From: Asparagopsis taxiformis
Taxonomy: Eukaryota > Rhodophyta > Florideophyceae > Bonnemaisoniales > Bonnemaisoniaceae
Assembly: GCA_030407315.1 (NCBI GenBank)
Contig: JALQPE010001969.1
Location: 22,772-86,771 of the forward strand
Direction: 5' to 3'
Length of the DNA stretch: 64,000 nucleotides
Shown here: positions 1 through 64,000 of the stretch, one piece after another
Layout of the letters: each line of letters starts with the position of its first letter
How positions within the stretch are numbered: the stretch's first letter is position 1
Program-made: the position numbers and the translations under genes
The notes under the pieces: model-generated
Told to the model about the DNA's origin: nothing
Databases searched by the model: none
What the model saw: the letters and a program-made list of their open reading frames with translations, nothing else

Positions 1-775
1 CTACATCCAGTGGAAGTGAACCGTACCCATTACAGTGCTCCACGGTGGAATAATACCAGTGTCACGAGCAGGTGTTATAATAGAATATATCCGGGCTTTA
101 CACAGTACTGTAGTTTGGAAACTAACCGCGCTTTGCCTTGGGCCGTACATGCCCAGTCAATGGTCTCTTTCCAGATTATCGTTTGGCCAGTTCCACAAGT
201 CAGCTTGGTCACGTCCCATAAGCAAAAAGTCACCTACTCTGGAATTGTTCCAATGAATACAATAATTATAGTTTGGTCACCGTCCATTCAGCGAGTGCTG
301 CTTACGCCTGGTTTCAGACACCGGACCGTCACGGTGTGCCCATTATATTTTATAGTTTATTTCTACGAATCGCTCTGCACCTTCCACCACATATCGCAGT
401 CACGGTGCACCCCATATCTAACTATACCCATATACAGTACTGGTTCCATTCCAACAGTCCGTGCCTGCGTGACTTGGCCCGTTCTAGTCAACCCGCCGTC
501 CTGCTCATATATGGACGTGGTTCATTTCCATCCCTACGTGTCCTTCCGTACATGGTTCAGCCATCACCTCACGGCCACACCATAGTTCTGCCTGGTTCCT
601 GCCTACTGTAAAACAAAATCGCCGTGCTGGTCTCAGCCCATGATTTTTTACATTTTTTTCGATGGGCCTTATCCAAACCTTGGGGATGGGCGTTCCGCTA
701 AAATATGGTGACTAGTTCTACTGTACAATACGGCATTTTCCATGGAATATTCTCTATTTTTGCTTATCCTGTGCA
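1..775 (+). repeat. LTR, 5' end cut by window start
   Basis: This stretch matches 20021-20792 in inverted orientation almost base for base. Window base 1 corresponds to about 20792, and the CCTGTG near 775 corresponds to 20021-20026. At 20 kb the same sequence sits directly upstream of a gag-like gene, which identifies it as an LTR read in that direction. The end near 775 reads TTGCTTATCCTGTGCA, a CA terminus. What follows is not gag, so this copy looks like a solo or orphan LTR. Open frames inside it (for example 10-585) are fortuitous. Confidence 0.7.
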
Positions 776-1454
776 AGTACCCCTACGTGTGTCCTGGTCC
801 AGAAGGCTCACCTGAGACATTTGGAGATATGTTCAAGGCTGGTCTATATGTTTGGGATGTTCGGTGCATGGAACCAATGAAGGACTCCTCTCAGACTGTG
901 ATGATGTAGATGGAAGTAGAACGTTTCAACTGGAAGATTACGTAAATTCAATGTTCGACCGTTTAGTTTCGTGAGTTTAATGGTACTAGCTAGTAGGTAC
1001 AAGAAGAGGCAGCATTTCTGTTTGGAACCCCGATCTCCGCAATGTTCATGACCATGCAGCAGCGTAAGCAAAAATTCCGCTGTAGTTGCTGGAAATATCT
1101 ATCGTGGTGGAAACCTCTACATCAAATGTGGCTTTGCTTTTCTACAGTGCTTTACTCCATCGGTTTAGTACTAATAAGACGTCTTATTCATGAAAAAATA
1201 CACGGTTGAGCTCATCTGTGCCATAAACCAGTGTGGCAGTGTAGGCGTGGTATAGACTCGAATCGCTTGTCTAAGACTCTTTCTAGGTCGCTCATTGTCT
1301 CATGTAACGTATTCAAATTGACGCTCATTGCCCTGTACGTCAGACGTATGTGCAAAGCAAGTATACTCTGCTTGAAATGATTGGTAAAACTTGTACAAGC
1401 ACAATTCATGTACGTACATATCGTAGACGTGTTCAATAGATTAAACCATAGCCT
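776..1454. other. intergenic, no gene seen
   Basis: Only short frames occur on either strand. I see no repeat family shared with the rest of the window. Confidence 0.5.
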
Positions 1455-2072
1455 ATGGATGAATTTTCTCTCTCCATTGCCATGGCGTGTTCACAATTGT
1501 GCTCTCAAGCGATTGATCGCTTACGTGAGATTATCGCCACCCACGCCGCACGTATCTCATGCCGTTGTCTAGCCCTATCCCTCACGCTCCGTCACCCAGC
1601 ATCTTTTACCAGCGTTAAACAACAGAAACCATATCCACACAACCCTTCATCCTCCATGGTGTTTACCATCACCATCCCTTCCAGGTTAGTAATCATCAAC
1701 ATCATCATACCTGTGTCATGCGCAGCCATGCCGAGTCGTGGCGCCAATTTGAAACACATGCGACCAGCCATCTGCGATGTGCAGGCCATTCAAATCGCCA
1801 TATACATATCCGTCATAGGTTCCAATCAGCCGCGATTCAAACAGCAGATCGTCAGATTTTCCAGGGCTTCTGTGGAGAATTGCTTGTCCGACACTACCTG
1901 TACCGGTACATACGTCTGTATCAGTTTTGATGACGGTATAGGACCGTACTCATTGGCCACTCGCAGTACATGCGCCTGCCTTCCTACCAACCTGGACGAT
2001 TTGCAATCAGCAACATTAATGTTCCTGTGCAAATCCTATCTGTCTACCTGGCGACTTATGCTTCGACTTTAG
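1455..2072. other. uncertain coding remnant
   Basis: The plus strand is open for 205 codons, but the translation is compositionally odd and I recognise nothing in it. The minus strand over 1719-1949 reads a more protein-like stretch (RLIGTYDGYVYGDLNG near the middle). It could be joined to a second minus-strand frame at 1826-2032 by one frameshift near 1935. I favour a decayed minus-strand gene over the plus-strand frame, without being able to name a family. Confidence 0.2.
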
Positions 2073-3430
2073 CGACGTCACCGCATCGCTTGGCCTCCCA
2101 TCGGCCCAATGAGTTTCTGATTCATCGGTGAACACGAACAGAAATGGTCTCACAGGCGCGCAGTGTAGAACTAATGATGATTGTCTGGGTGCGCATGTCT
2201 CGCGAATGAGGATGTTGAATCAGCCAATGTTACGCGATGTTCGGATGCGCATGTTGCTTGTCTGTGTGTCCCCACTGTGAGCTAGGTTTCTTGCGATTGC
2301 GACAATGACAAAAGTACAGATGGATAGGTCTGTGCCGCTGGCGCGGAATCTCCCTTTGTGTCCCGCCTGGAACTGACGCTTTTTTCTACACGAGTATGTT
2401 TCGCTGGTACCAACGCCGTCTGAAATTTATTAATTTATTTTCATCCATCGCTATTTTCCGAAATGTAGTTCACCGACATGCATACAACGGTACATGTTGA
2501 CATCGAGTTCTCTACATTCAGAGTGGTATAGGCGAATGCGTCCAACAGAAAAGACATACAAGATTGTGTATATCATGCTGCACATCAAGATCTCCTCAGT
2601 GTCAGTGGAACAGGAGAGACAGGTGTCCTTATGTCTCTTTCGTGTCAAACGCAACTGTGCTTCCGACAAAACCCCAAAATTCTCTCCGAGACAGCTGTCC
2701 CAATTCTGAATCACACTCAGCACTGAAAAAGTGTCCAAAAAATGTCCAAGCAACCATATTTATGCTCTGAACAGTCCTATTCGTAATCGAAATCACCGAA
2801 AACCCAAAGCACAGCGTGTTCTAAGGAATAGAAAATATTCTGTTAAAAAAAATAAATTCTGAATTTCTCGAAATCAGTGTTAATTTCTGGGCTGGCCAGT
2901 AATGCATTAGCTATCTGCTCTAAACCGATTCTAACAAGCAGAAAGAATCCTCTCCTTCATGACGATGCTCTCGAATTGAGTGCAATGCAACGGACTCCCT
3001 CCAGGAGAACGACAAAGCATCGTCTTTTGCAAGGCATTTCCGTACGAAAAATAATCGAAAAACATATTTGACTTTAACCTAACAGCTATCGCGAGCACCG
3101 TACTCAGCTATATTTCCTCTGTAATTTCCTTCCTCCAACCAATCAATAGCCGCTTGGTCACAGGCTTAAAAGCCTTCCACTATCTGTCCTATCCATCGAA
3201 GACCCTCGGAGGGTTCGATCCAGGCCTTCATCACCCATGATGGGTGTGCAACCCGAGAAATTGAAAATGGAACATATTGCGACAGGGACGAGATATCATT
3301 CAATGAAAGAGAAGTTCTCTTTCGTTTACTTTTTTCTAACAAGATTCTAAACGTCTACAAACCCTATGTCGTCCGTCCGTTTTCATCCCGGAGAGATGTG
3401 GGTGTGAGGTAAGACGCAGTGGTGATGTTG
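2073..3430. other. intergenic with short repeat fragment
   Basis: No convincing gene. A 26-bp piece at 2882-2907 (beginning AATTTCTGGGCTGGCCAG) matches the inner part of the hairpin repeat found complete at 4049-4232, so it is a fifth, very short relic of that family. A CACTATCTGTCC string at 3178-3189 is a weak candidate for the outer end of the large CACTA-type element. Confidence 0.4.
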
Positions 3431-3439
3431 TGTTGATTC

Positions 3440-3770
3440 CCACAGACGGAGGTGGAGGAGGTGGCTACGGAGGAAGCCTGGAGAACTTCTCCGGTACTGA
3501 CATCTCACATGTTGAACATGTGAGATGTCAGTACCCATGGATGAGAAGAAAAACATGTTGAGGTCCGGTTCGGATATTGTTGCCATTAACGGAGGCGGAG
3601 GAGGCGGCTACGGTGGAAGCCTGCAGAACATGTGACTCACATCTCGGAGATGTCAGTACCCATGGATGAGAAGAAAAGCATGTTGAGGTGCGGTTCGGAT
3701 ATTCGATCCATTAACGGAGGTGGTGGAGGAGGCTATGGTGGAAGCCTGGAGAAGAATAGAATAGTCCTAT
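3440..3770 (+). repeat. three tandem units, glycine-rich frame
   Basis: Three units of roughly 130-140 bp start near 3447, 3583 and 3711. Each contains a GGAGG-rich block read as GGGGGYGGSL on the plus strand, followed in the first two by ATGGATGAGAAGAAAA and a segment read as MLR.GSDI..ING. One short frame, 3632-3829 (65 aa), covers the last units. The first inter-unit space holds a 39-bp inverted repeat (3495-3533). This could be the coding remnant of a glycine-rich repeat protein or a subterminal repeat of the neighbouring element. I cannot decide which. Confidence 0.5.
3495..3533. repeat. 39-bp perfect inverted repeat
   Basis: Two 19-bp arms (TACTGACATCTCACATGTT and its exact complement) surround a single central G. 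A degenerate version with one arm lies about 130 bp downstream in the next tandem unit. Confidence 0.85.
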
Positions 3771-4048
3771 ACCCATGGATCACAAGAAAACGTTGTTGGG
3801 CTCCTTTTCGAAGCCCATTCGTCTCTTGAATAAATTTAGCACCCAAATCATATACGATTGCCGAGTTGACACCCCGTATGTCTCGTTGGTAGAAATAGCA
3901 GGGGTTCCACCACTCAGCTGACGGGAAGTAGTTACTGATTATATGAGATATGGCTTAGCTCCCGCCAAAACCGATAGCTCTGGGCTCAGGTTCTCCAAAT
4001 GTGGTTATACGAATGTGTTCTGACAATGCTAGAAGGCGAATATCTGCA

Positions 4049-4232
4049 TCCTGATTTGAATTAAAATTTGGGCTATTCTCAAAAACATGCACATGTGAAC
4101 ATGTTTTTGAGATGGGGGTGTGCCGTACGGCACAATTGACCGCCCAAATCGATGTTTTTTGCAATATTTTTTCTGCCCGAAATATTACAATTTCTGGGCT
4201 GGCCAGCAATGCATCTGAGCTGGACATCCCCA
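4049..4232 (-). repeat. hairpin repeat, copy 1 (inverted)
   Basis: Copy of a dispersed repeat seen also at 8004-8271, 36128-36390 and 59466-59746. Its landmarks are a foldback of CTCAAAAACATG around a short loop, the perfect 14-bp palindrome GTGCCGTACGGCAC, and TGGATGTCCAG-like ends. This copy is inverted relative to copy 2, so the methyltransferase gene between them is flanked by an inverted pair. It lies about 350 bp upstream of that gene. Confidence 0.85.
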
Positions 4233-4579
4233 TGTCCAGTGGCCGTCCGGATGTCGCTCACCTGGTAAGCGTGATGCACCTGTGACAACCTATGTGACTG
4301 CAGTCACAGCCGCCATGGCGGCCGTGCAGTACAACACTCAAAGACAGGGAATCACAATCTTTTTAAAATTTTTCTCTACCACGTATCCGTCACAACTTAT
4401 TACCTACACCGGTTACGGGTTTCAAGACCTTTCCATTGCTGTGTACCCGTATACTCTGTTCCGTTCGATATCAACCAGTGTTCCTCACGAAAGAGTGCAA
4501 ACGTCACGAGATACGTCGTCAAATTTGACTGTCTCGCCGAGCGGTCGCCATCCTGTACCGAATTTCCACTCATTCCATT
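4233..4579 (+). promoter_or_regulatory. upstream region of methyltransferase gene A
   Basis: About 350 bp between the hairpin repeat and the ATG at 4580, with a GCCGCCATGGCGGCCGT palindromic block at 4311-4327. It must contain the 5' leader and promoter of gene A if that is transcribed. I see no defined box beyond the palindrome. Confidence 0.3.
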
Positions 4580-5776
4580 ATGACGAATAAGCGCAGGCGC
4601 AACAGCAATCCGATCGTTGACGACGCAACCGTGCCAATTCTGCGCGAACCCGCTAGCCCTTGGGAGGATTCTAGTGACATGGGTACACGTCGAAACGTAG
4701 GTCGCGCCGCCCGCGAAACTACTCTCGCTGGCAAAGACTTCCTCCGCCTCTTGCTAGATTTGTTCGCCCACTCAAGTTTCGCAGACTTGACGGACAAGCC
4801 GGGAGGTTTCACATACGCGGACCTTGGCGCTTGGGTTGCGCAGGGCACGGAAGAACAATTTGCGGCGCTGCAAGGTCGACTCAGCATGGCCTTCAGCGGT
4901 CGTTCGAAGAATGCTGGAGTCGAGGCGGATGTTGCCGAAATCGTCATGGCAGAGATGAACGTTGAGCGAGCCAAGCAGATTGTTCGTCTGGCATTACCGA
5001 TTGCCGAGTTTTCAAGACAGGATGAGCGTATCGGGCAATGGGTTGAGCACTGCATCCTTTCTGGGATCGTGCCGCAGACCTTCCTTATTGGATGTAACAT
5101 GCTTCCTTCGCCACTACAGGCGCCGCAGCGCGTGGAACCAAGCGCCTTCGGTCTTGCTCCACCGGAAACGTTCGAGGTATTGATGTATTTCCAAGCGTTG
5201 TCTATCATCCGAAATCACAACAAGAACCTGCCGCGTCGCCGAATAGGCGACGCGGCCGAAGAGGGGAACGAAGCCGCACGCGTCCCAGCCCATCGGAAAA
5301 GCACTAATCGAGCTTGTTACGTGGTTCAAGTTTTATACCATGCTTGGACCGATGTGGCCTTCGCCGCAAAGTTTTCCAGCTTCGAAGAGTTGATGGCGCC
5401 GTACATCATTTTCGACAGCAGTGAGCATTGGTTTGACGTGCTCGATGAAGGTCTATTCGCACCGATGGAGCAGAAGCTAGATCTCTACCACGACAAAACT
5501 CCCCTATCTCATCCTGATGGATATGGTGGAAAAGTAGAGACAAGAACCAGTGCGCAGCACAGTGCATTTAGGGACCTTGTGAGGAAGTTCTTCGACCAGT
5601 TGCAGTTTCTTATCGTCAACCCGGACCTGTACACCTGGCCGGAGTCCGACCGCTGGGGGGCGCTGGAAATATACTTGTCAAGCGGAAATCCGGACAAGCT
5701 GCCAGCGTACTTTGACACCCTCGACGAAGAAGTTATGGCTGTCCTCCGCCCGGCACCACAAGCCGCGGACGCATAA
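4580..5776 (+). CDS. gene A, N-terminal part (left arm), cut by a stop
   Basis: 398 codons from the first ATG to TAA. It is not a separate gene. The right arm reads straight through this position into the methyltransferase (GCAGACAAG there, GCATAAAAG here), and the downstream frame at 5834 is in the same register. The domain family is unknown to me. It is mostly helical-looking, with a C-terminal pattern QVL..AW, then EEL..PY, then F.VLD at about residues 245-290. The same spaced pattern closes the separate protein at 45446-46744, so this is a shared domain in a small family. Residues about 1-77 exist only in this arm, because the right arm is broken at 39581. Confidence 0.75.
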   Translation: MTNKRRRNSNPIVDDATVPILREPASPWEDSSDMGTRRNVGRAARETTLAGKDFLRLLLDLFAHSSFADLTDKPGGFTYADLGAWVAQGTEEQFAALQGRLSMAFSGRSKNAGVEADVAEIVMAEMNVERAKQIVRLALPIAEFSRQDERIGQWVEHCILSGIVPQTFLIGCNMLPSPLQAPQRVEPSAFGLAPPETFEVLMYFQALSIIRNHNKNLPRRRIGDAAEEGNEAARVPAHRKSTNRACYVVQVLYHAWTDVAFAAKFSSFEELMAPYIIFDSSEHWFDVLDEGLFAPMEQKLDLYHDKTPLSHPDGYGGKVETRTSAQHSAFRDLVRKFFDQLQFLIVNPDLYTWPESDRWGALEIYLSSGNPDKLPAYFDTLDEEVMAVLRPAPQAADA

Positions 5777-5833
5777 AAGGTCCCCAAGCCGGTTGATGAC
5801 ACTCCCACTCGTCGCAACACAGGAGGGAGAGGT

Positions 5834-7783
5834 TTGGTTCCGTCGACAAGACACACAACCAAGCTTGAACTTGAGCCTGGGAGGACCAGTCTTACTGCCC
5901 AAGGGCCGTCTCCCCCGTCACCGTCACCCCATGCGACAGAAGAGCAGGAAAGTGAAGGGCAGGCTCTCGCAAAGGGCTTTCTTTCGAAAATGAGTCAGTA
6001 TTGCCGGGTGTACGACGTCCCTTTCGAAGATTTGGTCAGTGCCGACGAGAGCCGAGAACACGTGCCCATCACGGGCAACGTTCAGCTCATTCTGACTGAT
6101 CCGCCCTACAATGTTCGTCGGAAGAGGAACGATTCCAACTCTTCGTACGACAGGCTAACTGCAGAAGATATGCAGGCTAGCATCGAAGTGTTTGACGAGC
6201 TGTTGCGCCCCGGTGGCCACGGCATCGTGTTCTGCTCCGTTTTGCAGTTCTACGAATGGTTCCATTACTTGGAAACGTACAAAGGACCGCAGTCAGAATG
6301 CCCAACCGATGCTGCTGCCAGTGATGACGGGTCGGATGAAGAAGAGGTTACGTCCATGAATTCGGACTCCGAAGCATCGCAGCACAGTGGCGAAGAAAGT
6401 GCGGATGAGGAGGAGGAGGAGGACGAGGAGGAGGAGGACGTCGCTCGGAATTCAGTTTTCTTCGTTGACGAGGTACCTCTGTTGTTTGTCCGACTACCTG
6501 GGCACCTCTATCAAATGCCGGGGCGGAAGAGGTACCAACGCATGAAGATGGCAGAGGTCGCTATCCACTTCTGGAAGCGAGGTGTTCCGTTCAAGACTGG
6601 AAGCGAGATGGTGGCCTATAGGAACCACGGATACATGGACGGCACGTACCCGGCGTGGTGCAACGTCACCATCAATATGCCCGCCATCGATTCGAATGAG
6701 ATGGTGTGGCGAACAAGGAGCACAACCGGTGCTACGGTCAGAGTTCGTGCAGAGCAGAAGAGCGTCGCTCTCATGATGGAGTTGATCAGCCAGCATTCAC
6801 AGCCTGGTGATATTGTTGTCGATCCATTCTCTGGCACTTTCGCAACGGGAAAAGCAGCTATGAGCTTGCCTGAGCACCGTGTTTTCGTCGGCAGTGACAT
6901 GGACAAATTGTGTGTGGCACGATCGCTTCCAAAGCTGTGTGCTCTCATGTCACGTGTAATTCTTTCAAACAACACTGACATGAGGGTCACGACAGAAGCG
7001 AAACAGAGTGCTGAGAAGTTCTTGGCGTCCCCCTCTGTCACGATGCGTACACAGAGGGAACGGAGGATCATCGAACCCCCACCTGGCCTTCCCCTGTACC
7101 AGAGGTTCCCGAAATATATTCGGCAGTACCTCTGGCAGCTGTGCCCAGAGTCGATTGCGTCGCACGAGCACATGGAAAAACCGGTACATTATTGGCCACC
7201 TTCCCTGCGCCGCTGGTTGCAAACTGAAAACCCTCGCGTGATGCGGGCACACGATTGTGTTACGAAAAAATTGAGCGTTCGACCATCGCTGATTAAGCAT
7301 CCAAATGCAGGAAGAGGGCTCTTCGCTGAACAGACATTTAATGTTGGCGACGAAGTATGTGCATACTACGGAACTGTTGTGTACTCTGATATGAGCAAGG
7401 AGTCGATGAGGTTCGCGTACGGAGAGGGTCACATGGCGATAACGAAGGAAACATTCTTGATGTATGCCATCAAGCTGTATGCAACAGCGGAGGACGACGA
7501 AAACATCGAGCATCCAATTTGGATTGTTCCGGCTCCGTTCTGTTCGGCGCAGTTCATCAACGACCCGCGGTATTTGCGAGGTGAGGACACTCCGGCGGAA
7601 GACACCAGGCGGATGGCCAACGTCGAGTTTGTCGAGAACTACAGCAGCGGTTCGACGGGGAAGAAGCTCAAGGCGAAGGACCTAGAAAATCCGAAGATCA
7701 TTGTAGTACGTGCAATCCGCGATATCTGTCCGGGGCAGGAGCTCTACGTTCATTATGGGACAGCGTTTAGAGCATGGAATTAG
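5834..7783 (+). CDS. DNA amino-methyltransferase-SET fusion (left arm)
   Basis: 649 codons, in frame with the upstream part after the TAA at 5774-5776. The catalytic DPPY of amino-methyltransferases is at residues 89-92, followed by RPGGH and a hydrophobic strand. The AdoMet-binding motif DPFSGTFATGKAA comes later, at about 330-342. DPPY before the FSGT motif is the beta-class permutation (CcrM/MboII-like); DPPY rather than SPPY favours adenine N6, though cytosine N4 cannot be excluded. An acidic stretch (about 160-205) separates the halves. The C-terminus is a SET domain (about 485-645): GRGLFAEQTF at 493-502, VCAYYGTVV, a QFIND segment at 573-577 in the place of the usual NHSC, and GQELYVHYG at 634-642. 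No pre-SET or post-SET cysteine clusters are visible. AATAAA follows at 7814. The nearest known parallel is eukaryotic capture of bacterial-type amino-methyltransferases fused to chromatin domains. Confidence 0.85.
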   Translation: MVPSTRHTTKLELEPGRTSLTAQGPSPPSPSPHATEEQESEGQALAKGFLSKMSQYCRVYDVPFEDLVSADESREHVPITGNVQLILTDPPYNVRRKRNDSNSSYDRLTAEDMQASIEVFDELLRPGGHGIVFCSVLQFYEWFHYLETYKGPQSECPTDAAASDDGSDEEEVTSMNSDSEASQHSGEESADEEEEEDEEEEDVARNSVFFVDEVPLLFVRLPGHLYQMPGRKRYQRMKMAEVAIHFWKRGVPFKTGSEMVAYRNHGYMDGTYPAWCNVTINMPAIDSNEMVWRTRSTTGATVRVRAEQKSVALMMELISQHSQPGDIVVDPFSGTFATGKAAMSLPEHRVFVGSDMDKLCVARSLPKLCALMSRVILSNNTDMRVTTEAKQSAEKFLASPSVTMRTQRERRIIEPPPGLPLYQRFPKYIRQYLWQLCPESIASHEHMEKPVHYWPPSLRRWLQTENPRVMRAHDCVTKKLSVRPSLIKHPNAGRGLFAEQTFNVGDEVCAYYGTVVYSDMSKESMRFAYGEGHMAITKETFLMYAIKLYATAEDDENIEHPIWIVPAPFCSAQFINDPRYLRGEDTPAEDTRRMANVEFVENYSSGSTGKKLKAKDLENPKIIVVRAIRDICPGQELYVHYGTAFRAWN

Positions 7784-8003
7784 GGTCACGAAAGATGTTT
7801 TCATTTCGACTACAAATAAAGCTACGTTCCAGAGTTGAAGTATATCATATAATGCAGCATGTCCAGCCACCATTAGTCCAGGGTGAAACCTATTGAGCAG
7901 TACTCGCCTGTCAAAAACCAATCGTTCACACTCTAGGTGCACTTCGTCCGAGCAGTGAACCTGACTGCTTGGTTGCTGTTATGCGTGCAGATGCAAAATA
8001 CAA

Positions 8004-8271
8004 GACCAAGTTGAAATGGACGCCCGGTGGATGTCCAGCTCAGTTGCATTGCTGTCCAGCCCAGAAATTCTACAATTCAGGGCAGAAAAAAATATTGCAA
8101 AAAACATCGATTTCAGCGGGTCGATTGTGCCGTACGGCACACCCCCATCTCAAAAACATGTTCACATGTGCATGTTTTTGAGAATAGCCCAAATTTTAAT
8201 TCAAATCAGGACGTCTTCCGGACATAGGGGTGCTCGCGGCCTAGCTCGACAGCTGTAATTGTACCTCATTA
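8004..8271 (+). repeat. hairpin repeat, copy 2
   Basis: Full copy of the family, including the CTCAAAAACATG foldback, GTGCCGTACGGCAC and a 3' segment CTAGCTCGACAGCTGTAATT that is shared only with copy 4. It ends about 170 bp before gene B, and copy 4 ends about 265 bp before the gene at 60012. The family may therefore act as, or land in, promoter regions. Confidence 0.85.
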
Positions 8272-8443
8272 AATACTGTTGATGACTGCCTACCGTATAC
8301 AATCTGGGCTGTTGGCGTATTCTCCGGTACTTGACCTGACCTGAACGTTCATCGCAGACCGTTGTGGTTACCGACACTATACAGCAATCTTTTTTGTATC
8401 TCGTGCAACTCAATCCTTCCATCGCTTCCGGGAAGGCTTCATT

Positions 8444-10727
8444 ATGCCGCCGCGTATTGCGAAGAAAGCTCCAAAGCCTCCGGGCCTCCAGAAAAACCGG
8501 TCAGCAGCTGCTGTATCGAGTGCCCGACAATCCCGTGCGAAGAAGCGGTGTGGGCCTACCGGCAGCATTGAACCGCGGTCCGGTAGTCGCAAGACGGACC
8601 GGCGCAGAACTGGGGATCCGCAGCGAGAAAGTGAGGAAGGAGGAACGGCGCGGAGAGAGATGGGGCTTGACCGAGGCAAGCGTGCTCGCAGGGACAGTGA
8701 ACATGATGATGATGACATGATAGTGGCTCAAAACATGTTGGAATTGCGGCAGAGTGCTATGGCAAAGGTAGTTCCTCCCGGGTTGGCAGATGCGGAGGTG
8801 CTGCAGACGGAGTCCCAGCCGGGGGTTCGCGAGACACTGGAGGCTGTGACCCCCACTGCGCCAACTATGCCGAGTACATCAGCCCCAGCAGGTAATGCAG
8901 TCAGGGACCCGAGGATAGCGGCAAGGGATGTTGTTTCTGAGCAACGTTCACAGGATGCCAACTATCATCGGCGGTCAGGTGGTACTGAGGGGAGAGAGCA
9001 GCCGGAGTGCGGGCCTCGTCACAACAGACTGTCATTGGTGCCAAATATGCGCGTAACGCCCCCGCGACGTCAGGCTATTGCCGATGGAGGACATCATATT
9101 CCCGATAGCGTGCGAGATGGGGGGACGGTGAGGGCAGAGAGGTTGCATCCGCCGGAATCCATCGATTTAATGGCGAGTCGCATCAATGCGCAGAAGAAGA
9201 AGATCGCGGAGCTGGAAAAAAAGTGTTTAGCCAGGACATAGCAAACAAGGCGCTCACCACGGAGATAGTTGCGTTGGAGGCTAAGGTGAAGACTCTGCAG
9301 GCGGAAAATGCCAGCCTTACTGCAATTGCGAGAACAGGTAGAATCAGTGATCACGGTGGCGGTAAGTCGAAAATACAGAAAGCCATTCCTGTGAAATACC
9401 TTGGAGTTCTTAGGGCGGTTGAGGAAAACCTGACAAAGTGGTGCAAGAACGAGACTATGGAGCTGGACCCTATAGCGGAACAAACGCAGAGACGTTGGAC
9501 TGGACGTACCATCGAGGTAGAGCCGGTAGAAGGGACACTTTGGAGCGAAAACGGTGTAGGATATATTGCTACCCCTCCGGGCTACATCATCAAGAATCTG
9601 CAGTGGTATACACCTTCGTACAGAGACGAGAGTGATCTGCTGAATGACTTGGTGCGACACGTACTGCGTCAAAGTCCGTGGTGTGATGTGTTTTCCGATG
9701 AGGAGCAGCGTGTGTGCTGTCAAGAGGCTGTGGCGGGGAGCAAGGAATTGAAAGTGAAGGTGACGCAGAAACTGTCCGACGTGATGAGTGCACGGAAGCG
9801 TAATGCGAGGGACAGATTGTTCGGTTCGCTGGGGTACACGAAATTAATGTCTAGATGCACGATGCTGACGACGCGAGCTGAGATGGACGAGCGAGAGGAT
9901 CAAAAGCGCGAAGCGTCTGAGAAGCTTTTGAAACGGGAAAGCAACGGTGATTTGGATATGGGGAGGTGGCGAACGGCACCGTTCTCAGAGCTGCGATACA
10001 GCAAAGGCTTGGTTCCTGACAGCTTCGAAATGGAAGTGAATGGTGATGCATGGTTTAACAACCGAGTAGCTGTGAATGTGCTGGACATCTTCAGGGGTTA
10101 TTCGATACGACCAGAACAAGTAATGGACATAGAGACGAGCATACTAACGCTGGCGCGCCTGGATGCTTGGCTAGTGACTACTGTGGAGTGTTTGGATGAA
10201 CCGAAGGGGAAAGGAGGTGCACGGCAGAAGGAGTTTACAAGGCGGTACAGTCAATATGTGGGGGTAGCTTTTCAGCAATTAGTTGGTATGGTGGTGTACT
10301 GCATGTCTTGTCTCCAAGGCTCGCAAGCAAGGGAACAAACGGACGTTGTCGAGAGCGAACAGCGGACTAGTGCACAGTCACGGCATGTGTTTGCAAGCCG
10401 TACTGTGACAGAGAGACTGTTGAAGTGTGGCAAAGCGGAGAGGGGTCTGGAATTGTTCATGTCGTTGATGATGTAAACCGCTGCTCATCACTTGTTCTAG
10501 TGTCCGAGGATTGGATTCAATCGCATATTACGTCAAACCTCGGTGCTGTAATGGATTGTGTGATTGCGCAAGGACTAATTGGCGCAGAACTTTTCGTCGT
10601 TGACCCATATGCTGGACACCTGAGTGCAAACCTGAATGTCGAAATCAATGCCCCACAGTATGGGGGCATGGAGCGGCGCCATGCAGCCACTGCTGATAAC
10701 GGTTTTGGCGTAATGGAGGATGGTTGA
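8444..10727 (+). pseudogene. gene B, coiled-coil protein of unknown function (left)
   Basis: Three overlapping frames (8444-9241, 9223-10476, 10425-10727) are one gene of about 760 codons broken by two single-base losses. One is an A7 tract at 9216-9222 where the right arm has A8. The other is a missing A at about 10410 (GTGACAGAG here, GTGACAAGAG on the right). The N-terminus is basic and Ser/Pro/Arg-rich and probably disordered. A leucine-zipper-like coiled coil follows (SRINAQKKKIAELEKK, then ALTTEIVALEAKVKTLQAE). The rest is a helical domain with a conserved-looking WCDVF, RARDRLFG-like and RLDAWLV region. I do not recognise a family. The order coiled coil then helical domain resembles 56921-58444. 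It is co-oriented with gene A and separated from it by hairpin repeat copy 2. Confidence 0.6.
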
Positions 10728-10804
10728 AATTAGTGCAGTAAATGTTACGTTGGCTAGAAGGCTTATCATGTAGTACATTATCAATAGAGTGCTGCGATTT
10801 AGAT

Positions 10805-13800
10805 TTATTCTTCTTCATTATCATCTGTGAACTGGTAATCAGTGTTGGTGTAGAAGCGGTTGAGATAGAAACGGTGGTCCGACCAGTGCATTTGTTTCGT
10901 AAATGGCTTGACTGGAAAGTTACTTCGTACGATGTGCACGGTGACAGATATAGTAGATGCAGGAATGAGGTCAAACCAAGGACCACCTGCACTGTGGGAT
11001 GCAGTGTCATTGCTGTCAACGGATCCGTTGTCCGGGTCCCATGTGGACCACTTTAAACAAATGCACCCAAGTGATTTTTCCACAGCGGTTTTTGGGGCAA
11101 AGCAGGTCATATACTGCACGAAAGCGAGTTCTACAGGTTGAAACAGGTTTGGAGACTGCAGGCGTACCAGGGCCAGGACGCGCCCTACCCATATGGTTCT
11201 GTAGTCATCGGCAGTTCCGGAGATGACGACAAAGGAGTACTGCGATCTCTATGCGGGGCCGAATGATGAAGTTGCAAAGACGCGCTGCTGCTTGTGCCTC
11301 GACACGTTTGTGGGGCGAAGCATGCCACTGTGCGGGTCAAAGTCGTCGGCATCTGGGACGTACCCTCCCATGACGTAGGCGGACTTTACCGCGGTGACGG
11401 AAATGTCCATGTCATTTATTGGAGGGCCTTCTGCCGTGGCGCGCAGTCTAGCGAGGGTGAACGCTTGTGCAGCTGTGTCACCGAGTTGCTGGAATAGCGT
11501 TATGGTGCCAGACGGGAACGAGGAGTTGTGCAGAGGCAAAAGAGTGGCAGGATCGGGCTGTCCGTCGATATCTGCAACGAGGAGGGTTGCATCGGGCAGC
11601 AGGGAGGCAAAGTCGTGCAGTGCAACGGTGAATCCGTCGCGAACGAGTACTGCACCGTCTGTGGGCGATATCATGCGTGGGTTTCCCAATGTGTTCGATG
11701 GGGTGTGACCAGTTGGAGTGGCCAAGGAGAATTCCATGTGGCGAATAGTCTCTTCCATGGCTGTGGAGCGCCTTCGAGAGGTTTTCCTATAACTCTGTTT
11801 GAACAGAAGATGCGAGTGTTCGTAGGGGCCTGCATCGATGTGTTCCAGGGCGCCATATCTCTGCAAGTCACCGGGAAGATGGTCTAGAAGATGGAACTTT
11901 AAAGTTTTGAGACCTGTGGTGTGGAATGGGCCGAGGGTGGAGAGCATTGATTGTTTGAAATAGGAAATGGAGTTCTGGAGGCTTTCGAGTTCGGCGGCAG
12001 TCCAGTGCTTGATGCGACCGCGTTTCATGACCCATGCGACGAGGTCAGAGTATTGCGTGCAGATGGAAGTGAGGGGGGCTGTCTCTACTTCGTCACAGCA
12101 TGTGTCAATGAATGCTGCGATGAAAGGGAACACCATGTCGACATGGTGATAGTCTTTGGCTGCGAGCATGCCGCGTATGCCGTCCTCCGTGAAGAGGCCG
12201 TTCAAATTGGTGCCCTTCTCACCCTTGGAGAAGTCGACATGAAGACCGGTGATGTAGTAGTCGCGTTCGATAGCGGACAGAATGCTGTTTGAGCCGGCGA
12301 GGATGGATTTTTTCACCTTCTTGAAGGTGCGAGGTGTCCCGGAATGGGAGGCAGTGGTGGTGGTGAGGTCTGGGGAGCTGAGGCGGTGGACAATGCACTG
12401 TTTGATGAGCTTTGAGATGCCGAGGTGGAGATTGTGCAGAGGCTCGAAGGAGAAAATGTTGTAGGGGTCTAGGGACTGTTGGTGGGTAAAAGAGCGGTCG
12501 ATTCGAGGACAGAGTGTTGTTCGAGGAGGGAGAGAGCTTCGAGCGGAGCAGTTGTATGCTCCTGAGCGCTCTCTTGGCGTGCAGAGCGTGTATCATCGAG
12601 GGAGCGGGGCTGGTGTGGCGCGGTGGATTCAAGTTGAGTGGCGGGGATGTAGCAGCGGTGGCAGGGATGTGTGGTGGTAGTGCTGTTGCGAGTGCATGAC
12701 AGCTCTTTGGCCTCTGGAAAGTCGCAGCAATAATTGGCTAGGATGGGAAAGCATTGGCTGGCAGTTGCAGTGGAGTCTGTGCAGGGGAACCCGGAAGAGA
12801 ACGCGGTGGATAGGGACGAAAACACTTTTTCGAGTGCTTTATGAAGAATATCAATTTTGCGAGCGCGACTAGCAGAACTAGAGGTTGTCGGCATTTCATC
12901 ACCGAACAAGGCGTTGGACGAAGGGTTAACAATGTACGGAAGACACCCGACGATGGTGAGGCCGGTACGGATGCAGTGGCGACGGAGGGGGGCGGAGAAG
13001 TTGAGCAGTGTGACGTGTATGGGGTATGCGACGATTGCGGAGCTCTTGAGGCTTGTGCTGCTCTTGTCGGAGTACACTTGGAGGAGGCCGGCAAAGGAGG
13101 AAGGTGTGGGATCAGTTTCCTCTGCCCATACGACCTGTGGATCTTCCGAGAGCTTCACGCGCTGTCTAGTAACCTGGTGCAGCGTTTTCGCGAATTCTGT
13201 GTGTAGGGGATGAGAAAATATTGCGGTGCCGTCTGGGGCGGTCTGTGGGGAGGGGTGGAAGAGAGTATTTTGGTCGTTAGCCAGTGCTAACTGCCTGCGG
13301 AGCATGTCGACTGGGTCGCGGAGGTACAGCTGTGCCGAGTACTTACCAGTTTTGTCTGGAATGATGTGGCTCTTGTAACCTTCGGTGCGGAAATGTGATT
13401 CGACCATGGAAGCGGTAACGTGGCGACATTCTTCTACGGTGCGAACGGCGCTGTTGAACTTTTCTAGGGAGAATGCGGGGTCTTGTAGGATGGTGATGAC
13501 TTCGCTCACGCGGCCAGCGCCGGCCTTGTACTCGAGGGTTGTGAGACTGGCGGCGAGGGATTGCACGAGGAGGTCTGCGCGGGAGGGGGTTGAGGTTGGT
13601 GGCAGTGGAGCGTCACAGGGTGAGTCGCTGGAGGAACCACGACCAGATTCTGGGTCTGGGGAGCTGGGTTGCGGGGAATCATGGTCGCCGTTTCGAGCAG
13701 GCTCATGGGTGACGGCAGGGACACGAGCGTTGTTGAAATGTTGGGGAGAGGGGTTGAAACGGTAGCGACACGTTCGCTCATGCAGCGCGAGCGCATAAGC

Positions 13801-13842
13801 ATCTACGCAGTAGTAGAAGCATCCTTCATACTTGCATTCCAT
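10805..13842 (-). pseudogene. gene C, Plavaka/CACTA-like DDE transposase (left)
   Basis: Frames 13842-12469 and 12316-11249 are one gene split by loss of a C at 12471-12476 (C3 here, C4 in the right arm). The N-terminus has a C2HC zinc finger (C3, C8, H21, C25). The catalytic core reads LLQVYSDKS (D259), AYPIHVTLLNFS, CDFPEAKEL (D374), PCHRC (394-397), then LDPYNIFSFEPLHNLHLGI and LKFHLLDHLPGDLQRYG. This order is characteristic of Plavaka transposases of the CMC superfamily. The frame stops at TAG 11249-11251 but stays open for another 148 codons (QYSFVVISG, VGRVLALVRL, VELAFVQYM, KQMHWSDHRF) down to 10805, which looks like the usual C-terminal region. The same TAG is present in the right arm. 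It is divergent from the short-exon unit at 14.5 kb. Confidence 0.75.
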
Positions 13843-14438
13843 GTCGAGTTTTGACGCAAAACGGAGGATTGCGAGCTGAACAGGGGAGACTGTGCCGTCC
13901 AGATGCGACCAATTTTATTTTTGTGGTGCTTTCGAGACTTGGAATGTAACGTGTTCGTAGTTTTGTGGGTAGTAGTTTTGTGCTCACTCCAGCTGACATC
14001 CCAACGGTGGAATTTAACCGAGAGTTCAATCATTTCCAACTGTTACATCACATTGCGTGCTGGCAACGTGTGCATGGAAGGACGAACGACTGCCTGGGAC
14101 ATGAATTTTCAATTAATTCATTTGTAATAATAAACTTTTTTATTTCCGAACTTCGTGGAATCTGAATGTGGTTTACAGCGGATATGCCACGGATCATGTA
14201 AGGAAAGCAAATGGATTCTCATATATATGATTATATGTTTATATTCGTTGTTCTCGATCCGGATCTCATTGTTCGGGGATTCAGAGACCATGGCTTGGGC
14301 CATACTCAATCTCACTGCCGGCGATGATTTCGAGTATGCACAGCAAGACTTAAGCGGACGCTGAAAGCTGTCCGGTCGATGCCGCAGGCTCCACTCCCCC
14401 CTCATCACCGACTGAGATTCTTTGACCGCCTTTGCTTT
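13843..14438. promoter_or_regulatory. divergent intergenic region between C and D
   Basis: About 600 bp, AT-rich near 13910-13925 and 14110-14140, between the start of the transposase (minus strand) and the first splice donor of the short-exon unit (plus strand). It must serve both if they are expressed. The short frames here are not convincing genes. Confidence 0.35.
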
Positions 14439-14476
14439 GTACGTGTGCGAATCTTGATCAAGATTCGCGCACGTAC
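14439..14476. repeat. 38-bp near-perfect palindrome
   Basis: It is centred on TTGATCAA, with 19-bp arms and one mismatched pair (GTACGTGTGCGAATCTTGA against its complement). It is followed 15 bp later by the perfect TACCCTCGAGGGTA (14492-14505) and ATGCAT, ending 4 bp before a GTAAGC splice donor. The mirrored copy is at about 29079-29116. Confidence 0.85.
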
Positions 14477-14491
14477 CTTCGTTCCATCCTC

Positions 14492-15640
14492 TACCCTCGA
14501 GGGTATGCATTGAGGTAAGCGTGGGTTTTGAGTTTGACTATTTCCGTTGATGCGATATTTTTCATTGGAAGCCTGTTGACTCATGGTGTGTATTGAGCGG
14601 AGGATGGAAGAGAGGTACGTGAAGTTTTGAAAGTGTGCTGCGAGGGAAGGTTGGTTTTGAGTCTGACTGTTGTAGTTGATTCCGATGTTGTGTAGATGAT
14701 GCAGGAATGTTGATGACGGAAGGTAAGTTTCATTGAGTGCCAAGATGTGCTTTGCGAAGATATGGACTGCTGACTATGATTATTACTCATTGCAAGGTTT
14801 TTGGATCATGGTTTGTATTGTGTGTAGGATGGATGAGAGGTACATTTGCGAGTTCTCAGGGTATGTAGCGAGGGAAACGTTGGTTTTCAATCTGACTGTT
14901 GCGATTGATTCCGATGTTGCGTAGGTGATGGAGGAATAGTGATGACGGAAGGTAAGTCACATTGGGCGCCCAGACCGGTTGTGCGAAGATGCGGAATGCT
15001 GACTACTTTTCTTGGCTACACGATTACGTGATTTATGGTTTTTATTGTGTGCAGGATGGAACAGGTAAGGTAAGTGTGCGAGTTTTGAAAGTAAGCAGCG
15101 AGGGAAGGTTGGTTTTGAGTCTGACTATTTCCGTTGATGCGATATTTTTCATTGGAAGCCTATTGAGTCATGGTGTGTATTGTGTGGAGCGAAGGTAAGT
15201 GTGCGAGTTTTGAAAGTAAGCAGCGAGGGAAGGTTGGTTTTGGGTCTGACTGTTGTGGTTGATTCCGATGTTGTGTAGATGGTGCAGGAATGTTGATGAC
15301 AGAAGGTAAGTTTCACTGAGCACCAAGACTTGTTTTGCGAAGATATGGACTGCTGACTTTGATTATTCATTGCAAGGTTTTTGGATCATGGTTTGTATTT
15401 TGTGTAGGATGGATGATTCACTCATCCTCTCGGAGAGGTAAGTAAGGGAGTTTCTAGGATATCTGTCGTGGTAAGCGTTGCTTTTGAATCTGACTGTTGG
15501 GGTTGATGTTTTGGATGTGATGCAGGAGTGGTGAAGCAGGAACGGCAGGACTGAAGGAGAGTGAAGAAGGGATCTAGGAAGATGGGGAATGAAGCTGTGA
15601 AGTGTTTCTGGTATGTGTATATTTTCGGGCATACGATAGA
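14492..15640 (+). other. gene D, array of micro-exons and short introns (left)
   Basis: Introns of 81-105 nt begin GTAAGT/GTAAGC/GTACGT/GTACAT, carry CTGAC branch-like motifs and end in TGTGTAG or GCAG. The exons they delimit are 14603-14614 (12 nt), 14696-14722 (27), 14828-14839 (12), 14925-14951 (27), 15055-15064 (10), 15190-15194 (5, doubtful), 15279-15305 (27), 15408-15437 (30) and one from 15526. The 12-, 27- and 30-nt exons are multiples of three and all fit one phase. In that phase they read repeated peptides of the types DAGMLMTE and GWMR, ending GVVKQERQD then TGA. The unit of one 27-nt exon, one 12-nt exon and two introns (about 230 bp) has been tandemly duplicated. In this phase the first exon, ending at 14514, would contain a TGA, so either translation starts later (an ATG lies in the 27-nt exon) or the RNA is non-coding. 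No family recognised. Confidence 0.55.
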
Positions 15641-15878
15641 AGTGAGAGTCGTTTCAAGTGGTGTAAGATTTTGCTGACCATGTTCGTGTTTGATGTCTTG
15701 ATGATTTAATGGGCTGGGGTGGTGTCGAGGAAAGCGGGATGGAATTGGGAAGGAGCGGATTTTTTGTAATCAAGGTCGTGAGGGTTCTTGAAGTATGTGC
15801 GGATGGTGGTGCATGGCGTTCGGATGGTAGGGAGAACGCGATAGTGAGGGAGATGGGTGATCGACGATATGCTGACAG
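15641..15878. other. no gene seen
   Basis: This is the space between the short-exon unit and the minisatellite. It may hold the 3' end of unit D; nothing else is evident. Confidence 0.3.
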
Positions 15879-16062
15879 GTATTTTGTATTCTGGCTGGAT
15901 ACGTATTTCGTATTCTGGCAGGATACATATTCCGTATTCTGGCTGGATACGTATTTCGTATTCTGGCTGGATACATATTCCGTATTCTGGCTGGATACGT
16001 ATTTCCTATTCTAACCGGGTATTTATTTCCTATTCTGACCAGATATGTATTCCCTATTCTAG
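15879..16062 (+). repeat. 24-bp minisatellite (left arm)
   Basis: About seven to eight units of GTATTCTGGCTGGATACGTA plus TTTC or TTCC, alternating between the two endings, with the last units diverged. It is mirrored at 27494-27678. Open frames across it on both strands are a by-product of the period being a multiple of three. Confidence 0.85.
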
Positions 16063-16177
16063 AGAGACGTATTGTATACGAGCAGTTTCCTAAATGAGAG
16101 AATAAAATACGGTCCGATATGGGCCCTGAATTTACCATCCGCTGTAATTTCTTCCCTCCCGCTGATATATTGTATAC

Positions 16178-16378
16178 TGGATGTCGGGTCCTAGTATTCC
16201 GCCATATGTACTAGAGAAAGTGGATGTCGGGTCCTAGTATTCCGCCATATGTACTAGAGAAAGTGGATGTCGGGTCCTAGTATTCCGCCATATGTACTAG
16301 AGAAAGTGGATGTCGGGCCCTAGTATTCCGTACTAGAGAAAGTGGATGTCGGGCGCCATATGTACTAGAGAAAGTGGA
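16178..16378 (+). repeat. 43-bp subterminal tandem repeat (left arm)
   Basis: Three full and two internally deleted units beginning TGGATGTCGGGTCCTAGTAT and ending ACTAGAGAAAG. The right arm has four more complete units at 27198-27370. Together with the related GGACGTCCGCGTCC and ACTAGAGAGACTGGACG motifs up to 16507, it sits at the element edge, as subterminal transposase-binding arrays do in CACTA elements. Confidence 0.8.
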
Positions 16379-16507
16379 CGTCCGCATCCAAAAATTTTTT
16401 ATTTTTTTTGGACGCGGACGTTCATTTGTTCTAGTAAATCTCGGGGCCGACTAGGACCCGTACTAGAGAGACTGGACGTCCGCGTCCACTTCCGAAAACA
16501 CAGACGT

Positions 16508-17186
16508 GCGAAGCATTACGGCTTACCATGTGGCAGTAGCCTTCTGTACACATTGGGTGTTCAAGTATGGTCCCCCACGGACATTATTATCCGATAACGG
16601 TCCGCAATTTGCGTCGAAGTTCTTCCAGGCTGTCTGCCTCCAGTTAGGAACGAAAAACGTCTTCACGACGGCATACCACCCCCAGACAAATGGGCAAGTC
16701 GAACGGTATAACCGTACTCTATTGAGCATGCTACGTAATTATGTCAATGATAACCAGGACGACTGGGATGTCTACGCAGCAGCGTTAACCTATGCGTACA
16801 ATACGCACGTGCATCGCACAACGCGTACCACACCCTTCGACCTAATCCTAAGCCGACCTCCACCGCCATATGCGACACACCATTCGGTGAAAAGGAGGGC
16901 AACGCCAGACGCGTTCACGAAGCAAGACTTCTTACGCCGTATTACGGATACCATTGATATGGCAGGTAAACGCCTTCACAGCGCGCAAGCACGCTACAAA
17001 CGTAACTTCGACCGGTCAATCCGGAAGTCTAAACGACTCATCACGACTGATGATTATGTCTACCTGGAAAATCCAGAAGTCCGTGAACGGAACAAGCTAA
17101 CGCCAATAGCCCAAGGTCCCTACGGTTATCCGTGCAGGACGGCGAACAGTATACATCGACCGCGATGGTATCACCGAAAAGGTTAG
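16508..17186 (+). pseudogene. Ty3/gypsy integrase fragment
   Basis: The integrase core is recognisable from LLSDNGPQF (D30) and TNGQVERYN (E66), spaced exactly D-35-E. The zinc-binding region and the first catalytic Asp are missing because the frame begins at the junction with the left arm (16507/16508). Near 17125 the frame is broken. A neighbouring frame continues with YIDRDGITEKVSLDRVALAP, the usual integrase C-terminal strand, showing a frameshift. It is followed in the same orientation by the chromodomain frame. Confidence 0.85.
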
Positions 17187-17276
17187 CCTCGACAGAGTTG
17201 CACTCGCCCCCGGCCGAACGAACAACTATCCCCCCGGACACAACCTTCCGCTAGCGCGCCACAAACACCATTAGGT

Positions 17277-18383
17277 ATGGACGCACCGTCGTCAAACACG
17301 AAATACCACCAACCACCGGGCGACGGTCAACAAAACGCACAAAGCGAGTCACCTCCACCAAGTCCTACTCGGGAACTACCCACCACGGGTCATCCACCGC
17401 TTTCGCAGCAACCTGCAATTAGGACAAACCAAGAAGGTAGTGGTTTGGGACAAACCACCCTTCAGGAGGGGGCCCCAGACGCTATGCGCGTAAGCCAAAA
17501 TTTTGCAACTCCCTCTCGGGATGAACCTAGTAGCCGTACCCCTTTCGGTAACTCACCCATAATTGGGAGCGACGCACACGACCCAAGTCGTTCACCCATG
17601 CACCAGGTGCCAACCAACCGCGACCGCACACAATTGCGAAGAAACCTACGAAGTAGAGACGCACGCGCTGCCCAGGCAGATGCGGGCCAAAGTCCCAACC
17701 CCGACAGGGCTCATCCATCGCACAGGCGAACAACTCGCAAGAGTGTTGCAGGCACTGACGCCACAGACCAAGCCCAAAGGCATCCGACTCGCGGAAACAC
17801 GAACAAGCGACGCTTAAGTGAAGCACGCGTACAGACGCCGAGTTCTCCACAACGAGATGTGGACCCTCCATCGGGAGCCGAACTTCGCATAGAGAATCAA
17901 GCAAGTCAAGCACCCGCCCATGTGGCAAAACCCAAACCGGGTCGACACACTCGCTCAAGCGCGAAGAAGAAGATAGCCACGGCAAACCCCGTAAGGTCCT
18001 TGGAAACCACCCCCAATGGGGAACAAGAGAAAGCGCCACAGGGCACGCAGCCGAACTCGGAACGAGTAGCTCTCCCTGAAGGGACGAAGGAAACCCCAGA
18101 GGGAAGTAGCGACGCCGAACGCGCAACCTCAGAGGAGGAATATCCAATCGATGATCTCATCGATTACGTCACTGACGACGATGGGGAACAATGGTTCCTT
18201 GTGAAATGGTATGGCTACCGCAAGCCAACATGGACGCAACGAGCGAATGTTCCCCCTGAATGGGCATCAAGGTACTTCCGTCGAAGACAATACCGCGAAG
18301 GTGACCGGCAACCGCGCCGAGCGCGCACGCTCAAACCGAAGAGAGGGAAGAAGTTGCGTAACCCCACAGGGATAAGAACCTAA
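17277..18383 (+). CDS. chromodomain C-terminal part of chromovirus pol
   Basis: 368 codons, mostly a hydrophilic Pro/Ser/Arg/Gln-rich linker. A chromodomain lies at about residues 293-340: YPIDDLIDY, then WFLVKWYGY, then PTWTQRANVP. This is the normal C-terminal extension of chromovirus integrase, which tethers integration to modified histones. It is in the same register as the integrase fragment with a stop between, so it is probably one broken polyprotein. A KPKRGKK basic tail ends it. Confidence 0.75.
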   Translation: MDAPSSNTKYHQPPGDGQQNAQSESPPPSPTRELPTTGHPPLSQQPAIRTNQEGSGLGQTTLQEGAPDAMRVSQNFATPSRDEPSSRTPFGNSPIIGSDAHDPSRSPMHQVPTNRDRTQLRRNLRSRDARAAQADAGQSPNPDRAHPSHRRTTRKSVAGTDATDQAQRHPTRGNTNKRRLSEARVQTPSSPQRDVDPPSGAELRIENQASQAPAHVAKPKPGRHTRSSAKKKIATANPVRSLETTPNGEQEKAPQGTQPNSERVALPEGTKETPEGSSDAERATSEEEYPIDDLIDYVTDDDGEQWFLVKWYGYRKPTWTQRANVPPEWASRYFRRRQYREGDRQPRRARTLKPKRGKKLRNPTGIRT

Positions 18384-18626
18384 CAAGGTATCCACGGGGT
18401 GGAACTACCGAGCCTCGGAAGGTCAAGCCAGAAAGGGCGCACTTTATCACCGCCAACCGGAGCCAGTGTGGAAATTAAGATTTTTTCGAAAATGACATTT
18501 GGCCAATAGGGTTTCAACAAACAAGTTCACACGTCATCGTGACGATGCATCTTTAATGTACCTCAGAGGTGCCTCAGGGCTACCTGATTAACAAAGGCGC
18601 AACGCAAAAGCGTGTTCAAACTACCC
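18384..18626. other. junction between pol and gag fragments
   Basis: No gene. It should contain the 3' flank or LTR start of the plus-strand element and the broken 3' side of the minus-strand gag. I could not place an LTR edge. Confidence 0.4.
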
Positions 18627-19983
18627 TTAGAGGTTTATGCGGAGGGAACTGCCTGTCCCTAGCGACGATAATGGCTCGAAGGCCGAGGCCGCTGGGATGC
18701 GGAAGGTGCCGTAGGGGCAAACGCATGCACGTTCGTCGATGGACGAGGATGACGAGGTGGGATTGCGACGCAAGCCGCGCTGCGGAATAGCACCGCTACC
18801 CCGACGACGGGCAGGCACAGGACCATGCGAAGGCGCGACTGAAGGTGCGGGTAACCCAACTCCAGGGACGGACGCGGAACGCGGAGAAACATCTGGCGAC
18901 TCAGGCGACCCTAGTCGGGCATCCAATTGCACAAGCAAAGGATTACGAGCCACAGTGGCACCCTCAGGGGAATGAAGACGAGTACACACATTGCGATCGG
19001 GAAGACCCTCATCGGGAGACCTGGCACGACGACGTGAGTAACCAGGCTGAGTCGCCTCTTCGCCACGCTCTCCGGGAATATCGCGCGTGACTGAAACCGC
19101 TTGCACCAGCAGACGCCTAGTGTCATCCAATTCGCCTTCCAACTCCCCAATCCGGGTACGCAATTCTGCGGCTTCCAGGCGTGCGGCCTCTACCTCCTTA
19201 TCCGCCACGCGGCGTCGCCCTCGCTCCTCGCGGAAGCGCGCGGGCGGCATTACGCTGCTCGCGTCCCTGCTTGTAGCGATTAGCCAACGTGACACACGTA
19301 ACAGCGAGCGTGTCCAGCACAGAATCCACAAGGAAACGCCCATTGGCCGATGCGAAAACGGAAGCCACCGTACCATCCCCGATCTCATTGGCCAACCGCC
19401 GAACCTCTGGAAGTGACATCAACTCCCGACCGGATAATTCCCCACGTAGGATGTTCACAGCGGGAGGCTGACGCGGAGTACCGTCATCACCGTTTACGGA
19501 TGGCTCAGAGCCTTTGTCGGACGTTAGAAACGCCTCCACGGCAGGACCCATCTGGGATGACGGAGCAGCGACAAGCTGAGGGGCTGATGCGGTAGGCGTG
19601 TTATCCATTGGGACCGAACTTTCATACAAGTCATCAGAACCACCGGAAGGTAGGGGAGCAACAGGAGCGAAACTCCTTCCTGCATAAGGAGAGCGACCGC
19701 TCGGGCCTCCCATCTCGGAATTCCACCACGGACGCGGCACAAATGCCTCGCCAACAGGCTGATGCTTGTAATAATCGGGATCACCGTCAGAGTAACTGTC
19801 AGGCTCCAAGCCGTAATAACCATCTTCGGTGAATTCATCATCCCTGCGATAAGGAGGCAGCTCTGCGGTCGAACCCTCTCGGTGGTTTAAAACGTTAATA
19901 CGTAACGCCCTCTTCGGCAAGTCCACCGTCGTATAGACAACCACCTTCTCCGGTGCCACTCCTGTGATGTTGGTACTAACCAT
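18627..19983 (-). pseudogene. gag-like gene of LTR retrotransposon, frameshifted
   Basis: I take the start at the ATG at 19983 rather than one inside the LTR. Two frames (to 19198, and 19388-18627) are joined by a shift near 19240-19250, where the protein runs from KQGREQRNAAR into REERGRRRVADKEVEAARLE. It has acidic Tyr-rich and Pro/Ser-rich N-terminal regions, a helical SLPEVRRLANEIGD segment, then a coiled coil (LEAAELRTRIGELEGELDD) and an Arg/Ser-rich tail. There is no CCHC knuckle. The LTR lies immediately upstream (20021-20792), which is why I call it gag. The 3' side ends where opposite-strand pol sequence begins, so protease and reverse transcriptase are absent. Confidence 0.55.
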
Positions 19984-20020
19984 TTTTTGAGGATAGTCAT
20001 CACCCCCAAGGGCTACCTTC

Positions 20021-20975
20021 CACAGGATAACCAAAAATAGAGAATATTCCATGGAAAATGCCATATCGTACAGTAGAACTAGTCACCATATTTTAGCGGA
20101 ACGCCCATCCCCAACGTTTGGATAAGGCCCATCGAAAAAATGTAAAAAATCATGGGCTGAGACCAGCACGGCGATTTTGTTTTACAGTAGGCAGGAACCA
20201 AGCAGAACTATGGTGTGGCCGTGAGGTGATGGCTGAACCATGTACGGAAGGACACGTAGGGATGGAAATGAACCACGTCCATATATGAGCAGGACGGTGG
20301 GTAGACTAGAACGGGCCAAGTCACGCAGACACGGACTGTTGGAATGGAACCAGTACTGTATATGGGTATAGTTAGATATGGGGTGCACCGTGACTGCGAT
20401 ATGTGGTGGAAGGTGCAGAGCGATTCGTAGAAATAAACTATAAAATATAATGGGCACACCGTGACGGTCCGGTGTCTGAAACCAGGCGTAACCAGCACTC
20501 GCTGAATGGACGGTGACCAAAGTATGATTATTGTATTCATTGGAATAATTCCAGAGTAGGTGACTTTTTGCTCATGGGACGTGACCAAGGTGACTTGTGG
20601 AACTGGCCAAACGATAATCTGGAAAGGGACCATTGACTGGGCATGTACGGCTCAAGGCAAAGCGCGGTTAGTTTCCAAACTACAGTACTGTGTAAAGCCC
20701 GGATATATTCTATTATCACACCTGCTCGTGACACTGGAATTATTCCACCGTGGAGCACTGTAATGGGTACGGTTCAATTCCACTGGATGTAGTGGTTGTA
20801 CCGTCGGGTGGGTGTGGACCATGTCCACTGGGTAGAGTGGTTGCACCGGTGGGCGCTCTGGGTAGAAACTGAAAGGTAGAATGGGCGGCACATCGCACTT
20901 TTGCGGAGAAACTGCAGGACGGATAGGTCTGACTGAAACGATATCTAGGAATAATGGAAGTCGGCATAGGGACAA
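20021..20975 (-). repeat. LTR upstream of the gag fragment
   Basis: 20021-20792 matches window bases 1-775 in inverted orientation. The part to about 20975 continues with the same GGTGGAACCAC-like low-complexity wording and is probably the rest of the LTR, absent from the left copy because the window starts inside it. The outer edge is not certain. Confidence 0.65.
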
Positions 20976-21625
20976 TGAATTAGACTAGGGTGCAGCCAGT
21001 AGCGGGTATGCAAGATTTACGATATGGTGTAGTGGATATGGAATAGGTAAATGGGCAGCTAACGCCAAAAGTTTAACGACATGAAGATCATCTGTACACT
21101 GCACTAAGGAACTATGAACTATGCTACCATGGTATATACCAAACGACAAAACAGTAGCTCTACATAAAGTAACTACAAATACATATAGGCATGAAAAGAG
21201 AGGTGAGGGGAAGCCAGAAATTTCTGTTGGCACCTGGAAGGAAAAGAATAGATGAATCAATGGTTAGTGCTAGGAATGTAATTTCATCAACGCTAGAAGC
21301 ATGATTAGAAGCGAGAGAACATACCGTGGATAGTGGAGCCAGAGCTTGAGTAAGCGGATTGTAGAGAACCCAGAAACTTCTGCTGGCACATAGATGGAAA
21401 GAAGTGGATGACACAGTGGTCAGTGCTAGAAACGGTATGCCAAAAGCTCGATTAGACGTGAGAAAACGAATACGTTACTATAGTAATGACAGTAGCCCTG
21501 GAGAAAGACGAAACACAAAGTAGGAAAGGCAGAAAAGTATGTTAGCAGAAGAACAACGAAGAACCGCAGTAAAAGGAAATGGGAGGAATGGATTAAAGAC
21601 TAAATGGGCTGGAAAACCTTATCGT
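20976..21625 (-). other. duplicated intron-exon segment
   Basis: On the minus strand an intron-like stretch runs from GTATGT at 21324 to CAG at 21234, with a CTAAC branch motif and a pyrimidine tract. The exon after it begins GTGCCAACAGAAATTTCTGG. About 158 bp away, near 21368-21480, the same acceptor and exon start recur in diverged form (TGCCAGCAGAAGTTTCTGG). No protein family is recognisable in the short exons. Confidence 0.35.
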
Positions 21626-21690
21626 AGGATGGAGGCGGCGGGCACAACCACATCTGTAGGGATGCGCTTGCACACCGCCGCCTCCATCCT
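21626..21690. repeat. hairpin with 15-bp GC-rich arms
   Basis: AGGATGGAGGCGGCG at 21626-21640 is exactly complementary to 21676-21690, with a 35-bp loop. Function unknown. Confidence 0.8.
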
Positions 21691-21909
21691 GCGTACGTGG
21701 TGTGCTCCGAGCGACAGGTGATGGCGATGTTGCCCGGCGTGACGCAAGCCTTAAATACTGCTGCAGAGTGAGCCCAGAGGTCGCGTATTTCACTTGCGTA
21801 GTGAGAAAGCGCCCGCTTTTCGAGCTGACAAATCAGAGACAAATCATCGATGATCCATGAACACATCATGGACACGTCATGGACTCGAGATGAACTCGTC
21901 ATGAACACG

Positions 21910-21947
21910 TAATGAAATAGAACACTAGGTAGTGTTCTATTTCATTA
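21910..21947. repeat. 38-bp perfect palindrome containing CACTA/TAGTG
   Basis: The 18-bp arms TAATGAAATAGAACACTA and its complement surround GG. It is preceded by several ATGAACAC(G/A)T-type short repeats (21855-21910). Confidence 0.8.
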
Positions 21948-22013
21948 CAGCTGGCGTGCAGCTCCACGCTTGGGAGCGGAAACGTGTATTGCAGGCTGAG
22001 GAGCCAATGATGA

Positions 22014-22115
22014 AAAATTAGAAAAAAATGACTAGTTACTGCAGTAAAAAGTGATCTAGGAAGATGCATTTGGTAGATCATCGTTTTTACTGCAGTAAAA
22101 GAAACCTAATTTTAC
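22014..22115. mobile_element. MITE-like hairpin, copy 1
   Basis: Self-complementary element with ACTGCAGTAAAAAGTGATCTA and its complement around a short centre, and AAATTAG/CTAATTT at the edges. It is related to copies at 26668, 44304 and 44972. It lies about 280 bp from the 3' end of the 1307-aa transposase gene. Confidence 0.7.
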
Positions 22116-22392
22116 TTTAATTTTATTGTGGTACGTTCCGCCCTGAGGAAGCTGGTTCAGGCTTGAGGCAGTTCAAGGAAAGGATAAGCTCTGGAAGAAG
22201 CATGAATGGTATAGACGAGGAATTAGAGATGGTTACATAGAATAGAACATAGTGTCTAACAGGTTTTGGGACAAGGGACATAAGTATGGCCAATGTCAAG
22301 GTGGATGTATATGACGGAAACGCTACAATATGAGGAAGTTTGTTTACGGGAAGTAATATGGCAGAGAAGCTTATGTACTAGACCCTAGAGTA

Positions 22393-25300
22393 TCATGCAG
22401 TCCTTGGCGGATATCCATCTGCTCTTGCAAAAATAGAGAAGGAACCACCATCCATAAACGAAGGACCTCCATGCGTAATTCCTCCATTCGAAGTGCTTTG
22501 CTCCACAGAACATAATGAATGGTTACAATTGTGGAGGAGACCAACCTTACGAACCCCTGAAGTGAGAGGGAGAAACCAGGAGCCGGAATCGGTGTTCGGA
22601 GCAAACGTAGTGGGGGAGGACTTCTGCTTGATAACTGGAAGAACAATAGCGTGTGGTGGAGACAGGTATTCCTGGTGAGATTCGTCTATGCAAACGTTTC
22701 CAGGTGATGCAATGTTTCCATCAATAGTCAGGTCAAACACGGCGGTAACAGCCCAAAAAGAAGGCGAACAGGTCTTCTGTAGAATTCTAGAAGACGGGGA
22801 AGCTGAGTAGCAAGCTTGTACTACACAGCCAGAAGCTATTTCTTGTGGCTTTGAAAAGTCCCGAGACGCAGCAGAGGGCGAAGCTGCACAGGCAGGGTGG
22901 GCAGAACTGAGACGTGCTCCCTTGCAAGGTTTTCCACGAAGCATGACTGCATCCGAATTCTGCCCACAGGAAAAATCCTGCTGTGGTAATGAAGAGGGGA
23001 CTCCTGTCCACGAGTAATATGAATATGGAGAAGAGAAGAATGGTAAAGAAGACCTATTCAAATGTTCGAGAAGGGGTTCTTGACAGAGGTCAGGCAGCGT
23101 ACTAGCCGGGAGGTTCTCCATGGATTTACAGTGCTCCCGTCCGAATAGAACACGAAGGAGAAACCGTTTAGAACGTTCTCTCTCCACAGATGCTGGAGTA
23201 GAATTGGAGAAAATTTTCAAAGCAAGATGGAGGCTTCCTTTCCAATAGTTTCCGAGTGCCGCTAACATAGCATCCAACTGTCTGTCAGCACCTCCGGAAT
23301 GCTCTAGACCTCGTTTCATTTGCTGATGTGTTGCTTCGAAAGATAGCTCAGCTACCTGGCGAGTGTGTCCGAGCAGAGGAACAGTGTGTTCAAATGGCTC
23401 AATGAGACGGTGCAAGTTTGGCTTATTGTCAAGAATCTTCCTTGCCCGGAATCCAGCAGTCTTGTTTTCCATCTCAATGTGGTCATTATTATTCGTTACT
23501 ATACCTTCGGTCTGCATCTTCCGTTTCTTCGAGACCGCTGTGCTCCGCTGTCTGGTAGGAACAGTGTTGAGCAGGTCATCCATTAGAGTAGCATATTCTT
23601 TCGATAGCTGCTGCAGACGACGGAGACTGTTGTGCGCAGAAATCCCTGTAGCTCTCTGTACTGCCTCAGAACCGTCGATATTGTTTCGTGGTAGGAAGTA
23701 TGTAGCTACAGATATAGAGGACAGGAGACGAACAAGTTCGAGAGACAGATGGCGTTGCTGTTCAGAAGCCTGGAGTGATCTTGAACCGCTACCTTCGGAT
23801 GACCTTGTAGTCTGCGACTGGAATTTCAGAGAAGACCTGAAGCAGTGTGCGGCGACGAGGAGAACTGCAAATCTGTCCGAGATTCCCATTGTATGAGTTT
23901 CACCTGCGTTGAAGTTATATATCTTGTTCTGATTTGCCAGACCCAATACACGGAGGGCATCCACCATGAACCTGTCGGCCAGCCTTCTCACACCATCATT
24001 AGGCAAGCTTGAAAAAGCATTGTCCAGAGCATCCTTTGCCAGTCCGTGGAGGAGATGGTCAATTCCAACAAACGTCGAACGGTATGGGTCCAGAATAGCG
24101 GGCACGACAGGGATTCGTAGACCATCGTTTCCGAGTGGTGTCCCGGTTGGAACCAGCCCTTTGGACCTAGCTTCATGAAGTAGTCTTTCAATGAGATGCA
24201 ATGGAGTGTCTGTGATATTTTGCACTGTTCTCAAACCCAGATACTTCAAGATGTTTGCAGAACTTTCCGATGAATGAACAGCTGCAGCTGTTCGCTCGGA
24301 TGTGCGAAAGTGTGTATCAGAGCTCGAATGTAAACGGGTGTCGTAGCCAAACTGCAAGTTCTTCCCATATTTCCCCCCTCTTACAAAGAAACACAAATGG
24401 CATGGGCAGTCTGCGTTGTGCCCCATGACATCCAGCACATGAGAACAGGCAGGATAATCCGATACGAAACCAATAAAGTCCAGGAAAATTAGACATTCAT
24501 TGCCGTCTGGATCGACATCACGAAACCCCGACGTACATCCTTGAATAATGTCTCTAGAGATATGTCGAAGGATATGGTTTGTACTAACACCGGGACCTGT
24601 GAAACCGATGACGCGCACAGCAGAACTGTTCCGGCGACAGTCCAGCGGAAGACCCATTGAGAGCGTATAGCATCCTCCAGCACTCCCTTTCTTACCAGAG
24701 GCTTCATTGAAGTCATCGCAGTATAAAAGAAATGGATAGACGTAGTATGTGGTACCGCAGCTGAGAACCCCACGGAGATGTGTAGGATGAAAGGGGCTGG
24801 AGCTCGTGCCTGGTTTCAATAACTTGACATTATTGATTGCACGAGTTCCGCCGACAACTTTGTAATGCCCTTCAGAGTTGACGAGAAAGAGCAGTTTTTG
24901 CGATGGGCCTGGCGGTCCGGGAGAGCTGACGACAAGCCCAATGAAGAACTGTACACCATACTTTTGAGTAGAGTTGCATTCAGGACTGGGCGATAAAACT
25001 GTCAGGTGATCACCCGGCCGAGCATATTCCCTGAACGACTCTTTCTGAAGGATGACGGCGGACCCATATGAATTCGGGGAGACCGAAAGCCTACTATGAA
25101 ATGCGGCACCAGAGTTAATCCACGAAGAAGATGTGAAAGCTTTGAACGACTCATAGCTGGAAGGTAGTGATTCCTGTTGGAAAAGGGAACTGAGAGTAGG
25201 ATCTAGAGGAGAGGCGTGCCGCCCAGATATCACGCGAAGCTCCACAATACTACCCCCGAAAGCAGGAACCGGAGAGCCATCCTTATCTTCTGCCCTTAGA

Positions 25301-26316
25301 GTATAGTTTTGTCCTTTCAGAGAGTACTCTCTGAATTTTCCTATCCTGGATGTACACACATTACCATGTAAACTTAGTAACTCATCCGAGTCGGAAGCAT
25401 CCAATTGTGTGTTATCACGCCACGCAAGGTCGAATATTTGTGGCGTAGCAATGTCTGCTCGTGCATATTCGCTTGGTGGAACGATAAGTACAGGTGTTGA
25501 TTGGCCTGTGGTTGCTCGTTCGACGCGGCTTCTTCGTAGAATTGCGGAGGAAGCTACACGGGCTGCACTGCGCTCTACGTTTACAGGAAAATAAACGGTT
25601 TCTGAACGCAACCATGCATTGTAGAATAGCCACGGTCTCACCTTACGCACTATTGTCGAATAATGAGGCAGACCTTGCTGAACGTGTTTATTCGTTGAGC
25701 CTTTTCTCGCGAAATCGAACAAAACACGATCTTCCTGCAGGCTAGCGGCAGTACTTTTTGTGGAACCTGTCAGCTTTGCGACAGCATACAGCGTAGTACA
25801 TTGTGTCATGTAATTGCGAGCTTTGGCTGGATTGGACGTATTGAGGATGAAAGGAGAAGAGATGAGAAGTTTAGCCTCTATCTCCTCCTGCAGTAGCAGG
25901 TCTTTATCATTCGACGCGGTATCATGTTCTGAGAATACATCATCGGGTTCGTCAGAACTATCGTGATGGAATTCAGTAGGAACTGTCGCAACAGCAGAAG
26001 CAGGTTCAGTCCTAGAAGGAAGTATCATATCACAACCGTCGGGAATGGTGGATAGTTTTTCAACTGCTGGAGGTGGCAGGGTGTTTCCCTCTTCGCTTTT
26101 GGCGCACTCCAGAGAGACAGTGGTATCCATGGGTACCAGAGCAATAGCATGCAAGCTATTGCTCCCAGTTGTAGACATATCCAGGACAGGCGAGGAAGGG
26201 GGTGTTGGATCTGGGAGCCGGTGGTTGATAGCATTTGGATTCTGGGGAATGTTCAAAGTGCTGTCATGGTCTATTTGTGGGGGAGGAAGAGGGTTTTGCA
26301 TTGGTCTCCAGCCCAT
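22393..26316 (-). CDS. large intact DDE transposase-like protein
   Basis: 1307 codons without interruption. The first 400 residues are Ser/Pro-rich and acidic. The core resembles Plavaka/CMC transposases at a distance: PFLLYCDDFNE (Asp at about 534), GGCYTLSMGLP, a DYPACSHV segment (about 620), CPCHLCFF (about 638-645), and late KPNLHRLIEPFEHTVPLLG followed by SFEATHQQMKRG (about 995). The same logic (D, D plus CxxC, then FE..H..K) is seen in transposase C of the arms, but this protein is much longer and clearly another subfamily. I assume the ATG at 26316. Hairpin MITEs lie about 280 bp and 350 bp outside the gene, suggesting that they share ends with its transposon. Element termini and target duplication were not found by eye. 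Confidence 0.6.
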   Translation of the reverse strand: MGWRPMQNPLPPPQIDHDSTLNIPQNPNAINHRLPDPTPPSSPVLDMSTTGSNSLHAIALVPMDTTVSLECAKSEEGNTLPPPAVEKLSTIPDGCDMILPSRTEPASAVATVPTEFHHDSSDEPDDVFSEHDTASNDKDLLLQEEIEAKLLISSPFILNTSNPAKARNYMTQCTTLYAVAKLTGSTKSTAASLQEDRVLFDFARKGSTNKHVQQGLPHYSTIVRKVRPWLFYNAWLRSETVYFPVNVERSAARVASSAILRRSRVERATTGQSTPVLIVPPSEYARADIATPQIFDLAWRDNTQLDASDSDELLSLHGNVCTSRIGKFREYSLKGQNYTLRAEDKDGSPVPAFGGSIVELRVISGRHASPLDPTLSSLFQQESLPSSYESFKAFTSSSWINSGAAFHSRLSVSPNSYGSAVILQKESFREYARPGDHLTVLSPSPECNSTQKYGVQFFIGLVVSSPGPPGPSQKLLFLVNSEGHYKVVGGTRAINNVKLLKPGTSSSPFHPTHLRGVLSCGTTYYVYPFLLYCDDFNEASGKKGSAGGCYTLSMGLPLDCRRNSSAVRVIGFTGPGVSTNHILRHISRDIIQGCTSGFRDVDPDGNECLIFLDFIGFVSDYPACSHVLDVMGHNADCPCHLCFFVRGGKYGKNLQFGYDTRLHSSSDTHFRTSERTAAAVHSSESSANILKYLGLRTVQNITDTPLHLIERLLHEARSKGLVPTGTPLGNDGLRIPVVPAILDPYRSTFVGIDHLLHGLAKDALDNAFSSLPNDGVRRLADRFMVDALRVLGLANQNKIYNFNAGETHTMGISDRFAVLLVAAHCFRSSLKFQSQTTRSSEGSGSRSLQASEQQRHLSLELVRLLSSISVATYFLPRNNIDGSEAVQRATGISAHNSLRRLQQLSKEYATLMDDLLNTVPTRQRSTAVSKKRKMQTEGIVTNNNDHIEMENKTAGFRARKILDNKPNLHRLIEPFEHTVPLLGHTRQVAELSFEATHQQMKRGLEHSGGADRQLDAMLAALGNYWKGSLHLALKIFSNSTPASVERERSKRFLLRVLFGREHCKSMENLPASTLPDLCQEPLLEHLNRSSLPFFSSPYSYYSWTGVPSSLPQQDFSCGQNSDAVMLRGKPCKGARLSSAHPACAASPSAASRDFSKPQEIASGCVVQACYSASPSSRILQKTCSPSFWAVTAVFDLTIDGNIASPGNVCIDESHQEYLSPPHAIVLPVIKQKSSPTTFAPNTDSGSWFLPLTSGVRKVGLLHNCNHSLCSVEQSTSNGGITHGGPSFMDGGSFSIFARADGYPPRTA

Positions 26317-26667
26317 GTGATGGACGGAGAAAGGGTCAGAAACTGTTCTGGTAGTCGAACGCCTAGCCCGACTACGACCAGGTTATACATTGTTGTATCG
26401 TAGTCGTAGGCCAGTCCTAGACTTTCTCGGTCTTGCCATGTCTCGATGACAGACAATTTGCAGGCTCTGATATTTGTGTGACGGACCGCGTGTAGGCCTT
26501 GCCGTAGTGAGCATAGAAACGAAACACACAGATGTGATGTAAAGCTGTAGAAAGGGAGAACATGAATAAGTCGACCGTTACAGTCTAATAGTTTAACTAT
26601 GACCTTGCTCAGTTGCACATACGACTATACTACCCATAAACAGCAATCATTCATGGAACGGGAGATG

Positions 26668-26789
26668 TTGAAATTTGATAATTTTTTTCGCTCCGAAATT
26701 ACTGTAGTAATAAGTGATCTAGGTTGATGCACTTTGCTAGATCGCTTTTTACTGCAGTAATTTCGGAGCGAAAAAAATTACCAAATTCT
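26668..26789. mobile_element. MITE-like hairpin, copy 2
   Basis: Runs from TTGAAATTTGATAATTTTTT through ACTG(T/C)AGTAA and GATCTAG to the complementary GCTAGATCGCTTTTTACTGC and AAATTACCAAATT. Same family as 22014, 44304 and 44972. Confidence 0.8.
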
Positions 26790-27061
26790 AGGACCTCAAC
26801 GCCAGGGGTCCAGCGCCCTTTGCGACTTACGAATGCACACTGGTTGCAACTAGCATACTACCATTCTTTACCTTGCCATGCACCAGAACGGGCGAGGGCA
26901 GAGGACCATCAACGGAAGGAGATTCTGACAAACTACAAGTAGACTATAGGAATGTGGGAGAACATGGAAACAAGAGAAATATAAGTTTAGAGCAAGTTAT
27001 AGTTCATATGCTATCTATTCAACTGTAATATACTCTTCGCTACTACTTTCCTCTTCCTTAT
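26790..27061. other. no gene seen
   Basis: Spacer between the MITE and the CACTA end of the right arm. Confidence 0.4.
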
Positions 27062-27197
27062 CACTACGTCTGTGTTTTCGGAAGTGGACGCGGACGTCCA
27101 GTCTCTCTAGTACGGGTCCTAGTCGGCCCCGAGATTTACTAGAACAAATGAACGTCCGCGTCCAAAAAAAATAAAAAATTTTTGGATGCGGACGTCC

Positions 27198-27370
27198 ACT
27201 CTCTCTAGTACATATGGCGGAATACTAGGGCCCGACATCCACTTTCTCTAGTACATATGGCGGAATACTAGGGCCCGACATCCACTTTCTCTAGTACATA
27301 TGGCGGAATACTAGGACCCGACATCCACTTTCTCTAGTACATATGGCGGAATACTAGGACCCGACATCCA
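27198..27370 (-). repeat. 43-bp subterminal tandem repeat (right arm)
   Basis: Four complete units of the array seen partly deleted at 16178-16378. Confidence 0.8.
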
Positions 27371-27493
27371 GTATACAATATATCAGCGAAAACCGGGAGG
27401 GAAGAAATTACAGCGGATGGTAAATTCAGGGCCCATATCGGACCGTATTTTATTCTCTCATTTAGGAAACTGCTCGTATACAATACGTCTCTC

Positions 27494-27678
27494 TAGAATA
27501 GGGAATACATATCTGGTCAGAATAGGAAATAAATACCCGGTTAGAATAGGAAATACGTATCCAGCCAGAATACGGAATATGTATCCAGCCAGAATACGAA
27601 ATACGTATCCAGCCAGAATACGGAATATGTATCCTGCCAGAATACGAAATACGTATCCAGCCAGAATACAAAATACCT
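27494..27678 (-). repeat. 24-bp minisatellite (right arm)
   Basis: Mirror of 15879-16062. Confidence 0.8.
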
Positions 27679-27914
27679 GTCAGCATATCGTCGATCACCC
27701 ATCTCCCTCACTATCGCGTTCTCCCTACCATCCGAACGCCATGCACCACCATCCGCACATACTTCAAGAACCCTCACGACCTTGATTACAAAAAATCCGC
27801 TCCTTCCCAATTCCATCCCGCTTTCCTCGACACCACCCCAGCCCATTAAATCATCAAGACATCAAACACGAACATGGTCAGCAAAATCTTACACCACTTG
27901 AAACGACTCTCACT

Positions 27915-29063
27915 TCTATCGTATGCCCGAAAATATACACATACCAGAAACACTTCACAGCTTCATTCCCCATCTTCCTAGATCCCTTCTTCACTCTCCT
28001 TCAGTCCTGCCGTTCCTGCTTCACCACTCCTGCATCACATCCAAAACATCAACCCCAACAGTCAGATTCAAAAGCAACGCTTACCACGACAGATATCCTA
28101 GAAACTCCCTTACTTACCTCTCCGAGAGGATGAGTGAATCATCCATCCTACACAAAATACAAACCATGATCCAAAAACCTTGCAATGAATAATCAAAGTC
28201 AGCAGTCCATATCTTCGCAAAACAAGTCTTGGTGCTCAGTGAAACTTACCTTCTGTCATCAACATTCCTGCACCATCTACACAACATCGGAATCAACCAC
28301 AACAGTCAGACCCAAAACCAACCTTCCCTCGCTGCTTACTTTCAAAACTCGCACACTTACCTTCGCTCCACACAATACACACCATGACTCAATAGGCTTC
28401 CAATGAAAAATATCGCATCAACGGAAATAGTCAGACTCAAAACCAACCTTCCCTCGCTGCTTACTTTCAAAACTCGCACACTTACCTTACCTGTTCCATC
28501 CTGCACACAATAAAAACCATAAATCACGTAATCGTGTAGCCAAGAAAAGTAGTCAGCATTCCGCATCTTCGCACAACCGGTCTGGGCGCCCAATGTGACT
28601 TACCTTCCGTCATCACTATTCCTCCATCACCTACGCAACATCGGAATCAATCGCAACAGTCAGATTGAAAACCAACGTTTCCCTCGCTACATACCCTGAG
28701 AACTCGCAAATGTACCTCTCATCCATCCTACACACAATACAAACCATGATCCAAAAACCTTGCAATGAGTAATAATCATAGTCAGCAGTCCATATCTTCG
28801 CAAAGCACATCTTGGCACTCAATGAAACTTACCTTCCGTCATCAACATTCCTGCATCATCTACACAACATCGGAATCAACTACAACAGTCAGACTCAAAA
28901 CCAACCTTCCCTCGCAGCACACTTTCAAAACTTCACGTACCTCTCTTCCATCCTCCGCTCAATACACACCATGAGTCAACAGGCTTCCAATGAAAAATAT
29001 CGCATCAACGGAAATAGTCAAACTCAAAACCCACGCTTACCTCAATGCATACCCTCGAGGGTA
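27915..29063 (-). other. gene D, micro-exon array (right)
   Basis: Mirror of 14492-15640 (left and right positions sum to 43555). All splice donors, branch-like CTGAC motifs, TGTGTAG acceptors and 12/27/30-nt exons are conserved. The first donor is at 29040, and the 27-nt exons lie at about 28833-28859, 28604-28630 and 28250-28276. The 38-bp palindrome lies just beyond the first donor. I saw no lesion distinguishing this copy from the left one, in contrast to genes A, B and C. Confidence 0.5.
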
Positions 29064-29078
29064 GAGGATGGAACGAAG

Positions 29079-29116
29079 GTACGTGCGCGAATCTTGATCA
29101 AGATTCGCACACGTAC
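29079..29116. repeat. 38-bp near-perfect palindrome (right arm)
   Basis: Mirror of 14439-14476, centred on TTGATCAA, with the same single mismatched pair. Confidence 0.8.
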
Positions 29117-29712
29117 AAAGCAAAGGCGGTCAAAGAATCTCAGTCGGTGATGAGGGGGGAGTGGAGCCTGCGGCATCGACCGGACAGCTTTCAGCGTCCG
29201 CTTAAGTCTTGCTGTGCATACTCGAAATCATCGCCGGCAGTGAGATTGAGTATGGCCCAAGCCATGGTCTCTGAATCCCCGAACAATGAGATCCGGATCG
29301 AGAACAACGAATATAAACATATAATCATATATATGAGAATCCATTTGCTTTCCTTACATGATCCGTGGCATATCCGCTGTAAACCACATTCAGATTCCAC
29401 GAAGTTCGGAAATAAAAAAGTTTATTATTACAAATGAATTAATTGAAAATTCATGTCCCAGGCAGTCGTTCGTCCTTCCATGCACACGTTGCCAGCACGC
29501 AATGTGATGTAACAGTTGGAAATGATTGAACTCTCGGTTAAATTCCACCGTTGGGATGTCAGCTGGAGTGAGCACAAAACTACTACCCACAAAACTACGA
29601 ACACGTTACATTCCAAGTCTCGAAAGCACCACAAAAATAAAATTGGTCGCATCTGGACGGCACAGTCTCCCCTGTTCAGCTCGCAATCCTCCGTTTTGCG
29701 TCAAAACTCGAC

Positions 29713-32700
29713 ATGGAATGCAAGTATGAAGGATGCTTCTACTACTGCGTAGATGCTTATGCGCTCGCGCTGCATGAGCGAACGTGTCGCTACCGTTTCA
29801 ACCCCTCTCCCCAACATTTCAACAACGCTCGTGTCCCTGCCGTCACCCATGAGCCTGCTCGAAACGGCGACCATGATTCCCCGCAACCCAGCTCCCCAGA
29901 CCCAGAATCTGGTCGTGGTTCCTCCAGCGACTCACCCTGTGACGCTCCACTGCCACCAACCTCAACCCCCTCCCGCGCAGACCTCCTCGTGCAATCCCTC
30001 GCCGCCAGTCTCACAACCCTCGAGTACAAGGCCGGCGCTGGCCGCGTGAGCGAAGTCATCACCATCCTACAAGACCCCGCATTCTCCCTAGAAAAGTTCA
30101 ACAGCGCCGTTCGCACTGTAGAAGAATGTCGCCACGTTACCGCTTCCATGGTCGAATCACATTTCCGCACCGAAGGTTACAAGAGCCACATCATTCCAGA
30201 CAAAACTGGTAAGTACTCGGCACAGCTGTACCTCCGCGACCCAGTCGACATGCTCCACAGGCAGTTAGCACTGGCTAACGACCAAAATACTCTCTTCCAC
30301 CCCTCCCCACAGACCGCCCCAGACGGCACCGCAATATTTTCTCATCCCCTACACACAGAATTCGCGAAAACGCTGCACCAGGTTACTAGACAGCGCGTGA
30401 AGCTCTCGGAAGATCCACAGGTCGTATGGGCAGAGGAAACTGATCCCACACCTTCCTCCTTTGCCGGCCTCCTCCAAGTGTACTCCGACAAGAGCAGCAC
30501 AAGCCTCAAGAGCTCCGCAATCGTCGCATACCCCATACACGTCACACTGCTCAACTTCTCCGCCCCCCTCCGTCGCCACTGCATCCGTACCGGCCTCACC
30601 ATCGTCGGGTGTCTTCCGTACATTGTTAACCCTTCGTCCAACGCCTTGTTCGGTGATGAAATGCCGACAACCTCTAGTTCTGCTAGTCGCGCTCGCAAAA
30701 TTGATATTCTTCATAAAGCACTCGAAAAAGTGTTTTCGTCCCTATCCACCGCGTTCTCTTCCGGGTTCCCCTGCACAGACTCCACTGCAACTGCCAGCCA
30801 ATGCTTTCCCATCCTAGCCAATTATTGCTGCGACTTTCCAGAGGCCAAAGAGCTGTCATGCACTCGCAACAGCACTACCACCACACATCCCTGCCAACGC
30901 TGCTACATCCCCGCCACTCAACTTGAATCCACCGCGCCACACCAGCCCCCGCTCCCTCGATGATACACGCTCTGCACGCCAAGAGAGCGCTCAGGAGCAT
31001 ACAACTGCTCCGCTCGAAGCTCTCTCCCTCCTCGAACAACACTCTGTCCTCGAATCGACCGCTCTTTTACCCACCAACAGTCCCCTAGACCCCTACAACA
31101 TTTTCTCCTTCGAGCCTCTGCACAATCTCCACCTCGGCATCTCAAAGCTCATCAAACAGTGCATTGTCCACCGCCTCAGCTCCCCAGACCTCACCACCAC
31201 CACTGCCTCCCATTCCGGGACACCTCCCACCTTCAAGAAGGTGAAAAAATCCATCCTCGCCGGCTCAAACAGCATTCTGTCCGCTATCGAACGCGACTAC
31301 TACATCACCGGTCTTCATGTCGACTTCTCCAAGGGTGAGAAGGGCACCAATTTGAACGGCCTCTTCACGGAGGACGGCATACGCGGCATGCTCGCAGCCA
31401 AAGACTATCACCATGTCGACATGGTGTTCCCTTTCATCGCAGCATTCATTGACACATGCTGTGACGAAGTAGAGACAGCCCCCCTCACTTCCATCTGCAC
31501 GCAATACTCTGACCTCGTCGCATGGGTCATGAAACGCGGTCGCATCAAGCACTGGACTGCCGCCGAACTCGAAAGCCTCCAGAACTCCATTTCCTATTTC
31601 AAACAATCAATGCTCTCCACCCTCGGCCCATTCCACACCACAGGTCTCAAAACTTTAAAGTTCCATCTTCTAGACCATCTTCCCGGTGACTTGCAGAGAT
31701 ATGGCGCCCTGGAACACATCGATGCAGGCCCCTACGAACACTCGCATCTTCTGTTCAAACAGAGTTATAGGAAAACCTCTCGAAGGCGCTCCACAGCCAT
31801 GGAAGAGACTATTCGCCACATGGAATTCTCCTTGGCCACTCCAACTGGTCACACCCCATCCAACACATTGGGAAACCCACGGATGATATCGCCCACAGAC
31901 GGTGCAGTACTCGTTCGCGACGGATTCACCGTTGCACTGCACGACTTTGCCTCCCTGCTGCCCGATGCAACCCTCCTCGTTGCAGATATCGACGGACAGC
32001 CCGATCCTGCCACTCTTTTGCCTCTGCACAACTCCTCGTTCCCGTCTGGCACCATAACGCTATTCCAGCAACTCGGTGACACAGCTGCACAAGCGTTCAC
32101 CCTCGCTAGACTGCGCGCCACGGCAGAAGGCCCTCCAATACATGACATGGACATTTCCGTCACCGTGGTAAAGACCGCCTACGTCATGGGAGGGTACGTC
32201 CCAGATGCCGACGACTTTGACCCGCACAGTGACATGCTTCGCCCCACAAACGTGTCGAGGCACAAGCAGCAGCGCGTCTTTGCAACTTCATCATTCGGCC
32301 CCGCATAGAGATCGCAGTACTCCTTTGTCGTCATCTCCGGAACTGCCGATGACTACAGAACCATATGGGTAGGGCGCGTCCTGGCCCTGGTACGCCTGCA
32401 GTCTCCAAACCTGTTTCAACCTGTAGAACTCGCTTTCGTGCAGTATATGACCTGCTTTGCCCCAAAAACCGCTGTGGAAAAATCACTTGGGCGCATTTGT
32501 TTAAAGTGGTCCACATGGGACCCGGACAACGGATCCGTTGACAGCAATGACACTGCATCCCACAGTGCAGGTGGTGTAGGACTTAACTGGCGTTTAGACG
32601 TAATGACTTGGGTAGTCGTCCAAACGTCTCGAGTAGTCGCCGGAGAGGCGGCTTCGCACTCCTGGCTTTTGTTAACCCGAAGCGGTAAAGCGTAGTCGCA

Positions 32701-33592
32701 CTGCCGACGACCGTCCACTGGCCTCGACTCGGTAGGTGGTAGAGCGGTTTGAATCGGAAGGATCTTGATCACCCTTAGAGGAAAATCCACCAGGGCGACA
32801 CACGAGCCAACGGTGGCTAGGTCGGATCACGGAAACAGGCGGGCGTTTTAGCGGTTAGTCAACTCAGAACGGACGGCGCGACACACAGTGTATGTCGGTT
32901 CCGAGCACTCACGCTTAGACGAAACCGTTGACCTTGATCAGCCTCACACGCGTAGACGTCGTGTTGGCGTTCCGTGGTAACCCGGGGACCACGGTACGTT
33001 ACGCACCCACGCCGTGATGCGGAACGGAACAATCCCTAAGACGGAAACGATAGACACAAGTGTCGAAAACAATGCGTCACCTCTAGGATTGACTTGGATC
33101 GGTACCTTAGAGGGGGTTTGTTACCTTTTACTAATTGGAGAAGGGTCACTACTTGTAATTGCGTACCGGGGCCGAGTGGTCCGTCCCGAGGGCCCAATGG
33201 GGCGGGCCGCGCCGGCGGCCGCGGTGGTATTGCAATACGTGTACTACGACCAATAACCCTACACGTGGCGCTCGCCATGCTCGCATGTGCGCCCGCCAAT
33301 TCTACATAATTTCGAAAATTTCCAAATTACGCATGGAAACTGCTGGTTTCGAAACGATAGCTACTGGCGGATGCATTGAGTGCTCGCCCGTTTCAGCTCT
33401 TGTCCCACAGGTGGTCCTTGGTTTGACCTCATTCCTGCATCTACTATATCTGGCACCGTGCACATCGTACGAAGTAACTTTCCAGTCAAGCCATTTACAA
33501 AACAAATGCACTGGTCGGACCACCGTTTCTATCTCAACCGCTTCTACACCAACACTGATTACCAGTTCACAGATGATAAAGAAGAAGAATAA
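29713..33592 (+). pseudogene. gene C, Plavaka/CACTA-like transposase (right), LTR-interrupted
   Basis: Frames 29713-30963 and 30923-32308 are one gene split by an extra C at 30946-30950 (C5 here, C4 in the left arm). The position broken on the left (C3) is intact here (C4), so the two copies are damaged at different places. The zinc finger, SDKS, DFPEAKEL, CxxC and HLPGDLQRYG motifs are as in the left copy. It shares the TAG after SSFGPA. Beyond that TAG the frame is open but is interrupted in the HSAGG-PWFDL segment by the solo LTR 32575-33409, and resumes to end at 33592 (FTDDKEEE). Confidence 0.75.
32575..33409. mobile_element. 835-bp solo LTR with 5-bp target duplication
   Basis: Absent from the left arm. 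It starts TGTAGGAC and ends GTCCCACA (TG...CA, near-complementary ends). It is bounded by GGTGG at 32570-32574 and 33410-33414, while the left arm has a single GGTGG. It holds no gene. The insertion followed the inverted duplication and destroys the C-terminal part of transposase C in this arm. Confidence 0.85.
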
Positions 33593-33669
33593 ATCTAAAT
33601 CGCAGCACTCTATTGATAATGTACTACATGATAAGCCTTCTAGCCAACGTCACATTTACTGCACTAATT

Positions 33670-35956
33670 TCAACCATCCTCCATTACGCCAAAACCGTTA
33701 TCAGCAGTGGCTGCATGGCGCCGCTCCATGCCCCCATACTGTGGGGCATTGATTTCGACATTCAGGTTTGCACTCAGGTGTCCAGCATATGGGTCAACGA
33801 CGAAAAGTTCTGCGCCAATTAGTCCTTGCGCAATCACACAATCCATTACAGCACCGAGGTTTGACGTAATATGCGATTGAATCCAATCCTCGGACACTAG
33901 AACAAGTGATGAGCAGCGGTTTACATCATCAACGACATGAACAATTCCAGACCCCTCTCCGCTTTGCCACACTTCAACAGTCTCTCTTGTCACAGTACGG
34001 CTTGCAAACACATGCCGTGACTGTGCACTAGTCCGCTGTTCGCTCTCGACAACGTCCGTTTGTTCCCTTGCTTGCGAGCCTTGGAGACAAGACATGCAGT
34101 ACACCACCATACCAACTAATTGCTGAAAAGCTACCCCCACATATTGACTGTACCGCCTTGTAAACTCCTTCTGCCGTGCACCTCCTTTCCCCTTCGGTTC
34201 ATCCAAACACTCCACAGTAGTCACTAGCCAAGCATCCAGGCGCGCCAGCGTTAGTATGCTCGTCTCTATGTCCATTACTTGTTCTGGTCGTATCGAATAA
34301 CCCCTGAAGATGTCCAGCACATTCACAGCTACTCGGTTGTTAAACCATGCATCACCATTCACTTCCATTTCGAAGCTGTCAGGAACCAAGCCTTTGCTGT
34401 ATCGCAGCTCTGAGAACGGTGCCGTTCGCCACCTCCCCATATCCAAATCACCGTTGCTTTCCCGTTTCAAAAGCTTCTCAGACGCTTCGCGCTTTTGATC
34501 CTCTCGCTCGTCCATCTCAGCTCGCGTCGTCAGCATCGTGCATCTAGACATTAATTTCGTGTACCCCAGCGAACCGAACAATCTGTCCCTCGCATTACGC
34601 TTCCGTGCACTCATCACGTCGGACAGTTTCTGCGTCACCTTCACTTTCAATTCCTTGCTCCCCGCCACAGCCTCTTGACAGCACACACGCTGCTCCTCAT
34701 CGGAAAACACATCACACCACGGACTTTGACGCAGTACGTGTCGCACCAAGTCATTCAGCAGATCACTCTCGTCTCTGTACGAAGGTGTATACCACTGCAG
34801 ATTCTTGATGATGTAGCCCGGAGGGGTAGCAATATATCCTACACCGTTTTCGCTCCAAAGTGTCCCTTCTACCGGCTCTACCTCGATGGTACGTCCAGTC
34901 CAACGTCTCTGCGTTTGTTCCGCTATAGGGTCCAGCTCCATAGTCTCGTTCTTGCACCACTTTGTCAGGTTTTCCTCAACCGCCCTAAGAACTCCAAGGT
35001 ATTTCACAGGAATGGCTTTCTGTATTTTCGACTTACCGCCACCGTGATCACTGATTCTACCTGTTCTCGCAATTGCAGTAAGGCTGGCATTTTCCGCCTG
35101 CAGAGTCTTCACCTTAGCCTCCAACGCAACTATCTCTGTGGTGAGCGCCTTGTTTGCTACGTCCTGGCTAAAAACTTTTTTTTCCAGCTCCGCGATCTTC
35201 TTCTTCTGCGCATTGATGCGACTCGCCATTAAATCGATGGATTCCGGCGGATGCAACCTCTCTGCCCTCACCGTCCCCCCCATCTCGCACGCTATCGGGA
35301 ATATGATGTCCTCCATCGGCAATAGCCTGACGTCGCGCGGGCGCTACGCGCATATTTGGCACCAATGACGGTCTGTTGTGACGAGGCCCGCACTCCGGCT
35401 GCTCTCTCCCCTCAGTACCACCTGACCGCCGATGATAGTTGGCATCCTGTGAACGTTACTCAGAAACAACATCCCTTGCCGCTATCCTCGGGTCCCTGAC
35501 TGCATTACCTGCTGGGGCTGATCTACTCGGCATAGTTGGCGCAGTGGGGGTCACAGCCTCCAGTGTCTCGCGAACCCCCGGCTGGGACTCCGTCTGCAGC
35601 ACCTCCGCATCTGCCAACCCGGGAGGAACTACCTTTGCCATAGCACTCTGCCGCAATTCCAACATGTTTTGAGCCACTATCATGTCATCATCATCATGTT
35701 CACTGTCCCTGCGAGCACGCTTGCCTCGGTCAAGCCCCATCTCTCTCCGCGCCGTTCCTCCTTCCTCACTTTCTCGCTGCGGATCCCCAGTTCTGCGCCG
35801 GTCCGTCTTGCGACTACCGGACCGCGGTTCAATGCTGCCGGTAGGCCCACACCGCTTCTTCGCACGGGATTGTCGGGCACTCGATACAGCAGCTGCTGAC
35901 CGGTTTTTCTGGAGGCCCGGAGGCTTTGGAGCTTTCTTCGCAATACGCGGCGGCAT
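33670..35956 (-). pseudogene. gene B, coiled-coil protein of unknown function (right)
   Basis: Same gene as 8444-10727. Here the lesions are a nonsense change after DVVSE (TAA at 35456-35458; CAA in the left arm) and an extra G in a run at 35275-35281 (G7, against G6 on the left). The downstream frame 33670-35322 (550 codons) is otherwise whole, including the A8 tract and the C-terminus that are frameshifted on the left. It ends YGGMERRHAATADNGFGVMEDG-like, with the last residues identical to the left. Confidence 0.6.
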
Positions 35957-36127
35957 AATGAAGCCTTCCCGGAAGCGATGGAAGGATTGAGTTGCACGAG
36001 ATACAAAAAAAATTGCTGTATAGTGTCGGTAACCACAACGGTCTGCGATGAACGTTCAGGTCAGGTCAAGTACCGGAGAATACGCCAACAGCCCAGATTG
36101 TATACGGTAGGCAGTCATCAACAGTAT

Positions 36128-36390
36128 TTAATGAGGTACAATTACAGTTGTCGAGCTAGGCCGCGAGCACCCCTATGTCCGGAAGACGTCCTGATTTGAA
36201 TTAAAATTTGGGCTATTCTCAAAAACATGCACATGTGAACATGTTTTTGAGATGGGGGTGTGCCGTACGGCACAATCGACCCGCTGAAATCGATGTTTTT
36301 TGCAATATTTTTTTCTGCCCTGAATTGTAGAATTTCTGGGCTGGACAGCAATGCAACTGAGCTGGACATCCACCGGGCGTCCATTTCAAC
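36128..36390 (-). repeat. hairpin repeat, copy 3
   Basis: Mirror of copy 2, with the same foldback and GTGCCGTACGGCAC palindrome, between genes B and A of the right arm. Confidence 0.85.
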
Positions 36391-36616
36391 TTGGTCTTGT
36401 ATTTTGCATCTGCACGCATAACAGCAACCAAGCAGTCAGGTTCACTGCTCGGACGAAGTGCACCTAGAGTGTGAACGATTGGTTTTTGACAGGCGAGTAC
36501 TGCTCAATAGGTTTCACCCTGGACTAATGGTGGCTGGACATGCTGCATTATATGATATACTTCAACTCTGGAACGTAGCTTTATTTGTAGTCGAAATGAA
36601 AACATCTTTCGTGACC

Positions 36617-39595
36617 CTAATTCCATGCTCTAAACGCTGTCCCATAATGAACGTAGAGCTCCTGCCCCGGACAGATATCGCGGATTGCACGTACTACAAT
36701 GATCTTCGGATTTTCTAGGTCCTTCGCCTTGAGCTTCTTCCCCGTCGAACCGCTGCTGTAGTTCTCGACAAACTCGACGTTGGCCATCCGCCTGGTGTCT
36801 TCCGCCGGAGTGTCCTCACCTCGCAAATACCGCGGGTCGTTGATGAACTGCGCCGAACAGAACGGAGCCGGAACAATCCAAATTGGATGCTCGATGTTTT
36901 CGTCGTCCTCCGCTGTTGCATACAGCTTGATGGCATACATCAAGAATGTTTCCTTCGTTATCGCCATGTGACCCTCTCCGTACGCGAACCTCATCGACTC
37001 CTTGCTCATATCAGAGTACACAACAGTTCTGTAGTATGCACATACTTCGTCGCCAACATTAAATGTCTGTTCAGCGAAGAGCCCTCTTCCTGCATTTGGA
37101 TGCTTAATCAGCGATGGTCGAACGCTCAATTTTTTCGTAACACAATCGTGTGCCCGCATCACGCGAGGGTTTTCAGTTTGCAACCAGCGGCGCAGGGAAG
37201 GTGGCCAATAATGTACCGGTTTTTCCATGTGCTCGTGCGACGCAATCGACTCTGGGCACAGCTGCCAGAGGTACTGCCGAATATATTTCGGGAACCTCTG
37301 GTACAGGGGAAGGCCAGGTGGGGGTTCGATGATCCTCCGTTCCCTCTGTGTACGCATCGTGACAGAGGGGGACGCCAAGAACTTCTCAGCACTCTGTTTC
37401 GCTTCTGTCGTGACCCTCATGTCAGTGTTGTTTGAAAGAATTACACGTGACATGAGAGCACACAGCTTTGGAAGCGATCGTGCCACACACAATTTGTCCA
37501 TGTCACTGCCGACGAAAACACGGTGCTCAGGCAAGCTCATAGCTGCTTTTCCCGTTGCGAAAGTGCCAGAGAATGGATCGACAACAATATCACCAGGCTG
37601 TGAATGCTGGCTGATCAACTCCATCATGAGAGCGACGCTCTTCTGCTCTGCACGAACTCTGACCGTAGCACCGGTTGTGCTCCTTGTTCGCCACACCATC
37701 TCATTCGAATCGATGGCGGGCATATTGATGGTGACGTTGCACCACGCCGGGTACGTGCCGTCCATGTATCCGTGGTTCCTATAGGCCACCATCTCGCTTC
37801 CAGTCTTGAACGGAACACCTCGCTTCCAGAAGTGGATAGCGACCTCTGCCATGTTCATGCGTTGGTACCTCTTCCGCCCGGGCATTTGATAGAGGTGCCC
37901 AGGTAGTCGGACAAACAACAGAGGTACCTCGTCAACGAAGAAAACTGAATTCCGAACGACGTCCTCCTCCTCATCCTCCCCCTCATCCGCACTTTCTTCG
38001 CCACTGTGCTGCGATGCTTCGGAATCCGAATTCATGGACGTAACCTCTTCTTCATCCGACCCGTCATCACTGGCAGCAGCATCGGTTGGGCCTTCTGACT
38101 GCGGTCCTTTGTACGTTTCCAAGTAATGGAACCATTCGTAGAACTGCAAAACGGAGCAGAACACGATGCCGTGGCCACCGGGGCGCAACAGCTCGTCAAA
38201 CACTTCGATGCTAGCCTGCATATCTTCTGCAGTTAGCCTGTCGTACGAAGAGTTGGAATCGTTCCTCTTCCGACGAACATTGTAGGGCGGATCAGTCAGA
38301 ATGAGCTGAACGTTGCCCGTGATGGGCACGTGTTCTCGGCTCTCGTCGGCACTGACCAAATCTTCGAAAGGGACGTCGTACACCCGGCAATACTGACTCA
38401 TTTTCGAAAGAAAGTCCTTTACGAGAGCTTGCCCTTCACTTTCCTGCTCTTCTGTCGCATGGGGTGACGGTGATGGGGGAGACGGCCCTTGGGCAGTAAG
38501 ACTGGTCTTCCCAGGTCCAAGTTGAAGCCTGGTTGTGTGTCTTGTCGACGGAACCAAACCTCTCCCTCCTGTGTTGCGACGAGTGGGAGTGTCATCAACC
38601 GGCTTGGGGACCTTGTCTGCGTCCGCGGCTTGTGGTGCCGGGCGGAGGACAGCCATAACGTATTCGTCGAGGGTGTCAAAGTACGCTGGCAGCTTGTCCG
38701 GATTTCCGCTTGACAAGTATATTTCCAGCGCCCCCCAGCGGTCGGACTCCGGCCAGGTGTACAGGTCCGGGTTGACGATAAGAAACTGCAACCGTTCGAA
38801 GAACTTCCTCACAAGGTCCCTAAATGCACTGTGCTGCGCACTGGTTCTTGTCTCTACTTTTCCACCATATCCATCAGGATGAGATAGGGGAGCTTTGTCG
38901 TGGTAGAGATCTAGCTTCTGCTCCATCGGCGCGAATAGACCTTCATCGAGCACGTCAAACCAATGCTCACTGCTGTCGAAAATGATGTACGGCGCCATCA
39001 ACTCTTCGAAGCTGGAAAACTTTGCGGCGAAGGCCACATCGGTCCAAGCATGGTATAAAACTTGAACCACATAACAAGCTCGATTAGTGCTTTTCCGATG
39101 GGCTGGGACGCGTGCGGCTTCGTTCCCCTCTTCGGCCGCGTCGCCTATTCGGCGACGCGGCAGGTTCTTGTTGTGATTTCGGATGATAGACAACGCTTGG
39201 AAATACATCAATACCTCGAACGTTTCCGGTGGAGCAAGACCGAAGGCGCTTGGTTCCACGCGCTGCGGCGCCTGTAGTGGCGAAGGAAGCATGTTACATC
39301 CAATAAGGAAGGTCTGCGGCACGATCCCAGAAAGGATGCAGTGCTCAACCCATTGCCCGATACGCTCATCCTGTCTTGAAAACTCGGCAATGGGTAATGC
39401 CAGACGAACAATCTGCTTGGCTCGCTCAACGTTCATCTCTGCCATGACGATTTCGGCAACATCCGCCTCGACTCCAGCATTCTTCGAACGACCGCTGAAG
39501 GACATGCTGAGTCGACCTTGCAGCGCCACAAATTGTTCTTCCGTGCCCTGCGCAACCCAAGCGCCAAGGTCCGCGTATGTGCACAGGATAAGCAA
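36617..39595 (-). CDS. gene A, methyltransferase-SET fusion (right), 5' truncated
   Basis: One continuous frame of 992 codons joins the N-terminal domain, DPPY methyltransferase and SET domain that the left arm splits with a TAA, showing that they are a single protein of about 1067 residues. The first five codons are foreign: homology ends at 39581, and the apparent start is a TTG in the adjoining LTR-like sequence, so the native start and about 77 codons are lost. One difference may matter: the SET strand reads YYRTVV where the left has YYGTVV (GGA to AGA, codon at 37030-37032), at a glycine usually conserved in SET domains. The acidic linker is shorter here. Confidence 0.8.
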   Translation of the reverse strand: MLILCTYADLGAWVAQGTEEQFVALQGRLSMSFSGRSKNAGVEADVAEIVMAEMNVERAKQIVRLALPIAEFSRQDERIGQWVEHCILSGIVPQTFLIGCNMLPSPLQAPQRVEPSAFGLAPPETFEVLMYFQALSIIRNHNKNLPRRRIGDAAEEGNEAARVPAHRKSTNRACYVVQVLYHAWTDVAFAAKFSSFEELMAPYIIFDSSEHWFDVLDEGLFAPMEQKLDLYHDKAPLSHPDGYGGKVETRTSAQHSAFRDLVRKFFERLQFLIVNPDLYTWPESDRWGALEIYLSSGNPDKLPAYFDTLDEYVMAVLRPAPQAADADKVPKPVDDTPTRRNTGGRGLVPSTRHTTRLQLGPGKTSLTAQGPSPPSPSPHATEEQESEGQALVKDFLSKMSQYCRVYDVPFEDLVSADESREHVPITGNVQLILTDPPYNVRRKRNDSNSSYDRLTAEDMQASIEVFDELLRPGGHGIVFCSVLQFYEWFHYLETYKGPQSEGPTDAAASDDGSDEEEVTSMNSDSEASQHSGEESADEGEDEEEDVVRNSVFFVDEVPLLFVRLPGHLYQMPGRKRYQRMNMAEVAIHFWKRGVPFKTGSEMVAYRNHGYMDGTYPAWCNVTINMPAIDSNEMVWRTRSTTGATVRVRAEQKSVALMMELISQHSQPGDIVVDPFSGTFATGKAAMSLPEHRVFVGSDMDKLCVARSLPKLCALMSRVILSNNTDMRVTTEAKQSAEKFLASPSVTMRTQRERRIIEPPPGLPLYQRFPKYIRQYLWQLCPESIASHEHMEKPVHYWPPSLRRWLQTENPRVMRAHDCVTKKLSVRPSLIKHPNAGRGLFAEQTFNVGDEVCAYYRTVVYSDMSKESMRFAYGEGHMAITKETFLMYAIKLYATAEDDENIEHPIWIVPAPFCSAQFINDPRYLRGEDTPAEDTRRMANVEFVENYSSGSTGKKLKAKDLENPKIIVVRAIRDICPGQELYVHYGTAFRAWN

Positions 39596-40570
39596 TTTTT
39601 TGAAAAACCAGCAAATTTCATGGTCTGGACCATTAGAAATTAGTGGAATGACAAACCATCAAAAAATCCCAGAAATTACCGGCGCCGTGCCATAGATAAG
39701 TAGTGGAAATACCGTAAAGAATATAGTGGAATGAAACTGCGCCGTGGGAGTGGGTATAAGCAGCGTGACATGGTGAAATTCTCCACTACTGTACGGAAAA
39801 ATAACAATGGAAAGGACAAAGACACGTCGCGTTGGTCATGACGGTGACCGGAGGTGGCATATTCCACGATTTTTATAATTTTCATGCTGGAATGACGGAA
39901 CGGGGGAACCATATGTATGACAGTACCATGTTGGACTCGAACCATGAACTTGGATGGTTACGCCGGTCTGTAGTACGGATGGCATTCGTAGCAGTGTAGT
40001 GAGGCTAGCGTGATGGACTGGTTCCAACGCGCCATACCCTTCGATGGCGTCACGTTTTGGGCGTCCATGAGGAATATGATATCATATGGAAGAGGCGAAA
40101 TGCAAAGTGTATGACGTTAACTAGCTAATCTCGATATAGCCATTGTTGTACCATAGGTAGGGTATGGTGGAAAGAGTAGACAATTGTACTTGAGTTTAGT
40201 TTTTCTAGTATTACCTAGTACAGAATGGAACCATCTATGTAGATTTTTAGCACAGATGCTACGGCATAGTTATTATCGCGGTCGCTAAAATTTTTAATGA
40301 AGTCACTCCCCGCATACACAGGATTGACCGGAATAGTGAGTTTCGCCCTGGCTTTAAGCGTGACTAGTATCTTGAACGCAGTAGTAGTGTGTTTGACAAC
40401 TTGTATGGCAGTAGGGAACAAGGTAGTGATTTCGTATCATACTATAAAAATGAAAAAATTGGACGTTACAGACATGGGTGAAGTAGTATCTGGTGAAGAA
40501 GTTGACGAAGACTTGTCCTGAACAAAATTGCAGATAGTGCGTTGTAGTATCTTTATTTCGTGGAGGAACT
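39582..40570. repeat. LTR-like sequence truncating the right arm
   Basis: It starts with (T)GCACAGGATAAGCAA, the complement of the LTR end at 760-775, and continues with the same type of GGAATGA/ACCATG-rich wording to about 40080. The far edge is not clear. 40100-40570 shows no gene. Confidence 0.45.
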
Positions 40571-42264
40571 ATGACTAGGCGTGAATCATTGCGAATTAGG
40601 CGACAGAGCGAAAAAGCGAAAGCTGGCCGTGAGCGTGAGCGATCAGCGGCCGTAGATGCACTTCCCTGTGTCGGAACGCAAATAGACGTGTGGTTCCAAG
40701 TGGGTGATGACGCAATATGGTGGAAGGCTACTGTTGTGGAAATCAAACTTCCTGAGCAGTATCCTGTTTGCAGTGGTAAGCCGTCAGTGGGAGACCGTAT
40801 CGATGTAGACAGAGGAGATGGCGTGTACACGCCTGGTGTGGTGGAGCACAATGGACAGGATGTGGTGATGCAATTGTGAGGTTGACGACGGAGGAAAAGG
40901 ATATTGCAGTGATGGAAGTATCGAAGTGGCGGTACTCGGATGCTGTGAAGCCAAGGTACGACGAAATGGTGGTTGCGGAAGGCAGATTGTTATATGATGC
41001 TATCCCTGAAAGGAATTACCCTTGTGTTTCCTACGAACATGTAAAATTTCTGATGGGAAGTAAGTTAATGTCCGGGGGTCAGCCACCGACACAGTGGCGA
41101 AGGAGCAACAGAGAGGTTGTGGACTACGAAGCGGTGGGAGTAGAATTTCATGAACAATCAGATGGAGAATCTCAAGGGATATCACAGCAGAGGAAGAAGC
41201 AAAAAGTGGAATCAGCACTTGACGCCAACACATACGGTGGTATGGAGACAAGGCTCAGAACACTAGAAAATATAATGCTTTCTGGAAATGGTAGCGAGTG
41301 TCGGCTCGGTTGGAACGGAATGGTTCGAAATTGTGGATCAACAGTATCAGCTGGTAAGGTTTTATTGATGCTCTTACAGCGTGCGGTAGATAAAGTTGTG
41401 GAACAGGTTAATCAAAGCACTTTGTCAAACTCAGGTGGCGGCTACCTACATAGTGAGATTGACGGTGCATGTACAAGTGTAACGGCTATTAGCGGACCGG
41501 TGCAGATTCCCATCTCATTGAGCACTGAGTTATTCCGGGAAATGCTAAAGGGAACAGCAGAAATCTATGGAGGGGGGTATTACAAAGTTTACCCAGGGCT
41601 TCACGCGGCAGTGGCTGGAACTGGTGGGGAAGCTTTGAACATTACGTGTTCCAGTTTTGCAACACTATCAGATCTGCTAGGATTGGGGCACCGATGGCGA
41701 ACCGAGTGTCTGGTTCACAGGCGTAATATCAGCAACTCGGAAGTGGAGGACAATGAAGAGTGTAGTTACATGAACGGTTCGGCGAGGTCATGTGGTTTGC
41801 GGTTGTTTGGTACGATATTGTGCTCGGGAATCATGGAAGCACAGTCGACATCTGTTGCAATTGGCAGTAGCTCATTCTGCACTGTGGAAACAACATCAAA
41901 CGTGTGGTGTCTAATTCGAAAAAGTAGTTCTGTGGTCCAAGGTGAATACGTGCACGGAATGGAGCTGCAGAAATGTCCTTTGACATGTGATTTGCACGGG
42001 AGGAGCGACGGTGAAGGGAGTCTGGAAGGGTGGAAAAGCGAAGGAAACAAATGTTTCCGTATAGAATGGGAGCCTGCGATGCAAAGAAAGAGAGGAAAGG
42101 CGGGGGATGTATTGTGGGGATCTCTGAGAGTGCATATGCCGTACGTCCTATTCCGTGGTGTGGAAGAACCTTGTCGTATAGACAAGTTGATAACAGAAGA
42201 TGTAGTGAACGACGTGGTAGGGTATAGTGCGTCAGAGAAAAAGGCAGAGAAGTACATTAAATGA
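40571..42264 (+). pseudogene. Tudor-like domain protein, one frameshift
   Basis: The frame 40571-40879 (102 aa) overlaps 40876-42264, which has no proper ATG. The two appear to be one gene with a one-base shift just before 40876 (or a very short intron). A basic N-terminus is followed by two SH3-barrel-like segments (IDVWFQVGDDAIWWKATVV and VGDRIDVDRGDGVYTPGVV), suggestive of Tudor/chromatin-reader folds. The remainder (about 400 aa) has SAGKVLLMLLQRAVDKVV and Cys-containing strands that I cannot place. An AATAAAATT-type signal is not evident. Neighbouring genes are on the opposite strand. Confidence 0.4.
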
Positions 42265-42396
42265 TGCCAGCAGTTGGATGAATGAGAAATACTTTAATAC
42301 AGATGATGCATGCATTGCAAAGCATAACTAGTTGAGCGTTGGGAACTTTTCCTAGAACTACTAATGAACCATACCGATATAAAGTTTCTAATCAAA

Positions 42397-44073
42397 CTAC
42401 ACATCAATTAGAGAAATACCAAGCTCGTCATCCTCCTGTAGAGGGACGCAATCAGGATTGGAAATGCGCCTGTCTGCCGAGTTTTCAAAGGAAGATTCGG
42501 TTTGTACGATGCTTGAATCGAAACGTACAGACTCGTATTCTTCAGCAGTGAGATTTCTCTTCTTTCGGATGATTCCGAACAGGCAATCACCTCCCATGAG
42601 GTAGTCCCGCAGCTCTAGATGTCCCCATGAAACTCGCAAAGGGAATCCATCTTTCCCGAACTGAGGTGTAGGTAACTTGCTGAGGGCCGCATTGAATAAA
42701 CCTTGGAGACATATTGCTATCCGATAACAAGCTTGAATGGCATGGGGCTCATGACAAAGCATCTCCAGTTGTGTGCATTGGCAGAAACTGCATAACAATA
42801 TCATAGCTAAAGTAAGAAAAGAGAATGAACATACAGCCAATTTCTCCACCGGATTCTGCGCAGTTGTAATGTTTCCATTAACGATACCGCCGCTTACCTG
42901 AACTTTGTAAGTAACCTGAACGTGAAGCTCGGGACGACTGAGAATGAAATTTGAGAAGGTAGAATCATTTCTTGAATACACTTCTAGAGCGTCTTCTCCT
43001 GTTCCGTAAGCTTTCAACGTTGTCGGAATTCAGTCAAGTGGACACATGTCCGACGTGGACACATCAGAGTCAAGTGGAACAGCAATAGTTGCCTTCATAT
43101 CTCGGTGGATGAGGAAGAATGCTTGCTTGACCAATTCCATTTTCATTTGCTTACGGGAACAGTTAAAGAACTCGGTGAGCTGCCGTAGAGCAGAGGTAAT
43201 GATCGGAATGGACTGTATATCCGACGGTGACAGGTTGGGCATAGCGGAAGACGAAGAGGAGGACGTAGATGCACGGCGTGCTTCTCCTTTCGAACCAGAC
43301 AGTCGCCGACGCTTCGAAGATCCAACCTGCAAACTCGTGGACTGTTCTATGTTGCGTTCCGCCTCCGTGGGCATCGAAATATCCATAGCATGCAAAAGAG
43401 CGCGCTGCGAAATGTGCAGCCAAGATGGTTTATCGATGGGCACAATTGTTGCATTCCGTAGTGCATAATCTCTCGAGATAGTATTGCTGTTCAAGTCCTC
43501 TTCTTCGCCGGGGTCCAGGATGCCGGCATTCCTGGTGGCCGAGTCCTTCCATCGTACAATTCTGTCATTCGCCATCGAAATAAATGCTGTTCCGACAATA
43601 GAGCGTTTTAAGAATATATGCCGTTTCCCAACCGCCGTGCCAATTAGAGATTTCTTGGATTGTCTTACCTCTGCATTAGAACTGGAAGTCTACGACAATG
43701 CAGCAAGTAGCAATGTTGTACAGGACTTCACTTGCGCGGTTTCGTCAGACCTTGCATTCAAGTTCCTGAGCAAACTTGGATCCACTGAAGTTTTGGTAAG
43801 CTCTGCAACGGTTCGGAAAGCGACGAATCTAGATGTCACATGCCTATTGTTAAACAAAGAGGACACTAGAGTGGTAATTTGACCTGATCTTCTTGATCTC
43901 TCCTCGAGAACTACTGAAGGTACAGTGTTTGTCCCTGCAGCAGCCGAGGTCATGTACCGAATGCAAGCAAGCTCCATTTCAATGGACGAAAGGGAGTCGC
44001 GCATATACTGTTCGAGGGATGCAAACTGTTCCTCAAACTTTGCAAACCTTGACAATGATAATTCATCTCGCAT
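42397..44073 (-). pseudogene. broken paralogue of the 56921-58444 gene
   Basis: Three minus-strand frames in a row: 44073-43690, 43575-43030 and 43017-42397. The last two are in the same register, separated by a single TGA after DMCPLD. The first contains a coiled coil (FEEQFASLEQYMRDSLSS). The middle ends TEFFNCSRKQMKMELVKQAF with IHRDMKATIAVPLD, matching LGFLNKSREQVRHRFLVELG with ENDASITFEFPT in the intact gene. The third has YKVQVSGG and QCTQLEMLCHEPHAIQACYR, matching YEVEISG and QCTSRTVFLRRSCNSLRFVY. The function of the family is unknown; the order is coiled coil, then two helical or strand domains. Confidence 0.5.
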
Positions 44074-44303
44074 TTCAGCTCGAAATGATGGAATGTTCCA
44101 CGTCCGGGAGAGGAGAATTGAGGTGCACGAGCAAATTGATTATCCAACGAGAAAGATAAATAGAAAGACTCGAGGGAAATGTCTGTCGTAAGCAGACCAA
44201 TCATGTAACGGACAAGTGCAATGGTAGTGCCGTTACGAAATATGAGGGCTGTAACGGTCCTCGGCATACTGAGAAGCAGTGAAACCAGCAATGTAGGCTC
44301 GAG

Positions 44304-44424
44304 TTGAAATTTGGTAATTTTTATGGTCTGAAATTGCTGCAGTAAAAAGCGATCTACCATTGTGCACTTTGCTAGATCGCTTTTTACTGCAGTAATTTCA
44401 GGCGTAAAAATTACCAAATTTCAA
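44304..44424. mobile_element. MITE-like hairpin, copy 3
   Basis: 121 bp, TTGAAATTTGGTAATTTTT at one end and the complement at the other, with an inner CTGCAGTAAAAAGCGATCTA palindrome. Best-preserved copy. Confidence 0.85.
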
Positions 44425-44971
44425 CTGTACAAACCATGACGGCCAACAATACATGACGTAGTATTTTACCACCGCTTATTCTGCTCAGAGACTGTGAAGG
44501 TGCGGCACTGGGAAACTCGGTGAGCTATTCGGCCGTATACTTTGGTAATACACGACCGGGAATTTGTACGTAGCAGAGCACATTGGTGCCCCGCAATGTT
44601 AACGACAGCAAAGCTAACTTTTTTGCTCTGTGCATTCCAATATGCGCAGAGTGCAATAAGCAGAGCAAGTGATAGCCCCCTTACTCTGCAGCACACATGT
44701 ATAACATTGCGCAATTTTACACACTAGTGCACTTGTCAGCATGCTGAACAGCAGTACGACGCCATCATCATGCGCTGGAATGTATCGTAGGACGTAGGAC
44801 GTCCGCGAAGTTAAAAGTCTAGACTAGTTTAACGATCGATATCCAAAACTAGGAATTCCCAGCAAGATTTATTCGTAAAAGAAGAATCTGATGATTATCG
44901 TTCCATAAACTAGTCAGACGTTTCAGTTGGTTAGTTCTGGAATAAAGCATGAACGATTAGAGCGGTGCTTT
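44425..44971. other. no gene seen
   Basis: Between two copies of the same MITE family. Short frames only. Confidence 0.4.
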
Positions 44972-45088
44972 AAATTTGGAAATTTTTCATTCTGAAATTA
45001 CTGCAGCAAAAAGTGATCTAGCCAAGTGCACTTTGCTAGATCACTTTTTACTGCAGTAATTTCAGAGCGAAAAAATTACCAAATTTCA
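44972..45088. mobile_element. MITE-like hairpin, copy 4
   Basis: 117 bp with AAATTTGGAAATTTTT and its complement at the ends and ACTGCAGCAAAAAGTGATCT inside. It lies about 360 bp upstream of the gene at 45446. Confidence 0.85.
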
Positions 45089-45445
45089 ATTGTGAATCGA
45101 GAACGAGTCTTGCTACTATTATTTCTCTACTATCTCCTTGCCATTCGCGCTCGTTGAAGTTAGTTTACTGGCACAGAGTGCAAGCGACTTACGCACCCCT
45201 TCCAAACTAGTACAAACCCCTACTCTAATCCCTGCAATACAACTCTGGCTTCTGTCGCCATCCTCACGTCCCCTCGCGAGATATCGGCGGCGTGTCGGTT
45301 CCAGAATTTCCGATTTCGAATTTATTGGCGCCGCGTGGACTTTGGAGGGCGTGGACTTCCAGTCCGCCCTTTGATCGTCGAAAACTTTCCCCACTCATCT
45401 TTTTCCATTCTCCCTGCTCTCCCTTTTCTCTTCACCTCACAAGTA

Positions 45446-46744
45446 ATGGCGGAAGTACGACGGCGACATGGGCTCGTCGTAACACGCAGCGAAAATGGAC
45501 CAACAGAACCGCATGATTTGTACGGAGACGGAACAATTCTCTGGGTGGATCCGGCGCGCGTTGTTTCAATTCCAGCGATTGAAGGGGCTGCCACTCCTGC
45601 CTCTGATATTCCCCGCGGAACGCACCTAAACTTCGATGCTCTCTATCTGTACGGTACCATAGCGGAAAACGGGGACGTTACCCTGGTTGGAGGTATGGAC
45701 GTGTGCGAAGAGGTATTGTCACGCCCCCGAACCAAGACTTCAAGGTATTTACTCCGCATGTGCTATGAGTCTATTTCCACGAAACCGCATACGCTTGCCT
45801 TGATTCTGTATCACATTCTGGAGAGCGAAAGGACAATTCCGTTCTACGAAAGTGTGTCAATTGTAGCTTACATGCGGGACTGCTGGCATAATAGAGAGAA
45901 GGACGAAGATAACGTTCCACTCGAAGAACGTTCACTCTCAGCGTTCCGAAGGGCTGTGGGCAGTCTGTACAGATTCAATCTACCATCTCTAGAAGCCATC
46001 GTAATCGTTGACAGGTGGTTTTCATATGCGTACCACCGCCACACGTTTAACATTGTGCAATCAGTGCGGAACTTCACGAGTACTGGTGATGATGGCAATA
46101 CAGAGCTTGATACTAGAGTATGGGATCTGTTTCTTACCAGCTGTGGGATGCAGGATTTGTCGGTATCGTTCTTTATTCCGGTGTACATCAATGAGCGTGA
46201 TGAGCCAAGGGGTGTAGAAATTTCAACGAAAACCTCCCAGAGTCCTCGTCCCTCAGGTCCAGTGTTCTATGAATACCAAAACCATAACACACAGGAAAGG
46301 ACAGCTATTGGACGAGATGCGTACTCCAGGCAAACTCTGGCTTGTCAATTCTTTGTTTCACACGTTCAGGAAAGGGCTACAGATCATGGTAACTGGGCAA
46401 CTCCAAGATATTCCCCGTCTTTCCGGAAAGTTGTATTTCTCATGGGATTGATTCAGATGGATCGAGACTGGAAGTTGCGAGTAGAAACGCGCCCACGACA
46501 ACGGACAAGAACCAGGTCTGCGGCTAGATTGACAGCGCTAATCAAAAAGGACAGTCCTTTTACGGCACAGCGTCTGGGATATGGGGTTCATCAGGTTCTG
46601 GCAGCATGGGATGAGTTGGCAAAATCCCTGGGGTCAGGCGGTGCAGAAGAGCTCCTACAACCTTACCTTCTTTACGACCAGAGACTGTTTACGTACCACG
46701 TCCTGGACTCGGAAAATAGGGCTTTTCACCGCTTCGAGAGCTGA
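45446..46744 (+). CDS. stand-alone paralogue of gene A N-terminal domain
   Basis: 432 codons. I start at the ATG at 45446 (MAEVRRRHGL) rather than at the end of the open frame at 45335, because the upstream part is Ser/Pro-rich and leader-like. Near the C-terminus, QVLAAWDELAK, EELLQPY and YHVLDSE reproduce the spacing of QVLYHAWTDVA, EELMAPY and FDVLDEG in the N-terminal part of the methyltransferase-SET protein. An earlier helical segment, LLRMCYESISTKPHTLALIL, sits where that protein has IVRLALPIAEFSRQDERIG. It therefore looks like the same domain without the enzyme. A second frame continues to 47163 (KSFWEHLMAICRNDKLFD), aligning with RKFFDQLQFLIVNPDLYTW of gene A, so the true gene may run to 47163 with a frameshift or intron near 46744. 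Confidence 0.6.
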   Translation: MAEVRRRHGLVVTRSENGPTEPHDLYGDGTILWVDPARVVSIPAIEGAATPASDIPRGTHLNFDALYLYGTIAENGDVTLVGGMDVCEEVLSRPRTKTSRYLLRMCYESISTKPHTLALILYHILESERTIPFYESVSIVAYMRDCWHNREKDEDNVPLEERSLSAFRRAVGSLYRFNLPSLEAIVIVDRWFSYAYHRHTFNIVQSVRNFTSTGDDGNTELDTRVWDLFLTSCGMQDLSVSFFIPVYINERDEPRGVEISTKTSQSPRPSGPVFYEYQNHNTQERTAIGRDAYSRQTLACQFFVSHVQERATDHGNWATPRYSPSFRKVVFLMGLIQMDRDWKLRVETRPRQRTRTRSAARLTALIKKDSPFTAQRLGYGVHQVLAAWDELAKSLGSGGAEELLQPYLLYDQRLFTYHVLDSENRAFHRFES

Positions 46745-47109
46745 AGACCTTGTTGCATGGCAGAGGAGCTGTTCGAAGAGTGCAACACTCGGCAAGCATT
46801 TCAAGTGCTGCTGTCCATCGTACACTGCTGCAAGACGCTCAGATGCGCCTCTGTGCAAAGTCATTCTGGGAACACTTAATGGCAATATGTCGCAATGACA
46901 AATTGTTCGACCTATCTGTCTCGGCTCCGCAAGATATACCGTTCATACAGAGCTTCCAGCCGTCCCCCGGTTCCCCGGTTTCCGGGAGGTTCACGACTAT
47001 TCCGGCACTGGCGATGGTGGAAAGGCAGCTCACAGCGTTCAGCCTCACAGAAGAGCCGCAATCAACGCCCGACCCAAATGAGGAGCTGTTCAGCACTACT
47101 GTGTCTGAA

Positions 47110-47860
47110 ATCGGGCCTGGGGCAGTACTGTACGGCAGTAAAATTTACTGCCTGAGGCAGTGAAATTTAGTACTGTAAAAGTATAAATTAATGCCCTACT
47201 TACCGGCAGTACAGTGCACTGCCCGGAGGCAGTGGCCAAGTGCTGCCGACGGCAGTAGAAAGTACTGCCTGGATGTATGAAGTGAGGCAGTGGTGGGAGG
47301 CAGTGATAGATGCTGGATTTAGATTGTCTATCTGGCAGTGATTTGTGCTAGATTGGCCTGTAAAATAAAGTAGTATGTTGTGCTGACTTGGGCAGCACGG
47401 AGAGGGAGTAAAATATGCTGTCCAGGAATATGGCCCACGGCAGTACTATTTGGTGGCGTGGGATGCACCGTGTGGCAGTAGAAGCTAGTGTTTCCGGCAG
47501 CGTGCTGTGCTGGCTGCAGGCGCGAATGACGGCAGCACATTTTGCTATATTTAGACAGAGCCCCGATGTACTGTATAGTACTGCCTGCACGTCATGCCAG
47601 AGGCAGAGAAATGGGCTTTCCAAATCAGTGTAAATTACTGTCTGGTAGTGTTGTCCTCGGCAGGGGCATGGGACAGTACCAGTTACTGCCTGTGCCAGTG
47701 CAGAGTAATACCTGGAAGTAATACCTGTGGCAGTACATTTCACTACCTGGAACTAGTGCTTGAGACAGTACAATTTACTGCCGGGGAGTCTATACTGAAC
47801 CGGTATATTGTAGTGCCCAGCGGTACTGACTCGGACAGAACAGGAAAGTAGTAAAATCTG
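47110..47860. repeat. GGCAGTA/TACTGCC-rich repeat field, first
   Basis: Dozens of GGCAGTA and TACTGCC words occur in both orientations, often paired into short hairpins such as GGCAGTAAAATTTACTGCC. There is no clear longer period. The field begins directly at the 3' end of the preceding gene. The same vocabulary recurs at 58770-59115. Confidence 0.75.
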
Positions 47861-50155
47861 ATGCCTAGGGTAATACTTTCTAGTGGCTCCAATTGATGTT
47901 CAGGACGATAAAACCAGGTGTAAATGCAATTCCAGCCGCATGTTCAGGCATACAGCTACGAAATGTCGGGCAGAATGGGGTATCTCTCTCGGTGGTCTTC
48001 ATAGAAATGTATAGGGATAACCAAGTGTGATCTGAAAGGACGTCAACTGTTTTATGTAGCAAGGATAACGATGCCTGAAAGACTGTTTCAGTTCTATCAT
48101 TAGACTAGACTACTCATCAAATTGAACTATCGTATCCATAATCTTACCATCTCTACAACTAGGACTAATTGCATGCAACTCGAGTTCCTTGCTGCTTGAA
48201 AATGACAGTTCATGTTCAGACAGAAAAGAAATAAACACCACCATAGATGATTTGCAACAGGTTAGCAATCAGATAAAGAAAATTATTGTAAAGGATGAGA
48301 ACAAGATTGCAGTGTGGTTAACCGATTCCTATACCAGAAGCATTTCGAATCAATAGACTGGAATAGGATCTTTGCAGAACGATATTCATGGTTAGAGCAC
48401 TATCTTTCATGGAAAACATGTGGAAATAAATAAGAGAGGGCAAAGATACATCTACGACAACGTACCTGACTTACCTGTCTTGTTCATGATACTCGGATGA
48501 TTAAATCGTCCTATACATCACGCATAAACAGCCTTAAATAGGCAGGTCATCCACCCATAATGGCCTCGTCGTAACCAGAAGGCAGATGATTCGGCAGACG
48601 ATGATGTGGCAGATGATTTGGCAGCGGATGATCTGTCAAATTTTCTGGACGCGGGAAATTAACAGTAATTGAAATCAGGCCCTTTAAAACTAACCTAAAA
48701 TTCTTGGTGATGATTCCCAGGCGTATACCGAAGAAGATTCAGCTAATAAATGCTTTAGAATGTAGTATCAGACCATTCCATGGAGAGTTACAGCTTTCTG
48801 CTCATGAATAGACCATTTCCCACCGTAATGAGACAACTAATGCGACGTAAAGTGCGATATACTGAAGCACGATCATAAGTTTTTCGTTAGTGACGTTTAT
48901 GGAAACGATATGAGCATAGTAATTTCATATGCATGGGGGGTAAGCAAGAATCTATGAAGTCATGAAACCTTGCTGCTGAACCCAGCATGGGATCATAGGA
49001 TAACTAGTCACCTGTTCCTTGGGTAAGTAGGAAACCATCATGTTTTCGATACGATGCAACAGTAAGAAAATATAAGTAACGAGAATTATTAAATTTTCCT
49101 ATCTAGATAAATACGTATTTCGTCCTACTCGTTGCGTAGGAGATAATATTAATCAACAATTTTTGCAAGATTCTCTCGAATCCAAAGAGAAGAGATTAGA
49201 GGTATGGATGCTTGAAGTGCAAACTGTACAGTTTACCGCCTACCATTAGGCGGCAGGCCATATATCGCATACATATTTTTGTTCTACGCTGATTACTTCC
49301 AGAATTTCACCATATCTTCTTCTTGTGAAAGTTCCTTTTCACGTATGAGTGGAGTAATGTTCATATGGAGCATAATTGTTTCAACGTGATCAGTTTATAT
49401 CTGAACAGTTCTACCATGATTTGAGCAATTTGATCGCACTGTTTTTTCAATACTGAATCAAAAAGAGTCTGTCTGCGTGCAGAATACGGTTGAATTATAG
49501 GGAGTTATTGAACAATCTGGACAGTAACTCAATTTCAACTATCGTTGTGTCGGCGAAACTTGTGGCGGAAAAACGCTGGAAGCTACAAAATATGTTCGGC
49601 AGTCTTGAGTACGTGTGGGGAAGCTGAACTTTGAGAAAGTGCATCGGATTGTGTCCAGTTGTAGTCATTGAAGGTTAAACAGATATAAAACAGTGATAGT
49701 TAGTTGTAGTTGATAGGCAAAAATCCGTACACTATTGGTGGGAGCTGCGAGGTGGGCTTTGGCGGTCTGTCTAGTAGGCCCTTGGAGACTAGCAATAACT
49801 TCGACGAACAAAAATGACGGATTGTGAATGCGAGAAGGGACGGTTTTGAGATGACTGCGTACTGAGTCCAATTGAGAAGAGTTGTGAATTTAGAGGAAAA
49901 TCATTGTCTATCTTGGATGAATAGCACCGTTCACACTCCCTGGAGAATGAATCTCAACGCTTTTGTAGCGCGAGAAAGTGCTCTCCCCTTAAACTTAGTG
50001 GCCTGACCAAACAGTGACACTACTGCAAGGCTGTTCTGTTTCAAAATCACCACGGTGCGAAAGAGAGATGAAAATAAAACGAATCACATTGTTATATCTT
50101 TGTAGCAAATCAGCAGAATGAATGTCGTTTCATTTGAGACCTCTAATCATATGAC
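47861..50155. other. 2.3-kb stretch without a gene
   Basis: AT-rich. No frame longer than about 70 codons looks protein-like, and I recognise no repeat family or RNA gene in it. Confidence 0.5.
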
Positions 50156-50191
50156 CCCATCTCTGTCAGCCATATGGCTGACAGAGATGGG
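50156..50191. repeat. 36-bp perfect palindrome
   Basis: CCCATCTCTGTCAGCCAT followed immediately by its exact complement, with no loop. Confidence 0.85.
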
Positions 50192-50384
50192 ATCACAGCT
50201 TTGGCTCTATTCGTTTCAACTGGTTTTGGACTCATTACCCGCATAGTATTGTGCTGCCTGGGACTGTTGAGATGGTACTATGCGCAAGCGCAATACGAGA
50301 ACATGCATGCATGCGCTAAGCACTTTTTGACAACAAAAGGATTAGCTATCGGCAAATGACCTGCTGTATGCAGCTGGTTGATGG

Positions 50385-50800
50385 AATCCAGAAATAACAC
50401 TCGCTATTATTTTTATTTCACCAAATCAGGTGTAGTGCACTCATTAGTGGAACAGCAGCCAGCCTAGCAGACCAATGAGCGCAGTGCACCTGTCCATCGG
50501 AACCCAGAAATTATACCCGGTATTTTTCGCACTTTGCCAAACCAGGTGCATTGCACTCATCGGTCGGATGAGATGGTTGTGGTGTGGCCAATAAGCGCAA
50601 TGCACTTGGTCGTTGAAAACCAGAAACTATACCCGGTATTATTCTCACTTCACCCAACCAGGTGCAGTCAACTCATTGGCCGCACAGCAGCCAGCTCTGC
50701 CGACGAATGAGCGCATTGCACCTGGACATTGGAACCCAGAAACTATACCCGGTATTATTTTGGTTTGCCAAGTCCAGATGTTGCACTGCCATTGGTAGGA
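50385..50800. repeat. degenerate array of the ACCCGGTATT palindromic repeat
   Basis: Four diverged units of about 118 bp, each with CCAGGTGCA-type arms around a centre like TATACCCGGTATTATT, separated by CATTGGCCG-like blocks. An older relative of 54294-55133. Confidence 0.75.
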
Positions 50801-50859
50801 GTCGCTCAGAGTAGGATGAAGACCTTCTAACAGGTTCCATCGAGCCGCAATCGCTCCAC

Positions 50860-51715
50860 ACTCAACTCAATTCCCTTTTCGAAACTAACCTCTTCTGCAG
50901 CGAGCCGCTCGATCCAGCAATAACCGAAACAGATCTCCCTCTAGCTGCCTCACTAACTCTCTCCTTCTCTAGCCCCGCCCCACCTCTAGCCCTCCTCACA
51001 GCCCTATCTCCATTCCCGCCCAGTCCAACCACGCTCTCCAGCCTCCCGCCATTCCCCGCTCTCACCAACGACCTAAACCTACTAACTCCCCCGCCCAAAG
51101 AGTCCTCCCACTGAAGCTCCTCCATGGACAACAATTGTCCGCTCCGTCGTTGCGTCAAGGTAACAATAACACCCCATTCCCGATCCAAACGCACTGCAGC
51201 GCCGCCACCGCGCACGCCCTCCCCGCCGCCCAAGCGTCGTCGCGAGACACCCAGCCGACGTCTGCAAACAACCCTCCACTTCTCCCGCCCAGGCGAGCCC
51301 GCCCGCGTGCAGCTATGTCTCCCGTCTCGCCTTACACCACCTTCAGCCCGACGCCGTCCGAATTGCTCGCCAAAGCTGCAGCGCCAAATCCAGAAGCGCT
51401 ACTCGCTACTGGCCCCTCCGCTCATGCCTGCGCGCGTCGTCGGCATGCCGCACGCCAGTCAGGACGCTTCCAATTCGCGATCATGTATCAGTACCGCGCT
51501 GGCTGAGCGGATTCAGGCTGCCGCCTAACGCTCTCTGCAACCGACCTTCCCCGTTACCCCGTGTCTACCGCTCGCGGATGCAGCCGTCATGACTGTGACG
51601 CGTGCGGCGGAGGCCTACTCGAACGCGCTGTCCAGACCGCCAACGAGCTGCGCTCCGCAGTCGACTGCGTTAACGGCTATCGCCGTTAACCACAATTTTG
51701 GCCTGTGCGACGTAT
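50860..51715 (+). other. GC-rich island with a basic Pro-rich frame
   Basis: Clearly richer in GC than its surroundings. The best frame is 51124-51528 (134 codons), starting MDNNCPLRRCVK in a CTCCATGGAC context, then RSKRTAAPPPRTPSPPPKRRR. It also contains RRLQTTLHFSR, which faintly resembles a PCNA-interacting peptide. The opposite strand is also open (50862-51233), as GC-rich DNA often is. A small or partial gene is possible; no family is identified. Confidence 0.3.
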
Positions 51716-51735
51716 CGTACGCGACGTCGCGTACG
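51716..51735. repeat. 20-bp perfect palindrome
   Basis: CGTACGCGACGTCGCGTACG, loop-less, CpG-rich, on the border where the GC-rich island gives way to AT-rich DNA. Confidence 0.8.
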
Positions 51736-51989
51736 CTGTTGAGTTTTGAAGATCATATGATCTTACATAATATTATGTGGCGCCTCTTCGGGATCCGAAG
51801 ATGGAAGGTCTGGACACATCTGAGGAAGGGGAGTGATGTACAGCGACTCATTTTTGGGATGCTCCCTTGTGAACCGTGTAGATATCAAAGGATTATATTT
51901 CTGTACTTTGTACCTATTGAAACGCCCTCCCGCGTCAGATTGTCGGTTAAAATGCGCAAAACGCGATGAGACTCAGGATCGAGCCATCG

Positions 51990-53771
51990 TCATACTCTTA
52001 ATGTACTCTGCGTTCGCAGTATGAATGGCGTCACAGGTGACTGTACGACGTAACACGTGGATAAGTAGATGTGATGTGCTATGTTATCCTCAACAACATC
52101 ATCCGACGTATGTACCTTCTTTCCATTCACTCTCATATAGTTGTACCATTTCACTTGTGCCATTTGTGCATCATTACGTAGATTGCTTTCAAACGGCCAT
52201 CCCTCACCAGGCTCGAAGCTGTCACTCACCACAAATTCATCATTACTTACAAACAACTCTGTAAACTTGCAGTTCAAATGCTGATCTAGCACCCAGATCA
52301 GAACCAAAACTCGATCTGTTCGCCTGGCAAACGCCATCGCAGATCCCAGAGCACGCAATCGGTTGCCGAGTCCGTACTGAGCGTGAATGAAAACAATTTT
52401 GGGATTACGTATTCCGGTCTTCCGCTTTCTGATCAACTTGAGTAGCAACAGCTTTCTTGCGATTGGCGACATACCGCGAAGTAACATTTTGGGGGTGTGG
52501 AAATCAGAATAGAGGACGCTATCTGTAACTTCCACCTTCTGCGTTTCTGGGTGGCGCCCTATCACAGAAGCCTTTGCAATGATATGCCTTTTTGAAGGTG
52601 GTGCCCTCTCAACAAAATGGGACTAGATTTGCTCCTGCATCATACGAGGAACATACCTGGACCAAATCACTCCGGTCAACGACATTGAAACATGCACATC
52701 AATGGCAGCCAAGTTGTCCAGCGAAGCTACTTTGTCTGTGTTTTGAATGACGCGAATATTGGTGCTGTCTTCTTTGGTGCTTGCAGTGGGAAAATGCATT
52801 GAGTTTGCCGCTGTGAATGTACTTTCGGTATTTTGCGATGAAGAAACCACATCAGATGGTAAGGCAGCGTCTACAACAGAAAATTCAGCCCAATCGGTGA
52901 TGGTCGAATGATTATCCGAAGAGAAACGTTCAAACTTTTCGGAGACCGGTATGATGATAACATGGTTCACTAAATCGCCCCCAGTATTGTGGTCGGCGAT
53001 GAGAAATTCCGATAAATGGTGTTCAGCGATAGGCTGTGCGAAAATGACGGCCACTCGAGCTGTTGTTTGAGCGTAAACGACAGCACTCGCGACAGCTCGA
53101 ATACAAGAATACAAGTGACATTGCGAAATATGAGCGAAAACAGCACGTCTTGTCGGATACGCGAGGGAAGAGTTGGAAGCTCGAGTTGAGAGCAGGTGTT
53201 TGAGACGTTCTTTTTGGTCCATACCAATTTCGTTCAAGTATCGAAATGGAACTTCATGCATATCATGCAACTGGAGGTTGAGCGGAGAAAGATTGGGATC
53301 ATGATGAAGTGAGTTGTTGGATTGCACAGTTTGGTGGGTTGTGAATGACAAATCAGGGAGGATTGTAGGGTGAAGAGAAGATTGGGCACCAAGCAAGAAC
53401 ACAAGAACTAGAACGACAGTGATGACAGCGGCGGCGTGAGTGACGGCAGTGCTGAATTCGCGCTTGATAAAGGCAAGAAATCTGCGAGATAATCGCGAGT
53501 AAGGATTGGGAGTATCAAGCTTTCGTTGATGGGGCGGGAGGGGTAGCGGAACAGTTGCACACGACTCCCACGGCAAAGAAGCTACGAAGGAGCGACATTT
53601 GCCAAGCCAGCTCCAGGTGAGCATGATAACAATATGTGAAAGCGAAGAGGATGAATGTCTGCACAGGCAACGGTGATGTGTCGAAAGGGTTGCCTCGAGA
53701 GGAAAGTGGCAAGCCAAGTAGCTGCGGTAAGCAGGGAAAATAGGTGACGGGATGACAGTGTTTGCGGGCAA
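51990..53771 (-). pseudogene. type II membrane glycosyltransferase (NodZ/FUT8-like), single TAG
   Basis: Frames 53771-52623 and 52565-51990 are in the same register, separated only by TAG at 52623-52625 and then by open sequence (SHFVERAPPSKRHIIAKAS). Together they make 594 codons. A single membrane anchor (AAVITVVLVLVFLLGA, about residue 115-130) after a basic cytosolic segment predicts a Golgi type II protein. The C-terminal half has FIHAQYGLGNRLRALGSAMA, TDRVLVLIW and a following KFTELF, the pattern of the nucleotide-sugar-binding fold in NodZ/FUT8-like fucosyltransferases. The N-terminal half repeats it in weakened form (CHLYSCIRAVASAVVYAQTT, ARVAVIF), suggesting an internal duplication. 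The start could be downstream, for example at MLTWSWLGK. Either a pseudogene with one nonsense change, a readthrough gene, or a missed intron. Confidence 0.6.
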
Positions 53772-53849
53772 AATGAAGGCTGGCTGTATTCAGATGGTTC
53801 CTTCACCCAGATCACAAGAAGAGGAAGACATAGACGCTTTGATCACGCC

Positions 53850-53875
53850 TTTTCTCGTCCTTCAGGACGAGAAAA
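53850..53875. repeat. hairpin with 11-bp arms
   Basis: TTTTCTCGTCC, loop TTCA, then the complement. Just upstream of the glycosyltransferase start. Confidence 0.7.
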
Positions 53876-53949
53876 TGCGTATGAGGAAACTGGATTAGCT
53901 TCGACGTACAATCTACACGTTTATCTGTATACAGTCCAATAAACAAGTA

Positions 53950-54174
53950 TCATAGTACAACACCTATTCGCACAATTGCCTTCAGCAAACAAAATTCCAT
54001 TAGCAATGTTCCAAAACCACTCACACCCTTCCGTTTAGAAACCGCCTCAACCAATGCAACGCCTTGCCGTGCCTCAATTGTGACGTCATATATCTCCTCA
54101 CCAAGGCCGCCATTCATCTCCTGTGAAAAGAAAGGCTCGCACGAAGCGATATGTACTGCAACGTCCTGGCACAC
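53950..54174 (-). CDS. short protein-like frame, unknown
   Basis: 74 codons with natural composition (GLGEEIYDVTIEARQGVALV). It could be an exon or a gene remnant; no family recognised. It ends about 180 bp upstream of the glycosyltransferase start, on the same strand. Confidence 0.25.
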   Translation of the reverse strand: MCQDVAVHIASCEPFFSQEMNGGLGEEIYDVTIEARQGVALVEAVSKRKGVSGFGTLLMEFCLLKAIVRIGVVL

Positions 54175-54293
54175 AGTCGCAATACAAAGATTGGTAGACC
54201 CACCCTAAAGCCACTTGACAAACATCAAACCTCATCCTTTCCATCTTAACGATCTATGCACCCTCAATCGCTAAGTGTTGGCGTTCCTCGTTC

Positions 54294-55133
54294 GGCCAAT
54301 GGCAGTGCTGCACCTGGACCTGGTACACCCAAAATAATACCGGGTATTATTTTGCCATACCAAAAGCCAGGTGCAGCAGTGTCATTGGCTCCCGGTCGGC
54401 TGGCCGCCTCTGGCCAATGACAGTACTGCACCTGGACTTTGCAGACCCAAAATAATACCGGGTATTATTTTGCCATACCAAAACCAGGTGCAGCAGTGTC
54501 ATTGGCTCCCGGTCGGCTGGCCGCCTCTGGCCAATGACAGTACTGCACCTGGACTTTGCAGACCCAAAATAATACCGGGTATTATTTTGCCATACCAAAA
54601 GCCAGGTGCAGCAGTGTCATTGGCTCCCGGTCGGCTGGCCGCCTCTGGCCAATGACAGTACTGCACCTGGACTTTGCATACCCAAAATAATACCGGGTAT
54701 TATTTTGCCATACCAAGACCCAGGTGCAGCAGTGTCATTGGCTCCCGGTCGGCTGGCCGCCTCTGGCCAATGACAGTACTGCACCTGGACTTTGCAGACC
54801 CAAAATAATACCGGGTATTATTTTGCCATACCAAAAGCCAGGTGCAGCAGTGTCATTGGCTCCCGGTCGGCTGGCCGCCTCTGGCCAATGACAGTACTGC
54901 ACCTGGACTTTGCAGACCCAAAATAATACCGGGTATTATTTTGCCATACCAAAAGCCAGGTGCAGCAGTGTCATTGGCTCCCGGTCGGCTGGCCGCCTCT
55001 GGCCAATGACAGTACTGCACCTGGACTTTGCAGACCCAAAATAATACCGGGTATTATTTTGCCATACCAAAAGCCAGGTGCAGCAGTGTCATTGGCTCCC
55101 GGTCGGCTGGCCGTCTCTGGCCAATGGCCGAGT
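54294..55133 (+). repeat. tandem array of seven 118-bp palindromic units
   Basis: Each unit has arms CCAATGACAGTACTGCACCT and its near-complement around a centre AATAATACCGGGTATTATT, then the spacer CTCCCGGTCGGCTGGCCGCC. Units start near 54294, 54412, 54530, 54648, 54766, 54884 and 55002, and are almost identical, so expansion is recent. Each unit alone looks like a MITE, which makes this a tandem array of foldback elements. Diverged relatives lie at 50385-50800 and 56475-56650. Confidence 0.9.
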
Positions 55134-55155
55134 TCGAGGTTAACTTAAGTGCAGT

Positions 55156-56312
55156 CTAGTATTCGAGAAAAGTCGAAACTATCCAGCTTGGGTGCATGAC
55201 GGTCATTGGTTGTAGTATCCTGTTCATCTTCATGTAAGATGAAGGTTCGAAGAGAGTCATGTTTTCCTGCTTGGATACTATTTCATTTGGGATTGAAACT
55301 TTGACAGTATCGAGAAGGAAAGATGCATTTGTAGTTGGAAACATGCCGAACTCCAACTAAATCATAGGAACTGTATAGTCCTCCGGAAGCCCATCATCTA
55401 CTATGAGTATGATTACAGTTCTGGGAGGGTGTTAACTATTCATATGAATATGAATATGACATAATATTATCTCTATCTCTCCCTCAATGATCCAACCCGT
55501 ATTAGGGTTGATTTCGGAATAGCTGTAGGCTAGAATACTCCCGTTAATGACGTCGACGAGCCTGTAGTCGATTTCGCGAATCTCAACATATCTTTCGATC
55601 CTGAATGGATCGATATGTAATGGGCCATTGCATGCCCCTAATGACCTCAAAATCCTCTTAATATACTTTCAATCGGGAGAGGAAAGAGCTATCAATCCGC
55701 TTTGGAAAATACTACGACCTATGCATTACTGAAGCCCCTCCCATGTCTACATTCACTAAATATACTATTTCCAAGTTGAAGAAAACACGACAAGATTCTG
55801 GGTCCTCTGTCATAATAATTTTGGGGACTCTACCAGACGGTGCTCACTAAGAGTCAGTTTCATCTGCAAAGGCTGTTCTCGTGGGGTCCTCTGTATACAG
55901 GTAATCTGGAGAAATGAGTAACAACATCGTTCTGATTCGAGAATCTGAAGAGTAAGACTATGTCAATTATAGATATTCTTACTCCTGGACGCTCGCGTAC
56001 TTCAAAGTAGAACAATGATGGAGAACTTTGAGCTGCCGGACAAAAACAATTTCAACTATTCGGACTCGTTCACATTGACATGGAAACCTGTTCAGGGCCC
56101 TCTTTCATATAGAACTTTCGAGCGAGTTCCCAGGAACATTTTTTGGGAACCGCATACTTGAACCTCCCAGCCTGCATCTTCAGCGGACACACCATCTGCA
56201 GCGAGCTAGACAGAATTGGGCATGATGTTATTGTTGGACAGAGTAGTTCTCCTGTAGACGTACCCCATCCTACCGTACACGATGTCGCCTCTGAGTAAAA
56301 CGTTTTACTCAA
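55156..56312 (-). pseudogene. possible decayed or intron-split coding region
   Basis: Three separated minus-strand frames have protein-like composition: 56312-56070 (GRFKYAVPKKCSWELARKFY), 55650-55432 (FRIERYVEIREIDYRLVDVI) and 55356-55156 (LDTVKVSIPNEIVSKQ). I cannot join them or name them. Confidence 0.25.
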
Positions 56313-56474
56313 CGTACGTTGTTCTATCTTTTCTAAATGATTCTACACGACTGTTCAGAATTAGTCAACCTCGACTACGTCGATGGTATCGATCGATACA
56401 TGCTCCATATCTTTCTTGCCTGTTTCTTCGTCCAGGGACTGTCTACATTCTGTAACAACGATTGACCTCCACTT

Positions 56475-56650
56475 GGCAAAATATCCCTGAAAATAATACC
56501 GGGTATTGTTCTTAGGTTTCTTCCAGGGATCGCCTGTAGTCGGTACCAATGATTGCCCGCCACTTGGCAAAATATCCCTCGAAATAATACCCGGTATTAT
56601 TTTCCGCACTACTCTGCCAGGTGGAGCTACGGCATTGGATGGGACTGCAC
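56475..56650. repeat. two diverged units of the ACCCGGTATT palindromic repeat
   Basis: Both units contain CACTTGGCAAAATATCCCT and AATAATACC(C/G)GGTATT. Third cluster of the 118-bp family. Confidence 0.7.
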
Positions 56651-56920
56651 AGGCCCCGGAGCCACTAGAGGCGTGCTCAATGACAGGGTAAAACTCTTAA
56701 CCGTTGTAGACATGACGCTTTCTAGTCGCAGAGTGAGTTGGAAAATTGGAACGATATCTATTGTTTCCAGTACACCAGGTAGTACGTAGCATGCTAGGGT
56801 GCACCTTTCCACTCATATCCTAGACAGTTTCATATCTAAAGGTTTTATTTCTCCCAAGTCTCTCTCGTAGTAATAGCTTTACTTCAATTGATGTGAAACT
56901 TTACTTCTACGCTTCCATTA

Positions 56921-58444
56921 TCAATCTTCCTCATCAAGGAAAACTTCAACGTAGCTTTCACTCCCATCTTCTTCATTTCCATGTCCGCTATCCTCCTCAA
57001 ACGCGGTACTACGCTGTTCCAAGTGTTGTTCTTCGAATTTTTCGTTAGTAATTGTCAGTACATCTTCGCAGAGATGCCTCTTACAGATTCGCTCACTCGG
57101 CAACATCGCCTTTCCTAATTGTTTGAGCTCGTCTTGTACACTTTCTTCGAAGGTCTGACCTGATTGCACCTTGAAAATTCCTAGAATCCCAGAAGCGATT
57201 GCATAGACAAATCTGAGTGAATTGCAGGAACGTCGCAGGAAAACCGTTCTACTCGTGCATTGAAGGAAAGCAATTGCAGTGTTCAGGGCTACCTCCAGGA
57301 TATTGATTCTCCTTCGAATCATCCTTTTGGCCATACATCCCGATATCTCGACTTCGTACTGAATGATGACCACCATTTCTTTCCGCTCAGTGATGAATTG
57401 TACCATGATCTCGGAATTCTTGTCATCCACAACTTTCCGTTCCTCAGGCCTTAGATTTCCGTTGGTCACACGGGTATCGGGGATAATGTCCATATCTGGA
57501 ATGATATCGTGAGTTGGAAACTCGAAAGTGATAGATGCGTCATTTTCCAACACTAGAGCGAACCCCAGTTCGACAAGGAATCGATGGCGCACCTGCTCTC
57601 TAGACTTGTTCAGGAAACCGAGCACCTTTGTCAGCGCAACTTTCGTAACAGCCAAAGATATTTCACGCTTGCTCAATTGTCCACCATCTGCATCTGTTTT
57701 CCTCCGCTTCCTAGCTCCTCCGTCAATGCTTCCTGCAGGCTGGTTTCGGCCATCGCCAGTGGCACCATAAACAACTTCTTCGATTATTTTGTCCGGAATG
57801 TACTTGTTCTCCTTCCAGACGTTGAACGCATTCGAATCGCGTCCAGAGCTCGAGCCTTCCATTGTACGGCCTGTACCCGACTTTTCCTTCTGAATGTTCC
57901 GCAGGAGAGACATTACCACTTGGAAACGAAGCTCGATGTTGTTCTTCCCGGAGTTGGATTGGAACACATCTCTCTTGTCATTGCTCTGCTTTGCAAACAT
58001 CATTGCAGAGAGCAGCCTGCAACCACGGAGGTCATAGATTCCTTGGTTGGTGTAAATTGTCGCTCCAGCACCAATCTTGTTGACCAGCAAAGGTACAACA
58101 GTTCCAAATACTGCACACAGAAAATTGTAAGAAAACGATAGTTCTGCTGACTGCGAGATGCGCAACCGGTCCCTGTCCTTGTCGGTCATCCCCTTCTTCG
58201 AAGTGCCCTGACTCTGCTGTAATAAACCATCACAGATGTCTTTCACACCCTGCAGTTCCGTTACTATAAACTCGACGAGACTCATCAGCTTTTCGATTTG
58301 CTGGCGTTGGGACGTTCGATCATCGTCGATCTCATCCATCCTCTCCCCAATACGACGAACTTCCCCAGTCACTGTCCTGAATCCCTCTCGAATAATCCCT
58401 GCTAGGCAGTCATTTGGATTTTCCTCACGACGCTGAGATTCCAT
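56921..58444 (-). CDS. coiled-coil family protein, intact, function unknown
   Basis: 507 codons, uninterrupted, starting MESQRREENPNDCLAG. A coiled coil occupies about residues 30-75 (RIGERMDEIDDDRTSQRQQI, then VEFIVTELQGVKD). A helical domain follows with VFGTVVPLLVNKIGAGATIY and LRGCRLLSAMMFAKQ, then a nuclear-localisation-like RKRRKTD. The C-terminal region has LGFLNKSREQVRHRFLVEL, YEVEISG and QCTSRTVFLRRSC. The tail is strongly acidic. A broken paralogue lies at 42397-44073. The coiled coil plus helical domain plan also recalls gene B of the arms, but I could not align the two. Probably nuclear (inference). Confidence 0.65.
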   Translation of the reverse strand: MESQRREENPNDCLAGIIREGFRTVTGEVRRIGERMDEIDDDRTSQRQQIEKLMSLVEFIVTELQGVKDICDGLLQQSQGTSKKGMTDKDRDRLRISQSAELSFSYNFLCAVFGTVVPLLVNKIGAGATIYTNQGIYDLRGCRLLSAMMFAKQSNDKRDVFQSNSGKNNIELRFQVVMSLLRNIQKEKSGTGRTMEGSSSGRDSNAFNVWKENKYIPDKIIEEVVYGATGDGRNQPAGSIDGGARKRRKTDADGGQLSKREISLAVTKVALTKVLGFLNKSREQVRHRFLVELGFALVLENDASITFEFPTHDIIPDMDIIPDTRVTNGNLRPEERKVVDDKNSEIMVQFITERKEMVVIIQYEVEISGCMAKRMIRRRINILEVALNTAIAFLQCTSRTVFLRRSCNSLRFVYAIASGILGIFKVQSGQTFEESVQDELKQLGKAMLPSERICKRHLCEDVLTITNEKFEEQHLEQRSTAFEEDSGHGNEEDGSESYVEVFLDEED

Positions 58445-58769
58445 CTTCTGTCAAACTTCGCCTCTCGTTCCAATCACAGTGTGTCCCTCTCAACGCTTTC
58501 CGTACAACGAGAATGCTAATTGCTAACAATAGTAACAAATAATGCCACCTACTCTATTCATATCCTCTTAAAACGACCGATTTTCTCCTACCTTTTTTGT
58601 AACGGTCATTTCCATGTGACCATGCATCCTCTACACTTCTCACTACTAGTAGCTTCAGAATAGTTTCCTCTCTTCTCTACTTGAACTCACATGCGAACAC
58701 ATTGCACAACGACCCTATCCTGGACAACTATTGCAATATTGAATCTCAGAAAATACCAATCACCAATTA
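58445..58769. promoter_or_regulatory. upstream region of 56921-58444
   Basis: AT-rich, no gene. The promoter of the preceding minus-strand gene should lie here; no specific motif is called. Confidence 0.3.
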
Positions 58770-59115
58770 CTATCAAGGCAGTACTTGCAGGCAGTACAAT
58801 TCACTGCCGGAGCCAGTATATTTTACTGCCTGATTCTAATGCCAGGTCATTTGCCAGGGCAGTACTGTACGGCAGTACATTCCATTGCAGAAATCATCAA
58901 AAATCACTGCATTGCACTACTGCCCTGTGGTACCAGCAAAAATTACTAGAATTTGCTATCGTACAGTACTGAATTCTGCTACATAGCGTACTGCCAGGAA
59001 ATTTTGTATTTTACTGCCTACGGCACTAGAACTGAAAAAATTAAAATAGTAATTTTACTGCCTCAGGCACTACATTGCTCAGGCAGTGATTTTTACTGCC
59101 TCAGGCAGTAAATTT
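58770..59115. repeat. GGCAGTA/TACTGCC-rich repeat field, second
   Basis: Same short inverted words as 47110-47860, for example GGCAGTACAATTCACTGCC and GGCAGTGATTTTTACTGCC. Confidence 0.75.
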
Positions 59116-59430
59116 ACTACATTTTTTGATCTCAAACTCAGTAGTGCCAGAAATGGAATATTTCGGGCAGGAATCAACCCGACAGGTGCGGAAGCCGTGT
59201 GCCGTACACTTAGGCGTCAGAAACGATGGTGCACAAGTGCAACCCTGAGCAGCACCCCAAATTTGTGAATCATCAATTTGTAATTCCGCAACGGGTGAAA
59301 AGTTTCTACGCACCAACACCGACCTTCCCTGCCCCGAGTCCTTGAACTTCCTGTAAGCACCAACTGTAAGGCTAAATGGCGTCTCACGAAGGGTCAATAC
59401 AGGCTCAATACGCCAGAGGACAGGTCTGGT
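59101..59430 (-). pseudogene. Cys-containing gene fragment cut by repeats
   Basis: The 154-codon frame 59565-59101 begins inside hairpin repeat copy 4. Only the part from about LRETPFSLTVGAYRKF onward is unique sequence. It has SVLVRRNFSPVAELQIDDSQ and a Cys-rich end (GCTCAPSF, CRVDSCPKY). The 5' side is replaced by the repeat and the 3' side ends at the GGCAGTA field, so this is a remnant of an unknown gene. Confidence 0.3.
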
Positions 59431-59465
59431 CCTTGTTCCATCATGGTCCCACCCCACTCTCTCAC

Positions 59466-59746
59466 GACCAACCTGAAATGGACGTCCGGTGGATGTCCAG
59501 ATCGATTGCACTGCTGGCCAGGCCAGCCCAGAAATTCTAAAATTTCGGGCACAAAAATCTTGCAAAAATCAACGATTTGGGCGGTCGATTGTGCCGTACG
59601 GCACACCCCATCTCAAACATGTTCACATGTGCATGTTTTTGAGAATAGCCCAAATTTTAACTCAAAGCAGGGTGTTCCCCGGATAAAGGGGTGCTCGCAG
59701 CCGCCCCAAAAGCCGCCTAGCTTGACAGCTGTAATTTTAACACATT
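59466..59746 (+). repeat. hairpin repeat, copy 4
   Basis: Same orientation as copy 2 and sharing its 3' extension (CTAGCTTGACAGCTGTAATT). It stands alone, outside the inverted arms, showing that the family is independent of the large element. Confidence 0.85.
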
Positions 59747-60011
59747 ACACATCAAGGACACTGCCTGCTTCACGCCCTCGTCAGGTTTCGAGAGCCCGAC
59801 TCGGGCCCGTTCCGAACGGACACTCACATCTCGATTGCCTGTCTTGCATTCCAGCGGTCACGATAGGTGTGTACCTAACAAAATTTCGGTTCTATGTGTT
59901 ATTATTTCCAGCGATTGGGCGTCACGACAATTCTTCAACGTAAAACATACCATCCACATCACTCGAATACGTCAACGTCAACCATCTCTTTTCCTTTCCA
60001 ACTCAACAACC

Positions 60012-63000
60012 ATGGCGGATACGCATTTCAGCAGTTTGTTTTCAACGGTTTGCGGCGATCAAGTGAGCGCGTCAGCGGAGTCGCGCGGACTCAAGCGCGG
60101 CGTCGATGTCGACTTGTTTGCGGACGTGGACGGTGCGGCTGTGCATATTGGGACGGCTTCGGTGAGCACTGCTGGTGGCGATGTTGGCCTTCCGCGCACG
60201 CTGCACAACCACAAGCTGCCGGAAACCGACGAGGCCGACTATATCGTCGTGCGCAACATTGCGACTAAGGACAACTTCAAGGACCTCCCGTTCCCGTACA
60301 TGTTTGATGGCGCCGAGGGACCGCCGGAGACGATGGGTGGAGCATACGCCGCGGCGTTTTACCCTTGGGATACTCGGATGATGCGCCCCGCTGCGGAGGA
60401 TGGCCCTAGCGACATTCGTACCCCTGCTGCAGCGTCAAACTCAACGCAGCGACGAAACCAGGCCAGCTCGGGACGGATGCCCAGTACCGGTCCGGCAGGC
60501 GAAATCACTGGTTCGGGGGGTACGAAGCATCCAGCACGCTCCGTCCCGGTTTCGGGAGGCACGAAGCGCCCTGCTCGCTCTGCCAGAGCCTCCAGTGGAG
60601 GCACGAAGCGCCCTGCTCGCTCCAACGTCACCGAAGCTAATACGCAGGACGTAACCGAGGTGGACGACGAACCGGAGGTGGCGGAAAGCATTCGTGAGCA
60701 GCAAGGGACGCAAATTACGGTGCCCAAGTTTGTGACGTCGGATTACGTCGGAGAAGGAGCGACTGTGTTGGTGAGGCAGCTAGTGGAACCGGCCGTTACC
60801 CTTCGGGATGTGAAAGAAGACCACGTGGAGGACCTGCGCAACAATATGTTGGCTGTGGGGTATGTGAGCTCTTCGCGTATCACTGTGACGGTGCTGGGGT
60901 CGCAGAACACGCATCTGTCCGCCGACACGCGTCATGTTCCAGAATGGCAAATTCCATGCCAATGCGAACGTGACCGTGATCGACGGACTGCATCGTCTCA
61001 ATGCTATGCATAGCATTGCCGATGACTTCACGCGCCTCACCCGTATGCACAGAACCAAGCTGCCACAGGACGCAAACCGCTTGCGCTGGGTTACTCAGCC
61101 TCTGGATGTGTACTACCTTCGCCGCAAGGACGACAGTGATCTTCAGCCTCATGAGATCATCCACAAGAGTGCAGAGTCGAACCATACGACTGGGACGCAA
61201 CTGACGGAGCGCTCCTGGTTCGAATCTTGTCGTCCATCCAGCAGTTCATCCGTACGATGGCTGTTGCAAATAACGTGGAAAACGCTGGCGACTTGCGTGA
61301 GTCTGATGTCATCCGAACATTGTTCAGGCGCAGTTCATGGGGATGATAATTCAACGAACACGGCCCGGCGGTGGACGCGTTTGCTATAGCAACGCTGAAG
61401 CATCCTGTTCTCGACGAAAGTGTTGCGTGAGCTGAACAATTCTGAGCGCCGCAACGAGATTGGGATAACGCACCTGGACACAAGATAGTGCGCGAGTTGC
61501 TGGAAGAAAACTTGTCTTCGTCTTGCGTGGTCTTTCGGAGTACTTGAACCTGCTCATGGTGGACGTCCGGATGGACGCTTTGACGTGAACGACTTCTATA
61601 CATACGTCCGTCGCGTGACTGCAATCGCAAATTCTCTGTACGCTGCGTATGGGGCGCCCAAAGAGTACTATGCGCAAGTCATTTCTGAGCACAGAGATGG
61701 CAATTGGGTCGGTTAAGCAGCCGAAGGAGTTGCAATGGCATCTCACCAATGCCATTGCAATGTATAGAGGGGACGACGGAGCAGTGAGGTTCGAATGCGA
61801 CGGAGAACCACGCGTTTACAGGATTTGGAAACGAACTTGAAGAGTTTTTCAATCCGACATTGAAGAAGAAGACTAAGGCTCGACGCAAACGCGCCCTTCT
61901 GCTGCCAATGTGAGACTCACTCACAAGAAGCAGCGGAATGTCGAACATGAGCCTGCTTCGCATGGCATCCGCCGCCGTTCACAGCGACTTCGCTCGACGG
62001 GGAGCACACGCCTCGAGGAAGAAGAGCCGGTTGTGGTACAACAATCCGCCGGGGAAGAAGAGCAGGCCGTTGTTGATAAACCCACGATCAACAACAAGCC
62101 ACTGTTCCGGTGATGAGGTGACGAAGACTCCGCCCGTTCCCCCGATTCTGCCGTTGAGATTGTCCCCCAAGATAACCAACGTGCTCGTGCGACTCCCTCC
62201 AACCAAGAATCTGTCCATTACCGCTTCGGACGAGGAAGACAAACAGGGTGCAGACGAGGGCCAAGTCGAAAGCAAGGGGGTCCGCGAAGTGACAATTACA
62301 TTCACTGTTCCGGAAGGAGTGGAAGTCGATGAAGACGGTTACATCGTTCGTGACTCTCCTTCTGAACACGACCTCCTGTTCGACGACCGTATGCCATCTC
62401 TCCTGACGATTTCGAAGTCAAAGACCGAGCGAAGGGCATCATCTGGCGCAGCGTCCCGCGGACGTCATCGCATCGGTGAGGGTTGGCTGTCTGCCCCCGA
62501 TTGAGCTCAGGTTGTTATTGGAGAGGTGGAAGAAATCGATGAGGAGGGCAGAGAGGTGAGGTTTTGAAGCAAGTGGCGATGGACCCTGTGTTTGAGGGGC
62601 TGCATATTCCGGAACAACATCGGTCTCGTCATCTTGTTTGGAGATCGACACCATCTATCCGATGTTTTTCGCAGCGTGGAAGATGGCTGCCAAGGGCGAT
62701 GGGTGTGAGCCTACATCGACGTTTTCTACCCTCGAGGCTGGACTTCGCTCAGGTTGCGCGAATGTCTACAAGCTGGAAGGATTCGTATGAGGCCGGCACT
62801 GGTATATGGCGTACTTCCACAATTGCCGAACGGAAATCAACGAGCGAGGGTATACGGATGACAATTTCGCGGATGTAAGCTACTCGATGCGTCGGACAAG
62901 TTCCCATTTGACTTGGGTCTCATGGAAGAAATTCCTAACCAGGAATTGTTTCGGTACTTTTTGGGAACGTGGGAGGGGGAGCAGGTGCACAAGGACCCTG

Positions 63001-63848
63001 GGAACGGCAGCTGTGGAGTCCCATTGTCAATACGGGGGACGATGAAAACAGACGAGAAGAACCGGAATGAGGGTGGGGCTCGCTTCACGTCTACGCGCCA
63101 CTGCCTGGTTGACTATGCCGAGAACGATGAGACGCATATCGACCCGTTCAAGTTTGTGACGCGGCGGAGCCCTGCTGGATGTGTGGTTGGGAATCCTGTC
63201 CGGCTGATAGGGCTGGAGAGTGCGGTTATACCGGGAGAAAAACTTGTCATGCCGGCATCTGGGGGACGGTTTTGATAACGGAAAGGGGTGTCCTCGGCAG
63301 GTCCCACACAATGATTTCCCTGTTCCTCCTCGCGACCGCAAAGATCAACTTCCGGGTTACTTTGTTATTGCCAACGGAGATGACCCATTCCCTATCTGGG
63401 TGTGTCCAGGGTCCACAAGTACGTCTTTTCCAAAGCGCTGGAATTAGATATGACGCCAAGACGATGAAGCTGAAGAAGGTAATCGTTCCGCCACGTTCAG
63501 TCTTCATCGGTCACGGGCCATGTAAACATGCCGGGGGCAGGGCATGTCGACGAGAGTTGTGTCACACACGACAACGAGGTATCACACGTATTCAGGAATG
63601 CGTCGTATCCGATTCCCGACAATGTTTCGTTTGGTTTCATCAGGCGGTTGGGATTCGAAGAAGAAGTAATCGCCAATGCTCCGCGCCGGTCTTGCAGGCA
63701 AAGTCAACCGGCACCTGTCAATGTTCGCCACAAGACAGTTGTTCCCATCCCGGTCAAGAAAGATCGTAGGCCGAAGACAGGGCAGCTCGGAATCATGCGG
63801 ATGAAGACGACAGAAGCTCCCAGAAGAGAACCCTCACAGCGGGTGTGA
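60012..63848 (+). pseudogene. decayed gene with ParB-like domain
   Basis: The start at the ATG in ACCATGGCGG (60012) is clear. The first frame runs to 61013 with DADVDGAAV-like acidic and repeated GGTK(R/H)PARS segments. Then VTLRDVKEDHVEDLRNNMLA and ITVTVLG pass, after a shift near 60930, into ANVTVIDGLHRLNAMHSI. This is the Lx4M..G, IxV, xDGxHRxxA layout of ParB/Srx-type domains, here with DGLHR in place of GERR. A further shift near 61190 returns to RILSSIQQFIRTMAVANNVE. After about 61400 stops and shifts are frequent. Protein-like pieces persist: GGRPDGRFDVNDFYTYVRR, a VTITFTVPEGVEVDEDGYIV region near 62300, FFAAWKMAAKGDGCEP, LFRYFLGTWEGEQVHK (62913-63275) and a tail to 63848. The promoter-proximal hairpin repeat copy 4 ends about 265 bp upstream. 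Confidence 0.5.
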
Positions 63849-64000
63849 AGAATTCATCTTGAGCAGATCAACTCCACCGGTTGCCGATAACGCCTATTCT
63901 GCCGGGAGATCCTGAATATAGTTGAGGACGAAGAGGAAGAACAATTTTCCGACGCTAGGATAGCTTAACAACTACTACTTTGTAAACAATTATCGAGAAT
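63849..64000. other. window end, no gene seen
   Basis: Continuation of the decayed locus is possible but nothing can be read. Confidence 0.3.

Follow-up and report, generated by a model that had tools for sequence, protein, structure and literature searches.

A predicted DNA amino-methyltransferase-SET fusion encoded by a Plavaka-type transposon of Asparagopsis taxiformis

The window analysed here, a stretch of 64,000 nucleotides from Asparagopsis taxiformis, contains at positions 4580-7783 (+) a frame that encodes a predicted protein of three parts: an N-terminal domain (4580-5773, +), a beta-class DNA amino-methyltransferase and a SET domain. The initial annotation had read methyltransferase and SET motifs in a single frame, preceded by an unfamiliar domain, and both the reading frame and Pfam agree with it, as the frame runs through TDPPYN, an acidic stretch, DPFSGTFATG, GRGLF and GQELYVHYG, with ~400 residues lacking a Pfam match ahead of them. 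The profile searches proposed with that annotation placed N6_N4_Mtase (PF01555) at 6080-6907 (+; ORF residues 83-358; E 9.4e-16, 58.9 bits against a curated cut-off of 26.7) and SET (PF00856) at 7310-7759 (+; ORF residues 493-642; E 8e-7, 29.9 bits against a curated cut-off of 22.4), and no further Pfam family exceeded its curated cut-off on this methyltransferase-SET ORF. Motif IV (DPPYN) stands ahead of motif I (DPFSGTF), from which the acidic insertion separates it, and this is the order of the beta class of amino-methyltransferases. No Pfam chromodomain match was obtained in the fusion gene or in its homologue P0001, which sets the gene apart from N4CMT-like genes.

The gene copy at this position (copy 1) is divided by one in-frame TAA (5774-5776) into an ORF of 398 aa from the ATG and an ORF of 668 aa from stop to stop; thus, the single frame that had been annotated is found intact elsewhere in the genome, but not in copy 1 itself. 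Copy 2 (36617-39581, -) has no stop and is 5'-truncated, with its first 77 residues missing. It belongs to a second, ~99.1% identical copy of the right part of the surrounding element (27067-39581, -), which has its right end at 27067 and is truncated at 39581. A third, partial copy (59351-64000, +) comprises the element's left part and a divergent gene (from ~60012) whose frame is broken, and two frames at 45164-47160 contain a more distant relative of the N-terminal domain, recognised by comparison with the ORFs of the window itself (E 2.2e-11 and 1.7e-4).

The genome assembly searched comprises 141.5 Mb in 3,156 contigs. The best 43 of 4,135 first-look candidates in a protein search with P0001 all span residues 1-1065 without an internal stop, at 98-99% identity, and of 1,118 candidates found at the DNA level with the methyltransferase-SET part as query, the best 40 are all full length, at 99% identity or more; the copies scored are the best ones, which favours intact copies, and the counts are therefore lower bounds and no measure of the intact share, while some of the at least 43 places may be alleles, flanks being common to several contigs. 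Of 20 loci fetched by a 183-bp repeated unit of the element, 14 contain the whole gene, uninterrupted in six (1060-1068 aa, from the same ATG) and disrupted in eight. Since the best 43 genome copies are stop-free and six of the 14 whole-gene loci have a single ORF, the TAA is neither a constant feature nor an intron, and read-through across it is likewise ruled out by the 43 copies. Both window copies are damaged, while intact copies abound in the genome. Among the six intact genes, pN/pS ranged from 0.00 to 0.58 over 15 non-independent pairs with few differences, and when summed per region, from small counts, it was 0.30 for the N-terminal domain, 0.38 for the methyltransferase and 0.16 for SET. 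Against the same six genes it was 0.53-0.87 for the stop-bearing copy 1 and 0.36-0.43 for copy 2, and 0.69 between the two window copies.

A database of 5.8 billion proteins yielded seven homologues, namely P0001 (98% identity, 1065 aa) and six others at 26-32% identity (961-1071 aa), all of which align along their whole length and have the three-part layout. The annotated beta class, supported by a Pfam match above cut-off, is matched by all seven: DPP(Y/F)N, GGH and DxFxGTF are present in each, and motif IV precedes motif I throughout, once as DPPF. The annotated SET domain is also above its Pfam cut-off. The NHS motif and the catalytic Tyr are named motifs of SET domains; GxG, an ND pair and the Tyr are retained in five of the seven homologues (P0001-P0005), where ND stands for NHS, the Asn being retained and the His replaced by Asp, and the SET signature, Asn and catalytic Tyr included, is lost in P0006 and P0007, both of which retain the methyltransferase motifs. 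Accordingly, in an alignment of the seven homologues and window copy 2, Pfam found N6_N4_Mtase at E <= 0.01 in all eight rows and SET in six. With the SET signature gone from two homologues, the constant role would seem to fall to DNA methylation, lysine methylation being dispensable, and the same loss makes lysine methylation the less secure half of the predicted activity. When the alignment was used as the query of a database protein search, P0001 alone was returned and no further homologue. Scans of IMG/VR and GTDB contigs gave, among the matches listed, partial matches to the methyltransferase part and no full-length relative; we set aside an origin of the whole protein in a virus or a prokaryote on these matches, which do not by themselves establish absence.

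At the level of predicted structure, the SET half of the annotated protein showed the SET fold, and the rows aligned by VIA-align cover the SET part alone. The model of the whole fusion protein is weak (mean pLDDT 55.9, pTM 0.36), and for the methyltransferase half the top Foldseek match to this low-confidence query, M1.HpyAVI, combined an E-value of 1.9e-5 with a TM-score of 0.33 on the target and an rmsd of 18.9; the predicted methyltransferase fold thus rests mainly on sequence. The N-terminal domain was modelled as mostly helical at low confidence (mean pLDDT 56.4), and this model had no PDB match at E <= 0.001, a result that does not tell a new fold from a known one. The best solved relatives of the methyltransferase half are N6-adenine enzymes and those of the SET half are MLL-type and SETD8 enzymes. 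A rotifer N4-cytosine enzyme also appears among the relatives at a lower rank (E 0.48 for the highest-placed N4-cytosine row of one search and 1.6e-3 in the Foldseek search), and 4mC is therefore a possible product.

The fusion gene had been placed in a mobile element, and terminal inverted repeats indeed flank the element that carries it, a large DNA transposon whose 34-bp ends, CGTCTGTG...CACAGACG, differ from each other by two mismatches. From the window and the loci, its order is: left end, divergent gene, several 183-bp units, methyltransferase-SET gene, inverted unit, ORF2, Plavaka-type transposase on the opposite strand, subterminal repeats and right end. Copy 1 has kept an upstream part at 2882-4048 (+), and homology to the other copies starts at 2882 in 17 of the 20 loci. 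A 183-bp unit follows at 4049-4229 (+); it contains the perfect 14-bp palindrome GTGCCGTACGGCAC, and an inverted copy of the unit lies at 8029-8211 (-), between the fusion gene and ORF2. ORF2 (8444-10989, +) would encode a coiled-coil-like protein, having weak coiled-coil matches only, and its frame is broken in both window copies. The transposase (11249-13842, -) is in two pieces of 457 and 355 aa, of which the piece at 12472-13842 matches PF18759 (E 7.9e-20) and the other has no match. Subterminal repeats extend over 14503-16382, and the right terminal inverted repeat occupies 16473-16506 (-). The element is much larger than the annotated stretch and extends past the window.

The right end is sharp: all 20 loci, including two from the window itself, are alike up to ...CACAGACG at 16506 and then diverge into 17 distinct flanks (L099 and L104 being counted as one). 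The left end, which begins CGTCTGTGTTCTCGG, was found in contig C1919 (at 19786) and is common to 21 loci with 16 distinct flanks, near-identical flanks being counted as one. Both ends were read in contig C88, where they lie 20,774 bp apart with the fusion gene between them. A small element of 4.2 kb, bounded by the inverted repeat at 4049 and 8211, was ruled out by homology between copies that continues 6 kb further left, as far as the fetched loci reach, by the repeated occurrence of the 183-bp unit in most loci, and by the ends at 16506 and, in C1919, at 19786. Within this element, the domain matches support the prediction that a beta-class amino-methyltransferase and a SET domain are joined in one polypeptide.

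The fusion gene and the transposase travel together. Seven contigs are common to the best 43 gene matches and the best 40 transposase matches, and in six of them the transposase lies 4,695-4,698 bp downstream of the fusion gene (of these six, C1620 also carries a further transposase at a distance of 73 kb). The remaining contig, C2192, has ~60 kb between the listed gene and transposase, but another copy of the fusion gene is found there at 4,696 bp from the transposase. The distance is 4,705 bp in C221 and 4,692 bp in the window; 11 of the 40 rows of the DNA search were used for these spacings.

The transposase was initially annotated as CACTA-type, a reading that did not hold, as its PF18759 match makes it Plavaka-type and the termini, CGTCTGTG...CACAGACG, are not those of CACTA. 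The available text of PMC12730594 defines CACTA/EnSpm termini as 5'-CAC..GTG-3' and gives the termini of the Plavaka lineages as TGT..ACA (PlavakaA) and CATCA..TGATG (PlavakaB). A classical CACTA/EnSpm element is ruled out on the termini, which fit neither PlavakaA nor PlavakaB. We therefore regard the element as Plavaka-type by its predicted transposase and assign it to no named Plavaka lineage, because of these termini and because a target-site duplication (2-3 bp) was not found at C88, where the right flank is not continuous with the uninterrupted sequence at the matching site of L126. In C1919 the right end was absent from the predicted stretch and a pattern search for the right junction was empty, and in C221 the left end was absent from the predicted stretch. 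C1706 has the same right-end flank as C88 and C1707, and its predicted left-end stretch matched neither the element nor the left flank of C88.

The divergent gene is open over at least 1,152 codons in L118, up to the end of that locus; its frame is broken in L108, in L111 and in the copy of the window. It has no protein-database homologue at E <= 0.001 and no Pfam family, and its one match in PHROGs is weak (E 0.031), to a family of unassigned function. By eye, we take a DGLHR stretch to be a ParB/sulfiredoxin-like motif and, nearer the C-terminus, PHND...GHVQHAGAG...R to be presumably 2-oxoglutarate-oxygenase-like.

We propose, with moderate confidence, that the fusion protein of this high-copy transposon places 6mA on the element's own DNA and methylates lysines nearby, likely keeping the element expressed and mobile. 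The N-terminal domain, perhaps together with the repeated 183-bp units, would bring the protein to the element's DNA, where the methyltransferase half would deposit N6-methyladenine, adenine being the presumed target in view of the N6-adenine enzymes that are its best relatives of solved structure. The SET half, given its MLL-type and SETD8 relatives, would act on lysines, either those of histones close by or those of the transposase, and through these marks the element would stay accessible for transcription or transposition, probably against silencing. An activating rather than a silencing direction is suggested solely by the abundance of near-identical intact copies, and the high copy number may instead have arisen because the element transposes efficiently or the host defends itself weakly.

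Methylation might also act on transposition and not on chromatin, a possibility to which we give real but clearly smaller weight: methylation of the repeats, whether the terminal or the 183-bp ones, would probably modulate how the transposase binds, and SET would methylate the transposase or serve as a binding module only. Methylation-sensitive transposases are known (IS10 and Dam; Spm), the element contains several 183-bp units with their perfect palindrome and has subterminal repeats close to its right end, and a structural role of SET fits the two homologues that keep the methyltransferase but have lost the SET signature. Yet the retention of GxG, ND and Tyr in the other five, and a pN/pS that is lowest in the SET region, argue against this possibility. 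That the enzyme represses, by marking for silencing either rival elements or surplus copies of its own element, we consider improbable. Such a role has been proposed for the bdelloid rotifer N4CMT, which places 4mC on transposons as part of a silencing loop (available text of PMC8885841), but N4CMT is a host gene, whereas the present writer belongs to an element of which at least 43 gene copies are near-identical and uninterrupted.

Lastly, the gene could be a passenger, captured a single time and multiplied with the element while doing nothing for it. The disruption of eight of the 14 whole-gene loci and of both window copies speaks for a passenger; we nevertheless judge this improbable in view of the at least 43 full-length uninterrupted places, of pN/pS values below 1 and of a three-part layout kept in homologues at 26-32% identity. 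Extending the preferred reading, in which the marks favour the element, the transposon might be a portable chromatin-state cassette: the fusion would write DNA and lysine marks jointly on copies of the element itself, and the neighbouring divergent gene, with its ParB-like start and oxygenase-like end, would be the matching DNA-binding, mark-removing half, giving the element a write-and-erase system of its own in place of dependence on the host. We hold this extension to be doubtful.

Should the enzyme prove active, one molecule of a selfish element would write both DNA methylation and methylation of histones or other proteins, the marks being coupled by covalent fusion. In that case, 6mA as a functional, writer-driven mark in a eukaryote would become testable, because the writer, its many genomic copies and its likely targets occur in the same genome, where long-read sequencing allows a comparison with the flanking DNA.

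DNA methyltransferase, SET and TET/JBP genes are each known from transposons, and a fusion of an amino-methyltransferase with SET was not found in the openly licensed PMC papers searched, a scope that excludes Repbase Reports and most subscription journals. The bacterial enzymes M1.HpyAVI, MboIIA and CcrM have the beta-class sequence motifs in common with the fusion, but lack its SET domain. SET genes are carried, as here, by DNA transposons of the HarbingerS and MuDR (Phytophthora) groups, which belong to other transposase families and for which the available text of PMC12730594 mentions no DNA methyltransferase joined to SET. According to the same text, TET/JBP genes occur in Plavaka and other CMCT/KDZ transposons of fungi, which likewise makes an epigenetic enzyme the cargo of a Plavaka-type element, though that enzyme is a dioxygenase acting on methylcytosine, while the present element carries a methyltransferase-SET protein and has other termini. 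Retrotransposons of Symbiodinium and charophytes similarly encode a DNA methyltransferase of their own, but these are C5-cytosine enzymes, for which the available part of PMC5890265 mentions no SET, and the present element is a DNA transposon. Finally, the bdelloid rotifer N4CMT, as described in the available text of PMC8885841, joins a bacterial-type N6_N4 methyltransferase to a chromatin domain, as the fusion does, but that domain is a chromodomain, a reader, instead of SET, and the gene belongs to the host, outside transposons.

The transposon carrying the methyltransferase-SET fusion gene also includes a divergent gene on the forward strand, which extends from ~60012 as far as the window's right-hand limit and has a second instance, of at least 1,152 codons, in another locus of the same assembly (L118:6544-9999, forward strand). 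Pfam and database searches with this gene returned no match; read by eye, it appears to contain ParB-like and 2-oxoglutarate-oxygenase-like motifs. A divergent relative of the N-terminal domain of the fusion gene was found at 45164-47160, with ~380 extra residues ahead of it and no methyltransferase match downstream. Elsewhere in the window, a 1,307-aa open frame on the reverse strand (22393-26316) had no match in Pfam.

Inside the transposon recurs a 14-bp perfect palindrome, GTGCCGTACGGCAC, found once in each of the window's four 183-bp repeat units (at 4120, 8127, 36260 and 59591; shuffled expectation: mean 0.00, 100 shuffles). The window also holds a 785-bp inverted repeat (1-784 vs 20009-20792, 97% identity) and an array of direct repeats at 54294-55126 (period ~118 bases, 94-98% likeness among copies).

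Exactly where the right end of the element falls, there begin frames that by eye resemble a Ty3-type integrase and chromodomain (16506-18383). Since the left flanks of the element copies on two other contigs, C1919 and C88, are Ty3-like too, Ty3-like retroelements may be frequent targets of the transposon.
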